A stretch of DNA of 64,000 bases, from NCBI GenBank assembly GCA_900110635.1, contig FOEK01000008.1, positions 1 to 64,000 of the forward strand. Direction: 5' to 3'. The notes below the pieces were generated by a model. That model was not told the origin of the DNA. It made no database searches and saw only the letters and a list, made by a program, of their open reading frames with translations. The position numbers and the translations under genes were made by a program. Positions 1 to 64,000 of the stretch are shown here, in pieces; within the stretch, counting starts at the first letter, position 1; each line of letters starts with the position of its first letter. The stretch comes from Lachnospiraceae bacterium NE2001. Its GTDB lineage: Bacteria > Bacillota > Clostridia > Lachnospirales > Lachnospiraceae.

Positions 1-88
1 ACCTATGTGCAATCGGGGACACACCTATGTGCAATCGGGGACACACCTATGTGCAATGGGGACAGTCCCCATTGCACTTCCCATTGCA
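1..88. repeat. REP-like palindromic/tandem repeat cluster
   Basis: A 22-base unit beginning ACCTATGTGCAATCGGGGAC occurs twice in tandem (1-22, 23-44). A third, diverged copy from 45 turns into a perfect inverted repeat, GTGCAATGGGGAC / GTCCCCATTGCAC with a single central base (51-77). Related half-units (CCATTGCAC, TTTTGCAC) continue to about 96, just past the stop codon of the M14-like gene. Such GTGCAAT-GGGGAC modules resemble the REP-type elements scattered in clostridial genomes. No associated transposase is visible here, and the array is cut by the window edge. Confidence 0.7.
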
Positions 89-98
89 CTTTTGCACA

Positions 99-1046
99 TT
101 ACATGTCTACAATGCGGGCAAGCAGGGAGCCCATTTCGATGGCTGGATATTCCCTGATGGCCGTTATGGTACCGCTGGTTGGAGCAACCACCTTCTGCTC
201 CACGGTTCCGGTCAGTACGTTGACAACTGAGCCGATAAGCATTCCAGCTTCAACCTTATCGTGAACATCTACATTTGGAATAAATATACCACTGCTTTCT
301 GAGTTGATGTAAGTCACCTGATTGTCTCGGGCAACGTGAGGCTTCTTAATCTGACGGATCTCGCCCTGCCACATCCCCAGTTCCTTCATAACTGCGAAGA
401 TACCATCAACCAGCTGATTGCCATATTTCTGATCTATCTTGTAGGCGGTAGTTGATTCGGTTACGCAGGAAATGACACCGCGCTGATTCAGCTCGTACAC
501 AAGGCTTCCGTTCTTAACCTGATTGGACGGATGAATCCAGACCATATCGGTATTCAGCTTGCTGGCGTATGGCATAATATCATCCACCATATCGTCATTC
601 ATTCTGATCTGTGGAATCTCCTTCAGGTACAGGTCGCTGCCGTGAATATCTAAGCAGAACTCAGCCTTTGGGCCATCCTCGCTGCTAATGATATCATCTA
701 TCAGACAGCTGGCAGCGTACTCGCCAACTGCTCCACTCTTGGCACCTGGGAAGAGCTCGTTCATGTCCAGCTCTGGACCAGGAATCTCGCGGGTTTTCGC
801 CTCGAGAGCCAGTGGGTTGACATATGGATATACATCTACGATACCAGTCAGGTTGGCATAGTTTTCTTTGATTCTGCGTATTACTTCGTAGCAGATGTAC
901 ATTCCCTGAAGCTCATCGCCATAGATACCGGATACGAGAGCGATGCGCTTTTCATTTCCGGTTATCACGTCAGGCGTGAGTCTGTTCTTTTTTATCTTTA
1001 GGACCTCATTTACCATGAGGTTTACTCTTGCTACTGTTTCTATCAT
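99..1046 (-). CDS. M14-family succinylglutamate desuccinylase/aspartoacylase-like protein
   Basis: A 315-residue protein of the zinc-dependent AstE/AspA branch of the M14 carboxypeptidase clan, whose members deacylate N-acyl amino acids or related amides. Visible family features are the SGIYGDELQG segment (residues 39-48), the NPLALEAKTRE-to-FPG substrate loop (78-101), CLDIHGS with H135 as the third zinc ligand, and a C-terminal beta-rich domain resembling a lipoyl/biotinyl-type hammerhead. In the usual HxxE zinc motif the histidine is replaced by Tyr42 (TAT codon), while Glu45 remains; the enzyme may be altered or inactive. ATG is preceded by AAAGGAAC. It is the last gene of the housekeeping run, separated from recN by a repeat. 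Substrate unknown. Confidence 0.75.
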   Translation of the reverse strand: MIETVARVNLMVNEVLKIKKNRLTPDVITGNEKRIALVSGIYGDELQGMYICYEVIRRIKENYANLTGIVDVYPYVNPLALEAKTREIPGPELDMNELFPGAKSGAVGEYAASCLIDDIISSEDGPKAEFCLDIHGSDLYLKEIPQIRMNDDMVDDIMPYASKLNTDMVWIHPSNQVKNGSLVYELNQRGVISCVTESTTAYKIDQKYGNQLVDGIFAVMKELGMWQGEIRQIKKPHVARDNQVTYINSESSGIFIPNVDVHDKVEAGMLIGSVVNVLTGTVEQKVVAPTSGTITAIREYPAIEMGSLLARIVDM

Positions 1047-1080
1047 GTTATTGTTCCTTTATATATCAAGTTCAGGATTA

Positions 1081-1218
1081 CACCTCATCAGTCAGCTTCG
1101 CTGACAGCTTGTCTCGTCTCCGACTCGGTCAATCGGCCTAAGACGTGTGCCACTGGCACACAGGCCGTCCCTCAAGGGGAAGCCATTTGGCACACAGGCC
1201 GTCCTCAAGGGGAAGGCT
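1081..1218. repeat. Dispersed intergenic repeat with small hairpin
   Basis: The gap between recN and the M14-like gene starts with CACCTCATCAGTCAGCTTCG, containing the hairpin GTCAGC-TTC-GCTGAC. It ends with two direct copies of GGCACACAGGCC followed by GTCC(C)TCAAGGGGAAG (from 1155 and from 1189). The same CACCTCATC...CTCAAGGG(G)AA skeleton recurs at 7828-7880 between ispA and xseB, so this is a mobile or duplicated intergenic element and not unique sequence. It lies inside a transcribed operon. Confidence 0.65.
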
Positions 1219-1221
1219 GGT

Positions 1222-2877
1222 TTAGCGGGTGAGCATCTCGCGGGCTGCAGCGATGACGCTGTCGGTTACGCTTGCTCCGCCCAGCAGGCGGGCCAGTTCC
1301 ATCACTCTTCCTTCGTCATCCAGGCGTTTGATGCCGGTGTGTGTTTTCTCTCCCACAACCTCTTTCTCGATCACGAAGGCTGTATCAGCACAAGCCGCAA
1401 TCTGTGGCAAATGTGTTATGGAGATGATCTGTCTCGAGGAGGCAAGGCGCTTCATGGTTTCGCCAACCTTCTCAGCCGTGATACCGCTGATTCCCACATC
1501 GATCTCGTCGAATATCAGAGTTGGTGTATCTGCCGCTTCGGATACCACGGATTTGATTGCAAGCATTACTCGGGAAAGCTCGCCTCCAGAGGCTACATTC
1601 ACCAGAGGCCTCATAGCTTCGCCAACATTTGTGGATATAATGAACTCCGCAATATCATTTCCATTCGCAGTAAAATTATCAGACTTGTCAAATGACATAT
1701 CAAAGCGAACGTCGTTGAAGTTGAGCTCCTTCATTGCATCGGATATAACCTTGCACAGCTTCTTCGCAGTCTTCTTTCTGGCCGCAGTCAGTTTATCGGA
1801 CTTTTCTGCAAGACGCTTCTCAGACTCCTTCTGTTCCTTCTCAAGAGACCTGAGTGTGTCCTCAAAGGACGCCAGGTCCTCTTCCTCTTTCTTCAGGTTA
1901 TCCAGGGTCGCCAGGACATCGGTAATCGTCCTGCCATAGCGTGCCTTCAAAGTGTTGATAAGATTCAGACGCTCCTCAGCAGTTCGAAGAGTTTCCTCGT
2001 CGTATTCCATTTCACTAATATAATCAGCAAGCTGTCTGTTAAAGTCACTGATCAGCGAATCAATATCGGTCAAGGTGCTGATGAGGGACTCTGCGTTCTC
2101 ATCGTAACGAGTTAGTTCTGAAATGCTACTAAGTGCATCGGACACCAGACTTCCGCCTGAATGGTCATTGTCGTAGCCCATCTCCCGCTCAACGCGTGAG
2201 GTTATCTCTGCGATATTCTGGGCGTTGCTGGCCTTCCTGTAAAGCTCCTCCAGCTCGTCGTCCTCACCCTCCTTGAGACGGGCGGACTCGATATCATTTA
2301 TCTCATACTGGATGTAATCGAGGCGCTTTGCACGCTCAGTCTCATCCATATTCAGGCTTCCGAGTTTATCTGAAATGTCACGATAGGCCTTATACTCATC
2401 AGCAACAGCCTGCTTCAGGCCAGCGATGGCCGTGTCATAGGAATCCACTATCTCAAGATGGCGCGATGCCTTGAGAAGGGTTCTCTGCTCGTGCTGGGCG
2501 TGAAGACTAATAAGCTTCTCTGCCACCTTCTTCAGCTTTGCCACGGTAACAGTTCTGTCATTTATACGGTTAATTGATTTGCCGCCAGCGAGTCTTCGTG
2601 AAATGAGAAGCTCGCCGTCCTGGACTTCTATCTCATCCTCAGCAAGTGACGCTGCCAGAGTGTCATCCACTGAGAAAAGTAATTCAACCATTCCATCCTT
2701 CTCGGGATTCCTGAGAAGTGTTGCATCGAAACGGCCACCAAGGCCTATTCCAATGGAACCTATAATTATGGACTTGCCGGCGCCGGTCTCACCGGTCAGG
2801 ATATTCAGACCTTCGGCGAAATCCACATCCAGCTCATCGATGAGAGCCAGATTAACAATATGTAAGTTTACAAGCAT
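1222..2877 (-). CDS. recN: DNA repair protein RecN
   Basis: RecN is an SMC-like ATPase that tethers DNA ends during double-strand-break repair. The 551 residues show the full layout: N-terminal nucleotide-binding half with Walker A GETGAGKS (29-36), a long central coiled coil rich in E, K, L and R (about 155-360), and a C-terminal half with the signature ASGGELSRVMLAIK and Walker B TLIFDEIDVGISG. The length is normal. ATG is preceded by AGAGGAATAACACAAA. In many Firmicutes argR lies directly upstream of recN; here the 66-base gap to nadK holds no gene. Confidence 0.96.
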   Translation of the reverse strand: MLVNLHIVNLALIDELDVDFAEGLNILTGETGAGKSIIIGSIGIGLGGRFDATLLRNPEKDGMVELLFSVDDTLAASLAEDEIEVQDGELLISRRLAGGKSINRINDRTVTVAKLKKVAEKLISLHAQHEQRTLLKASRHLEIVDSYDTAIAGLKQAVADEYKAYRDISDKLGSLNMDETERAKRLDYIQYEINDIESARLKEGEDDELEELYRKASNAQNIAEITSRVEREMGYDNDHSGGSLVSDALSSISELTRYDENAESLISTLTDIDSLISDFNRQLADYISEMEYDEETLRTAEERLNLINTLKARYGRTITDVLATLDNLKKEEEDLASFEDTLRSLEKEQKESEKRLAEKSDKLTAARKKTAKKLCKVISDAMKELNFNDVRFDMSFDKSDNFTANGNDIAEFIISTNVGEAMRPLVNVASGGELSRVMLAIKSVVSEAADTPTLIFDEIDVGISGITAEKVGETMKRLASSRQIISITHLPQIAACADTAFVIEKEVVGEKTHTGIKRLDDEGRVMELARLLGGASVTDSVIAAAREMLTR

Positions 2878-2943
2878 TTTGTGTTATTCCTCTATCTTTC
2901 TGCCTGCCATATTTTTATTGTTGATTGCTGTTTTTTTACACGT

Positions 2944-3828
2944 TTACTGGTTTGCTGTGCTGTCAACATCCTTGTAAACGATCTTCTTCTTCAATATTTC
3001 GTACACGCTGGACTCTTCCAGGCGGATCATCTTAAAGACATTCGGAGACGCAGTGATGGTAACTATGTCCCCAGGGATCACCTTGAGGTTGTGAGCGCCG
3101 TCGAAGGAAACCAGCCCGATATTATCGGAATCCTTGCGCTTCTCTATCATTTCAAGAGTGATCTTGTCACCTACGCCAAATACCACGCTTCTGCTGGTCA
3201 GGGAGTAAGGCGAGATTGGAGTCATCACCATAAGTCTGGCATCGGGCTGAACGATTGGGCCGCCAGCCGACAGATTATAGCTGGTGGAGCCGGTTGGTGT
3301 TGAGAGTATAATACCGTCCGCCTCGATAGTGTCGAAATATTTGTCATTAACATTTATCTTAACCGCGATGAGTCTCAGGGAGTTCTCACGGGCAAGAACT
3401 ATATCATTCAGGGCATCGTGGGGATCTGACATTTCAGGAGATGATTCATATTTAAAGCTCACTGAACCGGACAGCATCATCCTGTCTTCCAGCACGAATT
3501 CGCCCTCCATCAATCGACGGATCATATGGTCAATCTCGGACACGATGACCTCGGTCATAAATCCAACAACGCCAAGATTTACGCCGACCACCGGAATATC
3601 GGTGCCCGCAAGCTCGTGGGACACGCGAAGCATGGTGCCGTCGCCGCCCAGCACAATAACAGCTTCCACGCCAGACAGGCTCTGTCTGATGGTGTCTGCG
3701 TTATCGACCACTACCAGGGATGCCTTGGCGCCAGCTGCCACTAGCTTGTCCAGAATCTGATGAGAGTATTTCAGTTGGACGTCCTTTAATTCATTTGCAA
3801 TTATCAGAAAGCTTTTAAAACCGTTCAT
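2944..3828 (-). CDS. nadK: NAD kinase
   Basis: ATP-dependent NAD kinase, which makes NADP from NAD in the cytoplasm. The 294 residues contain the diagnostic GGDGT motif (61-65), the segment GVNLGVVGFMTE, and the conserved ILSTPTGSTSYNLSAGGP substrate-binding stretch. The ATG starts one base after the tlyA stop codon and has only a weak upstream purine stretch (CTGGAT), so translation is probably coupled to tlyA. Gene symbol ppnK is a synonym. Confidence 0.95.
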   Translation of the reverse strand: MNGFKSFLIIANELKDVQLKYSHQILDKLVAAGAKASLVVVDNADTIRQSLSGVEAVIVLGGDGTMLRVSHELAGTDIPVVGVNLGVVGFMTEVIVSEIDHMIRRLMEGEFVLEDRMMLSGSVSFKYESSPEMSDPHDALNDIVLARENSLRLIAVKINVNDKYFDTIEADGIILSTPTGSTSYNLSAGGPIVQPDARLMVMTPISPYSLTSRSVVFGVGDKITLEMIEKRKDSDNIGLVSFDGAHNLKVIPGDIVTITASPNVFKMIRLEESSVYEILKKKIVYKDVDSTANQ

Positions 3829-3829
3829 A

Positions 3830-4756
3830 TCATTTATCCAGTGAAATGTGACTGTCCTCGACCAGTTTCTTTATAACATCGGTAAACTCGGTCCGAACAC
3901 TTGGGACCGGGTTATTTTTGTCTATTGCTTCGGTTTGGTCTGTTGTTTCGGTTTGGTCTGTTGTTTCGGTTTGGTCTGTTGTTTCGGTTTGGTCTGTTGT
4001 TTCGGTCTGGTCTGGGACCAGGTCGGTTTTCTTCAGGTGAATGAGGTACTCGATGTTGCCTTCAGGACCCTTCACTGGTGAATAGTCAAGGCCAAGCACC
4101 TGGAAACCAGAATCAGCGGCGTAGCCGATAACATTTTCAATTACTTCTATATGTACTGCCTTGTCGCGAACCACGCCCTTCTTGCCAACCTTCTCGCGGC
4201 CAGCCTCAAACTGCGGTTTGATAAGGCAGACTACTTCGCCATTTTCAGTGAGGAGTTCTCGAAGTGGTGGGAGCACCTTGGACAGTGAGATAAATGACAC
4301 GTCCACGGAGGCGAACTCTATCCTGTCATCTATATCCTCAGGCTTCACGTAACGGATGTTGGTCTTCTCCATACAGATGACGCGTTCGTCCTCGCGAAGC
4401 TTCCAGGCCAGCTGACCATAGCCCACGTCGACGGAATATACCTTGACGGCTCCATTTTGCAGCATGCAATCAGTGAATCCGCCAGTGGAGGCACCAACGT
4501 CCATGCATACCTTGCCAGCCAGTTCTATCGGGAAGACCTGCATAGCCTTCTCCAGCTTCAGGCCGCCGCGACTGACATATTTCAGCGTCTTGCCTCTGAC
4601 TTCTATCTTTGCAGTCTCTGGAAATGTGCTGCCAGCCTTATCTTCTTTTTCACCATCTACATATACAATACCTGACATTATGATGGCCTTGGCTTTCTCG
4701 CGGGACTCCGCAAGGCCCTGCTCAACCAGCATAACGTCTAGTCTTTTCTTACTCAT
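3830..4756 (-). CDS. tlyA: TlyA-family rRNA (cytidine-2'-O)-methyltransferase with repeat tail
   Basis: An N-terminal S4 RNA-binding domain (about 1-65, RLDVMLVEQGLAESREKAK) is followed by an FtsJ/RrmJ-type methyltransferase domain with a DVGASTGGFTDCML SAM-binding loop. Family members methylate ribosomal RNA; the exact site here is not known. The tail is odd: after the methyltransferase domain a hydrophilic T/D/Q/E-rich repeat is inserted (several copies of DQTETT) before a final helical segment that resumes family-like sequence. This makes the protein about 35 residues longer than usual. ATG is preceded by GAGAGGTGCT. It lies between dxs and nadK, the normal clostridial order. Confidence 0.92.
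   Translation of the reverse strand: MSKKRLDVMLVEQGLAESREKAKAIIMSGIVYVDGEKEDKAGSTFPETAKIEVRGKTLKYVSRGGLKLEKAMQVFPIELAGKVCMDVGASTGGFTDCMLQNGAVKVYSVDVGYGQLAWKLREDERVICMEKTNIRYVKPEDIDDRIEFASVDVSFISLSKVLPPLRELLTENGEVVCLIKPQFEAGREKVGKKGVVRDKAVHIEVIENVIGYAADSGFQVLGLDYSPVKGPEGNIEYLIHLKKTDLVPDQTETTDQTETTDQTETTDQTETTDQTEAIDKNNPVPSVRTEFTDVIKKLVEDSHISLDK
3931..4014. repeat. 18-bp in-frame minisatellite in tlyA
   Basis: The plus-strand unit CGGTTTGGTCTGTTGTTT is present four times without a mismatch (3931-4002), then continues as a diverged partial copy (CGGTCTGGTCTG). A degenerate remnant lies just before it (3921-3930). Because the unit is 18 bases, gain or loss of copies changes the TlyA C-terminal linker by six residues without breaking the frame. 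Perfect copies suggest recent or ongoing slippage. Confidence 0.9.
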
Positions 4757-4795
4757 AGCACCTCTCGGGTTATATACATTTTATTTTCATAAACC

Positions 4796-4820
4796 AACAA
4801 TTGAGAACCGTCCCTAGTTG
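4796..4820. repeat. Short REP-like remnant at dxs 3' end
   Basis: The stretch CAACAATTGAGAACCGTCCC followed by TAGTTG has inverted ends (CAAC/GTTG) and contains GAGAACCGTCCC. Its reverse, GGGACGGTTCTC, recalls the GGGGAC-type cores of the array at 1-88. It overlaps the dxs stop codon, so the repeat supplies the last codons or the stop. Assignment to the same repeat family is tentative. Confidence 0.4.
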
Positions 4821-6751
4821 GTGATTTTTTTGACGAGGTCGGTGTAGATGCTGTCCTCGTCGAGGCCTTGTTCTTCGCGGAGGCGTTTTACGCTGCCGTG
4901 CTGCAGAGTTTCGGACTTCACGCAGTAGTGGAGAAGTCGGCAGCATCTTGCTTGTGACGTGGAGTCAGAGCCGCGGGATGGACCCGTGCCGGAAAGCATA
5001 GTTGCCATTTCATAGGCAACGGCTTCGCCTATACTGCCCCTTTGCACTGACTCTTCGATAACTGCCACGAAGTCAAAGTTCTGAATAGTCTCGCGGATAC
5101 GGTCCGTATCCAGCGGAGTGATAAATCTAACATTTATAAGTTCAGGCTCATAGCCGTAGTTTTCCTTCAGCTTGTCACGGACTGCCGCCGCGGTCTGTAC
5201 CATACTACCCACAGCGAATATTGCCAGCGTGTGGGAACGGACCTCGCCGACCTGGGAGCTGAAATTGATCACCTCAGATTTACCCTCGATGAACTGGAAG
5301 GATTTGTCATCCATTTCAGTATAGGCGGCACCCTTTGGATATTTGATAACCACCGGACCATCTGCCGTCAAAGCATAGTCCATGGCATCCTCCAATTCCT
5401 TCGCACCCTTCGGTGCAATAACTGTAAGCCCAGGAATGCTTCGAAGATAGGATGTGTCGTAGATACCCATATGAGTTTCGCCATCCTCGCCCACGATTCC
5501 GGAACGATCCACCATTACTATCACGTGGAGCTTCTGGAGCGCCACATCGTGGAGAAGCTGATCATAACCTCTCTGCAGGAATGAACTGTAAATCGCAACC
5601 ACCGGTATATAGCCGCCCTTTGCCAGACCGGCCGCAAATGTCAGCGCGTGCTGCTCTGCTATTCCGACGTCGAAGCTCCTATCTGGATAAGCCTTCTGAA
5701 ATGCCCTTACGCCGGTTCCTCTGGACATGGCCGCAGTGATGGCAACTATACGCTTATCCTTTGCACCAATTGCCAGAAGCTTCTTGGAAAATATATCTGT
5801 GTAGGTCTGAACGGACTTTACTCTGAGAGCCTTGCCCGTCTCAGGATCAAATGGTCCAACACCGTGAAAATGCTCAGGATATCTCTCTGCTATCTTGTAG
5901 CCCTTGCCCTTCACCGTCTTCACGTGAACTATAACAGGACGCCCCAGTTTAAAGGCGTCGTTGAAAATCTCTACCATTTTATCTATATCGTGACCATCGA
6001 TCGGTCCGACGTAGGTGATGCCCATATCACCGAAAATAGTACCTGGCACAAAGAGATTCTTGATGGAGTCCTTAGACTTCTTGATACCCTTGGCAACCTT
6101 CTCGCCCACATTTGGAATATCCATCAGGGCATTCTCCACATTTGACTTTAGCTCGTTGTAGGACTTGCCCACACGGAACTTAGAAAGGCTGCTGGAGAGG
6201 CCGCCAACATTCTGTGAGATGGACATCTCGTTATCATTTAACACAATTAAAAGTGGCGACTTTAGGGCTGACAGCTGGTCAAGTGCTTCGAAGACCATAC
6301 CACCAGTCATGGAGCCGTCACCGATCACGGCACAGATACGCTCGCTGGTGCCTCGCATATCGCGGGCCTCCGCAAGTCCCATTGCCGCTGAAATCGAAGT
6401 AGAGCTGTGACCAGTGTTAAATGCATCCGACTCGGATTCACAGCTTTTAGGGAACCCGCTGATGCCTCCGTACTGACGCAGCTTGTAAAAGTCGTCCTTT
6501 CGGCCAGTGAGAATCTTGTGGGTGTAGGACTGATGCCCTACGTCAAATATTATCTTATCTTCAGGGAGATTCATACAAAGATGAAGTGCCATGGTAAGCT
6601 CCACAGCACCCAGATTAGACGCGAGATGTCCGCCTGTCTTTGACACACTGTTAATAATGAACTTGCGGATCTCATCAGCCAGGGCTGGCATCTCGGAAGG
6701 TTTTAAGTTCTTTATATCATTTTCCTGATTTATCTCGTCTAGTAAACTCAC
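4814..6751 (-). CDS. dxs: 1-deoxy-D-xylulose-5-phosphate synthase
   Basis: ThDP-dependent enzyme that condenses pyruvate and glyceraldehyde-3-phosphate, the first step of the MEP isoprenoid pathway. The 645 residues show the ThDP motif GDGSMTGGMVFEALDQ (from 144), the IDGHD segment, and the transketolase-like C-terminal half with RSGIVGEDGETH. The start is GTG at 6751, supported by AGGAG about 11 bases upstream and by alignment of the N-terminus to family sequence. Near the C-terminus an extra S/G/T-rich stretch with two adjacent cysteines (MLSGTGPSRGSDS, then ARCC) sits before the conserved HGSVKRLREEQGLD. This insertion is unusual. It lies downstream of ispA, as expected for a shared pathway. 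Confidence 0.95.
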   Translation of the reverse strand: MSLLDEINQENDIKNLKPSEMPALADEIRKFIINSVSKTGGHLASNLGAVELTMALHLCMNLPEDKIIFDVGHQSYTHKILTGRKDDFYKLRQYGGISGFPKSCESESDAFNTGHSSTSISAAMGLAEARDMRGTSERICAVIGDGSMTGGMVFEALDQLSALKSPLLIVLNDNEMSISQNVGGLSSSLSKFRVGKSYNELKSNVENALMDIPNVGEKVAKGIKKSKDSIKNLFVPGTIFGDMGITYVGPIDGHDIDKMVEIFNDAFKLGRPVIVHVKTVKGKGYKIAERYPEHFHGVGPFDPETGKALRVKSVQTYTDIFSKKLLAIGAKDKRIVAITAAMSRGTGVRAFQKAYPDRSFDVGIAEQHALTFAAGLAKGGYIPVVAIYSSFLQRGYDQLLHDVALQKLHVIVMVDRSGIVGEDGETHMGIYDTSYLRSIPGLTVIAPKGAKELEDAMDYALTADGPVVIKYPKGAAYTEMDDKSFQFIEGKSEVINFSSQVGEVRSHTLAIFAVGSMVQTAAAVRDKLKENYGYEPELINVRFITPLDTDRIRETIQNFDFVAVIEESVQRGSIGEAVAYEMATMLSGTGPSRGSDSTSQARCCRLLHYCVKSETLQHGSVKRLREEQGLDEDSIYTDLVKKITN

Positions 6752-6785
6752 TGGTGTAAATACTCCTATGTTTTAATACCGCGGA

Positions 6786-7805
6786 TTAGTTGTCGCGGTT
6801 GATGAGTTCTGTTATAAGCTCCACCATAAGGGTGCGAGCCGCCGACTCATCTGCTATCTCTTCGATAATTGAAATTGCTTTCTCTGAGCAGTCCTTCACG
6901 TACTGGCGGGACTTCTCAAGTCCCAGCTCGGAAACGTAGGTACTCTTCTCATTTCGCGCATCCTGATGCACCTCTTTGCCCAGCTTTGCAGCATCGCCGG
7001 TCACATCCAGGATGTCATCCTGCACCTGAAATGCCATTCCGATCAGATATCCAACCTGAGACAGGTCGTCAAGTATCTGGTCGTCTCTTCCTGCAAGAAG
7101 GGCGCCAATAATAAACGGCGCTTTAATCAGTGCGCAGGTCTTGTGATCATATATATAATCTCTATCTTCAGTGGTGGTTGGCATTCCTGACAGTTCTACG
7201 TCAAGGGCCTGACCACCAAGCATACCGTCAATTCCTGTCTCAAGAGCAAGCTCGCTCTGGGCTCTCACCAGACAATTGATGTAGTTTATTGAGTCTGATT
7301 TGTTTTTTACACGCTGTGTCTCAACAGCTATCAGCTTAGATACCATTTCATAGGCATAATTCAGCAGAGCGTCACCTGCAAGGATTGCCGTTGCCTCGTC
7401 AAATGCAACGTGAACCGTGGGCTTGCCTCTACGGAGGCTGTCGTTGTCCAGGGCCGGCAGGTCGTCGTGAATCAGCGAATGTGTGTGTATCATCTCAAGG
7501 GCAGTCATAAAGACATCGTAGGTCTCGATTCCTGACTTTTCTATAGGAACGGAGATGTACTCCTGGAAACTCTCCATATCTGAAGGAATATCAACGTTAT
7601 TTTCAATCGATGGATTCTTTGTCGCACTGCCGGAAAGCATCATATAGGTAAGATACAGGAGCGTCGGCCTGATCCTCTTGCCACCAGCGGAAACCGCGTA
7701 GTTCATAGCCTCCACCAGCTTTGAGGGGTAGCCCTCCGAATTGGGAAGGAGGTTCATCACCCGGTTATTTACAATAGATATTACATTTTCCAGTTCTTTA
7801 GTCAT
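6786..7805 (-). CDS. ispA: Polyprenyl (geranyl/farnesyl) diphosphate synthase
   Basis: Trans-isoprenyl diphosphate synthase, extending C5 units to geranyl/farnesyl diphosphate. Both aspartate-rich motifs are present: DDLPALD (114-120) and QDDILD in the C-terminal third; GGKRIRP lies at 41-47. I start it at the ATG at 7805 because AGAGGAATGCTAGT lies directly before it; the upstream in-frame ATG at 7835 falls in a dispersed repeat with no binding site. That gives 339 residues, longer than the usual near-295. The surplus is mostly an acidic insert at about residues 58-96, between the first helices and the catalytic motif. Confidence 0.93.
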   Translation of the reverse strand: MTKELENVISIVNNRVMNLLPNSEGYPSKLVEAMNYAVSAGGKRIRPTLLYLTYMMLSGSATKNPSIENNVDIPSDMESFQEYISVPIEKSGIETYDVFMTALEMIHTHSLIHDDLPALDNDSLRRGKPTVHVAFDEATAILAGDALLNYAYEMVSKLIAVETQRVKNKSDSINYINCLVRAQSELALETGIDGMLGGQALDVELSGMPTTTEDRDYIYDHKTCALIKAPFIIGALLAGRDDQILDDLSQVGYLIGMAFQVQDDILDVTGDAAKLGKEVHQDARNEKSTYVSELGLEKSRQYVKDCSEKAISIIEEIADESAARTLMVELITELINRDN

Positions 7806-7827
7806 ACTAGCATTCCTCTTTATTAGA

Positions 7828-7880
7828 CACCTCATCCGACCTCGTTACACTCGGCCACCTTCCTCTCAAGGGAAAGGCTT
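7828..7880. repeat. Dispersed intergenic repeat, second copy
   Basis: Sequence CACCTCATCCGACCTCG through CTCAAGGGAAAGGCT, with a short CCGA/TCGG hairpin. It shares its two ends with the element at 1081-1218, and differs in the hairpin centre. It occupies the gap between xseB and ispA and carries an in-frame ATG that artificially lengthens ispA. Confidence 0.65.
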
Positions 7881-7905
7881 TTAACAGTTTTGCCCGATCT
7901 TTGTG

Positions 7906-8109
7906 CTATTGAACGAGAGTTGGGTCGATTTCCTGAAGAGTCTTCTTTGTATCCTCCAGACTTGCTTTACATTTCTTTGCAAGGTTAACCCCTTCCTCGT
8001 AAAGCTTCATTGCGTCAGTAAGCTTGATTTTAGGATCTCCCAGTGCCTGATTGATCTCCGAAAGCCTCTTCATTCCTTCTTCTATATTGAAAACTGTATT
8101 ATCATCCAT
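7906..8109 (-). CDS. xseB: Exodeoxyribonuclease VII small subunit
   Basis: A 67-residue, all-helical small subunit of exonuclease VII, which partners XseA to degrade single-stranded DNA. It has the typical pattern of an N-terminal helix (FNIEEGMKRLSEI), the L-x-DAMKLYEEGV-x-L-x-KKC core and a C-terminal helix. A strong AGGAGGAGAG site lies before the ATG, and the start is 12 bases after the xseA stop, so the two are co-translated from one transcript. Confidence 0.93.
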   Translation of the reverse strand: MDDNTVFNIEEGMKRLSEINQALGDPKIKLTDAMKLYEEGVNLAKKCKASLEDTKKTLQEIDPTLVQ

Positions 8110-8121
8110 TTGTCTCTCCTC

Positions 8122-9540
8122 CTACTCGACCTTTGCAGGATTACTTTGAATAGTAACAACCTGTGCCATAAGTTCACCATCATGAACCTTGATATTTATC
8201 TCGTCATTCACCTGAACATCATTTACCGAAGTGATGGGCTCGCCAGCCTTCTCGATGTAGCCAAATCCGCCGATCAGCTTCTTGGCCGGATTCTGCGCAT
8301 CCAGCATCTTTATCTCGCTGACGCAGGCATTCCACTTCTCGGTAAAACGTTCACGAATATTCATATTTATATTTTCTGTTAAATGTGTCAGATCAGACTC
8401 CATGCCTTCGAGTCTGACCTTAGGACTATTCATCTGAACTCCAGCAGTCATACTGCCAAGTGCATTTTCATATAGGTTCAGCACCCTAAGGATATTATGG
8501 GACATATCCCGGGAATAGCCCTCCAGCTCTGCAAAACGGTTGTTCAGTTTAAGCACTGGGCTCTTATTCTCGATTTCAAGACGAGTCTTCTCAAGCCAAT
8601 GAGCGTAGTCGTCATATTTGGTATAAATTGAGCTGTTCATCCTCTCAATCTGGTTATCTATCTTTTCAAGCTCGGACACAACATCGAAAACCGCATCGTA
8701 GGCCGCATCCGTCGGGTTGTTGGATAACTTATCAACCGCATAATCAGCAAGAGTTCTGTTAGGCGTATGGCCGGTTCCTGCAATGATGTAGGTGTTACAA
8801 TGGTAAATAGCCTCTACTACCTCAACGTCATCAAAAGCAGTAAGGTCCAGCTTGTCACCACCACCTCGACCGATGATGATGATATCGACATCCTCTTTTT
8901 TATCGAAGAATCTGATAGCATTTGCAATGCTAGCCCCAGCTCCCGCACCCTGAACCGACGAATGCAAGAGATACAGCTGAACGTAAGGATTCTTCTTCTG
9001 TACCGTCTTCTCTATATCATAACGAGCATCTCCCGCCTCGGAGGTAATAATACCTATTGCCCTCGGATATTTTGGAGCCTGAGGTTTCTTATGAGCCGGA
9101 TCAAAATAACCCTTCTGTTCAAGCTCAAGACGTCTCTTCTCTCGCTCGGCCTTTGCCTGTCCTTCTTCATCGGTAAGGAACACTGACTTCACAATTATAC
9201 TGACCTGAGAATTAGCATTATAGCAGTTAACAGTACCAAAGACAGTGATGACGTCACCGACCTTAATCTTCGTCTTATCCTTGCTGAACTGGTTAAACCC
9301 TTTGAACCATTTACAGGTAAGTCGCAGAAATACATCCTTGCCATCCTTATCTTTCTGGCTAGCCTTTTCTACAAGAGTTATATAGATATGGCCTGATGGA
9401 TACATCTTATAGCTGGAGACCTCAGCCTTCACTCGGACTCCAGAAAGAACTATATCATTTTCCAGAACATCGTTGATCTCGTCATACAGTTCCTCAAGAC
9501 GGAAAATCTTATTCGGTTCTCTTTTGCCTAGTTTACTCAT
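8122..9540 (-). CDS. xseA: Exodeoxyribonuclease VII large subunit
   Basis: Catalytic subunit of exonuclease VII: an N-terminal OB-fold (about 1-110), then the catalytic domain with AIGIITSEAGDARYDI and the RGGGDKLDLTAFDD motif, then a long coiled-coil region and a C-terminal beta tail. I prefer the ATG at 9540 (472 residues), which has AAGGGG immediately upstream and places FRLEELYDEI at the expected N-terminal position. An in-frame ATG at 9594 would add 18 residues not typical of the family. Confidence 0.93.
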   Translation of the reverse strand: MSKLGKREPNKIFRLEELYDEINDVLENDIVLSGVRVKAEVSSYKMYPSGHIYITLVEKASQKDKDGKDVFLRLTCKWFKGFNQFSKDKTKIKVGDVITVFGTVNCYNANSQVSIIVKSVFLTDEEGQAKAEREKRRLELEQKGYFDPAHKKPQAPKYPRAIGIITSEAGDARYDIEKTVQKKNPYVQLYLLHSSVQGAGAGASIANAIRFFDKKEDVDIIIIGRGGGDKLDLTAFDDVEVVEAIYHCNTYIIAGTGHTPNRTLADYAVDKLSNNPTDAAYDAVFDVVSELEKIDNQIERMNSSIYTKYDDYAHWLEKTRLEIENKSPVLKLNNRFAELEGYSRDMSHNILRVLNLYENALGSMTAGVQMNSPKVRLEGMESDLTHLTENINMNIRERFTEKWNACVSEIKMLDAQNPAKKLIGGFGYIEKAGEPITSVNDVQVNDEINIKVHDGELMAQVVTIQSNPAKVE

Positions 9541-9623
9541 ATAACCCCTTAACCATAGTTGAATATGCCATCTGAATAACCTTTTATTATTCATATGACC
9601 TACATTTGTTCAATGGCCTGCAT

Positions 9624-10010
9624 TTATTCGATAATACCAGAAAGGACACCGTTGATAAAGCCTGCGGACTTGTCGTCGCAGTAGCTCTTTGCCAGTTCGA
9701 CTGCTTCGTTAATTGCCACCTTCTCTGGTATGTCTTCATCATAACGAAGCTCATAAATCGCAAGCCGGAGGATGGCCAGCTCGCTCTTTCCAAGGCGGCG
9801 TATCTTCCATTTGTTGCTACGGGTGTCAATCTCCTTATCGATTTCCTCAAGGTGCTCCTTTATGGCAGCCACCTTGGTATCGATGTACTCCCTGTCCTTC
9901 TCTGATATCTTCTCTTCTTCCACTATCTCAAACTCAGGTACATCACCCTCGTAAAATGGAAACTGAAAAATTGTCTGAAATATTCTCTCTCTTAATTCGT
10001 GTCTTGTCAT
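9624..10010 (-). CDS. nusB: Transcription antitermination factor NusB
   Basis: A 128-residue NusB, which with NusE/S10 binds boxA RNA to promote antitermination of rRNA operons. It starts [16 protein letters not shown] and ends with the conserved [25 protein letters not shown] helix pair. An acidic insert (about 22-45, [16 protein letters not shown]) is a little longer than average. AGGAAAATGAT precedes the ATG. It lies between the Asp23 gene and xseA as in many Clostridia. Confidence 0.93.
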
Positions 10011-10054
10011 ATCATTTTCCTATTTCATTTATTTATGTCACTGTTTGTCACATT

Positions 10055-10432
10055 TTATTCGGAGAAGTCGATGCCCGATACCTTGACGTTGATAACGGAG
10101 CACTCAAGACCAGTCATTGTAAGCAGCGTGGTCTTGATCTTGTCCTGAATCTCCTTGGATACCTCAACGATGTTGTAGCCGAACTTTACCTCAACGGAGA
10201 CATCGACCTTTACCTTGTCCTCTTCGTACTGAACAATGATGCCCTTGGAGAGATTATTCTTTCCAAGCTTCGCAACTATATCTCTGGTGATACCACCTGT
10301 GAGGCGAGCAACGCCTTCAACCTCGGTGCAGGCAAGTCCAACTATGCTGGACACTACGTCATCGGCAATCTGAATAAAGCCTGAGCCTTCATCCTCGATG
10401 GTATACTTGTTATCTTTAACATTTTCAGCCAT
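10055..10432 (-). CDS. Asp23/Gls24 family envelope stress protein
   Basis: A 125-residue Asp23-fold protein. The domain (about 15-115) carries the usual IADDVVSSIVGLACTEVEGV start and VDVSVEVKFGYNIVEVSKEIQDKIK middle. Members associate with the cell envelope and are linked to stress or general surface physiology; no enzymatic role is known. It is the first gene of the housekeeping operon, with a very strong GAGGAGGAG site. A TATAAT box lies about 95 bases upstream. Confidence 0.92.
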   Translation of the reverse strand: MAENVKDNKYTIEDEGSGFIQIADDVVSSIVGLACTEVEGVARLTGGITRDIVAKLGKNNLSKGIIVQYEEDKVKVDVSVEVKFGYNIVEVSKEIQDKIKTTLLTMTGLECSVINVKVSGIDFSE

Positions 10433-10527
10433 TCTTAGTCTCCTCCTCGGTTACTTATATCTTCTTCAAGATTTTATAAAATCATCTAGCATTCTGTATG
10501 TGATTCCTGTTCTGCACGTACAGAGTC

Positions 10528-10533
10528 ATTATA
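10528..10533 (-). promoter_or_regulatory. Putative -10 box for the Asp23-nusB operon
   Basis: On the minus strand a TATAAT hexamer lies about 95 bases before the Asp23 ATG, beyond the terminator of the preceding gene. The -35 region is poor, so this is a candidate only. Confidence 0.35.
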
Positions 10534-10570
10534 CTTCATATCATTGCAATATGCTAGCGAAAAAAGGAAT

Positions 10571-10611
10571 AAAGAAAACCAAAAGAGTGATGAGTCAAAG
10601 CCCCATCACTC
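10571..10611 (-). terminator. Rho-independent terminator overlapping a stop codon
   Basis: Minus-strand stem GAGTGATG / CATCACTC with a 10-11-base loop, followed by CTTTTGGTTTTCTTT. The TGA stop of the upstream membrane gene lies inside the 5' arm. It should end that transcript before the Asp23 operon. Confidence 0.7.
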
Positions 10612-11091
10612 CCTGTAATTAACGTCTTTATATAATTTCCATTTGCGCTCATAGGTCAGGCACTGCTCGAAATGCACGGCGAGAAGCACCATATTTAATA
10701 TTCCAGGCATAATATTGAACATAAGTGTCTTAAGACCACTATAAGTTAAGATAAGACAACAAAACAATTCAACAAAACAAATGATTGCATTTACCAACTT
10801 ATAATTTACTAGTTCTCCTATAATGATGCATACTGCCAGCACAATGTACATCTTCACATAACTCTCAATATCGTATTCACCATTGATATACCATATATAG
10901 AAGAAATCCAATACCAGTATGGCAAAAAGTGCTATTCCTAGGTAAAGAAAGCTCTTTCGCTGCTTTGCCATATCCGCACTCTTCCAGTACTCCGTACGGG
11001 TGAAGGGCTTGGCGCTGTAGTAGTCACTGGAGGCCTCTACCTGGGCGGTACTGTTAATTGTATCATTGTCGTAGTAGTAATCCTCGTTCAT
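10606..11091 (-). CDS. Small integral membrane protein, function unknown
   Basis: A 161-residue protein with a polar, Tyr/Asp/Asn-rich N-terminus (about 1-45) followed by three or four predicted transmembrane helices (about 47-67, 75-95, 97-118, 120-142) and a short basic tail. I do not recognise a family. It has its own promoter at 11136-11164 and a terminator overlapping its stop, so it is a single-gene transcript between the housekeeping operon and the divergent YfhO gene. AAAGGACTTATTGG precedes the ATG. Confidence 0.75.
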   Translation of the reverse strand: MNEDYYYDNDTINSTAQVEASSDYYSAKPFTRTEYWKSADMAKQRKSFLYLGIALFAILVLDFFYIWYINGEYDIESYVKMYIVLAVCIIIGELVNYKLVNAIICFVELFCCLILTYSGLKTLMFNIMPGILNMVLLAVHFEQCLTYERKWKLYKDVNYRE

Positions 11092-11135
11092 CCAATAAGT
11101 CCTTTATTATCAACCATACTTTGATTTATTTCATA

Positions 11136-11164
11136 AGTATAACACAATTTTCTCTTTTCAACAA
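11136..11164 (-). promoter_or_regulatory. Sigma-A-type promoter, minus strand
   Basis: TTGTTG (-35), a 17-base spacer, then TATACT (-10) preceded by TGT (extended -10), reading on the minus strand about 45 bases upstream of the small membrane gene. Spacing and the TGn extension support it. Confidence 0.6.
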
Positions 11165-11195
11165 AAAAACAAGCATAGTAAACTTATAATAATTT

Positions 11196-11204
11196 TGTTA
11201 TAAT
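11196..11204 (+). promoter_or_regulatory. Extended -10 promoter for YfhO-like gene
   Basis: TGTTATAAT, a perfect extended -10 element (TGnTATAAT), lies 40 bases before the ATG at 11244. No good -35 hexamer is present. It is divergent from the promoter at 11136-11164, and the -10 elements are about 55 bases apart. Confidence 0.55.
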
Positions 11205-11243
11205 GCGTTTTGGTCTAAATCAAAAGTAAAGGTGATAATTTCA

Positions 11244-14207
11244 ATGGTATATATAAAGAAAACTGGTTCAAAATTACTAAACAAATATAAGTCTTTAGAT
11301 ATAACTACTCGCTTTTTTATTCTATATACTCTTATTTTTCTATCAGTATCCTACATGGTATTCTATGAATTTATTATCAACAAAAAATCTCTAGTCTGGA
11401 TGCACGACGGATATGACCAGCATACAAAGGCAGCTGTATACATATCTCAATGGATGAGGGGCTATCTCTATAATATTATAAAAAAACACGATTTTGCTCC
11501 ACAAACATACAGCTTTGGTCTTGGATATGGTGGTGACATCGTGACAACACTTAACTTTTATGGGTTTGGAGATATCATATACCTTCCAACTATTAATATG
11601 TCACAACATGGAGCAATGCTTTATCATAACTTTATAAACTTCTTCAGATACTATCTTTCAGGGCTTTCATTTTACGCATTTTTTAATTACACACAGAAAG
11701 AGAATGGGTTCAGAGTATATCAGCCTATATCAGGAGCTCTTGTCTACACATACTGCGGCTATGCGATAGTTGCTGGAATAAGACACCCTCAATTTCTTAT
11801 ACCTATGGTGATGTTTCCACTTGCTCTGCTAGGATTAGAAAAACTCCTTCGTGAAAAAAAACCTACAACTTTTATCATAATAGTATTCCTATCATCTATG
11901 GCAAACTTTATCCTGTTTTTTATGATGGCAATACTCATCGTAGTATATTTCTTCTGGAGAGAAATAAGTACTTATGGAATAAAGAATACCAAACAACTTT
12001 TCAAGGACTTACTAGTAACAGCCGCTTATGCCCTGCTTGGTCTACTCCTTGCAAGCGTTATTATAGTCCCCGTCATCATTATGCTTCTCGGAGATACCAG
12101 AACAAGTAAAGGATTAGATAATTTTTTCCTATATTCCTGGAAACAGGTCTGGGGTTTCCTCGAAGGTTTCCTTAATGTAAATAAACACGAAAGCTACACT
12201 TATCTTGCATACGGAGCTGCCGGTGCTATTTCTGTTTATTATCTATTAACCAACATTAAAAAGAACAAAAAACTGTTTTGGGCTTTTATTATCATAACGA
12301 TCTTCCTATGCCTTCCAGCCTTTGGATACCTAGTATATGGAACTTCCTATGCCGGAAACAGATGGGTATGGGCATATTCCTTCCTTGTTGGATATATTAC
12401 CGCCCAGTATCTACCAAAGATTATCTCTGTAACAAAAGAACAATATAAAAAACTGATTTTAGCTGCAATCATATATACCCTACTTCTTTTGGCACTTGAT
12501 TTCTCATTATCCATGGAATCATCTGTGCAGTTAATAATTATTTTTGCTGCCACATCATTAATAAGTATATATACTGACAATAAAAAATTAGCTGCAAAAA
12601 CAGCTCCTTTGTTTGCGATCATTCTTTCTGCATCATCGGTATTAGCATCCACATACTTCTATACTTCATATAAGTATGGAAATGTATCTGCTGACGCCAT
12701 AGATTATGCAACATTTGAAGATGGTGGTGAATTCTGGGCAACCGATGCAGCAACTTTAAACGAAATATATTCACCAAATTCATTTTACCGTTTAGCAGGG
12801 CAAAACCTTGTAACAAACGGTGGACTTCTTACAGGAGTATCAACAACCAGATACTTCTGGAGCACTTCAAACAAATATATGAATGAGTTCAGAAGCGAGA
12901 TAGGATTAAGTGACATTCACAATCGAATATTTAACTACTATGATCTAGATTATCGACCATATCTTTACTCGCTTTCTTCAGTATATGTATATAGACCATC
13001 AGGTGGAAAACATCCGTATGGTTTCTTCAATTCAACAGATTTGATGGATCATGATCCATACTACTATCTGCTAAATGAAAATGCCCTTCCAATAGGTTAC
13101 GGGTACAAAAATGTTGTATCCAGAGAAGTTGCAGATAATGTAGATGCTGCCACAAAAGAAAAACTAATGATGAAAGCTGCAATAATCGAGGATAATACTA
13201 TCGGCAGTCTAGATAAACTAAAAAAAGATGATATCTCCTCATATGGACTTTCTGAGATAAAGGAGTTCCCATACAAACAAGTTTGTGTCAGCGATGATAT
13301 AGTTGTAACCGACAATAAAATAATCACTACAGCGAACAACACAACTCTCAGTCTTGAAATAAACAATTCTGTTACCCCTACTGTACTTAAAGGTGAACAG
13401 ATGGATTATCTTGAGATTAAAGGTATAAGTTTTAAGGGAAATCCAGCATTAAATGTCTATAAGGGAAACGACAAAAAGTATGATCCAAATAGCCGCTATG
13501 GAAAAGATGAATGGAGAGAACTAACCACAAAAACAAGACGTGATATGGTAAGAAATGCTGTATACTACACAGAACAAGAAAACACAACCGTAACGATTAT
13601 TTTCCACTTCTCAGATAATTATCAGGTTTCTCAACCTATGGAGCTACATTCAAAAAACTCTCCTTGGGGAACAGACAATAACTACTTTATTATCAACTCT
13701 GGTATAGTAGACGGCCGAAGACTTCAATCAATTGACATCAATTTCCCTAGAATAGGAACATATGCGTTTGATAGTTTCCGAATTATTGGAACATCTATCG
13801 AAGGGTTTGTTGACGATGTAAATGATTTAAAAACAAGAACTGTAACCGATGTTGAACTGAACAAGAACAGTATCAGTTATGCAACTAATAAAATAACCTC
13901 AAAATACTCGGCTGACACTGACACCTTTCTTAGCTTCTCTATTCCTTACGGAGAAGGATGGTCAATATTTGTTGACGGGAAAGAAAAAGAGCTAGTCCGT
14001 TCAAATATTGCTTACATGGGAACCTATATTGAAGCAGGAAGCCATAATATAGAACTACGATATGAAACGCCTGGACTAAAACTTGGACTGATACTTAGCA
14101 TCCTTGGTGTATTAACATTTCTTGGTGTTTTGATAAAAGTCAAAATGTCTACTAACAAAGAAGAATCTTCAGATGAAGATTCAACTGAAGATTCTATCGC
14201 TAACTAG
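11244..14207 (+). CDS. YfhO-family multi-pass membrane glycosyltransferase-like protein
   Basis: A 987-residue protein of the YfhO family (GT-C-like fold). The best-studied YfhO proteins help glycosylate cell-wall polymers such as lipoteichoic acid on the outer face of the membrane. It has one N-terminal helix, an extracytoplasmic loop with DGYDQH (55-60, the presumed acidic active-site loop), about ten further membrane helices to roughly residue 470, a large extracytoplasmic beta-rich region, and a final helix before an acidic tail. ATG at 11244 is chosen because AAAGGTGAT sits eight bases upstream; an in-frame GTG at 11232 overlaps that site. It converges with the LuxE-LuxC gene, overlapping it by eight bases. 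Confidence 0.85.
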   Translation: MVYIKKTGSKLLNKYKSLDITTRFFILYTLIFLSVSYMVFYEFIINKKSLVWMHDGYDQHTKAAVYISQWMRGYLYNIIKKHDFAPQTYSFGLGYGGDIVTTLNFYGFGDIIYLPTINMSQHGAMLYHNFINFFRYYLSGLSFYAFFNYTQKENGFRVYQPISGALVYTYCGYAIVAGIRHPQFLIPMVMFPLALLGLEKLLREKKPTTFIIIVFLSSMANFILFFMMAILIVVYFFWREISTYGIKNTKQLFKDLLVTAAYALLGLLLASVIIVPVIIMLLGDTRTSKGLDNFFLYSWKQVWGFLEGFLNVNKHESYTYLAYGAAGAISVYYLLTNIKKNKKLFWAFIIITIFLCLPAFGYLVYGTSYAGNRWVWAYSFLVGYITAQYLPKIISVTKEQYKKLILAAIIYTLLLLALDFSLSMESSVQLIIIFAATSLISIYTDNKKLAAKTAPLFAIILSASSVLASTYFYTSYKYGNVSADAIDYATFEDGGEFWATDAATLNEIYSPNSFYRLAGQNLVTNGGLLTGVSTTRYFWSTSNKYMNEFRSEIGLSDIHNRIFNYYDLDYRPYLYSLSSVYVYRPSGGKHPYGFFNSTDLMDHDPYYYLLNENALPIGYGYKNVVSREVADNVDAATKEKLMMKAAIIEDNTIGSLDKLKKDDISSYGLSEIKEFPYKQVCVSDDIVVTDNKIITTANNTTLSLEINNSVTPTVLKGEQMDYLEIKGISFKGNPALNVYKGNDKKYDPNSRYGKDEWRELTTKTRRDMVRNAVYYTEQENTTVTIIFHFSDNYQVSQPMELHSKNSPWGTDNNYFIINSGIVDGRRLQSIDINFPRIGTYAFDSFRIIGTSIEGFVDDVNDLKTRTVTDVELNKNSISYATNKITSKYSADTDTFLSFSIPYGEGWSIFVDGKEKELVRSNIAYMGTYIEAGSHNIELRYETPGLKLGLILSILGVLTFLGVLIKVKMSTNKEESSDEDSTEDSIAN
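14151..14182 (-). terminator. Possible terminator of the LuxE-LuxC operon, inside the YfhO gene
   Basis: Minus-strand GAATCTTCA-TC-TGAAGATTC followed by TTCTTTGTT, located in the last codons of the convergent YfhO gene. A third arm (14186-14194) offers an alternative stem. The T-tract is weak, so this is tentative. Confidence 0.35.
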
Positions 14208-16656
14208 TAAGGCATTCAAAAAGATCATAGCCATCCCATTCAAAATCAAAATCCATAGTATGCCCCAGTTTTACAATTCTGTAAATACCCTGGGGCTTCT
14301 TTTTTTGTAATGGTTCTAGTATATCTTTGTCTCCCATCAGTCCGATGGTCTGGCAATGAGTGTCATTGCAAAAATCATAAAGCGTAGTTAAGTCATCTGT
14401 AGAATACTCATAGAATAAACCTGAGTTACCTCGGTAATCCATAAGGGCTGGTGTGAGTTTATCAACGTTTGCTCTAATAAGTGAGTTATCTTGTGGATTA
14501 GTTGAATTATTTGTTTCATTTACTACATTCAGATTTCCGTCGTACATGGCAGCGGCTTCGTAGATATTGGTTATCTTGTCTACTCCCTGAATGGTCTGGA
14601 AACTATATTTCTTATCTGCCAGTTCCTTTACAGATTTCCAGAAAATGCTCTGGGCTTCAGCTATCTTTGTGCCAGTCCAAACAACTACTCTAGGACTTGT
14701 ACAAGCATTTTGGTCAGAGAGGTATGTGTCATTATAGAAGTCGTTTGCAATTCTACTTATAGCTTTAACATCCAGTTTCCAACTAATACTATTATCTAGA
14801 GAATCAATACTATCTTTAGGTTTTTCAGATTGTTTTATCTGTTCTTTAGAATCGACCTGTTCAAAATAGTAATCCGAATCGATCACAGCCAGTGAATATC
14901 GATCAGCAAAGAGGACCTCTGTCGCACCTCCTTTTTGTGGAGACTTCTGGAGTTCTTCGATTGTTCTGTCGCCGCCCCAGATAACACGTACATCAGCGAG
15001 GCTTGATAGGTAGTCGTTAATCGACTTATCTCTCTCATACCGAACTAAAATGATATACGGTTTCATCTCAGGATGCTCTTCAAGAGCTGCCAGGATGGCT
15101 GCATTTATCATATCCACCTGAGCAAACTTCTTAGATGGAACACGGACTATGTTTGCATTTCCAGTTAGCAAGCCCGTGAATAAGGAGTAAGCATAATTAA
15201 CCGGGACATTTGACGGCGCTATATGGAAAAGTACTCCGCGACCCAAACGAGATTCCAACTTATCTTCGTAACGATTCCTATACTGAAGAACAGAGGCTTT
15301 TCTTAGCCAGAAGCCAAGGGTTATCACATCGGAAAATGCCCTGTTGGCTTTATTTGACAATAGTTTCTTTGATACCGTCTCTGTAAACTCAAGTATTGTA
15401 TCGTCAAATGGGCTAAGCGGTTTTGTCTCATTTATGTTTTGAAGAAGTTCCCTATTTCCAACCAAGAAATCTATCCTTGAAGTTTCATCAAGAATTCCCA
15501 GTATTTTTTCATCTGTTTTGACGGCATTATATGTTTTGTCGGCAGCATTACCCTTGCTCATCCTTGACTGTTGTCCTGCCGCAAAAGTATCGCTGCACCC
15601 ACGTATTTCAGCCGCTTTGATTCGGCCAAGTATCTTAAAGTATTTGCCTTTGCGACCGCAAGGGCAGTCATCTTCGCCAAGAATCACGCCCTCATCTTCG
15701 GTAAGGAGCGAGTGTCCCGGGTAGGACTCAGGGATAGCAGACACAACCTGCACTATGCCCTTCTCGCCAATCGCGCACTCTGCGAAGTCCCGCGGATTTC
15801 TCACTAGCACATCTGAAAAAATGCTGGCGTGAAGGTGTCCGCACTCACACTCCATATAGATGCAGCCTGTCTGCTCCACCATACCATAATAATCGTGGAT
15901 ATCCGAGAGGCCGCACACATCTTCAAGTCTTCTGTGGAACTCTTCCTCGGTAACCGCTTCATTTATCAACTTCTTCCAGCCACCGCCATGAATCATCACA
16001 GCATTAGATAGGTCAAATGACACCCCTTCCGATTTGAGCCTTGCAAGCTCAGCGTAAAAATACTGCCAGATCATAAAGGTAAAACCAAACAGTAGGATAC
16101 GTTTTCCTTTATGTGTTTCGAGAAACTCTTTCAACGCGTCGACATTTAGATGCATATTGTCATCCAGAGCGTAAATCTTCTTCGAACCAAATATGGAGAA
16201 GCCAAGAATACCAGCGCCTCTGGCAGAGAACATATTTCTATCTTTGATCACAGACGGACAATCGATAATGATCATCGGCATACGCTCGGAGCCTGTAAAC
16301 GAGCTGACTATCTTAACCATGGTCTTCTGCTGATTCGACGCTGTCGCTCTGTCGAGATATATTTTCGACACCTGCTGACCAGTGGTGCCTGAAGATGTCA
16401 TAGTCTTCACTATCGCATCATCTGGTACACTCTTCAGAGACATATCCTTGAAGAGACGGACCGGCAAAAACGGAATATCCTTATAAGTCCCCACTTTTTT
16501 TTCATCATAAGAAATGGCACTGAGCATTCTATTATACTCGGTACATTTCACTTTATGTAGTTCAGTCAGTTCGGTAAGCCTCTCCGTAAGAAGCATTTCC
16601 TTCTCTTCCTTCGCCAGGGAATATGGTTCTATTTGTAATAACTCATCGTAGTTCAT
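14200..16656 (-). CDS. LuxE-LuxC fusion: acyl-protein synthetase / acyl-CoA reductase
   Basis: An 818-residue natural fusion. Residues 1-360 are a LuxE-type acyl-protein synthetase (adenylate-forming loop SSGTTG at 88-93, EQTGCIYMECECGH, PGHSLLTEDEG, EDDCPCGRKGKY). After a polar linker (about 360-395), residues 400-818 are a LuxC-type acyl reductase with HIAPSNVPVNY, the RVIWGGDRTI motif and the catalytic cysteine C652 in DQNACTSPR. A second, lysine/serine-rich insert precedes that cysteine. Expected chemistry: activation of a carboxylic acid and NADPH reduction to an aldehyde. The domain order and size match my recollection of RfbN of the Vibrio cholerae O1 antigen cluster, proposed to act in tetronate synthesis. 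Separate paralogues lie at 53103-55535. Confidence 0.88.
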   Translation of the reverse strand: MNYDELLQIEPYSLAKEEKEMLLTERLTELTELHKVKCTEYNRMLSAISYDEKKVGTYKDIPFLPVRLFKDMSLKSVPDDAIVKTMTSSGTTGQQVSKIYLDRATASNQQKTMVKIVSSFTGSERMPMIIIDCPSVIKDRNMFSARGAGILGFSIFGSKKIYALDDNMHLNVDALKEFLETHKGKRILLFGFTFMIWQYFYAELARLKSEGVSFDLSNAVMIHGGGWKKLINEAVTEEEFHRRLEDVCGLSDIHDYYGMVEQTGCIYMECECGHLHASIFSDVLVRNPRDFAECAIGEKGIVQVVSAIPESYPGHSLLTEDEGVILGEDDCPCGRKGKYFKILGRIKAAEIRGCSDTFAAGQQSRMSKGNAADKTYNAVKTDEKILGILDETSRIDFLVGNRELLQNINETKPLSPFDDTILEFTETVSKKLLSNKANRAFSDVITLGFWLRKASVLQYRNRYEDKLESRLGRGVLFHIAPSNVPVNYAYSLFTGLLTGNANIVRVPSKKFAQVDMINAAILAALEEHPEMKPYIILVRYERDKSINDYLSSLADVRVIWGGDRTIEELQKSPQKGGATEVLFADRYSLAVIDSDYYFEQVDSKEQIKQSEKPKDSIDSLDNSISWKLDVKAISRIANDFYNDTYLSDQNACTSPRVVVWTGTKIAEAQSIFWKSVKELADKKYSFQTIQGVDKITNIYEAAAMYDGNLNVVNETNNSTNPQDNSLIRANVDKLTPALMDYRGNSGLFYEYSTDDLTTLYDFCNDTHCQTIGLMGDKDILEPLQKKKPQGIYRIVKLGHTMDFDFEWDGYDLFECLTS
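14262..14306 (+). terminator. Rho-independent terminator of the YfhO gene, inside the convergent gene
   Basis: Plus-strand hairpin with two stacked perfect stems: GCCCCAG / CTGGGGC outside and TTTACA / TGTAAA around an ATTC loop inside, followed by TTCTTTTTTT. It starts 55 bases after the YfhO stop and lies wholly within the coding tail of the minus-strand LuxE-LuxC gene. Confidence 0.7.
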
Positions 16657-16691
16657 ATAACTAATCTTTCTATATGCAGTAAAATAATAAA

Positions 16692-16720
16692 TGTGACAAA
16701 GTGATAATCACTTTGTCACA
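16692..16720 (-). terminator. Intercistronic palindrome, possible attenuator
   Basis: TGTGACAAAGTGAT and its exact complement ATCACTTTGTCACA are separated by one base. The TGA of the AMP-ligase gene lies in the palindrome. On the minus strand the stem is followed by TTTATTATTTT, so it can work as a leaky terminator or an RNA-stabilising 3' hairpin between the ligase and the LuxE-LuxC gene. A protein-binding palindrome is the alternative. Confidence 0.55.
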
Positions 16721-18195
16721 TTATAATATACTTCTAACGCTTTATAAAGTGTCTTGCCAGAATCATTCTTCGGAATCTCGTCAATAACAACAACCTTAAA
16801 GGCCGCAGGGTTGAGTTTTGTTTTTGCAACTACAAAGCTCTTTAAATCTTCGGATGATTCTAGTGCTTCTGAGGAAGCCGCCAGGAAGAGGTACATATGG
16901 TCATCCACTCCGCCACAGGCAACATCCACGCCTTCAAAATGTCCCTTGATCAATCGTTCTGTCTCATCAAGATTAACTCTGTTGCCATAAATCTTGAGGA
17001 ATCTCTTCTTACGGCCAACTATGTAATAAAAGCCGTCCGCATCACTCTGAGCCATATCGCCTGTATGGAGCACTCCGCCTCTTTCGTCACCGAGGGCAAG
17101 ATCCTCGCCCTTCTCAGCGTAGCCAAGAGTTACATTTGGCCCTTCATATACAAGCTCTCCTGTTGTGTCAGGAGCAGTTATCTCCTCACCACTTTCATCA
17201 ATCAGATGGAAACGCCCGCCAGGGATTGCGATACCCATAGAACCGCATTTGGAGACTGCGTACTCAGCAGGAAGATAACCCATTCGAGCTGTCGCCTCAC
17301 ACTGGCCGTACATAACAATGAACTTCTTATCACTCTTCTCAGCATAGTCGGCAAACTTGCTGTGAAGCTCAGTGGTAATCTTTCCGCCAGCCTGGGTCAT
17401 ATATCGAAGACTCGGGAGGTCCATTCGGTAAAATCTCAGCTTGTCTAACATTTCATAGGTATAAGGAACTCCGCCAAATGAAGTCGCCCCCACCTCTTTA
17501 AAGAAGTTCCAGAACTCCTTCTGCATCAAGCCCTTGTCGGTCACGAGAATCTCGGCACCCACCAGAAGATGGGAATTGATGATGGAGAGGCCATAGGTAT
17601 AATTCATAGGAAGAGTTGTGATTGGTTTCTCGGTGGAATCAAGTGCAAGATACTCGGCTATAGCCTCAGCGTTTGACCTTACGTTGGTGTAGCTCTGACG
17701 GACAAACTTGGGACTGCCTGTGGAACCAGAGGTTGTAAGAAGCAAGCACAAATCGTCGTTCAGAGGGTACTCAACGTCGTAGTTTGTTTTTACAAGAATG
17801 TAATCGTGGGCTTGATATACAATCTCCGCTATAGAGCTCTGATCATCATCTTGTGTATTATATTCGGAATTATTATCTAAGCTCAACTTAAATATCGACT
17901 CATAAAGCGCCTCTGGGAGCCAGATGTATGGCGGCTTATATAGCCCAAGCAGATTAGCCAGCAGCTCAGTCTCCATCTCCGCACTAAGAAGTACAGGTAC
18001 TACACCATTATTTACAAACGCTGTGTAACCAATGATAGAACCCAGCGAGTTCTGACACATAGAAAAAACAAGGCATCTTCGACCTATCACACTATAGAGT
18101 TTTTCATTTTCCTGCTGCAGCTTTGAATAACGGATACTCTTTCCAAACTCATCAGTTAAAGCTATATTTTCAGAAAACTTCTGTAAATCCCACAT
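16708..18195 (-). CDS. AMP-forming acyl ligase (ANL superfamily)
   Basis: A 495-residue adenylate-forming enzyme. Motifs: P-loop TTSGSTGSPK (near 155), YGQCEAT, GELVYEGPNVTLGY, LHTGDMA...GFYYIVGRKKRF hinge, and the C-terminal catalytic lysine in PKNDSGKTLYKAL. It should adenylate a carboxylic acid and pass it to CoA or to a carrier protein. Its neighbour is the LuxE-LuxC fusion, the same pairing as RfbL/RfbN in the V. cholerae O1 cluster (from memory). Start ATG with AGGGGATAAT upstream, 12 bases after the preceding stop. The substrate is not evident. Confidence 0.85.
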   Translation of the reverse strand: MWDLQKFSENIALTDEFGKSIRYSKLQQENEKLYSVIGRRCLVFSMCQNSLGSIIGYTAFVNNGVVPVLLSAEMETELLANLLGLYKPPYIWLPEALYESIFKLSLDNNSEYNTQDDDQSSIAEIVYQAHDYILVKTNYDVEYPLNDDLCLLLTTSGSTGSPKFVRQSYTNVRSNAEAIAEYLALDSTEKPITTLPMNYTYGLSIINSHLLVGAEILVTDKGLMQKEFWNFFKEVGATSFGGVPYTYEMLDKLRFYRMDLPSLRYMTQAGGKITTELHSKFADYAEKSDKKFIVMYGQCEATARMGYLPAEYAVSKCGSMGIAIPGGRFHLIDESGEEITAPDTTGELVYEGPNVTLGYAEKGEDLALGDERGGVLHTGDMAQSDADGFYYIVGRKKRFLKIYGNRVNLDETERLIKGHFEGVDVACGGVDDHMYLFLAASSEALESSEDLKSFVVAKTKLNPAAFKVVVIDEIPKNDSGKTLYKALEVYYNVTK

Positions 18196-18207
18196 ATTAT
18201 CCCCTAA

Positions 18208-19068
18208 CTAGTACGACCACTCACGCTTCCAGTCGCCATTTTCCTCGTATTCTTTCCAGGCTTTCGCAAAGCTGACAGTCGCGAGCATTGCATACACAAA
18301 TGCTATAAACGCCCAATACATACGAAACTGGCGGAATCTCATTAACGTCATAATAAAATTAATGCCTGTAATCGCAAGCCCTGCCGCTGCGCAAGCCCTG
18401 CTCTTAAAGATAAAGATACCCAGCCCCAGGCATATAAGAATCACAGACAAAACAATCTGTGTAGTCATAATGCCACTGGTATCTATCTGATATTCTGAAC
18501 CAAGTCCAAACTGTTCAGAGAGGCTGTTGACCATATCAATCTGTCTCTGAAAGGTTGAAAGCCAGAAGTCTGTTCTAATCACGTCAAATATTGAAGTTAC
18601 TATTACTACAATGGAACTAATGATGATTCTGTCACGGTCTCTACGATTACGAGGACTCTGGAAGAACTCCTTCTTAGAGAGTTTACGAGGACGGTCACCC
18701 ACTGGAGGAATATCATTACCACCAAGAGTATTTGAATTCAAAGCTTTTGACGTACCATATGAACCCGAATCATCTAGAGCACCACTTGAATAATAGTCAT
18801 TCATTCCATTGCCATACGAAGTCCCTAGATTAACTCCATTTGCAAGATTTCCATTTACCGAGTTACCACTCATAGAATCCATGGTTTGAGGTATTGAATT
18901 ACCAAAGATTCCATCTCCCTCATAGTCAAACTCCAATTCTGGATTAAAATAATCATTGTTGCTGGTCAGATTATCCTGAGGGCTAGCGTTATCTCCATTT
19001 GTCCCACCTTGTCCTTCAGCGATTCCTGCTTCATTTGTCTCCTCTGGTTCAGTTACTTTAAGTTGCAT
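18208..19068 (-). CDS. Membrane protein with low-complexity N-terminal region, unknown
   Basis: A 286-residue protein. Residues 1-125 are a soluble, Gly/Asn/Ser/Asp-rich low-complexity stretch (for example NGNLANGVNLGTSYGNG). A basic segment (126-150) then precedes about four transmembrane helices (roughly 150-170, 200-220, 222-243, 248-268), ending in a charged tail. I do not recognise a family. GGAGGAAAAAGTAG precedes the ATG. It is cotranscribed with the AMP-ligase, 12 bases downstream of it in transcription order, which may mean a link to envelope acylation. Confidence 0.65.
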   Translation of the reverse strand: MQLKVTEPEETNEAGIAEGQGGTNGDNASPQDNLTSNNDYFNPELEFDYEGDGIFGNSIPQTMDSMSGNSVNGNLANGVNLGTSYGNGMNDYYSSGALDDSGSYGTSKALNSNTLGGNDIPPVGDRPRKLSKKEFFQSPRNRRDRDRIIISSIVVIVTSIFDVIRTDFWLSTFQRQIDMVNSLSEQFGLGSEYQIDTSGIMTTQIVLSVILICLGLGIFIFKSRACAAAGLAITGINFIMTLMRFRQFRMYWAFIAFVYAMLATVSFAKAWKEYEENGDWKREWSY

Positions 19069-19094
19069 CTACTTTTTCCTCCACAAAAAAATCT

Positions 19095-19712
19095 TTACCA
19101 CAAATCTCGGTTATGTTTTATAATCCACTCACCTATTTTTTCTATAGTCTTATTGGTGCCATCTATATGCTTTGCTTTTCCATTCCACGACAAATAATCT
19201 GCAAGCTTCTGCCACCCATCGTGAGTATAGTCCTCCACTGAGACCTTCTTTCCACCGCCATAATAGATGACTATCTTGCTATAGGCATGTCCACCAAATT
19301 TACTATAGGCGTAAAGTCCTGTTATAATCTCGCTCCGCGTGATGTCATTTAACGTGATGATATCTTTAATGAAGTAATATTTACGGATGGTGATACATTT
19401 TCCCACCACCTCAATACGCTTACCAGCTAGCTCAAGAAAGAAATATCCCCCCATAAGGAAGATAGCAAAGAGAAATACCACCACAAAGTCAGTAATTCCC
19501 CTCATCCCGTTGACGGCCATATCTACGAGAAGGCGGTTCATCCAAAGGAAGAAAACAAGGGGTGTGAGCATTAGGATGAAGGTGGCGAATAATCTCTTTT
19601 TGAAAAGAGAAACAGTGAAGACTGATAATACACTTCTATCAACTTCTATACTATTATCTATTTCATTAAAGGATGGACTATCGCCATCTAGATTCTCATA
19701 GTAGTCATTCAT
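19095..19712 (-). CDS. Two-helix membrane protein with PH-like domain
   Basis: A 205-residue protein: acidic N-terminus, two transmembrane helices (about 42-60 and 75-97), then a beta-rich domain (about 100-170) ending in a helix, the arrangement of bacterial PH-like membrane proteins. No catalytic motif is seen. I use the ATG at 19712; a TTG four codons upstream has an equally plausible GGTGAT site. It is the first gene of the group that ends with LuxE-LuxC and has a promoter at 19792-19820. The 190-base gap behind it holds that promoter and otherwise only AT-rich sequence. Confidence 0.6.
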   Translation of the reverse strand: MNDYYENLDGDSPSFNEIDNSIEVDRSVLSVFTVSLFKKRLFATFILMLTPLVFFLWMNRLLVDMAVNGMRGITDFVVVFLFAIFLMGGYFFLELAGKRIEVVGKCITIRKYYFIKDIITLNDITRSEIITGLYAYSKFGGHAYSKIVIYYGGGKKVSVEDYTHDGWQKLADYLSWNGKAKHIDGTNKTIEKIGEWIIKHNRDLW

Positions 19713-19791
19713 AAACGTTCTCAAATCACCATTTACAATAAACAGGACATACTGATAAACAATATTACATAGCTATCTCTATATGCATGAT

Positions 19792-19820
19792 ATTATATCA
19801 AAAAAGCTTTCTTTTCAAAA
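19792..19820 (-). promoter_or_regulatory. Extended -10 promoter, minus strand
   Basis: TGATATAAT (TGn plus TATAAT) with a TTTTGA -35-like hexamer 17 bases upstream (TTGAAA at 15). It lies about 80 bases before the PH-like gene and would drive that gene, the membrane protein, the AMP-ligase and LuxE-LuxC. Confidence 0.5.
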
Positions 19821-19914
19821 CACTCAATTATTCAAGCAGACATCATTTCTAAAAAATATTGTTTCTAAACCCATTAACAACATAAATATAATAATATATT
19901 ATTCCTTTACTCTA

Positions 19915-20991
19915 TTAATCAAAAGTAAACATATTATAATTTGCATTATCCTCGCTATCGTGAGCACCTATCATAAACTCAGCATATGATATTATCACAG
20001 TATCATATCCATTTTCCAGAATATAATCTCTCAGATTTAACTCATCAACATTTCCTCGCAGGAGCAAAGAATCAACGTGATGAACTCCCAAGGATAAAAA
20101 TGGTATCGTGACGTGATCATAAGAATCACAGATCATAAGCACCTTTCCATAATCAACAAGATTATTAGTGTTATTAATTCTCAAATACGAATAATGCCAG
20201 CTGCCAGCGTGATAAACATTTGACTCCGTATCATACCTATCCTCAATAATAAAGTCATCAAATGTCCCATCTTCACTCTCTCCCTTATCCTTATACAAAG
20301 TAAAATCAGTCTCAAACTTAGGCTTAAGCTCTGTGTAATCATCAAGACCAACATAGGCCCTAGATAACAGTTTTCCCTGTTCTCCCAACCAGCACTCTTG
20401 CCATTCATTAACGGAATAATTATCTATATCATAAATTGATGTATCAATCTTATAGCCATAATCTCTATTTAATTCATCTGCTATTATTTCTGTCGCCCAT
20501 AGCCCAGCTTTTGTGGTCCAGTGATGATCTGTCCTGTAAAATATATCTTCAGAAGAAATCCCTTCCTCATCCATATTTTTTCTAAGATCTATGTAATTGA
20601 TCCCAGCCTTACCTATCCTTTCCAAAAAAAGATCCGCGTTACGGTTACAATAAGACTCATAGCCAAAATTATCATAAAAGAAAGCATCATCATTATACTT
20701 GGTTGGTTTATTAACATAGAGAAGCTGTATGTCATTATCCTGCAAAAACTGATTGAATGAAACCATTTCATTATACTCATAATCAGTAGACGTCTTAGGC
20801 ACAGCACTAGCTATGTACTTATCATCAGTAACATAAACTCCCTTATCACTGTAATAGCTATTCATCCCCAGTTTACTAGCTGCATAACCGTTTAATTCAA
20901 TGAAGCTATCATTATATTTATTTCTACATATGGCACCAGTTGCTAACAGCAAAAAGAATACAACCATAAAAATAGCTTTTATCTTATTCAA
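19915..20991 (-). CDS. DHHW/AlgX-like extracytoplasmic protein
   Basis: A 358-residue secreted or membrane-anchored protein. It has an N-terminal signal/anchor (basic start, hydrophobic 6-22), then an SGNH-like domain with RTDHHWTTKAG (153-163), the motif of DHHW proteins that accompany MBOAT acyltransferases, as AlgJ/AlgX do in alginate O-acetylation. It probably transfers or handles acyl groups on an exported polysaccharide. The start is TTG at 20991: AAAGGGTGA lies just upstream and the resulting N-terminus gives a good signal sequence; the next ATG (codon 9) would remove the basic part. It is last in the MBOAT operon. Confidence 0.75.
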   Translation of the reverse strand: MNKIKAIFMVVFFLLLATGAICRNKYNDSFIELNGYAASKLGMNSYYSDKGVYVTDDKYIASAVPKTSTDYEYNEMVSFNQFLQDNDIQLLYVNKPTKYNDDAFFYDNFGYESYCNRNADLFLERIGKAGINYIDLRKNMDEEGISSEDIFYRTDHHWTTKAGLWATEIIADELNRDYGYKIDTSIYDIDNYSVNEWQECWLGEQGKLLSRAYVGLDDYTELKPKFETDFTLYKDKGESEDGTFDDFIIEDRYDTESNVYHAGSWHYSYLRINNTNNLVDYGKVLMICDSYDHVTIPFLSLGVHHVDSLLLRGNVDELNLRDYILENGYDTVIISYAEFMIGAHDSEDNANYNMFTFD

Positions 20992-21019
20992 TATATCACC
21001 CTTTCAAATAAAAAACTTA

Positions 21020-22111
21020 TTAATCCTTACTGCAAAAATCAAAGAAATCCCCCATCACTTCTCTTCTTACGTGTCTTGGATCATAAAAATCCTCGTCTTT
21101 GATTCCCAACTCATAAGGATTATATGATCCCGTTATCTTCAAATCATATGTACCAGAAACAGCTTCAGCAAAATCAGTCACTTCATAAAGAATAGCAAAA
21201 TGCTCTTTTTCCGCATCTATTCTATCCCAAAGGCTTGGAGCCAGAGGACATAAGAATAATTCCACCTCTATCCCTTGATCCGTCAAATACTTAATTAGTT
21301 TTTCATATATATCTTTACCATATTCACTAATATGCCTGTCTCGCCCAAACTGGTAATCTATATTATAACTAGAACATTGCTCAACAACATCATTAACATC
21401 ATTTGACTGCAGGCCACTATCAAATGTGATACTTCCGTCTGGATCATAGAACGGTTTCGAACCATCAAAACCCTCTGTCACTATTCCCCATCTTCTGTTA
21501 TCATCCATCAAATATGTTCCGTTTAAGACCACTTGATTCCAAGACGATTGAAAATATGAAACAGAAAAAGCCTGTTCTATTTCAACCTTAACATCTTTAT
21601 TATTATCTATATCAACCGGTGACGGATTTTCACCATTTATTTTTTTTATCATATACTCTGAATAAGGCATTAATGATGCATTCTTTTCTCTGTTAGCATC
21701 AAATAAACTCTCATCAAAAGAATATGGATCAAGACATAAGATTACTCTTTTAAACTTCTTTCCATAAATATCCATAAGCCCAAACTGAGCCAAAATATCA
21801 TATATATTTGAAGCGCTAACCCCAAGATTTATATAATCTTCAGTGCCAACTATATTTTTATTTATACACATCATAAGGCTTGGCCCAACTGCTATAGTAT
21901 CCGTTTCATCAGGCATAAGCATAATCAAATTACGCTTAAACTCTCTCTCATTTAAATTGCCCGTTACACTATACACTTTCTGACCATCAACTACCGCTTC
22001 CGCCATCCCCTTACTCTCATCATGGAAAATAGTTGCAGGATCTTCATATATATTTGTTATAACTAGTAAACCGATTAGAGGTAGTACTACGAATAGCTTT
22101 AACCATTTCAT
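21020..22111 (-). CDS. SGNH-like membrane-anchored protein of MBOAT operon
   Basis: A 363-residue protein with an N-terminal membrane anchor (about 4-20) and an extracytoplasmic domain. The region AVGPSLMMCINKN, followed by NLGVSASNIYDI and VILCLDPYSFDES, looks like the first blocks of an SGNH-hydrolase-like fold, common beside MBOAT genes in Firmicutes. No complete catalytic triad can be confirmed by eye. Start at ATG 22111 because AGGTGA lies five bases upstream; an in-frame GTG at 22120 overlaps that site. It lies between the MBOAT and DHHW genes, so a role in acyl transfer to surface glycans is inferred. Confidence 0.65.
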   Translation of the reverse strand: MKWLKLFVVLPLIGLLVITNIYEDPATIFHDESKGMAEAVVDGQKVYSVTGNLNEREFKRNLIMLMPDETDTIAVGPSLMMCINKNIVGTEDYINLGVSASNIYDILAQFGLMDIYGKKFKRVILCLDPYSFDESLFDANREKNASLMPYSEYMIKKINGENPSPVDIDNNKDVKVEIEQAFSVSYFQSSWNQVVLNGTYLMDDNRRWGIVTEGFDGSKPFYDPDGSITFDSGLQSNDVNDVVEQCSSYNIDYQFGRDRHISEYGKDIYEKLIKYLTDQGIEVELFLCPLAPSLWDRIDAEKEHFAILYEVTDFAEAVSGTYDLKITGSYNPYELGIKDEDFYDPRHVRREVMGDFFDFCSKD

Positions 22112-22130
22112 ACCATTCACCTAAGACATA

Positions 22131-23642
22131 TTAAAACTGAAAATATATAAATGATGATGAACCCACCATTCCATAAAAAAATAAAATAAGGACTTCAGCA
22201 TATATAAGCATAATCCTAAGAACAAAGTTTTGCTTATCCATTTCTTTAAATATAGTAGTCTTATTATATATAAGTTTATCAGTGATGTATAACAGGACAA
22301 CTCCTATCGCCATAATTAATACATCTACAACACTTAGTCCAAAAGAATCTATGATAGTATTAAGATCAGTATAATTCCCAAACCTTGAAAACATTTGCTT
22401 ATACAGGTTTAACGCATTTAATGTTCCATTGGAACGCATTACAATCCAAGTTAAACACATCAAAAACAAAGTTCTTAATCGTCTGAACCAGTGCCAGGAA
22501 TCACATTCAGTATTAATCCTTAATGTATTAACCGCTTTAGCAAATGCAGGTTTTAATACATCACCAAGTATTATTATCAAACAAGGCAGGCAACCAGCAG
22601 ATATAAAGAAATATCCCGTTCCACCATGCCAGATACCAATCAAAAACCAAAGGACAGACATTGATAGATAGAATGGAATCTTTTTACCAGCCTTCTTACC
22701 AAAAGCCTTCTTGGTCTTCTTTCCGACGCCTTGAATAAAGTTAGTTTTTTGTAATGGATACATTACATAATCCTTAAACCATCCTCCCAAAGTGATATGC
22801 CATCTCCGCCAAAACTCCTGTATAGTTTCCGCAAAGAAAGGAGCATTAAAGTTTTCCGGCAACTCAATGCCAAACAGCATTGACGCTCCCATTATGATAT
22901 CCATACATCCAGAAAAATCCGTATATAATTGAACCGCATAACAAAGAGTTGCGCCAAATATCCCCAGAAAACTATAATCAGCGTAGTTCCCATATACAGA
23001 AGAAACAACTATTCCAAAGCGTTCAGATATAACCAGTTTCTTAAAATAACCCCAAGTCATTCTTCTCAAGCCATTGGTTATATTCTCATACTTTAGAAAT
23101 TTACGTTCATTGAACTGACTCTTCATCTGTGAGTATCTGGTAAAAGGACCTGAAATCAACTGAGGAAAATAAAAAATAAAAAGTCCCACATTTATAGGAT
23201 TACGCTCAGCTTTGTAACTCCCCCAATAAACATCTATCAAGTATCCCATTGCAGATAATGAATAGTAAGAAATACCTATTACAGCCCCAACATAAAGCCA
23301 CGAAAAATCTGCATCCAAACTAAAAAGCGCCGTTATTATACCAAGAATGTTATATATATATTTCAAAAGAAATAATGTAAGCACCAAAACCATTATACAT
23401 ACACATAATGCTAACGATTTCCACTCGACCTTGATTTTTTCTATTATGATTGCCCCAAGGTATGTTACCAGAAACATATAAATCATCAATAAAGACATGA
23501 TATGTATGTTTTCCGAGGAAATCATAATATAAAAATATACGCTGGCAGCGAGCAACACAACCTTTTGTATTGGCTTAAAAATATAATATGATACTAATGC
23601 TATCAGCAAAAATACAAAGAAACTAAAACTTGTCAGTGTCAC
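22131..23642 (-). CDS. MBOAT family O-acyltransferase (DltB/AlgI-like)
   Basis: A 503-residue polytopic acyltransferase. The MBOAT core is clear: TDFSGCMDIIMGASMLFGI, NFNAPFFAETIQEFWRRWHI, and the catalytic histidine H339 in IGIWHGGTG. MBOAT proteins of this class carry an acyl group, often from a carrier protein or CoA, across the membrane to a cell-surface acceptor. The start is GTG at 23642, overlapping the ACP stop as GTGA, with GGGAG upstream. This coupling strongly suggests that the ACP is the acyl donor, as DltC is for DltB. Confidence 0.9.
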   Translation of the reverse strand: MTLTSFSFFVFLLIALVSYYIFKPIQKVVLLAASVYFYIMISSENIHIMSLLMIYMFLVTYLGAIIIEKIKVEWKSLALCVCIMVLVLTLFLLKYIYNILGIITALFSLDADFSWLYVGAVIGISYYSLSAMGYLIDVYWGSYKAERNPINVGLFIFYFPQLISGPFTRYSQMKSQFNERKFLKYENITNGLRRMTWGYFKKLVISERFGIVVSSVYGNYADYSFLGIFGATLCYAVQLYTDFSGCMDIIMGASMLFGIELPENFNAPFFAETIQEFWRRWHITLGGWFKDYVMYPLQKTNFIQGVGKKTKKAFGKKAGKKIPFYLSMSVLWFLIGIWHGGTGYFFISAGCLPCLIIILGDVLKPAFAKAVNTLRINTECDSWHWFRRLRTLFLMCLTWIVMRSNGTLNALNLYKQMFSRFGNYTDLNTIIDSFGLSVVDVLIMAIGVVLLYITDKLIYNKTTIFKEMDKQNFVLRIMLIYAEVLILFFYGMVGSSSFIYFQF

Positions 23643-23890
23643 GACTTATGCTCTCCCATGTTCAGGATAATATCAACCATCTCTCCAACATTTTTCATAG
23701 TAAGAACCTTGCCCATAGGAATCTTTATACCAAACTCCTCTTCAACTGCTACAATAATGTTAATATGCTCAAACGAGTCCCATCCATCCACATCATCTGC
23801 TACAGTCTCATCTTGTAATTCTATAGATTCATCATCTAATACATCCCTAAATACATTATTAAGTCTTTCATAAACCTCTTCTCTTGTCAT
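23639..23890 (-). CDS. Acyl carrier protein, dedicated to FkbH/MBOAT operon
   Basis: An 83-residue carrier protein with the phosphopantetheine attachment serine S39 in DGWDSFEH and the usual four-helix pattern. ATG at 23890 is chosen for the GGAGG site eight bases upstream; a TTG two codons earlier is not needed. It sits 14 bases after the FkbH-like gene and overlaps the MBOAT gene, so it probably accepts the glyceryl or other acyl unit made by FkbH and hands it to MBOAT. Confidence 0.9.
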   Translation of the reverse strand: MTREEVYERLNNVFRDVLDDESIELQDETVADDVDGWDSFEHINIIVAVEEEFGIKIPMGKVLTMKNVGEMVDIILNMGEHKS

Positions 23891-23904
23891 AACCAAATCC
23901 TCCG

Positions 23905-25695
23905 TTAATTAATATCTATTACTTGTTGTTTTACTTCATACGAATCAGTTATATCATATTTCCATATTGTATTTCCATCAGAATCCTCTGACACTTTTGT
24001 AAATCCTTGCAACGCGTAAAAATCCTTCACCATAGCATTCTTTGCAGTTGGATAATAATATCCTACTAATCTTTTAATACCTGACTGCTTTGCCTTATTA
24101 ACAAGTTCATCCATCATAGCATATTCCATATCTCGTTTAAGAACTCTACAACTCATAAGCCAAAGTTCAAGATGAAGTTCATCCCTATGTTGTCCTTCTA
24201 TCCTTCCAATGATCAAACTTACAACACCGTTATCTCCAAATCTGTCAGATAGTTTTCCATATAATGTAATATAGTTTGAGTTCTCAGCTACCTTTTCTAT
24301 ATCGCTCTGACTATATCTTTTTGTTGTAAGGTTGAATTGATTACTCTTATTGGTAAGCTGCGCTATACGCGACATGTACATTGGAACAAACTCACGTATT
24401 TCTCCCTTCATCTCCAAGGACTTGAGATAATCCGTATAGTCAGTAAATGATGACTGCAATTGCTGTCTTTTAGCATTTTCCTGATACATATCATTTCTTT
24501 TTAGATCATCGGACGAAAGATTTGTAACCTCAAAAAAGCCTGACTTATCAATCATCTGAATATAATGCTCTACTTCTTTAATCTCAGGAATTGCCACTCC
24601 AGCAACATCACCTTCTATAATAGCCCTTTCAGCAGGATTATCATCAACAAACACAAAGCTCTCCGGAAGCAGTGTTAGCTCCTTTGCAGTTTCTGTAAGA
24701 TTAATACTCTTAGGATTCCAATTAGCTTTAAAACTGACAAAATCATCTCTTTTAAGAACACTGTCAGGCCTCTCAAATCCACTCAAGGCATTCTTTTCAT
24801 CATTTTTCGAATTTACAGTAAGCAAAACTCCTATCTGTTTATGAAGTTTTAAATAATCCTGAAATTCACTATAGGTCTGAGCCATCGATGTCTCTTGACC
24901 AATCTCAATATTTTCAACTCCATCATCACCTACAATTCCGCCCCACAAAGTGTTGTCCAGATCCAGATTAAATGCTTTTTTATTTCTACCATATATTGAC
25001 TTAATTATATTTGCCACATTGAAGGAAAGATATGGTATTGCCGGAACAGCAACCGCATATTTATACATATGCCAGTAAAAAGGATCCGACCATTTATCCA
25101 AGCCATATGAAGCTGAAATATAATTAACATCACAGATGAAAAAATCATCATGAGACTGCGCATATTCATAGAATGCACAATTTAGTGTTGTAACATAGTT
25201 TACCCTGCCATGAAAATCACTGGCATCCTTATTGCCCATAAGCCTGAAAAATGGATATTCGAAATTATTCTGAATAATCGGACAATGATACCTGTCTCTT
25301 ATTGCATCCCAGAGTCCAAAAAACTTATCAACTAATGCCTGTCTCTTAGATTCAACAATCTCCTTTGTATCAGAAACAAGTGGAAAATCAACTATATTTC
25401 TTATACAAGTACAAATATAAATCAAATCAGGAGCAAACGATTCTAACTCCTGATTAGGAAACATTCCATCTTCATAATACTGATTATACTCCGACTCATA
25501 GAACACTGGCTTTATTCCATTATTCAGAAGGAACAGTTCCAGCATGAGTTTTATATTCTGTGTAGTCTCTCCACCAAGAATCGCAATCTTCTTCTCAATA
25601 AAAGTGATAGCATCGTCAGCTAATAGCTGTTTCTTTATTGACTTCTTCTTTTTTAGTATTTCTTCAGCATCAAAAGGATATTCTAACGATTTCAT
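23905..25695 (-). CDS. FkbH-like HAD/GNAT protein
   Basis: A 596-residue protein with an N-terminal SGNH-like region (about 35-230), a HAD-type domain with DLDNT (245-249) followed by WGGIVGDDG, and a C-terminal GNAT-like domain (LSDRFGDNGVVSLIIG and on). FkbH enzymes of polyketide pathways dephosphorylate 1,3-bisphosphoglycerate while loading a glyceryl unit onto an ACP. The ACP gene directly downstream fits this. The acyl unit is inferred; it could be glycerate or something else. ATG with GGAGTAGGTT upstream. Confidence 0.88.
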   Translation of the reverse strand: MKSLEYPFDAEEILKKKKSIKKQLLADDAITFIEKKIAILGGETTQNIKLMLELFLLNNGIKPVFYESEYNQYYEDGMFPNQELESFAPDLIYICTCIRNIVDFPLVSDTKEIVESKRQALVDKFFGLWDAIRDRYHCPIIQNNFEYPFFRLMGNKDASDFHGRVNYVTTLNCAFYEYAQSHDDFFICDVNYISASYGLDKWSDPFYWHMYKYAVAVPAIPYLSFNVANIIKSIYGRNKKAFNLDLDNTLWGGIVGDDGVENIEIGQETSMAQTYSEFQDYLKLHKQIGVLLTVNSKNDEKNALSGFERPDSVLKRDDFVSFKANWNPKSINLTETAKELTLLPESFVFVDDNPAERAIIEGDVAGVAIPEIKEVEHYIQMIDKSGFFEVTNLSSDDLKRNDMYQENAKRQQLQSSFTDYTDYLKSLEMKGEIREFVPMYMSRIAQLTNKSNQFNLTTKRYSQSDIEKVAENSNYITLYGKLSDRFGDNGVVSLIIGRIEGQHRDELHLELWLMSCRVLKRDMEYAMMDELVNKAKQSGIKRLVGYYYPTAKNAMVKDFYALQGFTKVSEDSDGNTIWKYDITDSYEVKQQVIDIN

Positions 25696-25783
25696 AACCT
25701 ACTCCACATAATCTATTTTTTAATCATAGTTATATAATCACGTTCATATATTTTTTATTAAAAATCATTATTAGATATTATTA

Positions 25784-27154
25784 TCAAAAATTTCCATAAG
25801 CAAAAGGATTATTCTGACCAGAAACGATAAATGATACCGCCCAAATAAAACCAACAATTAGAACAACCCCATATATTATATCATATATATTCTTTATCTT
25901 TGTTTTATCCTCAAGCTTCTTTTCAAGAGCTGGGATAACCGGAAAACAAAATATAACAGCTAATAATATAAACAGCCAATAATCATTTAGAAGTAAAATC
26001 GTTCTTTTATCTGCTATATGATTATCTGGCGAATAAAACATCCGAGCAATATATGAAAATGCATATGACGCACTCTTTGCCTTAAATATAACCCACTCTA
26101 TATTTATAAAGAACAGAGAAAAAAATCTATATAATATCTTTGCCGGCTTACTTTTTATGCGTTCAGTAATCTTGATAAGCCTTTCGAAGGATATAAGTAC
26201 AAAATACCCTAACCCCCAGATTACAAAATTGAGCGATAAGCCATGCCATAACCCAGTTAGAAGCCAGACAATCAGCAGATTAAAATAAACCCTGTATTTT
26301 CCTTTTCGAGATCCCCCCAACGGGATATATACATAATCTCTAAACCATTCACTAAGAGATATATGCCATCTACGCCAAAACGATGATATATTCTCTGTCA
26401 TATATGGATAAACAAAATTCTCCTTACACTTAAAACCAACGAACTCAGTTAATCCTATCGCCATATCAGAGTATCCCGCAAAATCATAGAAAAGCTGCAA
26501 GGAGAAACATATGGATCCTAACCAGGCATACGAAGAAGACAATGTATCAACAGACGAGTTAAAGATTTCGTTAACAATCTTAGCAAGAACATCCGCTATC
26601 AACACCTTCTTACATAGTCCAACAAAAAATCTATATAGTCCATTAATCCTATATTTCCATATATCTTCTTTCTCAGTTATACTTTCAAAATCGTTATATC
26701 TTGAAATAGGACCAGATTGAATCTGAGTAAAGATTGATAAATATAAAGCTGTATGTATAGGATTAGAACGTTCAACTTTTTCTTTATAAGTATCAACAAG
26801 ATAAGAAATAGATTTAAATGTTAAAAAAGATAACCCTAACGGTATAAAAACATTTGTATCGAACCTATTATATACTTTGTATCCGACCAATGCTGATGCA
26901 TTCAATAACACACCAAACACCAGCAAAATTAGTTTATTTTTTCTCTTTTGCTCATCAGCCATCGCCTTGCCAATCAATATGGTTAAGCCCAAACTAATTA
27001 GTAATAACACAACGGTAAGGTCGCTGTTTATATAATAAAACAATAAACTAGCTAGAAGTAATACAACCTCTTTAATCCTTCCTTTAAGGACAAATGATAC
27101 TATCAGCACCACAGGAAGAAAAATAAATAAAAACCTTAAATCAATAAACGACAT
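25784..27154 (-). CDS. Second MBOAT family O-acyltransferase
   Basis: A 456-residue polytopic protein with the MBOAT core (YDFAGYSDMAIGLTEFVGF, FVYPYMTENISSFWRRWHIS) and catalytic histidine H304 in LLTGLWHGLSLNF. It is clearly diverged from the MBOAT at 22131-23642, so the operon encodes two acyltransferases with possibly different acceptors. AGGTGAATAG precedes the ATG. It appears to be the first gene of the acylation operon; I could not find a convincing promoter in the 133 bases upstream. Confidence 0.9.
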   Translation of the reverse strand: MSFIDLRFLFIFLPVVLIVSFVLKGRIKEVVLLLASLLFYYINSDLTVVLLLISLGLTILIGKAMADEQKRKNKLILLVFGVLLNASALVGYKVYNRFDTNVFIPLGLSFLTFKSISYLVDTYKEKVERSNPIHTALYLSIFTQIQSGPISRYNDFESITEKEDIWKYRINGLYRFFVGLCKKVLIADVLAKIVNEIFNSSVDTLSSSYAWLGSICFSLQLFYDFAGYSDMAIGLTEFVGFKCKENFVYPYMTENISSFWRRWHISLSEWFRDYVYIPLGGSRKGKYRVYFNLLIVWLLTGLWHGLSLNFVIWGLGYFVLISFERLIKITERIKSKPAKILYRFFSLFFINIEWVIFKAKSASYAFSYIARMFYSPDNHIADKRTILLLNDYWLFILLAVIFCFPVIPALEKKLEDKTKIKNIYDIIYGVVLIVGFIWAVSFIVSGQNNPFAYGNF

Positions 27155-27287
27155 CTATTCACCTGTTACACATTTTTCATCTAATGCCCTATTTAAACAT
27201 AATTTAAAACGCTCTTCATAAGTTCTAACATATCATGAGCTAACATTTCATTCCGACAATTCAGAAATAAGTATCTGCATAAAATAA

Positions 27288-28355
27288 TCAGTTTACAAAT
27301 ACATCAAATATCCTCTTATATTTATAGCCTTTTTTGAGTACCGTAGTATCCCTCTCAAGTATTCCTATATCTACTAATTTATTTATATTACTTGAAACCA
27401 CATTTACTGAAACTCCGGACTCATTCTGAACCTCTTTTTTGGTAAATACAACTAATTTCATAATAATTGGCATTATCTTATATATTGATTCGCCTCTAAA
27501 CGTTGATATTTTCTCCATATCTTCTTTATAAATGCTTTCTATCTGATGTAGCTTATATATATAACTATTACACTGCTCTATAACGCACTGGAGAAAGAAA
27601 CACAAATACGAAGATACACTTCCAAATCTATATGACATGAGAGATCTCTGATACGAAGGTCTGTAAAGTTCAAATATTTCAGAAAGAAATAATATGGGCT
27701 GTGTATCATCCATTTTTGCAGCTTGAAGTGGTATAAGCGCCCTACCTAACCTACCATTACCATCTCTATATGCATGAATAGTCTCAAATTGAGCATGCGA
27801 AATAGCTATGTTAATAAGAATAGGATCAACATATGCATCCCCCATATACTCATATAGATTCTGTAAAAGTCCATATACTTCTTCCGGTATAGGTGGTATA
27901 AATGTAGCATTTTCAATTCCCATTCCTCTTGGAGCTATCCAGTTCTGAATATCTCGAATCTTTCCAGGAGATTTACTCTCACCCCTTACGCTATCCAAAA
28001 GTATTCTATGCATATCATTTACAAGACTAAAACTAATGTTTTCACCTGAGGATAACTTCTCAAATCCATATTCGACAGTTTTTTTCAAATTAATAATTTC
28101 TCTATTTTCATCATTATTTTTCTCATATCTAGCAAAAAACATTTCATCCTGAGATACAGAAGTACCCTCTATCTGAGTAGATTTAAAACTTTCAGTAAGT
28201 AATAACGAGTTTAAAAAAAGCCCAGCTTCATAATCCATATCAGCTATTTTAGCTTTATACTCCCCATACTTTTTACTTGCTTCACTCAGTAAATGAAACA
28301 ATTCTTTATCCAATTTATAGTCAATAGGAAGATTTTTTGCTTTAAATGGTTCCAT
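27288..28355 (-). CDS. Fic-domain protein with C-terminal winged helix
   Basis: A 355-residue Fic protein. Such enzymes usually AMPylate target proteins. The core is HAYRDGNGR (194-202), a variant of HPFxxGNGR with Pro-Phe replaced by Ala-Tyr but the catalytic His and the GNGR loop kept. An N-terminal inhibitory helix motif STQIEG (59-64, S/TxxxEG) would make it self-inhibited (class II). The C-terminal 60 residues (FTKKEVQNESGVSVNVVSSN and on) form a winged helix, suggesting DNA binding. The start at 28355 follows GAGGAG directly; an ATG four codons earlier lies on top of that site. The promoter carries twin palindromes (see 28370-28426). Confidence 0.9.
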   Translation of the reverse strand: MEPFKAKNLPIDYKLDKELFHLLSEASKKYGEYKAKIADMDYEAGLFLNSLLLTESFKSTQIEGTSVSQDEMFFARYEKNNDENREIINLKKTVEYGFEKLSSGENISFSLVNDMHRILLDSVRGESKSPGKIRDIQNWIAPRGMGIENATFIPPIPEEVYGLLQNLYEYMGDAYVDPILINIAISHAQFETIHAYRDGNGRLGRALIPLQAAKMDDTQPILFLSEIFELYRPSYQRSLMSYRFGSVSSYLCFFLQCVIEQCNSYIYKLHQIESIYKEDMEKISTFRGESIYKIMPIIMKLVVFTKKEVQNESGVSVNVVSSNINKLVDIGILERDTTVLKKGYKYKRIFDVFVN

Positions 28356-28369
28356 ATTTCTCCTCATTT

Positions 28370-28426
28370 TTCACTAAGTTAGTGAAATTATAGCATTATT
28401 TTAAGAAAAAATCACTAAGTTCGTGC
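28370..28426 (-). promoter_or_regulatory. Fic promoter flanked by two operator palindromes
   Basis: An extended -10 element TGCTATAAT (minus strand, TATAAT at 28387-28392) sits between two related sites: the near-perfect palindrome TTCACTAAGTTAGTGAA (28370-28386) between -10 and start codon, and TCACTAAGTTCGTGC (28412-28426) over the -35 region. The copies are 41 bases apart, close to four helical turns, so a regulator could bind both on one face. Autoregulation by the Fic protein's winged helix is a plausible inference. Confidence 0.6.
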
Positions 28427-28446
28427 AAACTCAGTGATTTTTTTAC
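28406..28446 (-). terminator. Long hairpin between IS element and fic
   Basis: AAAAAATCACT and AGTGATTTTTT flank a 16-base centre that itself partly pairs (AAGTT/AACTC with one G-U). The A/T arms give T-tracts on both strands, so it may terminate minus-strand read-through from the insertion sequence before the fic promoter. It includes the upstream fic operator copy. Confidence 0.55.
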
Positions 28447-28525
28447 TTTCGTTCATTTAATCAAACTTCCCACTATTAATCAATTCATTTATACTCTTAA
28501 CTTCCTAAAAAAGTTCCACTCAAAA

Positions 28526-28798
28526 CTACTTTTTCGGATTTCTGCCCCTACGTTTTTGTGTAACTTTCTCTAGTTGTTCTTCTGTCATTCCTGACCGAAG
28601 GAATTCGACTATTTCATCATAACTTCTATTGCTATTGGCGAACAGTTTGAGTAATTCTTCATTCTGCATCGCCTTTTTCTTTGCCATCAGTTCTTCAAGT
28701 ATCGCCACCTTGGCATCATACTTTTCTTTAGCTTTTACAACTTCATCCTGTGCCTTAAGAATCTTGTCATCTATCGTTATCGGTTTTCTTTCAGCCAT
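28526..28798 (-). CDS. Small coiled-coil IS accessory protein, unknown
   Basis: A 90-residue, highly charged helical protein: a predicted coiled coil (about 10-48, IDDKILKAQDEVVKAKEKYD), a second helical segment (SNRSYDEIVEFLRSGMTEEQ) and a basic tail ending RRGRNPKK. It starts five bases after the transposase stop with an AGAGGAT site and ends within three bases of the left inverted repeat, so it belongs to the insertion sequence. A DNA-binding or transposase-partner role is possible but unproven. Confidence 0.7.
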   Translation of the reverse strand: MAERKPITIDDKILKAQDEVVKAKEKYDAKVAILEELMAKKKAMQNEELLKLFANSNRSYDEIVEFLRSGMTEEQLEKVTQKRRGRNPKK

Positions 28799-28803
28799 AT
28801 CCT

Positions 28804-30507
28804 CTACCTCACTTCATCAGCTATTCTCAACTGCTCACTTATTCTGTTCACCTGTTTCTTGATATATGAGACATTTATCCCAAATGCTCCAAGTATCGTC
28901 TTCTGGGTTGCTGTGATTGCATGATCCATACGGTATATCTTATCCATACCTCGTATCATCTCAATCTTTTCCAGTTCTCTTATAGCAGCGGGTACTGTCA
29001 TGTAATTCTGTCGGCTCTCTAGCTTCTCATTTTCATCTTTAAGAAGTGTATAAAACCGGTTTCTTATAATCAGCGCAACAAACTCTATAAATATCTTCGC
29101 TGATACAGACTCATCCGTATATACCCGCATACTCTTATTTCCCAGATAGAACTTATCACCTCTGAACAGTTTTTCTGAGGCATCCCTGCTCTTATAAAGC
29201 TCTAAAGCTTCTTTGGCTGTCATTTTCTGTGATGTCACTATACAAAAGTATCCACACAGATCAATCTCTCTTTCGATAACCTCCTTCTTCTCTCTGGCAA
29301 AGAGAAATACTCCATCTTTTTCACTTATAAATGACTCAAAATAATCCTTTAATCTATCACTCGGCTCATACACCTTACCCTCGCGACTCTTAAGAAATTC
29401 TGCCATCTTTTCTATCTTTACTTCAATAGCTTCATGCTCAGCGGCCTTCTTAGAATCATTATAATAAATGTGAAAATATCGATCTTTTTCGTCTGAAATA
29501 TAAAGCTTTCTTTTTACAGTTGTACCATAAACTCCATATTTTCTTATGTTACAGTCTCTATCATTTTCAAACCTACCCTTATTCTCAAGAACAAGTTCAT
29601 TCACTAGTGGAGCCATCCCCTTAACCATGATTATGAAATCATAGTTACATTTGTCCATATATTCGATGTTATCTCTACTGAAATAACCTCTATCAAGAAT
29701 AAAGCCAACTTTTTTATAGCCATATCCTTTTGCTTTTTCAAGCATGTATTGAAGCTGAGATATATCTACTATGCTTCCCGCATACTCCTCGTAAAAAAGA
29801 GGTTCTCTATTTGTAGTATCATAGGCTATTGAATAGTTGATAATAGGAAGTGTTTTATCATCTTTTGCATGACCATACTCAACCATTCTTATATCGCCAG
29901 CCTGGCAATTCTTATTTGTAGAGTCATATGAAATATATATCTTCTCGCGATGGGCTCTCTTTTCATTCCATTCATTCAAGAATCCAACTCTTTGGTCTTG
30001 AGTAATCTCACCCAGAAAACTTGAAATCTTCGAGTCGCTATATATTTTCATCCCTGAAGAAAATAGCGGATGATTAAAACCATAATCAGGATAATACTGA
30101 CCTGCATTATTCTCAGTGATTATGCTATACGTCATAAGATCTAAAAACAGTTCAGCCTCTTTGGAGTCAAAGTAATTTTTCAGCATATCAGGAATGTGAT
30201 ATTCCTCAATAAGTTTTCTCAAAACTATATATGCTCCTACCCTCAAGCAGCTACTCCGATTAGAGTTAAATCTCTCTTCCGGTAGATCAACCTCCGGGAA
30301 ATAAGTCAGGAAATTCTGATTAGGCTGCATCATAGAAGGATCAGATTTTGACTCTTTTCCAATGGTAACTCGTTGGGGGATATTAAACTTTCGGTCGGGA
30401 TCATAAACCCTAGCATACTCATAGTTGATATAAGTATTATTCCCCTTTTTCTTACGGGTAATCTTGCCTTTTACATCAGGTATTTTTACGAGGAAATCCA
30501 GGTACAT
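28804..30507 (-). CDS. IS1634-family (IS4 superfamily) DDE transposase
   Basis: A 567-residue transposase. The DDE residues are visible: D195 in ISYDSTN, D272 in FILDRGYFSRDN, and E445 within an exact IS4-type Y-(2)-R-(3)-E-(6)-K signature (Y438, R441, E445, K452). The N-terminal 90 residues are basic and probably bind the ends. No frameshift or stop is present, so the element could still be active. The start codon follows a purine-rich AAGAAGAAGAAA stretch. Confidence 0.9.
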   Translation of the reverse strand: MYLDFLVKIPDVKGKITRKKKGNNTYINYEYARVYDPDRKFNIPQRVTIGKESKSDPSMMQPNQNFLTYFPEVDLPEERFNSNRSSCLRVGAYIVLRKLIEEYHIPDMLKNYFDSKEAELFLDLMTYSIITENNAGQYYPDYGFNHPLFSSGMKIYSDSKISSFLGEITQDQRVGFLNEWNEKRAHREKIYISYDSTNKNCQAGDIRMVEYGHAKDDKTLPIINYSIAYDTTNREPLFYEEYAGSIVDISQLQYMLEKAKGYGYKKVGFILDRGYFSRDNIEYMDKCNYDFIIMVKGMAPLVNELVLENKGRFENDRDCNIRKYGVYGTTVKRKLYISDEKDRYFHIYYNDSKKAAEHEAIEVKIEKMAEFLKSREGKVYEPSDRLKDYFESFISEKDGVFLFAREKKEVIEREIDLCGYFCIVTSQKMTAKEALELYKSRDASEKLFRGDKFYLGNKSMRVYTDESVSAKIFIEFVALIIRNRFYTLLKDENEKLESRQNYMTVPAAIRELEKIEMIRGMDKIYRMDHAITATQKTILGAFGINVSYIKKQVNRISEQLRIADEVR

Positions 30508-30694
30508 TTTCTTCTTCTTTTGAGTGGCACTTTCTACTCATTATTGTACCAAATTTCCAAGCAAAGCGCAAGTAAAATTGCCCGCAAACGAACTATTTTA
30601 TTGAGTTTTTCCAATTTCCCCAAGTGCTAATTTTGTTGAGTGGAACTTCCTACAGGAAGTTCACAGGTTAAGTGTATCACAAATAATATCAAAC

Positions 30695-31384
30695 TTAATT
30701 ACTTATTGAATTCATAAAAAACTCAGCTAACTTGAAATCCATTTCAGAATCAATATCAATACTGTTACCTTGATTCATAATATAAGCATAACTCCCTTTT
30801 TGATATATAAAATGATCCTGTTTAAACTTAAGAATATCGACAATATAAATAGCTCCATTTAATCTATAAAATTTTTCTAAAGCCTGTCGTTGAATACTAT
30901 CATTCGGTTTGATAAATCCATCCATTTCTCCACTTTCGGGCAGATGTCCACTCCATAACGGCGAATGTTCATTTTCGCATACAGATATAACAGCAAATTT
31001 AGCTTTTTCAGTAAACACTTGATAAGCTTTTCGAATGTCATTTAAATCCCTCAATGGAGATGTTGGCTGAAGCAAGCAAAAAGTATCAAATTCCTTACCT
31101 ATTTTTCTGTATCCTTCAAGCACCTCATCAACCATATCCCAAGACGAAGCCCCATCAGAAGAATTAGTTTCACTTCTCAGAAATGGAACATCTGCACCAA
31201 ACTGTTTTGCAATTTGCGCATAATTTTCAGAATCAGTAGAAACCATAACTTCATCAAATACACCACTATTAATTGCTGCTTCAATTGAATAAGCCATCAA
31301 TGGTTTACCACATAAATCTCTTATGTTCTTATCTTTAACCCCTTTAGACCCGCTTCTTGCTGGGATAATAGCTATATTTCTCAT
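30695..31384 (-). CDS. legF: CMP-nonulosonate cytidylyltransferase (NeuA/LegF-like)
   Basis: A 229-residue nucleotidyltransferase of the CMP-sialate synthetase family: N-terminal IIPARSGSKGVKDKNIRDLCGKPL binding loop, VSTDSENYAQIA, and LLQPTSPLR. It should activate a nonulosonic acid (sialic, legionaminic or similar) as its CMP sugar. With the LegB, LegC, LegG and LegI homologues of the same operon, legionaminate is the best guess, but sequence alone cannot exclude other nine-carbon acids. The ribosome binding site is weak. The gene is the last of the cluster before the insertion sequence. Confidence 0.85.
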   Translation of the reverse strand: MRNIAIIPARSGSKGVKDKNIRDLCGKPLMAYSIEAAINSGVFDEVMVSTDSENYAQIAKQFGADVPFLRSETNSSDGASSWDMVDEVLEGYRKIGKEFDTFCLLQPTSPLRDLNDIRKAYQVFTEKAKFAVISVCENEHSPLWSGHLPESGEMDGFIKPNDSIQRQALEKFYRLNGAIYIVDILKFKQDHFIYQKGSYAYIMNQGNSIDIDSEMDFKLAEFFMNSISN

Positions 31385-31529
31385 ATAATCAAGTCATAAG
31401 AACTCCCTTCCAGTTCTTTTAGTCCTTTCTAAATAGTTTCAACATATTAATGCGTTTTTCACTGTATATTTATAATGAAACATAATAACTATGTTTCATA
31501 TCTCCAGCACTTCAATTATCTCTTTTTAT

Positions 31530-32579
31530 TTATTCACCAAACAGTTTTTGACGCATTTTATTCAGTTCCGGGATTTGCCCCATATCCATCCATTCATTCT
31601 CTCCAACAGGAAATACCGCTACCTTGCGACCTTTCTTCCGCTGAATTTCAACCACATCAGGAAAACCAATAGGGACGTCGTCTTCCATGTCATCTAAAAC
31701 TTCAGGTTCAACAATATATATTCCTGCATTAGTTAAAAATGTTAATTGAGGTTTTTCTTTCATTTTATTAATCGAACCATTTGGCCCCATTTCAATAACA
31801 CCATATGGAATACTTATATTTTTATATGCACATATCATCGTTATCACATTATTATTTTCTTTATGAAATTTCAGCATACTCTCATAATTTGCAGTAAGTA
31901 ACGCATCACAATTAGCAAAGAAAAAAGTACTATCTATCTTCCCTTTCAGAAGCGTCAATCCTCCTCCTGTTCCAAGAGACTTACTTTCATCATACCATGT
32001 AATATTGTAATCATTTTCGTTATCAGCAAAATAAGCTTTCATAAGAGATTTTTTATAATTTACAATTATATGAAAATCATCACATCTATATGATTCGTAC
32101 TCCTTCATAATTAATTCAATTATTGGAATATCTCCAACTGGAATTAAAGGTTTTGGTAATACGCGAGTATATGGATCAAGTCTGGTTCCCTTCCCTCCAG
32201 CATTTATTACAACGGGAATATTTAAAGCTTTTCGAACCTTATTGTTAATTCCATCACCATCATATAAACAATACAGTTTCTCATGTTCATCAACCACAGG
32301 TATAACAACAAATTTACGATCATGATATAATTCTTTAGCTTCAATAATACTATGTGCTATAACTGGGTGAATATTGGATGCATTCAATGCATAATCATCT
32401 AATCCCCCTCCAGAAAGAAGGAAACGTCTTATATCTCCATCCGTAATACACCCATCAATCGCCATTGCATCATTAACAAGAAACATGATTCCTTTACCAT
32501 TTTCGTTAATTATGCGCATTGCTTCAACTATTGTCACATCAGATTTCCCAATAAATTTACTGATATCATTATCATTCAT
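31530..32579 (-). CDS. ptmE: CBS-domain nucleotidyltransferase, PtmE-like
   Basis: A 349-residue protein with two N-terminal CBS motifs (about 1-115; ITDGDIRRFLLSGG) and a sugar-phosphate nucleotidyltransferase domain starting INAGGKGTRLDPYT (126-138), LPKPLIPVG, followed by NCDALL and ending EWMDMGQIPE. This architecture is that of PtmE of Campylobacter jejuni, a glucosamine-1-phosphate guanylyltransferase at the entry of the GDP-linked legionaminate pathway. That assignment is by architecture and context. It overlaps legC by eight bases, with GGGAG upstream. The 145 bases after it hold no gene. Confidence 0.82.
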   Translation of the reverse strand: MNDNDISKFIGKSDVTIVEAMRIINENGKGIMFLVNDAMAIDGCITDGDIRRFLLSGGGLDDYALNASNIHPVIAHSIIEAKELYHDRKFVVIPVVDEHEKLYCLYDGDGINNKVRKALNIPVVINAGGKGTRLDPYTRVLPKPLIPVGDIPIIELIMKEYESYRCDDFHIIVNYKKSLMKAYFADNENDYNITWYDESKSLGTGGGLTLLKGKIDSTFFFANCDALLTANYESMLKFHKENNNVITMICAYKNISIPYGVIEMGPNGSINKMKEKPQLTFLTNAGIYIVEPEVLDDMEDDVPIGFPDVVEIQRKKGRKVAVFPVGENEWMDMGQIPELNKMRQKLFGE

Positions 32580-33744
32580 ATGCCATTTCTCCCAATAGCT
32601 TTCTTATTTCATACGACACAACTTTAATTTCATCAACTGTTATCTGAGTACTTGACGGAATATTGATAATACAATTTGCATAATAAGGAGCCTTCTCCAA
32701 TTTATAAGACACCTCATTAACAAATGGTTTCTGTTCATTTATCAATCCCCAAATTGCCCTTGTTTGAATTCCTTTAAAATCTAAGGCTTGTATAATATCA
32801 CGCAATGATACACGAATATACTGCCTATTAATCAATAGACTGTAAAACCATTTATTCGAAGCCACTCCTTCTCTAAAAGGAATTAGATTTGCATACTTAA
32901 ATCCTTCAAATTCAGACTGATATAGTTCAAAATTTTTGTTTTTTTTCTCAATAAATCCTTGTAATTCTTCCATCTGAGCTACACCAACCGCAGCTTGAAG
33001 ATTTGTCATACGATAATTATAGCCTATTTCATGGTGAATATAATAATGAGGGTCGTCCTTTGCCTGTGTTGATAGATATCGCATATGATCAACCAAGCTG
33101 CTATTATTTGATGTTACGGCCCCTCCACCTCCAGTTGTAATTATTTTATTACCATTAAAACTATAGGCACCGAAATCACCAATCGTTCCCGCATATTTAC
33201 CACCAAATTTACCTTCAATATAATGAGTGCCCAATGCTTCTGTAGAATCTTCAATCACTTTAATCTTGTATTTATCCGCTATTTTCATAATAGATATCAT
33301 ATCTGCCATATTTCCAAAAACATGAACTATTATGATTGCTTTAACTACATCTCCTTGATATTTAAGTTCGTTTCCATCAAACACACATTCCCTTTCACAA
33401 AATTCGTTTAATTTTACGGGATCCAAACAAAAACTATCATCACAATCTATGAAAACCGGCTTTGCAAATTGATATTTTACAGGATTTACTGCTGCTATAA
33501 ATGTCAATGGCGGCACAATGACTACATCTCCAGGATTTACTCCTGCCTCTATAAGTGATAAATGGATTGCTGATGTTCCACTTTGACATGCCGCAACATT
33601 TTGAACTTTTAAATAGTCGGCAAGTTTTCGTTCAAACTCAGTTATATATGCTCCTCCTGTTGATACCCATCCCTGTTTCAGTGCATCATCAGCATATATT
33701 CTTTCATTCCCTTGCAAATTAGGTATCGATAATGGTATAAACAT
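32572..33744 (-). CDS. legC: LegC-type sugar-nucleotide 4-aminotransferase (DegT family)
   Basis: A 390-residue PLP enzyme of the DegT/DnrJ/EryC1 family. It shows LKQGWVSTGGAYITEFE at the N-terminus, AACQSGTSAIHLSL, EDSTEALGT, and the PLP lysine in SFNGNKIITTGGGGAV. LegC aminates the 4-keto sugar nucleotide made by LegB. The N-terminal PLSIPNLQGNE pattern is typical of the LegC subgroup. It lies between legB and ptmE and overlaps the latter. The binding site before the ATG is weak. Confidence 0.87.
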   Translation of the reverse strand: MFIPLSIPNLQGNERIYADDALKQGWVSTGGAYITEFERKLADYLKVQNVAACQSGTSAIHLSLIEAGVNPGDVVIVPPLTFIAAVNPVKYQFAKPVFIDCDDSFCLDPVKLNEFCERECVFDGNELKYQGDVVKAIIIVHVFGNMADMISIMKIADKYKIKVIEDSTEALGTHYIEGKFGGKYAGTIGDFGAYSFNGNKIITTGGGGAVTSNNSSLVDHMRYLSTQAKDDPHYYIHHEIGYNYRMTNLQAAVGVAQMEELQGFIEKKNKNFELYQSEFEGFKYANLIPFREGVASNKWFYSLLINRQYIRVSLRDIIQALDFKGIQTRAIWGLINEQKPFVNEVSYKLEKAPYYANCIINIPSSTQITVDEIKVVSYEIRKLLGEMAYE

Positions 33745-33782
33745 TTGTAATCACACAACCAATCTCTAAAATAATATAATAA

Positions 33783-34991
33783 CTACATTTTTTCATCTAA
33801 TGACTTGCCTGTCTCTATATGCGTAAATCCCGGCAAATATTTTTTTAACATTGAAACTATATCATTTTTATCAACAATATCATTCGAAAAAGCATTTTCC
33901 AAATCATTAAATAAATCTTCAATTGAACATTTATCCGGAATACCCTTTTCAGTAATAACCCCCAGAGCCCTAAATCTGTCCATATCTATACATTCATCTG
34001 TTGTATAGAATTCTTCATAGTCCTTCTCTCCTGAGGTATCTGAAACAGAAAAATGAACTGGATATTGCTTACTTCCGTTTCTTAATTTCTTCGCTTCGCG
34101 AACAGCTTCTTCATCCGAACAGCATTCAAAAGTATCAAAACCACAAGCATTTAGCAATTGCCTAGCTATATCATCAAAGGACATCATCTGTGCTTCCTTT
34201 AATTTAGGGAAAAATATCGCTCTATTCTCACCTAATATACAAGATAACAAACAAATCTGTCCAGACTCTTCAGGTGAAACAAAATATCTCATCACATCCG
34301 TAGGTGCAGATAATGGCTGGAATTTTTGAATTCGCGATAAAAAACCTGCCGGAAGTGATCCATTTGAAAATGCAACGTTAGCAAATCGAGCTGTTTTAAC
34401 CGGAAATCTATCAGAGTAAGAAAATATTAAATCTTCCATTATTCTTTTACTTGCTCCCATTATATTTACCGGATTGGCCGCTTTATCAGTTGAGACACAA
34501 AAATACATTTCTGGCGGAAACTCTGAAAGTAAATCTAATAACTTTTTTGCATTAATCAAATTATTTCTGATCAATGCCTCTATAGAAAAAATATCTTTTT
34601 CAGTTCTAACATGTTTATGAGCTGAAAAATTTGCAACTATATCAAATCCTTTGTGTTTTCTAAACATCTTTCCAAAAACCAAAGATGCAAAATCCATAGG
34701 ATACGTAATATACTCCTTGGGAACATTTAAATCTTCTGTTGAGCGTAAATCTCTCGTTAATTCTGCAAGTGCATTTTCATTAATATCAACCACTACCAAC
34801 GATGAAGGATTAAATCTAAGTATTTGCCGAATAAATGATGAGCCAATCGAACCGGCTCCACCTATTACTAAAATAGATTTATTATCAATACTCTTTCGAA
34901 TATTTTCTTTATTATCCTCTATATCTTGCGAGAACATTGATTCATTACGTTTAGTTACATTTTCCGCAATAAATAATTCCAAGTTAAACAT
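33783..34991 (-). CDS. legB: Sugar-nucleotide 4,6-dehydratase (LegB/CapD-like)
   Basis: A 402-residue extended SDR of the soluble CapD/FlaA1-type dehydratase group: Rossmann motif GGAGSIG (44-50), VVDINENALAEL, SAHKHV, STDKAANPVNIMGASKR with the Met/Lys variant of the YxxxK motif typical of this group, and a C-terminal alpha-beta region. It should convert a GlcNAc nucleotide to the 4-keto-6-deoxy sugar. Whether UDP or GDP is used is not clear: the protein looks like the UDP-type enzymes, while the PtmE-like neighbour suggests GDP. AAAGGGG lies about 13 bases before ATG. Confidence 0.85.
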   Translation of the reverse strand: MFNLELFIAENVTKRNESMFSQDIEDNKENIRKSIDNKSILVIGGAGSIGSSFIRQILRFNPSSLVVVDINENALAELTRDLRSTEDLNVPKEYITYPMDFASLVFGKMFRKHKGFDIVANFSAHKHVRTEKDIFSIEALIRNNLINAKKLLDLLSEFPPEMYFCVSTDKAANPVNIMGASKRIMEDLIFSYSDRFPVKTARFANVAFSNGSLPAGFLSRIQKFQPLSAPTDVMRYFVSPEESGQICLLSCILGENRAIFFPKLKEAQMMSFDDIARQLLNACGFDTFECCSDEEAVREAKKLRNGSKQYPVHFSVSDTSGEKDYEEFYTTDECIDMDRFRALGVITEKGIPDKCSIEDLFNDLENAFSNDIVDKNDIVSMLKKYLPGFTHIETGKSLDEKM

Positions 34992-35017
34992 AATTAATTC
35001 TGTACCCCTTTATCCAC

Positions 35018-36034
35018 TTATAACTCAATACCCTGATCAACTTCATAAGACTTCTTTGCCTTTTTCCCAATAACAACATCCCACATAGATGCTATCTCGC
35101 CTTCCGAACTCCTTTTAACACAAAGATTATCTTTAGTAAATGGTTCATTTTCAACAATTGGCTTAGATGCAACTATCCGCTTTGTAACAACAGTTTTTAT
35201 ACTTCTTTCAGAAAATGACATCTGCTTAACACCGTCGCCTAATGCTTTTTCTATATTTCGTATTTGTTTAACCATGTGTTTAAATTCTTCGGGTTCGGTG
35301 CTTGCCACATGATCCGGTCCTTCCATATTTCTATCAAGTGTAAAATGCTTTTCAATGACTCTTGCCCCAAGCGCAACTGCAGATACAGAAACTTCAGTCC
35401 CAATTGTATGATCTGAGTAGCCAACCGGGATATGAAATGCTTCATGAAGTGTATTCATTGCCCTAAGATTAACTTCATCATATGCGCAGGGATAGTTAGT
35501 TGTACAATGAAGTATCGTTATATCCTTTGCTCCACCTTGGCGTAAAGCCTGCAAAGATAAATCCACATCAGCTAACGAACTCATTCCGGTACTAAGTATA
35601 ATTGGTAATCCCTTTGAACCCATATAACGAAGGTATGGAATATTGCCTATATCTCCTGAGCCAATTTTAATAAATGGAATGCCTACCTCAATTAAAAAAT
35701 CCAAACTGTCTTTTTCATCAGCAGTCGAAGAAAACAATATCCCGATATCATCACAATATTTTTTTACATCTCGGAATTCATCCTGTGATAATTCCAATCG
35801 CTTCAACATGTCATATTGTGATTCACTCTTTCCGACATTATTCTGTTGATAATCTGCCATTTTTACACTTTGGGTTATCAACTTATCTGTATTCCATGTT
35901 TGAAATTTAACTACATCCGCACCTGATTCTTTTGCTGCATAGCACAATTCTTTTGCAATTTCTAAATTTCCATTATGATTAACCCCTGCTTCGGCTATAA
36001 TCAAACAATTATCATTTATCTGCTTGTGCAACAT
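35018..36034 (-). CDS. legI: Nonulosonate synthase (NeuB/LegI-like)
   Basis: A 338-residue PEP-dependent synthase that condenses a six-carbon amino sugar with phosphoenolpyruvate. The TIM barrel has IIAEAGVNHNGNLEIAKEL at the N-terminus, ADVVKFQTW and HCTTNYPC. A C-terminal SAF/antifreeze-like domain (from about 285, KRIVASKPIVENEPFT) closes the site. I start at ATG 36034, which has GAAGG about ten bases upstream; an in-frame TTG three codons earlier is too close to that site. It overlaps the end of the methyltransferase reading frame by 23 bases. Confidence 0.9.
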   Translation of the reverse strand: MLHKQINDNCLIIAEAGVNHNGNLEIAKELCYAAKESGADVVKFQTWNTDKLITQSVKMADYQQNNVGKSESQYDMLKRLELSQDEFRDVKKYCDDIGILFSSTADEKDSLDFLIEVGIPFIKIGSGDIGNIPYLRYMGSKGLPIILSTGMSSLADVDLSLQALRQGGAKDITILHCTTNYPCAYDEVNLRAMNTLHEAFHIPVGYSDHTIGTEVSVSAVALGARVIEKHFTLDRNMEGPDHVASTEPEEFKHMVKQIRNIEKALGDGVKQMSFSERSIKTVVTKRIVASKPIVENEPFTKDNLCVKRSSEGEIASMWDVVIGKKAKKSYEVDQGIEL

Positions 36035-36661
36035 ATTGTTCAACCTTCATTCCTCTATCTGTATACAGAATCCTGTCAATAATTATATTTTTAAATCCCG
36101 ACTCTATAAGTATCTGTTTAATTGATTCTTCATCAAAGAAATGTGCTATTCCCCTGTCTTTTAACATCCCATATGTTATGTCAGTAAAAGTATCCTTTTC
36201 GATTTCCTTTCCCGATCCATAACCAAGGGTTTCCTTTCCGAAACAAACTGTAATCAATTTCCCCCCAACTTTCAGAAAATCATACACTCGCTTATACATT
36301 TTTTTTATCTCTTCAATATGATTAGCATAAATACATACATTATCCAGAACAGAGTCAAAAAAATTGTTTTCCAACGCCACATCCAGCCCATCGCCAACAA
36401 AATAATGCGCCTTAAGATTCTCATTTTCCAATTTTATTCTTGTATTTTCACCGCAGCTTCTGCACCATCAAAGGCATATACATCAAATCCCTCTCGAGCC
36501 AAATACCATGTATGTGCCCCACCTCCACATCCAAAATCAAGGATCCTAACTTTATCTCTTTCTTTACTATAGTAATTTCTTGCAAAAAAACGTATCACAT
36601 GTTCTGACGGATAACTTCCCCACGCTTGAGTCTCATGTATTTCATTCCAAATATTATCCAT
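36012..36661 (-). pseudogene. SAM-dependent methyltransferase broken by one-base frameshift
   Basis: Two adjacent frames make one class I methyltransferase. The first (36434-36661) begins MDNIWNEIHETQAWGSYPSE and carries the SAM loop ILDFGCGGGAHTWYLA, then stops at 36434. The second (to 36012) continues with AHYFVGDGLD, LKVGGKLITVCFG and FFDEESIKQIL. Joining them needs one extra A in the minus-strand run GTGAAAATACAAG (plus-strand T-run 36445-36448), which would read VKNTRIKLENEN. So one base is missing in a short homopolymer: a recent mutation, a phase switch or a sequencing error. The start overlaps the previous stop as TAATG. Target unknown; sugar methylation is possible. Confidence 0.82.
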
Positions 36662-37695
36662 TATTTATCCCCTTTATATCTATACATCAATAATCTATTA
36701 CCATATCTAGTAACCAATTGCGGATATTTTCTTTTCCATATCTCACAAACTTCATTATACTCTTCCGAATTAAAAATCCATTTCCCTATATAATAATTTA
36801 TGTTATTCCGACTAAACGACTTTTTAAACTTGTATAATGTATCATCTTCAGAACTTCCTGTACCACCTCCAAGATGAAATTGCTCCACTCCACGTCTTTT
36901 CATCTCCTTAATAGTATTCCATAACATATAGTTATTTGCCCCTAAGCTCGAATACTCTCTATCACTTCCTGCAAGATGATAGTGGCCATATGATTCATAT
37001 ACAAAGAAAATCGCTGAGGCAATAATCTTTCCATCATATTTTACACCAGCCAAAAAACTTGAATTATTAAATAGTTCCTTTAATTTAATAAAATAACTGG
37101 AATCAAATAAATAAAACTCATCTGCATTCAACCTTCTCATAGTTTCAAAATATAATTTTTCAAATGTATCCAATGATTCAAAATCATATTCAATAAAATA
37201 CTCTAATCCTGTTTTTTCTGCTTTCCGGATCATATTTCTATTTTTTGAACTAATTTGTCCTGACCATATATCTTCAACTGACGGTTTCATGTCAATACAA
37301 ATAGTTTTTCTATCTAATATTACTTCCATCTGTTTTTTACACAATTCAGCAGAACCAATCAATGGATGAAATCGAATAAACCCACAAATATATCTGTTAT
37401 CTAAGAAAAACTTTTCAATCGCAACAAGTGATTCTTGAAACCATTCATCAGTATAAGAATTTGAGATGGGACCACCATAACCATAAACTGTTTCAAAATC
37501 GTAATGGTCATTAACCTGTCTTCTCAAAAATGGCATCATTGTAATATTATCATTTGATATACATATTACACAAAACGCCTTATCTAATTCAGATTCATAA
37601 AGCTTTACATATTCCTCTGTGTAATAAACATCTCTATAATCTCGTGGAATCAATTCAAGATATTCATTCCATTTATCAGAAATACTAACATTCAT
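36661..37695 (-). CDS. FemAB/GNAT-type acyltransferase-like protein
   Basis: A 344-residue protein of the FemAB-like double-GNAT type. Features: YYTEEYVKLYESE near the N-terminus, SSKNRNMIRKAEKTGLEYFI, the substrate block GKIIASAIFFVYESYGHYHLAGSDREY, and GGGTGSSEDDTLYKFKKSFS near the end. Relatives transfer amino acids or acyl groups to amino groups of sugars or peptides. No canonical LegH N-acetyltransferase is visible in the cluster, so this might acylate the 4-amino sugar; that is inference. GGAGATATTAGAAA precedes the ATG; it overlaps its upstream neighbour by 11 bases. Confidence 0.72.
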   Translation of the reverse strand: MNVSISDKWNEYLELIPRDYRDVYYTEEYVKLYESELDKAFCVICISNDNITMMPFLRRQVNDHYDFETVYGYGGPISNSYTDEWFQESLVAIEKFFLDNRYICGFIRFHPLIGSAELCKKQMEVILDRKTICIDMKPSVEDIWSGQISSKNRNMIRKAEKTGLEYFIEYDFESLDTFEKLYFETMRRLNADEFYLFDSSYFIKLKELFNNSSFLAGVKYDGKIIASAIFFVYESYGHYHLAGSDREYSSLGANNYMLWNTIKEMKRRGVEQFHLGGGTGSSEDDTLYKFKKSFSRNNINYYIGKWIFNSEEYNEVCEIWKRKYPQLVTRYGNRLLMYRYKGDK

Positions 37696-38737
37696 TTTCT
37701 AATATCTCCAACTGAAAACTCATTTCTTCTTCTCCATATCGTTGATCACAAATCAAAGATAATTCCTGCTTAGAAAGATTATTTTCATGAACATTATCAT
37801 ATCTTTGCTTCCACGTCTCATCCCAATGAATCGGACAAAAAATTTTATTTTCAAACATCCTCTTTCTTATTCTATTTCTATCTCTTTCATCTTCTAAAAC
37901 TATTGGAACAAATAATGGAATTGCATTATCAATATAAAGATGTTTAATCCCTAACTTTACTAATCCTTCATGTAAAATCTTTGCATTATAGCGTCGTTTT
38001 TCTTTTATACTTTGATAATCCATTATCTCCATCGCTTTTCCAGTCCAATCAATTGAAGAAATGGGTATAGAATCTGACAGTAATTTTTCACCTTTTTCTA
38101 TCAACTCAAGGCAAATTTCATCCCCAATGATATAATTAAACATTTTTAATACATTACCTGCAAATTTATATTTTGCAAAAAGACTTTCACCACATTTATC
38201 ATTTTCGGGGAATAAACGAACAGCGTCATTTCCCTTTCTATATATAATTGTCGAACCATCGGGAACCGGAAACCATTTTCTAAAACTTGTAAATGAATAA
38301 TCAAAATTTAAATCATCATCCATCCCAAAATAATTCTGAACATTATCCATGATCACAATTATGTCGTTATTTATACTCTTAATTCGATTTATTAGTCCAT
38401 CAAAAAAAGAATTAGAAATCAAGCCAAAGTAATTAACTAGAACAATAGCTTTGGATTCTTTTATATTTGATTCTATCGAACTTATATCCGGCTGAAAATT
38501 ATCCAAAATCCGATAAAAACTACATCCAATCCCCATTTGACTAATTGTATATGGAATCGATTCACAAAAATGATCAGGTAGTAAAACTATCTCGTTAGAT
38601 TTTTGTACTACACGCATCAAAATTGCTTTTATGGCCATTCTTCCACATGAATAATAATTTTTTCTTTCATTGTGTAATTTAGAATCATCCAATATAGGAT
38701 TAATTACATATTCACCACCAATTACGTTATTATTCAT
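37685..38737 (-). CDS. Fold-type I PLP enzyme, DegT-like, unknown substrate
   Basis: A 350-residue protein resembling divergent DegT/AHBA-synthase-like PLP enzymes. An N-terminal NYYSCGRMAIKAIL cofactor-binding segment, IVIMDNVQNYFG with the PLP aspartate, and FTSFRKWFPVPDGS with a probable Schiff-base lysine are visible. It is shorter and more divergent than the two other aminotransferases here, so a sugar-nucleotide substrate is only likely. It begins within the legG stop codon (TAATG), with GAGGG upstream, and so is coupled to legG. Confidence 0.68.
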   Translation of the reverse strand: MNNNVIGGEYVINPILDDSKLHNERKNYYSCGRMAIKAILMRVVQKSNEIVLLPDHFCESIPYTISQMGIGCSFYRILDNFQPDISSIESNIKESKAIVLVNYFGLISNSFFDGLINRIKSINNDIIVIMDNVQNYFGMDDDLNFDYSFTSFRKWFPVPDGSTIIYRKGNDAVRLFPENDKCGESLFAKYKFAGNVLKMFNYIIGDEICLELIEKGEKLLSDSIPISSIDWTGKAMEIMDYQSIKEKRRYNAKILHEGLVKLGIKHLYIDNAIPLFVPIVLEDERDRNRIRKRMFENKIFCPIHWDETWKQRYDNVHENNLSKQELSLICDQRYGEEEMSFQLEILENEC

Positions 38738-39846
38738 TACAACCCTCTAATTATAGTAAAAATACGATCAGCCGTATTCCCATCTCCCCAAAATAATAAA
38801 TCAGAATCATCAACCTCGCAATTCAACGCTTTATTAAGAGCCACTATAATATCATCATACGATTTCCCGCAACTAATAATATTACTACATAAATGTCTGC
38901 CAGATTGACGACTTCCGATATTAATTACTGGAATCTTTAATGAAGGAGCCTCTACAATACCACTGCTCGAATTACCGATTATGCAGGATGCTTCCTTCAT
39001 CATACTTATATAACGTAACGATCCCAAAGATGGGTAACATTTAAACTTTTCGTTATTTTGTTTAGCAAATGTCGATATATAATCATTAATATGCTTTCCA
39101 CCAAAATCAGCATTTGCATATGTCATCACAACTTGTATATCTTCCGTATCCTGTAACGCTTTGCAACAGTTCTTCACCGTTCTAATATTATCTTCCATTT
39201 CCGAAGTTGTTTCAGCATGATATGTCATAATAATCCATTTAGTATTGATATTAAGTCCAAACAAATCTGATAATGCTTGTCTACTCAATAAATCTTCATT
39301 ATTAAATACATCTAAACCTGGCTCACCTACAACCCATACATTTTTACTGCTTCCACGCATACGAATAATATTATTGGCACTTTCTTCTGTACCAGGAAAA
39401 TGATATTCAGCAAGCATTGTAATAGCATTTCTTATACCATTATCTAGCGATCCCTCAGTTATATCTCCTCCAGAAATATGAATAATTGGGATTTTCATAA
39501 CAAATGCAGAACTGCAAATAGGAAGTAACTCATATCTATCTCCCAATACAATCAAGAAATCAGGAGATAATTTTGCTAACACATGCGAGAATCCTTCGGC
39601 CATTCTTCCCATAGATGCAGAAACAGCTTCTTGCGTAGTATAATCCAAATCACACTCCACAATAGAACTTATCTTTATTCTATCTTGATAAATCTGATCA
39701 ATTGTATGTCCTTGTTCGTCCAAGAGATGTCCACCTGTCACAACAACCTGCAACTCAAGATCAATCGCCTTATCTATTTTCTTCATAAGATATCTAAGCA
39801 GTCCATATTCTGAACGTGCAGATGTCACAACACATATTTTTTTCAT
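38737..39846 (-). CDS. legG: Hydrolysing sugar-nucleotide 2-epimerase (NeuC/LegG-like)
   Basis: A 369-residue member of the UDP-GlcNAc 2-epimerase family, hydrolysing branch. Motifs: TSARSEYGLLRYLMKKI at the N-terminus, LIVLGDRYELLPI, HISGGDITEGSLDN, and GNSSSGIVEAPSLKIPVINIGSRQ near the C-terminus. It should release the 2-epimerised, 2,4-diamino sugar that LegI condenses with phosphoenolpyruvate. The first gene of the nonulosonate subgroup proper; a 64-base gap separates it from the oxidoreductase upstream. Confidence 0.88.
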   Translation of the reverse strand: MKKICVVTSARSEYGLLRYLMKKIDKAIDLELQVVVTGGHLLDEQGHTIDQIYQDRIKISSIVECDLDYTTQEAVSASMGRMAEGFSHVLAKLSPDFLIVLGDRYELLPICSSAFVMKIPIIHISGGDITEGSLDNGIRNAITMLAEYHFPGTEESANNIIRMRGSSKNVWVVGEPGLDVFNNEDLLSRQALSDLFGLNINTKWIIMTYHAETTSEMEDNIRTVKNCCKALQDTEDIQVVMTYANADFGGKHINDYISTFAKQNNEKFKCYPSLGSLRYISMMKEASCIIGNSSSGIVEAPSLKIPVINIGSRQSGRHLCSNIISCGKSYDDIIVALNKALNCEVDDSDLLFWGDGNTADRIFTIIRGL

Positions 39847-39910
39847 AAAAAACAGTATGATGCATCTCTATTAACAAAACATCAATTTTCCTTTCATAAT
39901 ATCTACTATG

Positions 39911-40870
39911 TTACCTTAACCCTTCAATTTTCTCATAATAATCCATATGATCTAATTGTTCACCAATAGAAAGCAATCTCCAATCATTACTATTATGCAA
40001 AAAAGCTTCCGTTTGCTTATATACTCCAGGCTTGAATTCATTATCAATGCTATCATCTAAAATATAATCCTCAACCACTACAGAGTCTTTTTTTTGTATT
40101 TTTAATTTTTCCATAGGTTTTAAATATAAGCGATGATTTTTTGTCAACACTTCAATCGACCATCGTCCCGGAGATTTCCAATTAGCTTGATATGAAAAAG
40201 TAGCTCCTTTATCTGTTATACCAGCGCCAGAATACTTGCTTGCTCTTTTATGCCAAGTAAGACTTCCAGAAGAAAATGATGCCATTTCAATTGGATACCC
40301 TCCTATAAAAAATGCCAAATCAATCACATGGCTTGAATTAGCCAACAACCATTCCTCCTTAACTTTTGAAGAGTGATTAGTTTTCTCTATAGTGTTACTC
40401 CATTCAGTAAACTCAAAATTAAACGAGTCAACCCCACCGTCTTGATTAATAATATCAAAAACCTTTTCGGTAGATGTATAAAATCTTCTATTGTATGCCA
40501 CATAAACCAATACATCCTTATTTTTTATATAATCCACCACATTCTGTAATTCTCTACGATTAATTCCAGCAGGTTTTTCAACTAATATTTCTTTCACTCC
40601 AAAATCTACCAATTTAATAATTGTTGCAGCCAATAACTCAACCTCTACAGCAACAATTACTTTTTGAGGAACATTTTCAAAATTAGAAAAGACTCTTTCA
40701 AAACCACCAGTAATCGGTCTAATCCCTGTTTTTCCTTCAAATTTATCTGCAGAAGATTCACTCCTACAAACCACAAAAAAATCCTCTTTTAGCGCCTTTA
40801 AAACTTTACAATATTCTTCTCCCATGTATCCAGCACCAATCAATGCAACCTTATTTAAGTAATCGGACAA
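39911..40870 (-). CDS. Gfo/Idh/MocA-type oxidoreductase
   Basis: A 319-residue NAD(P)-dependent oxidoreductase: Rossmann motif ALIGAGYMGEEY and the diagnostic EKPAG (near 97), followed by the Gfo/Idh C-terminal beta-sheet domain with an SSHVIDLAFFIGG histidine segment. Such enzymes oxidise or reduce sugar hydroxyl/keto groups. Start is TTG at 40870, directly supported by GGAGGGAGAATA and lying inside the end of the preceding gene. It forms a coupled pair with the next gene, a divergent relative. Substrate unknown. Confidence 0.78.
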   Translation of the reverse strand: MSDYLNKVALIGAGYMGEEYCKVLKALKEDFFVVCRSESSADKFEGKTGIRPITGGFERVFSNFENVPQKVIVAVEVELLAATIIKLVDFGVKEILVEKPAGINRRELQNVVDYIKNKDVLVYVAYNRRFYTSTEKVFDIINQDGGVDSFNFEFTEWSNTIEKTNHSSKVKEEWLLANSSHVIDLAFFIGGYPIEMASFSSGSLTWHKRASKYSGAGITDKGATFSYQANWKSPGRWSIEVLTKNHRLYLKPMEKLKIQKKDSVVVEDYILDDSIDNEFKPGVYKQTEAFLHNSNDWRLLSIGEQLDHMDYYEKIEGLR

Positions 40871-41814
40871 TATTCTCCCTCCAATCCATTATTTTTAAAA
40901 TATGCTAATAACGGTTTCATAAACTCAATATGTAACAAAGAAGACTCAAAATAGCTAGAAAGCTTTGATTGTTTTCTAAGCAATATATCCTCCAAAACAA
41001 ACTGAGTCATCTGACTTTGAAAAGGAATATCAAACTGTTCTTTACATATTTCAAAACCTTCATTTTGTCTCATTGAAAATTTTATATTATTTCCTTCAAT
41101 GATATAATACTGACTTATATCAGTTGAGATAACTAAAACGTCTGGAACATTAGTATCTTTCATACAATTAATTGAAAAACTATTACACTTACCACACGAT
41201 CCCCGTATTGTCCCATAAACTTCCTTATATCCTTTTCTTTTACTATCATATAAACCCGGTAATAATTCTACAGAATCAATTTTTAATTTATCACTATCAG
41301 AAAGAAAAGAAATAAGATCTAACTCATGAATTGCATTACATGCTAGCCCCCATTCTCCTCCCGAAATGCTAATTCTCATTTCTTTAGCATCAGATAACTC
41401 ACTTTTTAATTTCTGATAACAATCCATTTGACGTCTAGCACAATTTACCCAAGCATTTATACCTAGTTTTTTGATTATGTTTCCAACATGTTCATAATCT
41501 TCAATACGCTGAAAAAGAAACTTTTCAAAAAGAATATTGGATACTTTTGTTTGATTTATAAGACGATCAAACATTTCTCGTCTCGAATTAGATGTCATCG
41601 CAAATAACGCAAAATCAACCTCTCGAGGAAGTTCCTCTAAAGATGTTATCATTTTAACACTTTTATTATTATATTTATCATCAAATTCAAAACCATCCAA
41701 CGCTCGAATATTTATATCGTAACAATATATATTCAATTCTAATTTTGTATTTAAAATAGATGATAAATGACGCTTCCCTAATGCACCAACGCCAACTAAA
41801 ACAATATTATACAT
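40855..41814 (-). CDS. Divergent Gfo/Idh/MocA-type oxidoreductase
   Basis: A 319-residue protein with GVGALGKRHLSS as Rossmann loop and ILFEKFLFQ where relatives have EKP; the lysine is kept but the proline is Phe. The C-terminal domain is weakly like Gfo/Idh enzymes, with CNAIHELDLISFLSD as the likely active-site helix. A cysteine pair (GSCGKCN, near 208) is unusual. TGAGGTTAATATAA precedes the ATG. It and the adjacent oxidoreductase have equal length, so they may be old duplicates. Confidence 0.7.
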   Translation of the reverse strand: MYNIVLVGVGALGKRHLSSILNTKLELNIYCYDINIRALDGFEFDDKYNNKSVKMITSLEELPREVDFALFAMTSNSRREMFDRLINQTKVSNILFEKFLFQRIEDYEHVGNIIKKLGINAWVNCARRQMDCYQKLKSELSDAKEMRISISGGEWGLACNAIHELDLISFLSDSDKLKIDSVELLPGLYDSKRKGYKEVYGTIRGSCGKCNSFSINCMKDTNVPDVLVISTDISQYYIIEGNNIKFSMRQNEGFEICKEQFDIPFQSQMTQFVLEDILLRKQSKLSSYFESSLLHIEFMKPLLAYFKNNGLEGEYCPIT

Positions 41815-41825
41815 TTATATTAACC

Positions 41826-43118
41826 TCAATCACAATTAAGTAAGTTTTTAGCTGCCAAATATCCGCTAATAAAACTCTGATCAGACCAATAATATTCCCA
41901 TTCTCCAAACCTTCCAATAGGAATCACACTATTCGAAGATAGATAATTTATTATCAAATTTCTGTTTTGATATATTTTATGATCGAAAACAATATTACAA
42001 TATTTTACAAAACGAATATCTTTAACAACAAGCTCTGATTTCCTTACTACTCCCATTCTATCAAGTTGATTTATCACTGAATTTAGTAAATCATCTTCAT
42101 CATATGAGTCTGTACCATCTTTTGTATATATTTCAGCCTGTAATGAATAACATCCATCTGGCACTGATTGGCAAGACATTGATGACGGCGAATAATAGCG
42201 AGAAACAAAAATATCATCATCATAAACATAATCCCATAAATCTTCTCTAGGGTTAATCCCTTTAAATCCCAAAGAAACAATATATCCACCTGTCCAATGT
42301 AAATCCATAATGGCTTGTCTTAAACTCTCATCTGAATTAACACTATCACATATATTTAATAGTTCAGGAAGTGGTATGCTACTGAACAAATTATTATATT
42401 CATATACTTCATTATTGGTATAAACAATTTTATTGATAATATCAATTTTAGCAACTTTCTCGCCAAGACATATACTTTCCGAATGTATTATCGGCTTCAA
42501 AAAATTATTAAAGCCTCCTGAAATAGGATATCTCATTTCCTTTGCATAAAAAGTCACGGGCGTATCGCTATTTTCCATTCCATATCTTATTTCATCAAGC
42601 GAAGGTTGATAAATACGATTTCCTATCCAACTTGTCTCCATATTTTTTGCATCTTCAGCCCAATACTTTCTAGTATAAGCCAAAGAAAAATGCTCTGCAA
42701 AATAATCACCAAACTGGTATCTTAACCAATTCTCATAATTATCCGACCATACATCAGAATATTTATTTCGATTTTTAATTCCTTTCAGAATTTCCGCCTT
42801 TTCTCTTTCATCCAAAGGGAATAGATTATTCTGTGCAGGATGTTTAATCCATAATCCATGATAATAATTGTATGGATTTGGTACATGCGAATTATAAGGA
42901 ACCACATCAAAATATCCCCTAACTAACTCATTCGCAGTAAAACTAAAGTGAACAAAATAATCAAAAATAAAGCCATCAATATTATAGCTAGCACATAACC
43001 CACCAATATAATCATTTTGCTCTACAATAACAAATTCCTGATTTTTTTCATACAAACACTGTGCAGCCGCCAAACCAGAGATACCTGCACCTAATATTAA
43101 ATTATTAACTTTTTTCAT
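41826..43118 (-). CDS. FAD-dependent amine-oxidase/UDP-galactopyranose-mutase-like protein
   Basis: A 430-residue flavoprotein: GAGISGLAAAQCLYE (10-24), acidic residue after the second strand and NDYIGGLCASYNIDGF, the arrangement of the NAD(P)-binding-8 / UGM / protoporphyrinogen-oxidase-like superfamily. A C-terminal IPIGRFGEWEYYWSDQSFISGYLAA block closes the FAD site. Related proteins in glycan clusters remodel sugar nucleotides or lipid-linked sugars. It is not close enough to Glf by eye to call galactofuranose. GAGGTAATAT precedes the ATG. Confidence 0.75.
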   Translation of the reverse strand: MKKVNNLILGAGISGLAAAQCLYEKNQEFVIVEQNDYIGGLCASYNIDGFIFDYFVHFSFTANELVRGYFDVVPYNSHVPNPYNYYHGLWIKHPAQNNLFPLDEREKAEILKGIKNRNKYSDVWSDNYENWLRYQFGDYFAEHFSLAYTRKYWAEDAKNMETSWIGNRIYQPSLDEIRYGMENSDTPVTFYAKEMRYPISGGFNNFLKPIIHSESICLGEKVAKIDIINKIVYTNNEVYEYNNLFSSIPLPELLNICDSVNSDESLRQAIMDLHWTGGYIVSLGFKGINPREDLWDYVYDDDIFVSRYYSPSSMSCQSVPDGCYSLQAEIYTKDGTDSYDEDDLLNSVINQLDRMGVVRKSELVVKDIRFVKYCNIVFDHKIYQNRNLIINYLSSNSVIPIGRFGEWEYYWSDQSFISGYLAAKNLLNCD

Positions 43119-43152
43119 ATATTACCTCGATTCAAAAGCTATATTACAAAAA

Positions 43153-44022
43153 TCAATCACAATTTAATTGACCTTTTATATCTTCTATCATTATATTTAT
43201 ACCATCTTTCCAATATAACGGCATCCATTCTCCAAGAGATTTTATCAATCGGATATCTGCAATACAATCAGGTTCATTATCTCTCATCGGAATTACACCT
43301 TTATTAACTTTTGACTTATTATCTGTTATATCCCAAATATAATCAACAATCTCAGAAATAGTAGGAGCCACTCCGGTACCAACTGGTATATCCCAATACC
43401 CCTCTAAATGAGTTCCCATCACTAAATCTATAGACTTAACAACATCTTCAACACTTATAATATCTCTATGCTGCGTGCCAATAGTGGTATTAACATCTTC
43501 GCCCAATATCATTTTTCGAATAATGGACGGCAAAAAACGATCAATGGGTTCATCTGCCCCATAAAGCATTTGTAAAGTTAAACAAATAAAATTTACTTTA
43601 TGTTTATCACAATAAAACTTTCCAAATTCATTAAATACCTTTTTGGAAAAACTATACATATTCATATCATCCGGCAAACCGGTTCCAATCGTTATATAAT
43701 TACAATATCCACTTTCAGCAACCTTATTTAAGACTCTGAGAGGAAACTCAATGTTGGCTTCAATAACATTGCCATACAAAACATCACTTCGCCCATAATT
43801 ACAAGCAACATTAATTACAAAATCAAAATCCATATATTTCATCGCAGATTCAACTGAATCAACAGATGCAGGAATCATTTTTATCTTATCTTTAAACTCA
43901 ATTATACGAGACAAATCAGAAGAAGTTCTTTTCGTACATACAACATTATAGTTTTTCTCTACCAGCCATCGAACAACTTTACTTCCTAAATATCCATTGC
44001 CTCCAAGCACTAATACATTCAT
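43153..44022 (-). CDS. NAD-dependent sugar epimerase/dehydratase (extended SDR)
   Basis: A 289-residue extended SDR with VLGGNGYLGSKVV at the N-terminus, YSFSKKVFNEFGK (YxxxK), and HRDIISVEDVV in the substrate half. It probably acts on a nucleotide-activated sugar. The ATG at 44022 is preceded by AGAGGATTTTGG; an in-frame TTG seven codons earlier overlaps the stop of the glycosyltransferase and has no site of its own. Product not predictable. Confidence 0.8.
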   Translation of the reverse strand: MNVLVLGGNGYLGSKVVRWLVEKNYNVVCTKRTSSDLSRIIEFKDKIKMIPASVDSVESAMKYMDFDFVINVACNYGRSDVLYGNVIEANIEFPLRVLNKVAESGYCNYITIGTGLPDDMNMYSFSKKVFNEFGKFYCDKHKVNFICLTLQMLYGADEPIDRFLPSIIRKMILGEDVNTTIGTQHRDIISVEDVVKSIDLVMGTHLEGYWDIPVGTGVAPTISEIVDYIWDITDNKSKVNKGVIPMRDNEPDCIADIRLIKSLGEWMPLYWKDGINIMIEDIKGQLNCD

Positions 44023-44035
44023 CCAAAATCCTCTT

Positions 44036-45097
44036 TCAAACAAATAAACCTTTAAGTTTCTTTTTTATTATAATCATTACACAAATAAAAATATGTATAC
44101 ATTCATTAATAACACTTCTATTAGCACGTCCAAAAACATTATCAAACTCTATACATACATCTCTATACATAGTATACACAGACTTAATCCAATGATTTTT
44201 ATATTTCTTTCTTTCTATTTCAATTAACTCGCTATATTTTTTAAATAATGGTTCATCCTCATGACAAAATATAACGTCATAGTAATTTGAATAAAAATAT
44301 ATAGAATCCTTTATCACATCCTTAGCTAATTTAATACAAACACTTTTATTTGCACCAAATTCCCCAAAAAAAGCAACCCAATCTAAATATTGTTGTTTGC
44401 GAGAGCCCGAAGACCAATAAGGCTCATTCATCCCACCACACCACGCTTTTACATCTAAAACTCCGGTATTATTTCTCTTACTTCTTTGGACGCTAATTTC
44501 ATCCAAAAATGAATAATCACCATAAATAACACAATTTAATGGTAATATGGTTTCACTATATAAAGACCATAAATGAGAAATGTCATCATAATTTTTCCAA
44601 TTATTTCGAGCTATATCTCCTTTTAGAACAACTCCTCCCGCAAAACGAAAATTATTATATATTTTTTTCAGTGTTTCATATTTATTTGCTTCCATTCTTT
44701 TTGATGGTGGAACAACTAATGCATTACCATTTTCATCATTATATATAAATTGAAAAACACTTATTCCATCCGCTTTTTCTAATTGAGATTTTAGTTTTAA
44801 CCAATTTGTATCAACAAAAACATCTTCATCAGATAGTAATAAACAGAACTTTCCACTACCATTTATCAAACTTACAGAAAAATTAATATAACCAATATTC
44901 CGATCATTCCGAAAATATCTAAATCTTGGATCATGAATACTGCGTAACATTTCAGTGGTTTTATCTGTGGAACAATTATCTGTTACAACAACTTCAATCC
45001 AATCATATGGAAACGCTAAACACTCCATCACACATTGATATACAATATCACAACGATTGTATGTAGGAATACATATACTTAAAAGTGGTTTATCCAT
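44036..45097 (-). CDS. Family 2 glycosyltransferase
   Basis: A 353-residue GT-A enzyme: LSICIPTYNRCDIVYQC start, VVVTDNCSTDKT, and a LLLSDEDVFVD acidic (DxD-like) motif around residues 88-98. The last 15 residues are hydrophobic and basic and may attach it to the membrane. It would add a sugar to the lipid-linked repeat unit exported by the adjacent flippase. AGGTGATTAGAT precedes the ATG. Confidence 0.85.
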   Translation of the reverse strand: MDKPLLSICIPTYNRCDIVYQCVMECLAFPYDWIEVVVTDNCSTDKTTEMLRSIHDPRFRYFRNDRNIGYINFSVSLINGSGKFCLLLSDEDVFVDTNWLKLKSQLEKADGISVFQFIYNDENGNALVVPPSKRMEANKYETLKKIYNNFRFAGGVVLKGDIARNNWKNYDDISHLWSLYSETILPLNCVIYGDYSFLDEISVQRSKRNNTGVLDVKAWCGGMNEPYWSSGSRKQQYLDWVAFFGEFGANKSVCIKLAKDVIKDSIYFYSNYYDVIFCHEDEPLFKKYSELIEIERKKYKNHWIKSVYTMYRDVCIEFDNVFGRANRSVINECIHIFICVMIIIKKKLKGLFV

Positions 45098-45099
45098 AT

Positions 45100-46557
45100 C
45101 TAATCACCTGATTTCATAATTAAACTTTTTAGATTCAAAATAATACTATTCACACATGAATCCTTCAATAAAATCAATAAAATAAAATATAATACCCCTC
45201 CCAAAAAAACAGATAATATTATTTCAAGAAGAAGATCATTTAAAACATACTTTATCAAACAAATTAAAGAAGCCATAAAAAAAGCAGCAATTAACTCTTT
45301 TTTTATAGAATTTACTATATAATCAACAACTCTTTCTTTTCTTGTAAATACATAGACAAGTACTAATATAATAATCTCAGTTACTAATGATGATAAAGCC
45401 GCTCCAACAGCTAACATCTTTGGAATCATAAATAGATTTAATAAAACATTTGTTACCGCTCCAACCCAAATTATGAATGTCCCAATTTTCATTTTTCCTT
45501 TAGCAACAATAGACTGTTCTAACAAACAATTACTAACCGCTTTTACAAACAAACAAGCAGACATTATAATCAATATTGGAGTTAGCTTTATAAAATCCTC
45601 ACCAAAAAAAAGTGGCACGAATATATCAGAAATCAAAGCTAATCCAATAAAAGCCGGTAGAGCGAACAATATGGTTATAGAAAGTGAATATTTTAAATAC
45701 TCATGTATCTCTGATTTCTTACCCTTTTCATACAAATATGATAACCTAGGACGCATAGTAAGATTTAATGATGCAAACACCATAAATATCATACATTCTA
45801 TATTTACAGCCTGTTCATAATATCCACTTTGACATCTATCTGGAACCATCCAACCTAACATTATCTTATCACCAACATAAATAATAGAACTCGCAATCGA
45901 CGGAAGAAAATAGAACAGGGATTTTTTTATATGGTAAAAAACTCTAATTTTTCTATACAAACAAAACTTTACCATATTCATCACACGAATAAATATTAAA
46001 ATATTACTCAAAAAAACAGCAGCTGAATTGATGACTATATACCAAATCAAATCATCAGTAGTTTGAATAAATAAAAACACTAAAATAACACTTAGAATTT
46101 TTACACAAAAATAAATTATAGTAACTGATTTAAAATTTTCTAATCCCTGACAAACCCAAGAAAAATCAAACAAATTTGCCAAAAACAAAGGTAACATTAA
46201 TATATAATATAACCTATAGTCGCCACCATTTATAGCCAAAAAGATAAAATATAATACTAGACTTACTCCTATAGTAGTACATCTTGTAATAAAACTCTCA
46301 AAACAAAATTGGTTTAATTCATTCTTGTTATCTCTTTTTTTGGATACTTCAAATTGTGAATAAGTCGATAATCCAAATACCCCCAACATTATAAAACACT
46401 CTACATTAGCATTAACAACACTATAAATACCAACTCTTTTAGCACCCAACACATGACTAACATATGATGCAATTATCATAGGAGCCAAAATCGATATTAC
46501 TTGATATAGTAAATTGTAAATAAAATTCGCTTTAACACTTATCTTTTTATCATTCAA
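45100..46557 (-). CDS. Wzx-type polysaccharide flippase
   Basis: A 485-residue MOP-superfamily protein with about 14 predicted helices, beginning with a basic N-terminus and NLLYQVISILAPMIIASYVS and containing VNANVECFIMLGVFG and KSLFYFLPSIASSIIYVGDKIML-type segments of oligosaccharide flippases. It should move undecaprenyl-linked repeat units across the membrane. No Wzy polymerase is recognised in this window. The start is TTG at 46557, with AAAGGA ten bases upstream; the first good ATG would cut into helix 1. Confidence 0.87.
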   Translation of the reverse strand: MNDKKISVKANFIYNLLYQVISILAPMIIASYVSHVLGAKRVGIYSVVNANVECFIMLGVFGLSTYSQFEVSKKRDNKNELNQFCFESFITRCTTIGVSLVLYFIFLAINGGDYRLYYILMLPLFLANLFDFSWVCQGLENFKSVTIIYFCVKILSVILVFLFIQTTDDLIWYIVINSAAVFLSNILIFIRVMNMVKFCLYRKIRVFYHIKKSLFYFLPSIASSIIYVGDKIMLGWMVPDRCQSGYYEQAVNIECMIFMVFASLNLTMRPRLSYLYEKGKKSEIHEYLKYSLSITILFALPAFIGLALISDIFVPLFFGEDFIKLTPILIIMSACLFVKAVSNCLLEQSIVAKGKMKIGTFIIWVGAVTNVLLNLFMIPKMLAVGAALSSLVTEIIILVLVYVFTRKERVVDYIVNSIKKELIAAFFMASLICLIKYVLNDLLLEIILSVFLGGVLYFILLILLKDSCVNSIILNLKSLIMKSGD

Positions 46558-46602
46558 AGTTTTTTATCCTTTAACCTATATACGAAAAATAAAAGAAAAC
46601 AT

Positions 46603-47676
46603 TTATATCTTTTTCTCATCTAATACAGATATCTTAGAACCGTCTCTATACAATTTTATAAAACAATCAATATGCTTAATTCTATCACCTTTCTTATCTA
46701 GCATTTCATTAGCTAAAACTTTACAAGTAAATATAATATGTGGTTCTTGATCAAAAAGTATTTTGGGTGTAAAAACAGCATTAGAATAATTATTTACGAA
46801 CAATATATTGTTAAAATCATAAAATAAACAAAATATTTCAAACGGAAAGCCTTCCATTTTAAAATAATCATATTCAAAAAAACGTTTTCTTTCTCGTGGA
46901 TGTGGTTTTACTATTGGTCTATATTTTTTCTTTTCTCCATCAAAAATTTTTTTTACAATATTATTATAATCAGCTGAACCTTTCTGAGTGAACTCTTCAT
47001 TTCTTACAGTATCAAATATGATTGCATTATATCCTTCAATATCTTCAATAAAGTACGAAAAAACCTTTTTTAACGTCTGTATAATTTTTTGATCTATTTT
47101 TTTTATTTCCAATATTTTTCTCTTACTATTAGGATTTAACAATTTATACAACTCGGGCGAATACAAATATATATCTGAATCAAAAATATGAGTATTATTT
47201 CCAACAAGTGTTTTTCTAAACAAATAATCCAACTTTGTTAAATCATAATGATCATCATGATATGAACCCAATCCATCTTCATAATAATGAGTACAAATAT
47301 TGGGAAAATATTTTTTTATGTAACAATAGTTATATCTATCAATGATATCAATGTTTTGATCATTCGCAAAATAAACATCTGTATACTCTTTGATATTATA
47401 TAATACCTTTGATATCATCCTATTAATATTTAAATAACCCCAAAAAGCAAAAAAATATCTACTTATTAGTTTTTTCGGCATTCCATACTCTTTTTCCTTA
47501 TTAATAACTCTAATATTCGTAAATATATTTGCATCTTTTATATTTTTCTGTAACATATCAATATTAGGAAAAGAATCGTAGAGAATAATATCTGCATCAA
47601 TATTCAATTGATATTTCAAAACAATACTGGAAATAACATGATATGGCGTACCACAGATAAATAATCCTTTTTTCAT
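46603..47676 (-). CDS. GT52-like sialyl/legionaminyl-transferase
   Basis: A 357-residue protein that begins KKGLFICGTPYHVIS, like the GT52 lipooligosaccharide sialyltransferases. The two bacterial sialyltransferase motifs are visible: an acidic-acidic-Gly motif in YYEDGLGSY (EDG at 133-135) and the His-Pro motif in VKPHPRE (HP at 259-260), followed by VNNYSNAVFTP. With a CMP-nonulosonate pathway in the same operon, it is the likely transferase for that sugar. The specificity is inferred. It starts two bases after the ACP stop. Confidence 0.75.
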   Translation of the reverse strand: MKKGLFICGTPYHVISSIVLKYQLNIDADIILYDSFPNIDMLQKNIKDANIFTNIRVINKEKEYGMPKKLISRYFFAFWGYLNINRMISKVLYNIKEYTDVYFANDQNIDIIDRYNYCYIKKYFPNICTHYYEDGLGSYHDDHYDLTKLDYLFRKTLVGNNTHIFDSDIYLYSPELYKLLNPNSKRKILEIKKIDQKIIQTLKKVFSYFIEDIEGYNAIIFDTVRNEEFTQKGSADYNNIVKKIFDGEKKKYRPIVKPHPRERKRFFEYDYFKMEGFPFEIFCLFYDFNNILFVNNYSNAVFTPKILFDQEPHIIFTCKVLANEMLDKKGDRIKHIDCFIKLYRDGSKISVLDEKKI

Positions 47677-47678
47677 AA

Positions 47679-47918
47679 TTATATCTCTACAGCATATTTC
47701 TTCAGAATCTCAATCCCCTTCTCATAGGAACTAAAATCTATGATATCATCTGTATCCATCATGATATCGAAAGCATCCTCAAGGCATGCTATAAGACCCA
47801 TATGACCAACAGAATCCCATTCAGGAATCCCCTGATACTCAAGTCCTTCCTTTACGATATCTGCGTCTATTTCAAGACCTTCTACAAATGCATTAATATA
47901 TTTTTCTAGATTTGTCAT
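47679..47918 (-). CDS. Acyl carrier protein, second copy
   Basis: A 79-residue carrier protein with the phosphopantetheine serine S36 in PEWDSVGHM and a DDIIDF segment. It is distinct from the ACP at 23639-23890. TGAGGAATAGTT precedes the ATG. It lies between an HpcH-type aldolase and the sialyltransferase and is the nearest carrier to the split LuxE/LuxC, so it may hold the acyl group that those enzymes process. The 85-base gap upstream contains an imperfect stem-loop (GTATC/GATAC) of unclear role. Confidence 0.87.
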   Translation of the reverse strand: MTNLEKYINAFVEGLEIDADIVKEGLEYQGIPEWDSVGHMGLIACLEDAFDIMMDTDDIIDFSSYEKGIEILKKYAVEI

Positions 47919-48003
47919 AACTATTCCTCACTCTCATTTTAATTGTTATATTTGATATAAAAGTATCATTACACGATACATATCATTTAAAAAATCTTTG
48001 TTC

Positions 48004-48798
48004 TTATAATGTAATATCTGAACCAGCAATCTCAAGTCTCTCAGCCATCATCTTAAGACGGGCCTGATCTTCCTTTGCCATTCTGTCATAATATTCACAT
48101 TTATTCTTCAGATACAGTGTCTCGAACTCCATAGCCTTAAGGATTCCATCCTTCAGCTTCTCTTCGTTATCTGAACCATGGAATACAACCTTACGGGTTT
48201 CGAATCTATCATTTGTTGGATACATATTCTTGATGAAAGGAATCGCATCAAATGATATACCACCACCGAAGTTTACCATGTAACCAGCTTCTTTTGCTCT
48301 CTTAGCTATGTCCTGAGTAACGCCGAACATCTGGTCACTATTTATCTCTGCTCTTGTAAGTCCCATTGATGCTGAAAGATCAACACGACCTATAGATACT
48401 GTAGAGAGGAAGTCCTTTCCCTCTTCAAATATATCGTCAAGATTCTCATGACATGTCTTGGTCTCAGCATTTATGATCCACTCAATATCTTTCCAATTAT
48501 CGCCGTAGACCTTCTTAGCAGCATTCTTGAACTTACTCATAGCAAATGGTGACTCAATCATTGGAGCCATAATTCCTGAAGCTCCAAGGAGCTTACATTG
48601 ATCTATATCACGAACAGCCTCGCAGCCACCTATCTTTATATATAGCTTCATATCTGCTCTGAAGATAATCTCATTTAACATTACAAGTTCATCAGTACGA
48701 CTTCCTTCAGCCTCGAACTCAGCTTTGATTGCTATAACATCATGTTCATCCTTAAGATATCTAAGGATATCAAGCATTCTCTTTTCTGTATTATTCAT
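48004..48798 (-). CDS. HpcH/HpaI aldolase / citrate-lyase-beta family protein
   Basis: A 264-residue TIM-barrel protein with AIKAEFEAEGSRTDELV, the DIDQCKLLGASGIMAPMIESPFA metal-binding core (two acidic ligands), INAETKTC and GRVDLSASMG. Relatives cleave or form beta-hydroxy acids from pyruvate or acetyl units and an aldehyde. Beside an aldehyde-forming LuxE/LuxC pair, an aldol reaction with the aldehyde is conceivable, but this is inference. A GAGAGGAACGTT site precedes the ATG. Base composition shifts toward higher GC from here. Confidence 0.8.
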   Translation of the reverse strand: MNNTEKRMLDILRYLKDEHDVIAIKAEFEAEGSRTDELVMLNEIIFRADMKLYIKIGGCEAVRDIDQCKLLGASGIMAPMIESPFAMSKFKNAAKKVYGDNWKDIEWIINAETKTCHENLDDIFEEGKDFLSTVSIGRVDLSASMGLTRAEINSDQMFGVTQDIAKRAKEAGYMVNFGGGISFDAIPFIKNMYPTNDRFETRKVVFHGSDNEEKLKDGILKAMEFETLYLKNKCEYYDRMAKEDQARLKMMAERLEIAGSDITL

Positions 48799-48822
48799 AA
48801 CGTTCCTCTCATAATTGAATTA

Positions 48823-49545
48823 TTATTTTTCTATATATCTCGTAAATACATGTTTTACCCCTACAGGTAAATATCCATTAATTATTAGATTTCTAAACTG
48901 CCTAATGTTGTTAGATGATACTGATGTTCTAATTCTTTTTCCACCTAATCCTCTAACATATTCCATCTCTTTAAGAACAGTACCAAGGCCCGTTTTATTA
49001 TACTTTTCGTATCCTCCGCCAAGGATAGAATTGTAAAGCTTATCATCAACCGACTTTATTATAAAAAAACCAGCTGACTCGCCTTTATATTTTTCTACAA
49101 CAGGAATTGCACCTTCAGAAACAAGGTCCTTTATCCAATTTATATATCTCTTCGCTGCAATTTCTTTAGAAAAGTGTTTATCCATCGATATTCTATCCGT
49201 ATAGAACATACCTCTTCCAATTTCCTCGTACAATTCATTTAAATCATTATCATCCATCCTTCTGCATATTAAAGAATCATACATTCTTTGCATTACGCTA
49301 CTTCGATTAATCTCATGAAGATCATGTTCTAGTTCAATTTGATCTTCTATATATACAAACCCTTTTTCTTGAAGAAGACTTACTATCTCATTACGCAGTC
49401 CCGAAACTTTTGCGACAGCATAAATAGCTTTGCTTTCAGATATCTCTTTATCTATCAAAGACAGTTCATCCATATCATCTATAATCAATTCTTCCGATGA
49501 TACACCAAGATTTCTTTCTTCCCAATAGGTATTAATCTTCTTCAT
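48823..49545 (-). CDS. WecD-like sugar N-acetyltransferase (GNAT)
   Basis: A 240-residue protein. Its N-terminal half resembles WecD/RffC (WEERNLGVSSEELII, then AIYAVAK and LLQEKGFVYIEDQIELEH), and its C-terminal GNAT half has TGLGTVLKEMEYVRGLGGKR, TSVSSNNIRQFRNLIINGY. WecD acetylates dTDP-4-amino-4,6-dideoxygalactose, and a WecE-like aminotransferase lies in the same operon (58266-59408). The acyl group could differ from acetyl. Its ATG directly follows the TAA of the upstream glycosyltransferase. Confidence 0.75.
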   Translation of the reverse strand: MKKINTYWEERNLGVSSEELIIDDMDELSLIDKEISESKAIYAVAKVSGLRNEIVSLLQEKGFVYIEDQIELEHDLHEINRSSVMQRMYDSLICRRMDDNDLNELYEEIGRGMFYTDRISMDKHFSKEIAAKRYINWIKDLVSEGAIPVVEKYKGESAGFFIIKSVDDKLYNSILGGGYEKYNKTGLGTVLKEMEYVRGLGGKRIRTSVSSNNIRQFRNLIINGYLPVGVKHVFTRYIEK

Positions 49546-50490
49546 TTAAATATCTTCCTTATAATTTGTTATTTCCTTAATAACATATTGTGGTGAATTA
49601 TTGATACATATATAGATGCGACCAATATATTCGCCTATAAGACCTAACATAACCATAATTATTCCACCAACTATAAGTATAACCGAAATAGTTGAACTCC
49701 ATCCAGCTTCCATATTAGGCGAAATAAATAGTTTTCGAATTATTGTTATTATCGCATAAAGAAATCCCACAAATGCGAATAAAAAACCTGTGTATGAACC
49801 AATACGAAGAGGCTTTACTGAAAATGCGGTAAATCCATTCATCCACAAGGATATTAATCCCTTAAGCGAATAACCCGACTGTCCTTCTATCCTATCTCTT
49901 TGTTTTATCTCAACAAATCCCAGATTTCTTGTAGTTCTAAGGACTAATCCTGCCATATATGGATAAGCATTTTTATACTTTGTTATCTCATCTATAACAA
50001 ACTTTCTAGCAATAAAGTAGCTACTACCACTTCTCTTATCACCTTTTATATCAAACATATAGTCTGACATAGCCTTAGCAAATCTTGATCCCAATCTTCT
50101 AAAGAGTTTCTGATGAACCTCCGGATATGAAGCATAAACCAAATCATATCCCTTATTGATTTCATCAACAAGCTTGTATAAATCCTCTGCAGGAGTCTGT
50201 CCATCATCATCAAGTGAGATAACCAAGTCTCCTGTACAATGATTGTATCCTGCTAACAAAGCTGAATGTTGGCCAAAATTCTTAGCAAGATTTATTCCTA
50301 TCACTTTATTATCCTTACCTGATAACTTCTTTATAACACTCCATACATCATCAGGCGAAGAATCATTCACGAGAATAATCTCATAATCATAGCCATCTCT
50401 TAGTAAAACAGTGTTCCTGATTTCGTTAACCACTTTTTCAATTGTATTCTGTGATCTATAACAAGGTATCACAAATGAAATTTTAGTCAT
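49546..50490 (-). CDS. Membrane GT2 glycosyltransferase (ArnC/DPM1-like)
   Basis: A 314-residue enzyme: GT-A domain with VIPCYRSQNTIEKVV, VNDSSPDDVW, AKNFGQHSALLAGY, and SLDDDGQTPAED, followed by two transmembrane helices near the C-terminus (about 232-255 and 268-292). This is the architecture of transferases that load a sugar onto undecaprenyl phosphate. The probable donor is the dTDP-amino sugar made by the WecE/WecD-like enzymes. TAGGTAATGGATT precedes the ATG. Confidence 0.87.
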   Translation of the reverse strand: MTKISFVIPCYRSQNTIEKVVNEIRNTVLLRDGYDYEIILVNDSSPDDVWSVIKKLSGKDNKVIGINLAKNFGQHSALLAGYNHCTGDLVISLDDDGQTPAEDLYKLVDEINKGYDLVYASYPEVHQKLFRRLGSRFAKAMSDYMFDIKGDKRSGSSYFIARKFVIDEITKYKNAYPYMAGLVLRTTRNLGFVEIKQRDRIEGQSGYSLKGLISLWMNGFTAFSVKPLRIGSYTGFLFAFVGFLYAIITIIRKLFISPNMEAGWSSTISVILIVGGIIMVMLGLIGEYIGRIYICINNSPQYVIKEITNYKEDI

Positions 50491-50500
50491 AATCCATTAC

Positions 50501-52309
50501 CTACATTGGTTTTCCTGAACTAGTTTCTAACGGTTCTACAATCATTTCACTAAAGAATAAATCCCTATCAATATAAGGAGCCTGATCCTCTATAGGTCTA
50601 AATCCAAACTTTCTCTTACCATACATTACAAGACCATTGTGAAGATCACACTGATAAGGATCACACATCACCTCACAGATAACGGGGTTATCTGTCGAAA
50701 ATAATTCTTCTATCTTATCAGTTAAAGTATCATAATTATTTATTCTTATATATTGTATTCCAAATGCATCCGCTATTTTCTTATATTCAGGAAGTGTCAA
50801 TCCATTAGACTCATCAGAGCTTATAGTTTTTCCTCTAAAATATTGGGTTTGACCATGTCGAATACTTGAATATCCATTGTTATTTATGATAACAACTTTT
50901 ACATTAAAGTTTTCTCGTGATATCGTTTGAAGTTCTTGAATATTCATCATAATAGATCCATCACCATTGTATGAAACAACAGGTGCATTTGTCTGAACTG
51001 CAAGTCCTGCTGAAGCCGCCAGCGAATATCCCATCTCACCTTGAGCATATGATGTAATAATTCTCTGATTGCTGTGATTATGTGTGCTAGCATCAACTGT
51101 AGAACCCGTAAGTCCTGCATCACATGTATACACAGTTCCATCAGGCGCCATTTCTGATATCTTCTGATATACCAACTTCATATCCAACATGTTATCATCT
51201 GATGAGACATTATCATTTCGATACTCAAATATATCTTTCCAGTGATGGCATTTTTCAATCCACTCACTATATGTGCTTTCGTAATTTTTTTCATTAAGTT
51301 TCGATAGAACCGACGATACATCAGCAAATATATATCTATCTGCCTTTACTCCTTTTTTCGAATGTTCAACTTTATCGATATCAACAACAATCTTTTTTGC
51401 ATCTCTAGCAAACTCATCAGGATTACCCGTAGTTTCGATATATAGTCTGCTACCTAAGGAAAGCACTAAATCACTATTTTGTATTGCAAAGTTCCCATAT
51501 CTTGAAGCCCCTACATTACCGACTATCCCCATATTATTCTCATCATAATAATCCATAATATCATTGGAATATCTTGTGAATACAACTGGTACATGACTTT
51601 TTCTAGAAAACTCAATTAACTTGTCACAAGAATGAGATGTTCTAATTCCATGTCCCGCTAAAATAATTGGGCGTTTGGATTCTCTTAGCTCATTAAATAT
51701 ATATTCTATATCATCGTCTGTCGGAACTAATAATTCCTCCTCAACTTCATATCTTTCTAGCGCCTCTTCATTTATCATAGAGTTCTGAATATCCATCGGA
51801 ATATCAACCCATACAGGGCCTGGTCTTCCATGTTTTGCAAGATATATAGCTTTATCAAGATAATATCCGATTTTATCAGGAGCATCTACAGTAACTATAT
51901 ATTTTGTAATAGAGGAAGCAAGAGTCTCTATATCCGCTTCTTGCACACTCATTTGTCTTAAGGGAAGTCCTGATGCCTTTATAGTATTAGCATAATCCTG
52001 CTGACCAGATATAACTATCATTGGTATACTATCCTGCCATGCATGAAGAACACCTGTCATAGCATTTGTTCCACCACATCCTGTCGTAACCAGACAAGCC
52101 CCAAAGTTATCATTATATAAAGAATACGAAAGAGCCGCATATGCCGCAGCCTGTTCATGATGAACTGGTACTCCTCTTATTTCACCTTTTTCTTGGCTTC
52201 TTCTAATTGCATCTGTAAGATAAAAACACTGCCTTCCAACAACATAGAATAAGTCCTTTGCACCAGCATCGTATACTCTTTTAATCACATAATCCGCAAC
52301 TCTTATCAT
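50501..52309 (-). CDS. ThDP-dependent enzyme, acetolactate-synthase-like
   Basis: A 602-residue three-domain ThDP enzyme. The catalytic glutamate E52 is in VHHEQAAAYAA, the central domain has a Rossmann-like NAD/FAD-type fold, and the C-terminal ThDP motif is YNGDGSIMMNIQEL to INNNGYSSIRHGQ. Relatives decarboxylate a 2-keto acid and add the two-carbon unit to an aldehyde or ketone; YerE of Yersinia does so on a keto sugar. It is not an obvious biosynthetic IlvB, given its place in the glycan operon. Acceptor unknown. Weak site GGGGGATTAATATAAATCA upstream. Confidence 0.82.
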   Translation of the reverse strand: MIRVADYVIKRVYDAGAKDLFYVVGRQCFYLTDAIRRSQEKGEIRGVPVHHEQAAAYAALSYSLYNDNFGACLVTTGCGGTNAMTGVLHAWQDSIPMIVISGQQDYANTIKASGLPLRQMSVQEADIETLASSITKYIVTVDAPDKIGYYLDKAIYLAKHGRPGPVWVDIPMDIQNSMINEEALERYEVEEELLVPTDDDIEYIFNELRESKRPIILAGHGIRTSHSCDKLIEFSRKSHVPVVFTRYSNDIMDYYDENNMGIVGNVGASRYGNFAIQNSDLVLSLGSRLYIETTGNPDEFARDAKKIVVDIDKVEHSKKGVKADRYIFADVSSVLSKLNEKNYESTYSEWIEKCHHWKDIFEYRNDNVSSDDNMLDMKLVYQKISEMAPDGTVYTCDAGLTGSTVDASTHNHSNQRIITSYAQGEMGYSLAASAGLAVQTNAPVVSYNGDGSIMMNIQELQTISRENFNVKVVIINNNGYSSIRHGQTQYFRGKTISSDESNGLTLPEYKKIADAFGIQYIRINNYDTLTDKIEELFSTDNPVICEVMCDPYQCDLHNGLVMYGKRKFGFRPIEDQAPYIDRDLFFSEMIVEPLETSSGKPM

Positions 52310-52313
52310 TGAT

Positions 52314-53057
52314 TTATATTAATCCCCCATCAACCCTAATTATCTGTGATGTTATAAATGAAGACATTTCAGAAGCTAAAAAAGCAACAGTGTTAGCAAC
52401 CTCTTCAGGTTTAGCTTTTCTTTTCATAATACATCTATACATCACCAACTTCTCATCATCTTCTGTCATGGTATCTGCAAGCCCTGTATCTGTAAGTCCT
52501 GGCGCAACAGCATTTACTCTAATACCCATTGGGCCTAGTTCTAGAGCAAGACGCTTCATCTCTCCAATTATTGCAGACTTACTAGCTACGTACTCAACAT
52601 TCGACCATGCATCATCTATTGCAGTAGACGATATAAAGACTATGCTACCACTTTTCTTTCGAATCATATATCTAGAAATGATCTGCGTAAAAAGAAAAGA
52701 TGAGAAGAAATTAATCTGAAATATATCCCTCATAGAATCCATCGGAGTCATTGTTGACATTCTAACAGGAAGACCCAATCCTATATTATTTACTAATATA
52801 TCTATCGGTATCTTCTTAGAAATAATCTCCTTACCTGCTTTTTTAACCTCATCATCTGAGGAAAAATCAGCATATATAGGATATATATTCACATTATTTT
52901 CTTCTCTTATTCTTTCTACTTCTTTAAGAAACTCGTCTGTTTCTTTTCTAACTACCGCAAATACATCCGCTCCGTTCTTCGCGAAGTTTTCAAGTATCGC
53001 TTTACCTATACCCCTGTTGCAGCCTGTGACAACTGCAGTCTTACCTTCTAGTAACAT
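52314..53057 (-). CDS. Short-chain dehydrogenase/reductase
   Basis: A 247-residue classical SDR: TGCNRGIGKA (11-20), NNIGLG in place of NNAG, SSTAID, catalytic YVASK, and PGLTDTG. Probably NADP(H)-dependent keto-reductase. It resembles FabG-like enzymes, which would suit a substrate bound to the operon's ACP. It follows luxC, 45 bases downstream. GGAGTTTATATA precedes the ATG. Confidence 0.85.
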   Translation of the reverse strand: MLLEGKTAVVTGCNRGIGKAILENFAKNGADVFAVVRKETDEFLKEVERIREENNVNIYPIYADFSSDDEVKKAGKEIISKKIPIDILVNNIGLGLPVRMSTMTPMDSMRDIFQINFFSSFLFTQIISRYMIRKKSGSIVFISSTAIDDAWSNVEYVASKSAIIGEMKRLALELGPMGIRVNAVAPGLTDTGLADTMTEDDEKLVMYRCIMKRKAKPEEVANTVAFLASEMSSFITSQIIRVDGGLI

Positions 53058-53102
53058 TATATAAACTCCAATTATATATTTATATCGTTTTTCTAAGGTA
53101 TA

Positions 53103-54371
53103 TCATCTATTATATACATATACCACACGAGACATATTCTCTATCATTCTATATCCGTCCCAAGTGAACTCGAGTCCCATCGTATCACCTATATCAACTA
53201 CTCGGTCGATACCACGAACACCAGAACGAGCCACAAAGTCAACCACATCATTCTTATCTATTCCAAGAACTGCTATGGTCTGGCAATTTTTACCCATAAT
53301 AGGTATTATATCATCCAATGATCTTACGGTATACTCAAAGAAGTAACCGCCCCCCATCTTATAGTCCATTATATCTTCAGATATTTCATCCAGGTGAATA
53401 ACAAACATCTTGTTGCCATGCTTCTCAAGACGAACTCCATCTTTCTTCATAGAAAGCTCGGTAAACATAGATTGCTTATCTATTGCTTGGATTGGCTGCA
53501 TCTCATATCTTTCTTCAACCTCTTTAGAAAGAGTATCCCAGAAAGTTTTCTGAACTTTGAGAAGAGTTTCATCCTTTTCAGAACCCTTTGCTAGATTCTC
53601 ATCAACTAGCCACACTACTATTCTAGGCGAACTGCATGCATTCTGATCCGAATAATACGTATCCGTATAGAACTTCTTCGCTATCTCTACCGCATTATCA
53701 GCTCCCTTCTCTGGATCCGATATAAGTGCATGATACTTCTTAGCATCTATTACTGCCACAGAATGTCTATCTGCAAAGCACATTTCTATCGCTCTAGGAG
53801 GGATTGGATATCTTCTAATCTGTTCGATAGTCCTGTCTCCACCCCAGATGATACGTACATCACATATCGAAGAGAGAAATGCCGTAATCTCGTCTGAATG
53901 TTCATACCGAATTATACAGATGTATTGTTTCATCTGTGTGAACTCATCTCGACTAAGCAATCTATTAATAGCCGAACAGATTATGTCAACCTCCTCGAAC
54001 TGCTTTTCCGATACACGTATCACAGTAACATTTCCAGCAAGAAGTGATGATGTCATTGATACAGCGAAGTTAACAGGTACATTTGAAGGAGCTATATGAA
54101 ATGCAACTCCACGTCCCATTCTAAGAGTATCTTCCCTTACCGTGTCGGACTTCGTCTGCTCTAGCGAGGCCTTACGAATCCAGTACGCATAGGACATTAC
54201 GTCCATATGATTTCTGATACCTGGAATAGCCAGAAGCTCCTTCGACAGTGCTGACAGAAATCCTTCGACTAACTCAGAAAAGATAGGTAGCGAAGGCGTC
54301 TTTGGTGCATTTCGAAGAACCTCCTCATCACCGACTAGATATTTAATTTTATCCTTTATCTCACTGTTCAT
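53103..54371 (-). CDS. LuxC-type acyl-CoA/acyl-protein reductase
   Basis: A 422-residue acyl reductase, the stand-alone counterpart of the C-terminal half of the fusion at 14200-16656. Shared blocks: MGRGVAFHIAPSNVPVNFA, RIIWGGDRTIEQI, catalytic C246 in DQNACSSPRIVVW, and the tail GIDRVVDIGDTMGLEFTWDG. It should reduce an activated acyl group to an aldehyde with NADPH. It lacks the lysine/serine-rich insert seen in the fused version. The site before the ATG is weak; luxE ends 30 bases upstream. Confidence 0.88.
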   Translation of the reverse strand: MNSEIKDKIKYLVGDEEVLRNAPKTPSLPIFSELVEGFLSALSKELLAIPGIRNHMDVMSYAYWIRKASLEQTKSDTVREDTLRMGRGVAFHIAPSNVPVNFAVSMTSSLLAGNVTVIRVSEKQFEEVDIICSAINRLLSRDEFTQMKQYICIIRYEHSDEITAFLSSICDVRIIWGGDRTIEQIRRYPIPPRAIEMCFADRHSVAVIDAKKYHALISDPEKGADNAVEIAKKFYTDTYYSDQNACSSPRIVVWLVDENLAKGSEKDETLLKVQKTFWDTLSKEVEERYEMQPIQAIDKQSMFTELSMKKDGVRLEKHGNKMFVIHLDEISEDIMDYKMGGGYFFEYTVRSLDDIIPIMGKNCQTIAVLGIDKNDVVDFVARSGVRGIDRVVDIGDTMGLEFTWDGYRMIENMSRVVYVYNR

Positions 54372-54401
54372 ATATCTTTTACATTCTTTTTTATATCTAA
54401 T

Positions 54402-55535
54402 TTACAGGCTTCTTTGAAGCTTATCAGCGTAAGTATCACTACATCCTCTCAGCTCAGCGCTCTTCAGTCTTCCAAGAATCTGAATATACTTACCCTTCCT
54501 ACCGCAAGGACAATCATCCTCGCCTAAGATAATTCCTTCATCCTCTGTAAGTAGCGAATGTCCAGGATAACTATGTGGTAGAACCGACACAGTCTGAATA
54601 ATCCCCTTCTCTCCAATCTCCTTTACAGAGAAATCATTTGCGTCTCTTATAAATACATCCGAATAGTTGCTTGCATGAAGATGACCACACTCACACTCAG
54701 CATATATGCATCCAGTCTGCTCGACCATAGCATAATGATCTAGAAAATGAGTTATTCCAAGTACATCTGTCATACGGTTCTTGAACTCGTTCTGAGAGAT
54801 ACTCTCCGAAACAAGTTTCTTCCAGCCACCTCCAGTCATAAGAAATGCTTCCGACAGATCATAGCTAGATATATCAAACTCATCATCTTTACTTTCAGCA
54901 CTCTTCTTGTCTGCCTTTAAACCTTGGATTGCTTGATACAGATGCTGCCAAACTATAAAGGTAAACCCAAAGATTATAAACCTCTGCCCACTATACTTTT
55001 CAAGAAATGCCTTCACAGCATCAACATTTAGAGACATATCATCATTAAGCGCATATACTATATCTCTGGCAACTATCTGGAGTCCCATAATAGCCGCTCC
55101 ACGGGCTGTGAACTGCTGACGATTACGGACAGTTTCTTTCGAATCTATAACAAGCATAGGAAGTCTCTTCTTTCCCCAGTAATCACTAAGGATTTTCACA
55201 AGCACCTTCTGCTGTATCATAGCAGTCTCTTTATCAACGTATATCTTTGACACTCTCTGACCTGTTGTACCTGAAGATGTCATAGTCTTAAAGACTTCCT
55301 CTCTAGGAATACTGAGAAGATCAACATCTTTAAAGGTTCTCACGGGAAAAAATGGTATATCTTCTGGAGAGCTAACCTTCGACTCATCATAGCTGATAGC
55401 CCTTAGATATCTGGCATATTCAGGACATTTTTCCTGATGTAGCCTCGTAAGCTCAATCAACTCAGTTGTAAGAAGCCTCGACTTTTCTTCTTTATTCAGT
55501 TCATACGGTTCTAATTCATAAAAATCTTCTATCAT
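54402..55535 (-). CDS. LuxE-type acyl-protein synthetase
   Basis: A 377-residue adenylate-forming enzyme of the LuxE family with SSGTTG (87-92), MVEQTGCIYAECECGHLHA, YPGHSLLTEDEGIILGEDDC, and GRKGKYIQILGRLKSAELRG. It matches the N-terminal half of the fusion at 14200-16656 nearly throughout. In the luminous bacteria LuxE activates the acid and passes the acyl to LuxC. The ATG overlaps the transketolase C-half stop (ATGA), so it is translationally coupled. Confidence 0.88.
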   Translation of the reverse strand: MIEDFYELEPYELNKEEKSRLLTTELIELTRLHQEKCPEYARYLRAISYDESKVSSPEDIPFFPVRTFKDVDLLSIPREEVFKTMTSSGTTGQRVSKIYVDKETAMIQQKVLVKILSDYWGKKRLPMLVIDSKETVRNRQQFTARGAAIMGLQIVARDIVYALNDDMSLNVDAVKAFLEKYSGQRFIIFGFTFIVWQHLYQAIQGLKADKKSAESKDDEFDISSYDLSEAFLMTGGGWKKLVSESISQNEFKNRMTDVLGITHFLDHYAMVEQTGCIYAECECGHLHASNYSDVFIRDANDFSVKEIGEKGIIQTVSVLPHSYPGHSLLTEDEGIILGEDDCPCGRKGKYIQILGRLKSAELRGCSDTYADKLQRSL

Positions 55536-56551
55536 CTAATCTCTGCTTTTATTCGCTCTGCTATCTTTTCTACACTGAGTCCAGCCTCGTCCAATACAAA
55601 ATCCTGTGTTCCTGCTGGGTAAAATGAATCATTGAATCCGACGAACACCTGTCTCGGTGCCCTAACCTTTGTGGTCTTATACTCTGCAACAGTGCTACCC
55701 ATACCGCCCAGTACGTTATGCTCTTCAACAGTCACAACAAGGTCAGCCTCGTCAAATATCTTATCCAGACCTTCTTTATCCAGAGGTTTAATGGTATGCA
55801 TATTGTAGATATCAAACTGTACCCCGTCTAGTTCAGGATCCGTCTCCTGCTCTTCCTCGATATGCTTCACCGCCTCAAGTGTTCTGGAAACCATAAGTCC
55901 AGTTGCAATTACAGCCACCCTTTTATCTGGTCCCTTCGATTCATCTATTTTTACCGATTTTAAAGGGACCAGCCTACCAGGAACAAAATCATAATCTTCA
56001 CGATATACAATCGGACAATTAAGTCCGCCGCTTAGACGAATATACATCGGGCCATCCATCTTTGCCGCATACTCGATAACCTTGATAGCTTCCAAACTAT
56101 CAGCAGGCGAGAAAACCTGCATATTGGGAAGAACCCTGGTAAATGCTATATCTTCGGTAGCCCAATGAGATACTCCCGACTTAGCTGCCACAACACCTGC
56201 CGATGAACCAATAAGTTTAACGTTACACCCAAGATATGACAGATGCTGTCTCACAAACTCAAGGGACCTAACTGCTATGAATGAAGCATAGGTTGTAGCA
56301 AATACATTGTACCCGCTCATTGCAAGACCAGCCGAGATACCTATCATATTCTGCTCGGCAATACCAACATTCAGAAACTTCTCTGGGTACTTTTGAATAA
56401 ATCTGTCCATTCCTGATAATAAGGAGAGATCCGCCGTTACCAACTTCAGATTTTCTATATTTTCAGCCACATCAGGAAATGCCACAGCAAACACGCTTCC
56501 ACGCTGTCCCAGCATTGACCATTTTCTTATATTTGCAGAGGTAACATTCAT
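55532..56551 (-). CDS. Transketolase C-terminal subunit-like protein
   Basis: A 339-residue half-transketolase carrying the pyrimidine-binding and C-terminal domains: LNVGIAEQNMIGISAGLAMSGY with the catalytic glutamate, SSAGVVAAKSGVSHWATEDIA, and VEEHNVLGGMGS. It should pair with the N-half at 56548-57468 to transfer a two-carbon ketol unit. It starts in the stop of that gene (ATGA overlap) with GGAGGTGGCGGA. Split transketolases occur in many Firmicutes, and this one is in a glycan operon, not with pentose-phosphate genes. Confidence 0.87.
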   Translation of the reverse strand: MNVTSANIRKWSMLGQRGSVFAVAFPDVAENIENLKLVTADLSLLSGMDRFIQKYPEKFLNVGIAEQNMIGISAGLAMSGYNVFATTYASFIAVRSLEFVRQHLSYLGCNVKLIGSSAGVVAAKSGVSHWATEDIAFTRVLPNMQVFSPADSLEAIKVIEYAAKMDGPMYIRLSGGLNCPIVYREDYDFVPGRLVPLKSVKIDESKGPDKRVAVIATGLMVSRTLEAVKHIEEEQETDPELDGVQFDIYNMHTIKPLDKEGLDKIFDEADLVVTVEEHNVLGGMGSTVAEYKTTKVRAPRQVFVGFNDSFYPAGTQDFVLDEAGLSVEKIAERIKAEIR

Positions 56552-57468
56552 TCCGCCACCTCCTCACCCAGAATCTCAGCTCTGGCTATATTATACTCTT
56601 TTTCAGATAGTCTATGATGATGCCACTCTGGACGACCTTCCATAAATGAAACGCCCATTCCCTTTATCGTATCTACGATGATCACCTGAGGCTTATCTAT
56701 CGCATCTTCTCCAAGAATCCAAGCATCAGACTCTAAGGCAGAATCTTCGTCAGGAGCCTCTCTACGAACATAACGCTCATCAAAAGCTCTAAGGACATCT
56801 GCAACCTCTCGACCATTACATTCTGAAACAAACCATCCAAAGCTCTTCATTTTGGCCGACAAGTCTCCCAACGCCATTACATCCTCTGTATCACCATCAT
56901 AGGAGAGATGATTACGATCAATAATAGCCACAAGGTTATCCAACTTATAGTGTGCTGCAGACATAAATGCTTCCCAGATAGAGCCTTCATTTAACTCTGC
57001 ATCGCCAAGAAGCACATAGAATCTTCTATTAGTTTTCTTTTCTTTATCAGCTATCGCCATACCTATTGCAACAGGAAGGGCCATCCCCAGGCTTCCCCCA
57101 GAATACTCAAGACCTATCTCCTGTCTCATTGGGTATCCTGCCAGCCTGCCACCATTCTTCTGAAACTCCATACATTCATCGTCAGAAATAAGCCCTGCCT
57201 CAGCTAGAGCTGGGATGTGAGCTAAGACACAGTGATTCTTACTCGGTATGAATATATCACGAGTATCACTTAATAGCTTTGAATCTTCGTTGTCAAATAA
57301 CCTAAGAACCTCACCATAGAGAACAGCAAGAATCTCCATACAGGAAAAACTCCCACCTAAGTGAGAACCAGCATTTCCTGTAGAAAGCGCCATATCAAGA
57401 CCTTTGAGACGCATACGTTTCGTCATCTCGGTGAGCCTTATGATATTTTCCTCTGATCTGTTGTACAT
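56548..57468 (-). CDS. Transketolase N-terminal subunit-like protein
   Basis: A 306-residue half-transketolase with the ThDP-binding region: GNAGSHLGGSFSCMEIL, YSGGSLGMALPVAIGMA, GDAELNEGSIWEAFMSA (ThDP/Mg motif), and DTIKGMGVSFMEGRPEWHHH. Residues 225-255 are an acidic stretch longer than usual. It is coupled to the C-half by a 4-base overlap and directly follows the SDR stop. The pair may extend or branch a sugar or an aldehyde by two carbons. Confidence 0.87.
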   Translation of the reverse strand: MYNRSEENIIRLTEMTKRMRLKGLDMALSTGNAGSHLGGSFSCMEILAVLYGEVLRLFDNEDSKLLSDTRDIFIPSKNHCVLAHIPALAEAGLISDDECMEFQKNGGRLAGYPMRQEIGLEYSGGSLGMALPVAIGMAIADKEKKTNRRFYVLLGDAELNEGSIWEAFMSAAHYKLDNLVAIIDRNHLSYDGDTEDVMALGDLSAKMKSFGWFVSECNGREVADVLRAFDERYVRREAPDEDSALESDAWILGEDAIDKPQVIIVDTIKGMGVSFMEGRPEWHHHRLSEKEYNIARAEILGEEVAE

Positions 57469-58257
57469 CTATATCAACCTACCGCCATCGGCATTAATTA
57501 TGCTGCCTGTAATAAATGATGAAGAATCTGTAGCAAGGAAGTAAACAACCCCCGCTATCTCTTCAGGTGTTCCTTTACGTTTCATACTTATAGCATCAAG
57601 AATCTTCTGCTGTTCTTCGTCCGCTTTAAAGTCACCCATTTCAGTGTCGATAAGACCTGGAGCAACAGCATTTACCCTTATGTTATAAGGAGCCAGTTCC
57701 TTTGATATACATCTTGTAGCCCACATAAATGCAGCCTTACTGGATCCATAAGCAAGATAGCCTTCTCTTGCCTCTATCCCGCCAACAGAACCAATGTTAA
57801 CTATTGATCGAGACCTTGCTCTACCAGTCACTTTTTCTTCCTTATTGCTCTCTCGAATCATCAGCTTCGATATCTTTTGTATCAGCGATATCTGACCTAC
57901 GAAGTTTACTTCCATAACATCACGAAGAGTATCCATAGACGTCATCTGCATCAGTCCACCACTTGGAACCCCAGCATTATTCACCAATATATCTAAGGAT
58001 AGCTTATTACCATTCTCATCTTTTTTAGATGAAATGGTCTTCACTGCACTCTTAATTGAGTCTTCACTTCTAAGATCAAGCTCAACAGGAATAATCCCCC
58101 CCCCACTATCAGCCGTCATCTGAAGCTCATTCATTTCATCAACAAAGGAGTCATCACAATGACTTGTAGTAGCCCATACATTTATTCCATTATCTATAAA
58201 CTTTTTTACAATAGCTCGACCAATCCCACGGCGAGCCCCCGTAACTATCGCATTCAT
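57469..58257 (-). CDS. Short-chain dehydrogenase/reductase
   Basis: A 262-residue classical SDR: TGARRGIGRA (6-15), NNAGVPSGG, GSVGGIEAREGYLAYGSSKAA with catalytic Tyr and Lys, NAVAPGLIDTEMG, and the SSFITGSIINADGG tail of FabG-like enzymes. It is a paralogue of the SDR at 52314-53057, the two flanking the transketolase/LuxE/LuxC genes. The site before the ATG is poor (GGGATGTAAG). Substrate unknown. Confidence 0.85.
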   Translation of the reverse strand: MNAIVTGARRGIGRAIVKKFIDNGINVWATTSHCDDSFVDEMNELQMTADSGGGIIPVELDLRSEDSIKSAVKTISSKKDENGNKLSLDILVNNAGVPSGGLMQMTSMDTLRDVMEVNFVGQISLIQKISKLMIRESNKEEKVTGRARSRSIVNIGSVGGIEAREGYLAYGSSKAAFMWATRCISKELAPYNIRVNAVAPGLIDTEMGDFKADEEQQKILDAISMKRKGTPEEIAGVVYFLATDSSSFITGSIINADGGRLI

Positions 58258-58265
58258 ATATTTTC

Positions 58266-59408
58266 TTACATCCCATAAAATCGCTTGATTGTGTTGATTA
58301 TGTAGTCTTGAGTATTGTCGTCAAGATCGTAGTAGAGAGGAAGACGGACCAGACGCTCACTCTCTTTAGTAGTATACTTATCTTCTCCTCTAAACTCGCC
58401 AAATCGCTTTCCAGCCGGCGACTGATGTAGAGGAATATAGTGAAATACTGCCAGGATATCGTTATCCTTCATATAGTTGATGAATCTCGTACGTTCATCG
58501 AGATTCCTTGTCTTTATATAGAAGATATGTGCATTATGCTTGCATTCTGGCGGTATAATTGGAAGCTCCAGAATCCCTCTATCAAGAAGTGGTTTTAGTT
58601 CATCGTAATATCTATTCCAGAGAGTCATACGCCTGTCATAGATTTCATCTGCTATCTCAAGTTGAGCCCATAGATAAGCTGCAAGTATATCACTGGGAAG
58701 ATAGGATGATCCCATATCCATCCAGGTATATTTGTCGATCTCACCACGATAGAATTTGCTTCGGTTGGTACCCTTCTCTCTGATTATTTCAGCGCGTTCA
58801 ATCAGAGTTTTAGAGTTATTCTCTTGATTTAGGAGGATAGCCCCTCCTTCTCCCATGGAATAATTCTTTGTCTCATGAAAACTAAAGCAACCTATATCGC
58901 CAATCGATCCAAGTGAACGTTCCTTATACTCTGACATAACCCCCTGAGCAGCATCTTCAACTACAGCAAGGTTATGACGTCTAGCTATAGAAATAATAGT
59001 ATCCATCTCACAAGAAACACCTGCATAATGCACAGGAACTATAGCTTTTGTCTTATCTGTTATAGAATCTTCAATTAATTTTTCATCCATATTCATGGTA
59101 TCTGGACGAATATCCACATAAATAATCTTTGCACCTCTTAGAACAAATGCATTCGCTGTCGAAACAAAAGTAAAGGATGGGATGATCACTTCATCCCCTG
59201 GTTGAATCCCTAGGAGAATTGCTGCCATCTCTAAACTATGTGAACAGGACGTTGTCAGCATAACCTTGGGAGAACCTGTACGCACCTCAAACCAACGATT
59301 ACATAGCTTGGTATACTTTCCATCGCCACAAATCTTCTTATTATTTACGGCATCCTGCATATATTCAAAAACCTTGGCTGTAAAAGGAGCCACATTGTAA
59401 CTAATCAT
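58266..59408 (-). CDS. wecE: WecE-like sugar-nucleotide aminotransferase
   Basis: A 380-residue PLP enzyme that matches WecE/RffA closely by eye: LCGDG-like KICGDGKYTK near the N-terminus, GDEVIIPSFTFVSTANAFVL, DIRPDTMNMDE, VPVHYAGVSCEMDTI, FHETKNYSMGEGGAI with the PLP lysine, and FHYIPLHQSPAGKRFGEFRG. WecE aminates dTDP-4-keto-6-deoxyglucose to give dTDP-4-amino-4,6-dideoxygalactose. The start is the ATG at 59408 with TTGGAG nine bases upstream; a TTG five codons earlier overlaps that site. It is the first gene of the long minus-strand operon. Confidence 0.9.
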   Translation of the reverse strand: MISYNVAPFTAKVFEYMQDAVNNKKICGDGKYTKLCNRWFEVRTGSPKVMLTTSCSHSLEMAAILLGIQPGDEVIIPSFTFVSTANAFVLRGAKIIYVDIRPDTMNMDEKLIEDSITDKTKAIVPVHYAGVSCEMDTIISIARRHNLAVVEDAAQGVMSEYKERSLGSIGDIGCFSFHETKNYSMGEGGAILLNQENNSKTLIERAEIIREKGTNRSKFYRGEIDKYTWMDMGSSYLPSDILAAYLWAQLEIADEIYDRRMTLWNRYYDELKPLLDRGILELPIIPPECKHNAHIFYIKTRNLDERTRFINYMKDNDILAVFHYIPLHQSPAGKRFGEFRGEDKYTTKESERLVRLPLYYDLDDNTQDYIINTIKRFYGM

Positions 59409-59457
59409 TATTAACAACTCCAAATAATACGAATTAACAACATACTCATACTTGGGT

Positions 59458-59466
59458 ATTATACCA
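59458..59466 (-). promoter_or_regulatory. Extended -10 promoter of the glycan operon
   Basis: TGGTATAAT on the minus strand, a perfect TGnTATAAT, about 50 bases before the wecE-like ATG. The -35 region (TACTTT) is poor. It could serve much of the minus-strand cluster, since genes downstream are mostly overlapping or tightly spaced. Confidence 0.55.
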
Positions 59467-59496
59467 CAAAGTAGCTAATAAAAGTAGAGGGTTTTA

Positions 59497-59526
59497 TTCG
59501 ACTTTTACTACCATACATGATAGAAT
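59497..59526 (+). promoter_or_regulatory. Candidate promoter of the tandem YfhO gene
   Basis: TTCGAC, an 18-base spacer, then TAGAAT, 39 bases before the ATG at 59565. It is divergent from the promoter at 59458-59466; the 156-base gap between the two genes holds nothing else recognisable. Confidence 0.4.
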
Positions 59527-59564
59527 TATGCATATATATTTATTGGCTGGAGGAATATGATCAA

Positions 59565-62500
59565 ATGAAGTTCATCAACAAAAATAAAGTATTTATTATC
59601 TCATTTATTATCCCATTTCTCACTTCTTTAATCGGTCTTTTTTTATTTGGTTTATTTCCACTAAATCATAGTTCCTCAGACATTTTTTCCACAACAGGAA
59701 ATGATATATATATAACCAACTATTACAGGCTATACGATTATATTCACGGTATATATAACTCTCACGCTATAAAGGATATCTGGGCTTTCTATATGACAGA
59801 TCCCACTAACCTGATAGTTCTTCTCTTCCCTCGTACTATGCTTATTGATTTACTTAGCATACTTTTTTCTTTTAAGCTCGGGCTTGCAGGCATGTTTTCT
59901 TCAATCTTCTTTAGCAAAAGATTTCTTAATGAACATAATAAAAACGTAAGAAACAGTGAAATGATTATAATATTTTTATCTATTGCTTACTCTCTGTCTA
60001 GCTATATGCTATCCTATGGAACAAACATATCATTCTTGTCAGTAATTGCTGTCTTTCCGATGATTATTCTTTATCTAGAAAAACTGTCCTATGATAACAA
60101 ATGGTTACCTTATTATATCACCCTAAGCATCTCATTTATTCTCAGCTTTTACGCGACAGGCATAGTATTTATTTTCACTATTCTATATTTATTTACTATC
60201 AAATATTCAACTAAAAAAGAAATATTTAAAACCATATTATATAAGCTTTTCGCTGATATCATCTCTATAGGAACAGCTTGTTTTGTTATTATCCCTGCAT
60301 TAAAAAGTACCATTTCCAGTTCATTTTTCCAAAAAGCCCCACCTTTCAATTCACAACTTCTCGGTTTTTTTGAAATGATACATCAGATGTTTTTTATGTC
60401 TAAACCTTCTGCCGTATATGAACTTAGTTATGGAATAGATATTTATATTGGAACATTATGTTTTGTACTTTTATTCATATATTTGACAGCTACAAAAATC
60501 AGTATTTTTACAAAGATAAAAAAACTAGCCATCCTCGCCATTCTATTTACGGGAACTATTATGACAGGGCCAAGTACATTATTCAATTTTTTCAGGGATT
60601 CATATAATCATTCCTGCTTTTTTGCTTTCACATTAATCTTTTATATATTGATTATTGTAAGCGACCTATTAATTGAATATGAATCAATAACCAAAATATC
60701 TGTAGTTATCGCATCTATATGTAGTTTGAGTGTAATCATTCTATCAATGATTATTTCAAAAAACTATAGTAGTTCATCCATTTTTATTTATTCTCTAGAA
60801 TTGGTGATCCTTTATGGAGTTCTGCTATTTTTAATTGTTAAAAAAATCAAAAACTATAATTATTTATTATTTATCACCATATTATTTGGAACCGTTGAAA
60901 TAATATTCTCTTTTATCTGGGGAATAAAATCTCTTGGAGATGCAAGTACCTCTTATTCTAATTCATTTACTTACATCCAGTACGAATTAGAGAGAGACAT
61001 CAAAGATGCTACTATTCGTAATTTTGATATGTACAATAACTACTTTAATCCTGTATTAAATGTTTTGAATAAGATAGATTATGTTACAATCCCAACAGAT
61101 TCAAATACTCCAGATATAAATCTTAAATTAGATGCCACTCTTGGAAATACAAATATTTATTTAAATGATTTCACTGATAACCGATATATTTTTGTAGACT
61201 CAGATATTTTAAATTGGACATATAGTAAATCAAGTGTTTATTCTTCTATGAACTATCTTGCGTCGCAAATTAGCGGACAACAAGATGAAATCTTCACATT
61301 AGTAAAAAGTACTCCAACACTGATTCCAAAATATACGTCAAATCATAATTATAAAGAAACAACCATAGAATATAATTTTGATGCAGAAGGAGATATTTAC
61401 TCTAATCAGACAATAATAGAGTATTTAGGAAAATATACAAAAGATAAGCCAATAACAAAAACTTATAAATCTTATGTTTATAAAGAACAATATAATCATC
61501 AGAAGTCCAGCTACTTTTATAAGTTTAACAAAGAGGCCTATAATCGTTTCATAGGTAATATTCCATATGTGGATTCAGATTCTTATATTAATATTGATGG
61601 ATATATAATTAATTCAATTAATGAAACACCTTTATACGATATCACTATTGATGGCAAATATACCAAACCACTCAAAATTGATGATTGTTTGTGGGTCGTA
61701 CCAATTAGTTCTGGAAATCACATTATAGAACGTAGTATTCACACATCACATTTAAACTATCTATTATTGGTTTGTATTTGTTTACTCTCAATTATACTTA
61801 CTTTATCACTTTACCTAATTAATTCAATTCCTAAAGTATTAAAGCGCATATATAATTTATTATTTAATTTTGCAAGAGAAAACTACGTATATATTACTAC
61901 TATTGCTGTTTCAACATCAATAGTGATATTGGCGTGTTATCTAAATACTTGTGCACCATTTGGAAGATTATCAGCATTAAGATCGGATGGATATGGACAA
62001 ACTTATCCCGCAATTCAATCTATGATCAATTCACTTAGCATAAAGAGTCTAATACCTTCCACAATAGGTTTTGGTTCCTTTATTTTTTCTTGTGGAGGAG
62101 ATCCAATTAGTTCAGTTATAGGAACTACTATTTCTCTTATATATGACATATTTATACGAACCAATGATGGAAAAATCTATTCAACAATAAAGGCGGCAAT
62201 ATATCTTGTCTATTCTGGGCCTGCAATTATTTTTTATCTCACCCATAAATATAGTGGACAAAGATATGATAAGAAAAATCCTTATTTAATAATTATAGCA
62301 TTACTATATACTCTATCCTCTTATTCAATTGGATACTTTATTTTTAATAATTTCTTGTATGGATTATATACACCTTTAATTATATATGCACTTGAAAAAA
62401 TGGTATACAAAAAGAAACCGCTTCCTTATATCCTGTTTCTATCATTCATAATGATACGAGGGTATTACAGTGCATTTTTACTCTGTGAGTTTGTAGGTCT

Positions 62501-64000
62501 CTATTTCTTAATCTTAGATCATAATAATATAAAAACTTTCTTTAAAAACGCTCTTCATTTTCTACTAGCAAGTATTCTTGCAGCTGGTTTAGGAGCTTTT
62601 AATCTGTTACCCTCATTTCTTTCAATGATCTATTCTCCTTATAGAGAAAACGATGCTATATCATCAAGCTCAGCAAGTAATGGAATCAATATATTTAGTT
62701 CTATTTTCAAAACTATTAATCAATATCAAGTTGGCGGAAAATCGATCTATGTTTCAGCAGATAATGGTATGGTAAACATATATGCTGGTTTACTTCCTCT
62801 TATTTTTATTGCTATTTATACATTAAATAATAATATAAAGCTCTCAATCAGGATACGTAAACTGTTACTGTGTTTCCTTCTTTTCTGGGCATTTGGAGAC
62901 TCTATTTTTAACTTTGTCTTCCACGGCTTCCATCATCAATCAAATGTACCAAATAGATTTTCTATATTCTTTATCTTTATGATTATAAACATTTTTAGTG
63001 AATGTGTATTAGATATCAAGGATATATCCCATAAAAGAATTATCTACGCCATAACAACAGTTTTTATTGCCTTAGTTGCTGTTTGGTCAGCATATCCTGA
63101 AAAAAACTATACTAGTCTAGTATTATCAATCATCTTCTTAACAGCATATATTATTAGCTTTGCTATATCATTTATCAAAAAGCTTGATAATTCTTATCTC
63201 ACTAAGCTTATAGCTTATATATCCGTAATTGAAATAATACTAAGCTCCTTTATTGGCTTTTCGGGAACACTTGGACACTCCAATGAAATACTTGAAGACA
63301 ATGTTAAATCTATCGGAAAACTATTAGACAGTATGGATAACCCTAAAAACAATGTATTTATATCCGAAAACATTACTAGTTCTGGAGATAATTTCAATAT
63401 GGGACAGATCAATGGATTAAATACAATAACCGGATTTAGTTCTGAACTAAGCTCTGAAGTCTTTGATATTGTAAGATTCTGGGGAATATATGCTTCTTCT
63501 AATTCTGTTGCATATTTATCTGGAAATCCAATTGCAGATCTTATGCTGCATGTGAAATATCAATTTGTTAATTCTAACGATTCGGAATATAGAAACTCTT
63601 CAATTTATAAACTAATAGATGAGCATAACAATATGAAGCTATATGAGAACCAATATTATCTACCTGTAGGTTTTATGGTAAAACCTGAAATGCAGGAATG
63701 GGTAGACTCCGATATTGAATCATATTATTCATTTTTAAATTATCAAAATGGTCTGTCTCAAGCAATTTGTGGAAAAGACATATATACAGAAATCAATCCT
63801 GAGGATGATGATTCAAACACTAATATAAGTACTACACTTGATGATTCGAATATCTTAAATTCAAAGAATCTAAATGTTGAAATAAACTTAAACAAGAAAT
63901 ATCAAGGAAAAATATATATCTTCTATAACTCTAGAATGAATTATGTAGGTGAAACTATGGAAAATCAAAATAATCATTTTGATATCACCCTGCATGATTT
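59565..64000 (+). CDS. Giant membrane protein with two tandem YfhO modules (3' end outside window)
   Basis: An open frame of 1478 codons without a stop to the window edge. ATG at 59565 has GGAGGA ten bases upstream. The first YfhO-like module (residues 1 to about 770) has an N-terminal helix, KDIWAFYMTDPTNLIVLLFP and FKLGLAGMFS in the membrane half, and a beta-rich extracytoplasmic part ending GNHIIERSIHTSH with a closing helix. A second module begins at about 775 (ATSIVILACYLNTCAPFG-like helix), has RSDGYGQTYP (D808, Q812), GFGSFIFSCGGDP and again an extracytoplasmic half. The DxxxQ of module 2 is changed to DxxxT at D47 in module 1, so module 1 may be inactive. Role in outer-face glycosylation is inferred. 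Confidence 0.82.
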   Translation, partial: MKFINKNKVFIISFIIPFLTSLIGLFLFGLFPLNHSSSDIFSTTGNDIYITNYYRLYDYIHGIYNSHAIKDIWAFYMTDPTNLIVLLFPRTMLIDLLSILFSFKLGLAGMFSSIFFSKRFLNEHNKNVRNSEMIIIFLSIAYSLSSYMLSYGTNISFLSVIAVFPMIILYLEKLSYDNKWLPYYITLSISFILSFYATGIVFIFTILYLFTIKYSTKKEIFKTILYKLFADIISIGTACFVIIPALKSTISSSFFQKAPPFNSQLLGFFEMIHQMFFMSKPSAVYELSYGIDIYIGTLCFVLLFIYLTATKISIFTKIKKLAILAILFTGTIMTGPSTLFNFFRDSYNHSCFFAFTLIFYILIIVSDLLIEYESITKISVVIASICSLSVIILSMIISKNYSSSSIFIYSLELVILYGVLLFLIVKKIKNYNYLLFITILFGTVEIIFSFIWGIKSLGDASTSYSNSFTYIQYELERDIKDATIRNFDMYNNYFNPVLNVLNKIDYVTIPTDSNTPDINLKLDATLGNTNIYLNDFTDNRYIFVDSDILNWTYSKSSVYSSMNYLASQISGQQDEIFTLVKSTPTLIPKYTSNHNYKETTIEYNFDAEGDIYSNQTIIEYLGKYTKDKPITKTYKSYVYKEQYNHQKSSYFYKFNKEAYNRFIGNIPYVDSDSYINIDGYIINSINETPLYDITIDGKYTKPLKIDDCLWVVPISSGNHIIERSIHTSHLNYLLLVCICLLSIILTLSLYLINSIPKVLKRIYNLLFNFARENYVYITTIAVSTSIVILACYLNTCAPFGRLSALRSDGYGQTYPAIQSMINSLSIKSLIPSTIGFGSFIFSCGGDPISSVIGTTISLIYDIFIRTNDGKIYSTIKAAIYLVYSGPAIIFYLTHKYSGQRYDKKNPYLIIIALLYTLSSYSIGYFIFNNFLYGLYTPLIIYALEKMVYKKKPLPYILFLSFIMIRGYYSAFLLCEFVGLYFLILDHNNIKTFFKNALHFLLASILAAGLGAFNLLPSFLSMIYSPYRENDAISSSSASNGINIFSSIFKTINQYQVGGKSIYVSADNGMVNIYAGLLPLIFIAIYTLNNNIKLSIRIRKLLLCFLLFWAFGDSIFNFVFHGFHHQSNVPNRFSIFFIFMIINIFSECVLDIKDISHKRIIYAITTVFIALVAVWSAYPEKNYTSLVLSIIFLTAYIISFAISFIKKLDNSYLTKLIAYISVIEIILSSFIGFSGTLGHSNEILEDNVKSIGKLLDSMDNPKNNVFISENITSSGDNFNMGQINGLNTITGFSSELSSEVFDIVRFWGIYASSNSVAYLSGNPIADLMLHVKYQFVNSNDSEYRNSSIYKLIDEHNNMKLYENQYYLPVGFMVKPEMQEWVDSDIESYYSFLNYQNGLSQAICGKDIYTEINPEDDDSNTNISTTLDDSNILNSKNLNVEINLNKKYQGKIYIFYNSRMNYVGETMENQNNHFDITLHD

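Follow-up and report, generated by a model that had tools for sequence, protein, structure and literature searches.

A LuxE/LuxC and transketolase gene cassette that probably supplies an unusual side group for a surface aminosugar

Gene organization of the locus

The DNA analysed here, called the window, is a stretch of 64,000 nucleotides from Lachnospiraceae bacterium NE2001, a bacterium of gut type. On its minus strand, the gene order WecE-SDR-TktN-TktC-LuxE-LuxC-SDR was found. The gene for WecE, the dTDP-4-amino-4,6-dideoxygalactose (Fuc4N) transaminase (58266-59411), is followed by one for a short-chain dehydrogenase, SDR1 (57469-58257; adh_short_C2, 162.8 bits), which adjoins tktN with a gap of zero. 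A split transketolase (TK) is encoded by tktN (ThDP-binding half, 56548-57468; PF00456, Transketolase_N, 89.2 bits) and tktC (Pyr and C-terminal half, 55532-56551; PF02779, Transket_pyr, 88 bits; PF02780, Transketolase_C, 63.5 bits). These genes lead into the acyl-protein synthetase LuxE-A (54402-55535; PF04443, 173 bits) and the acyl-thioester reductase LuxC-A (53103-54371; PF05893, 94 bits). The Pfam scores of these four proteins all exceed the cut-offs. An earlier note on this DNA had described ATGA overlaps at the TktN/TktC and TktC/LuxE junctions, and both are present, each with four shared bases. LuxC follows LuxE, as the note had said, across a gap of 30 bases without overlap.

The operon continues with a second short-chain dehydrogenase, SDR2 (52314-53057; adh_short_C2, 176.3 bits), an acetolactate-synthase-like ThDP carboligase of the YerE/JanthE kind (50501-52309) and a probable undecaprenyl-phosphate sugar transferase of family GT2 (49546-50490; PF00535, 101.9 bits). 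The GT2 protein has a hydrophobic C-terminus in its sequence, and we assume that it resembles ArnC/GtrB. Next come a WecD-like N-acyltransferase of the GNAT type (48823-49545), an HpcH/HpaI-type aldolase-like gene (48004-48798; PF03328, HpcH_HpaI, 34.9 bits against a cut-off of 25) and an acyl-carrier-protein (ACP)-like protein of 79 aa with the motif WDSVGHM (47679-47918). The ACP, HpcH aldolase, two SDRs and further ThDP enzyme that had been reported for the operon are thus all found. A divergent neighbour on the plus strand encodes a YfhO membrane protein of 2460 aa (59517-63998, continuing beyond the window end; PF09586, 526.8 bits on L052:518-7900). Also on the minus strand, the window holds a fused LuxE-LuxC protein of 818 aa, LuxEC-B (14200-16656; PF04443, 191.6 bits; PF05893, 86.2 bits), and an AMP-binding acid ligase (16708-18195; PF00501, 129.7 bits). 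ACP, AMP ligase and LuxE-LuxC therefore lie at 14-18 kb and 47-55 kb of the window. The LuxEC-B homologue, together with ACP and ligase, is contiguous with the pathway in two glycan loci of other genomes (L185 and L186).

Identity of the operon enzymes

WecE exceeded the cut-offs of two NCBIfam models (NF008687, 624.7 bits against 375; TIGR02379, 624 bits against 434.85) and matched PDB entries 4piw/4zah at 7.9e-169. These sequence matches identify it as a true Fuc4N transaminase. The GNAT fell under the cut-off of the NCBIfam WecD equivalog (24/219 bits). Its AlphaFold2 model (pLDDT 91) had WecD (2fs5) as its top PDB fold (E 4e-14, TM 0.73/0.78), so that the protein is predicted to fold like WecD. 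The top PDB match of the operon ThDP enzyme was 8rph (3.9e-87), which is JanthE (PMC12188165). This likeness to YerE/JanthE ligases, which form tertiary alcohols from ketone acceptors, is one of sequence, and the operon enzyme has a GDG motif where JanthE has CDG. The HpcH-type gene gave weak PDB matches only (best E 0.039). In L185 and L186 its slot is taken by an HMGL-like gene that is nearest to 4-hydroxy-2-oxovalerate aldolase.

In pair A, C365 of LuxE-A (RGCSDT) was invariant among 16 aligned sequences and C246 of LuxC-A (QNACSSP) among 15. Searches with family profiles matched LuxE-A to chain E and LuxC-A to chain A of PDB 7xc6. The six top PDB matches of the ligase comprised oxalate-CoA ligases, oxalyl-CoA synthetase, feruloyl-CoA synthetase, a fatty-acyl-CoA synthase and 4-hydroxybutyrate-CoA ligase. 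The 79-aa ACP-like protein had zero Pfam matches at 0.001; it belongs to a carrier-protein-like family that is represented in 76 of 95 loci compared. A phage collection yielded a single distant LuxE match.

The active site of the module transketolase

We take H461, D469 and R520 (E. coli numbering) to be the residues of transketolase that bind the phosphate and the 2-hydroxyl of the acceptor. The window TktC is without equivalents of all three, while it retains H473 and R358. The window TktN has equivalents of H26, H66 and H261 and carries Tyr at the H100 equivalent, where the pair-B type has His. The catalytic histidines expected of a pentose-phosphate transketolase (H26, H66, H261 and H473) are therefore all there, but H461, D469 and R520 are not. 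The same pattern was seen across related modules. H461 and D469 were each found in 0/59 module TktC rows and R520 in 1/59 (the exception being L112), whereas H473 was retained in 57/59, the window included. H26, H66 and H261 were present in 61/61 TktN rows, with the control counted in.

As controls, 30 rows were fetched and six were left out. Three of these are not of the housekeeping type, since L146 belongs to the module TKs and both L144 and L147 are without H461 and D469; the other three (L136, L145 and L162) were wrongly extracted. Ten split rows and 14 DXS-length rows, not each confirmed as DXS, were retained. The split rows and the own-genome copy form a housekeeping set of 11, of which 10 are distinct because L133 repeats the own-genome copy; H461, D469 and R520 were each present in 11/11. 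The DXS-length controls likewise are without H461 and R520. Since the module TktC is without the three residues, its predicted acceptor is an aldehyde without a phosphate or a 2-hydroxyl group. In E. coli TK, the D469T variant takes propanal, and variant 6M, which includes H100L and D469T, takes pyruvate (relevant parts of PMC10787763).

Conservation across genomes

The order SDR-TktN-TktC-LuxE-LuxC is conserved in many genomes, and in the pair-A loci listed an SDR immediately precedes TktN. Because the order recurs so widely, the arrangement is more than chance, and the coupling of LuxE/LuxC to a split transketolase noted earlier holds across genomes. Other bacteria have related cassettes within the gene clusters for their sugar coats. 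A transketolase lay near a LuxE/LuxC pair in 10/16 genomes fetched from the order of the host and in 5/12 from its class. The earlier note was open to two objections, that the neighbourhood is confined to NE2001 and that its transketolase is the only one in the cell. Both are ruled out: the neighbourhood is present in many genomes, and NE2001 has another split transketolase adjoining a transaldolase.

Among 25 loci left after removal of duplicates, 17 have TktC and 5 have a NeuB-like synthase immediately upstream of the LuxE-A type gene (together 22/25). Gene listing and tree both indicate that transketolase and NeuB substitute for each other in this slot; in the tree, the NeuB subgroup is a single clade (support 100) within the LuxE-A clade (support 99). 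Transketolase and NeuB are both enzymes that use aldehydes to form C-C bonds. Over loci of at least 14 kb, the mean number of TK/NeuB genes per locus was 1.33 with two LuxE (n=15) and 0.58 with one (n=57). Genes of the WecE/DegT kind lay within six genes of 6/29 pair-A and 17/85 pair-B LuxE rows, duplicates counted, so that only some of the loci share the Fuc4N context. The stretch shown of one Rhizobium plasmid locus is without WecE.

Proposed pathway and alternative explanations

The cassette probably converts an acid to an aldehyde, which a modified transketolase then lengthens, for an unusual side group of a surface aminosugar. That the operon makes lipid-carrier-linked Fuc4N with an unusual acyl chain on its amino group seems to us an evenly balanced proposition. 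Its best reading, drawn by analogy, is an unusual N-acyl synthesis akin to the V. cholerae O1 tetronate route with a two-carbon transfer added. WecE would form dTDP-Fuc4N, which the WecD-like GNAT would acylate. The ligase and ACP, then LuxE (by way of an acyl-AMP and an acyl-cysteine donor) and then the LuxC reductase would turn a carboxylic acid into an aldehyde. The split transketolase would condense this aldehyde with a two-carbon unit, and the SDRs would adjust the resulting ketone. Since the transketolase is without the phosphate- and 2-hydroxyl-binding residues, a plain or acidic semialdehyde would be the acceptor. The Tyr in place of H100 may let pyruvate, as a source of acetyl, replace the ketol donor. 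The YerE-like enzyme and the aldolase may introduce a branch, and delivery of the sugar would fall to GT2, an export step and the YfhO protein. What the analysis shows is the gene set, its conservation, the residue losses, the identity of WecE and the WecD fold; the substrates, the donor, the order of steps and the product are inferred.

The "carbon-chain assembly line" of the earlier note fits the conserved coupling of LuxE/LuxC to TK, the exchange of TK and NeuB, and the presence of the YerE/JanthE-type ThDP enzyme and aldolase-like gene in the operon. The note had offered two products; the acyl decoration, rather than the chain-extended sugar, appears favoured by WecE and the WecD-fold N-acyltransferase. 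Several observations count against the N-acyl reading, among them the DXS-length controls without H461 and R520, the fatty-acyl-CoA synthase among the PDB matches of the ligase and the small share of LuxE rows with WecE/DegT nearby. No TK or NeuB lay within six genes in 25/57 single-pair loci. Since no new carboxylate would arise from a two-carbon transfer, the reading does not account for two LuxE/LuxC pairs. A broader and more tentative idea, possible though doubtful, is modular chain building in the manner of a polyketide synthase, but without one. LuxE/LuxC would convert acids to aldehydes and interchangeable C-C enzymes would extend them (the altered-site transketolase by two carbons, the diverged NeuB by three), with the YerE-like enzyme and a pyruvate aldolase adding branches. 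In this way bacteria would obtain acyl groups in many combinations for their surface aminosugars.

A branched or higher-carbon sugar is a rather unlikely product. LuxE/LuxC, TK and aldolase would make a hydroxylated alpha-keto acid that the YerE-like enzyme joins to a keto sugar (as in erwiniose or caryophyllose), or else, along the lines proposed for miharamycin, the split TK would attach hydroxyacetyl to a keto sugar. The YerE-like enzyme does lie within the operon, and split-gene TKs have been proposed as keto-sugar branching enzymes (relevant section of PMC12247030). JanthE accepts 4-hydroxy-2-oxovalerate (PMC12188165), the compound whose aldolase the HpcH slot of relatives most resembles. 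However, WecE uses up the 4-keto group, the operon has a WecD-fold N-acyltransferase, and a YerE-like gene was near only 7/29 pair-A and 10/85 pair-B LuxE rows.

It is less probable still that LuxE/LuxC make a long fatty aldehyde from which TK forms a 1,3-dihydroxy-2-ketone lipid or liposugar. Membership of the LuxE/LuxC families, the loss of polar residues from the TK pocket and FabA-like or KAS III genes near some LuxE rows (3/29 pair-A, 13/85 pair-B) are consistent with such a lipid, and liposugars have been proposed by authors working on flagellin islands and, in the relevant part of PMC7575072, on Dickeya zeae. Set against this, the NCBIfam LuxE and LuxC equivalogs, which describe the LuxCDE long-chain fatty acid reductase, scored far under cut-off (73.5/550 and 43.9/750 bits). 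CoA ligases for small or aromatic acids make up most of the ligase matches, which are distant and include the one fatty-acyl-CoA synthase. A characterised TK of T. maritima takes C3-C8 aldehydes but not nonanal (relevant part of PMC8317047). That the split TK merely feeds sugar phosphates to the glycan pathway, with LuxE nearby by accident, is very improbable: split TKs occur widely among related bacteria and the Dickeya zeae proteins are labelled sugar biosynthetic (same part of PMC7575072), but H461 and D469 are gone from all 59 module rows, a separate TK lies beside transaldolase, and the adjacency of TK and LuxE is conserved.

Implications

If the N-acyl reading is true, transketolase has a role outside central metabolism. 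The module would carry natural substitutions at positions that engineers altered for the use of aliphatic aldehydes and pyruvate by E. coli transketolase. The reading would also account for the joint role of LuxE/LuxC and transketolase genes in non-luminous glycan clusters, including the "fatty acid" and "sugar" genes of Dickeya zeae. New surface sugars would be predicted in gut Clostridia, spirochaetes, proteobacteria and rhizobia.

Comparison with known systems

Bioluminescence LuxCDE fatty acid reductase shares the LuxE and LuxC families and their cysteines with the window pair, which differs in its scores well below the equivalog cut-offs and in its glycan context. A split TK in biosynthesis is common to the window and to miharamycin and amipurimycin, whose split-gene TKs are proposed to branch keto sugars with a non-phosphate acceptor. 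There the acceptor is a sugar ketone, and the relevant section does not mention LuxE/LuxC (PMC12247030).

The earlier note knew of no described pathway with this exact set, yet the part formed by LuxE, LuxC, ACP and ligase has been described in V. cholerae O1 and in flagellin islands. In the available part of its description, the O1 tetronate (2,4-dihydroxybutanoyl) route of RfbK/L/M/N uses RfbK as carrier, RfbL as AMP ligase and RfbN as acyl protein synthase/acyl-CoA reductase. By gene kind, the likeness lies in the ligase/carrier/LuxE-LuxC set; a 4-amino-4,6-dideoxyhexose that bears an acyl group would be a further one, as predicted for the window. As described there, the O1 cluster has an iron alcohol dehydrogenase, no transketolase and perosamine, whereas Fuc4N is predicted for the window. 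An iron-containing alcohol dehydrogenase was absent from the operon genes scanned and lay near LuxE in 1/19 TK-less genomes (contigs and loci matched by number; one of the 19 unclear). BLAST with two such proteins from the search of TK-less genomes and the L048 protein found it in 4/95 loci, all TK-less (L041, L048-L050). The idea that TK takes the place of this dehydrogenase found little support, given its rarity in TK-less loci, and holds at best in part. The flagellin glycosylation islands of Aeromonas group II and Enterobacteriaceae hold ACP, FabG, AMP ligase, LuxE and LuxC amid glycan genes, in the parts of the two papers that describe them; the word "transketolase" occurs 0 times in the main text of either.

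A similar core gene set is already in print for Dickeya zeae flagellar loci, with a function that is proposed only. The relevant parts of three papers list luxC, luxE, fadD, tktA, tktB, two fabG, acpP and vioA (PMC4522980, PMC6206727, PMC7575072). Their authors propose that the set modifies a flagellin glycan. In the last of the three, it adjoins vioA (an aminotransferase) and fliC, and TktA/TktB are termed sugar biosynthetic proteins. As listed in these papers, the set has a single LuxE/LuxC, vioA instead of wecE, and no YerE-like enzyme or aldolase. The window holds the Dickeya-type kinds, but 36 kb separate its TK from the ligase and the fused pair; in pair-B loci SDR, TktN, TktC, ACP, ligase, LuxE and LuxC are found together. 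Compared by gene kind with what those parts list, the two systems have in common LuxC, LuxE, an acyl ligase, two transketolase genes, two FabG-type SDRs, an ACP and an aminosugar aminotransferase.

Organization of the operon

The WecE-to-ACP operon runs on the minus strand from 59411 to 47679 in the order WecE-SDR1-TktN-TktC-LuxE-LuxC-SDR2-ThDP-GT2-GNAT-HpcH-ACP, with intergenic gaps of -4 to 85 bases. TktN and TktC are the two halves of a split transketolase (TK), and the unfused LuxE and LuxC form pair A (53103-55535). An earlier note had described ATGA overlaps coupling LuxE to TktC and TktC to TktN, with LuxC next, in an operon that also encodes an ACP, HpcH, two SDRs and a further ThDP enzyme. 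The gene coordinates bear out both overlaps, and all of these genes are present in the run. A divergent gene upstream encodes a YfhO protein of 2460 aa. The second pair, B, is a fused LuxE-LuxC found with an AMP-binding ligase at 14200-18195.

WecE exceeds the cut-off of its equivalog models, and its best structural matches are WecE entries. The GNAT is recognized by no Pfam family; its structure model (pLDDT 91) has as best PDB fold WecD, the TDP-fucosamine acetyltransferase. By sequence the GNAT scores just 24 of the 219 bits that the WecD model requires, which would allow it another acyl donor. Among known structures, the closest to the ThDP enzyme is the carboligase JanthE. In a genome of the same genus, HpcH (97% identity), ACP (96%) and gene order are kept and an FkbM-like gene is added. 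At two further loci (L185 and L186), the set is contiguous with genes for EamA-type small membrane proteins, ACP, ligase and a fused LuxE-LuxC; WecE lies beyond the L186 stretch but is present in L057, apparently on the same contig. Both carry an HMGL-like gene at the position of HpcH, and the nearest NCBIfam model to this family, judged from one relative, is 4-hydroxy-2-oxovalerate aldolase (91 of 229 bits).

Other genes of note lie elsewhere in the window. An alpha-2,8-polysialyltransferase-like gene (46603-47676; PF07388, 37.5 bits) immediately follows ACP. A nonulosonic (legionaminic-type) acid set at 30695-39846 comprises a cytidylyltransferase, a nucleotidyltransferase, DegT, a dehydratase, NeuB and a NeuC-like epimerase. 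A second acyl-decoration set at 19915-27154 consists of an FkbH-like gene, a carrier protein, two MBOAT acyltransferases and an AlgX-like protein. The glycan region also contains genes for a Fic protein and for a DDE transposase (27288-30507), and a DXP synthase (386.8 bits; 4814-6751) lies outside it, near the window start.

Conservation of the neighborhood

The earlier note named confinement of the neighborhood to this genome as a refutation, but TK and LuxE/LuxC recur together well beyond it. Any LuxC match was found in 31 of 295 genomes of the order, and strong matches (E below 1e-60) in 16 besides the window's own. All 16 neighborhoods were examined, and 10 contain a split or fused TK; in three of the six lacking it, the pair lies less than 2 kb from a contig end. 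When a LuxE profile was run against 391 genomes of the class, 15 matched at E 1e-60 or better. Twelve were examined (the own genome, one already seen and one at a contig end being set aside), and five have a TK, while five of the seven TK-less ones belong to a distinct, more distant subgroup. Leaving out these five, TK is present in 15 of 23 neighborhoods, a binomial probability below 1e-13 against a chance rate that we estimate at 3-5%. A LuxE of at least 86% identity is present in 5 of 61 genomes of the genus, counting the window's own, so the locus has the patchy distribution typical of surface-glycan loci.

A scan of named genomes, biased towards the window's LuxE and limited to the best 78 of at least 553 confirmed loci, added Spirochaetota, Pseudomonadota, Synergistota, Elusimicrobiota and Bacteroidota. 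Within these 78, TktN and TktC accompany the pair in some Spirochaetota (L113), Pseudomonadota (L078, L079, L083) and Synergistota (L126) loci, and not in the single Elusimicrobiota and single Bacteroidota loci. In ten Rhizobium plasmids, LuxE and TktC lie some 5-6 kb from each other; the one examined, Rhizobium beringeri pRlX3 (4325-15373), encodes TktN, TktC, ACP, ligase, LuxE, LuxC and an SDR. Its TK-LuxE-LuxC core adjoins genes for FabZ and a GMC oxidoreductase, the stretch shows no aminosugar genes, and this locus may make a small molecule. Two like module copies stand inverted on a 17-kb contig (L036, which shares its contig with L064; 1819-15358), perhaps as an assembly artefact. A phage sequence from human feces that carries no annotation (MT835565.1) includes a distant LuxE relative at 11830-12783 (24% identity).

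Two kinds of LuxE/LuxC

Pair-B LuxE has a ligase within six genes in 76 of 85 rows, an ACP in 64 and a thioesterase in 21 (PF00975 in the one tested). LuxE-A forms a clade of 26 rows with support 99, in a quick-method gene tree that leaves 43 of 108 inner branches open. Among 25 non-duplicate loci other than the window, the gene immediately upstream of LuxE-A is TktC in 17, NeuB in five and GNAT in two, with a contig end in one. The NeuB-slot LuxEs form a single clade (support 100). Since an aldehyde is the substrate to which either TK or NeuB adds carbon, and LuxC makes aldehydes, the exchange is informative. The three slot NeuBs scored reach 299-318 bits, under the NeuB cut-off of 399.65, and may therefore use other acceptors; the window's own nonulosonate NeuB, at 447.7 bits, is above it. 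In loci of at least 14 kb, TK or NeuB genes average 1.33 per locus with two LuxEs (n=15) versus 0.58 with one (n=57), figures that ignore relatedness. Nine loci (L077, L080, L087, L092, L093, L097, L098, L099, L103) have a gene assigned to the lactate/malate-dehydrogenase family from one tested member, immediately after LuxC in L077, L087, L097 and L103; it hints at a 2-hydroxy acid substrate.

Transketolase pocket residues

That this might be the sole cellular TK was also raised, and it is not: another split TK lies on contig 42 of the same genome, adjoining genes for a transaldolase, an FGGY kinase and a protein with a fucose-isomerase domain. Residue columns were placed by motif on this housekeeping copy, and residue numbers and roles (H461, D469, R520, H473, R358, H26, H66, H261, H100) follow the E. 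coli enzyme. In module TktC (59 rows, 55 distinct), H461 and D469 are never found and the R520 equivalent is Arg once, whereas housekeeping TktC (11 rows, 10 distinct) keeps all three in 11/11. Module TktC retains H473 in 57/59 and R358 in 43/59 rows; H26, H66 and H261 are kept in all 61 TktN rows. All 14 DXS-length controls keep D469 but likewise lack H461 and R520, so D469 is the one loss that sets the module apart from both control sets. The H100 equivalent is Tyr in the window's TktN and in 16 of 17 non-duplicate TktNs preceding pair-A LuxE (His in L083); over all 56 distinct module TktNs, 31 have His there.

One study reports that E. coli TK D469T accepts propanal, and that variant 6M, which carries H100L and D469T, uses pyruvate as donor (PMC10787763). 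The predicted acceptor of the module TK is an aldehyde without phosphate or 2-OH, and pair-A TKs possibly transfer acetyl instead of ketol groups. There is little support for the TK standing in for an iron alcohol dehydrogenase.

Comparison with known systems

The module is a genuine variant of putative acyl-group synthesis for glycans, and it recurs across genomes. In the open-access papers searched, we found no TK role in extending the LuxC aldehyde, no altered TK pocket or TK/NeuB exchange, and no two-pair version with WecE, a WecD-fold GNAT and a YerE-like enzyme. The earlier statement that no pathway with this exact set is described is not supported as it stands, because a like core set (luxC, luxE, fadD, tktA, tktB, two fabG, acpP and vioA) has been published for Dickeya zeae, as a gene list. 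The vioA neighbor there is consistent with an acylated 4-amino-6-deoxysugar. The Vibrio cholerae O1 tetronate route, which acylates a 4-amino-4,6-dideoxyhexose, has an AMP ligase (RfbL), a carrier (RfbK) and an acyl protein synthase/acyl-CoA reductase (RfbN). The Dickeya zeae genes are listed in two reports (PMC4522980; PMC6206727), were likened in 2015 to Pantoea ananatis proteins and held unlikely to be linked to the biogenesis of flagella (PMC4522980), and were proposed in 2020 to make a flagellin liposugar (PMC7575072). Aeromonas and enterobacterial flagellin islands likewise contain ACP, FabG, ligase, LuxE and LuxC (PMC7874193; PMC4875605).
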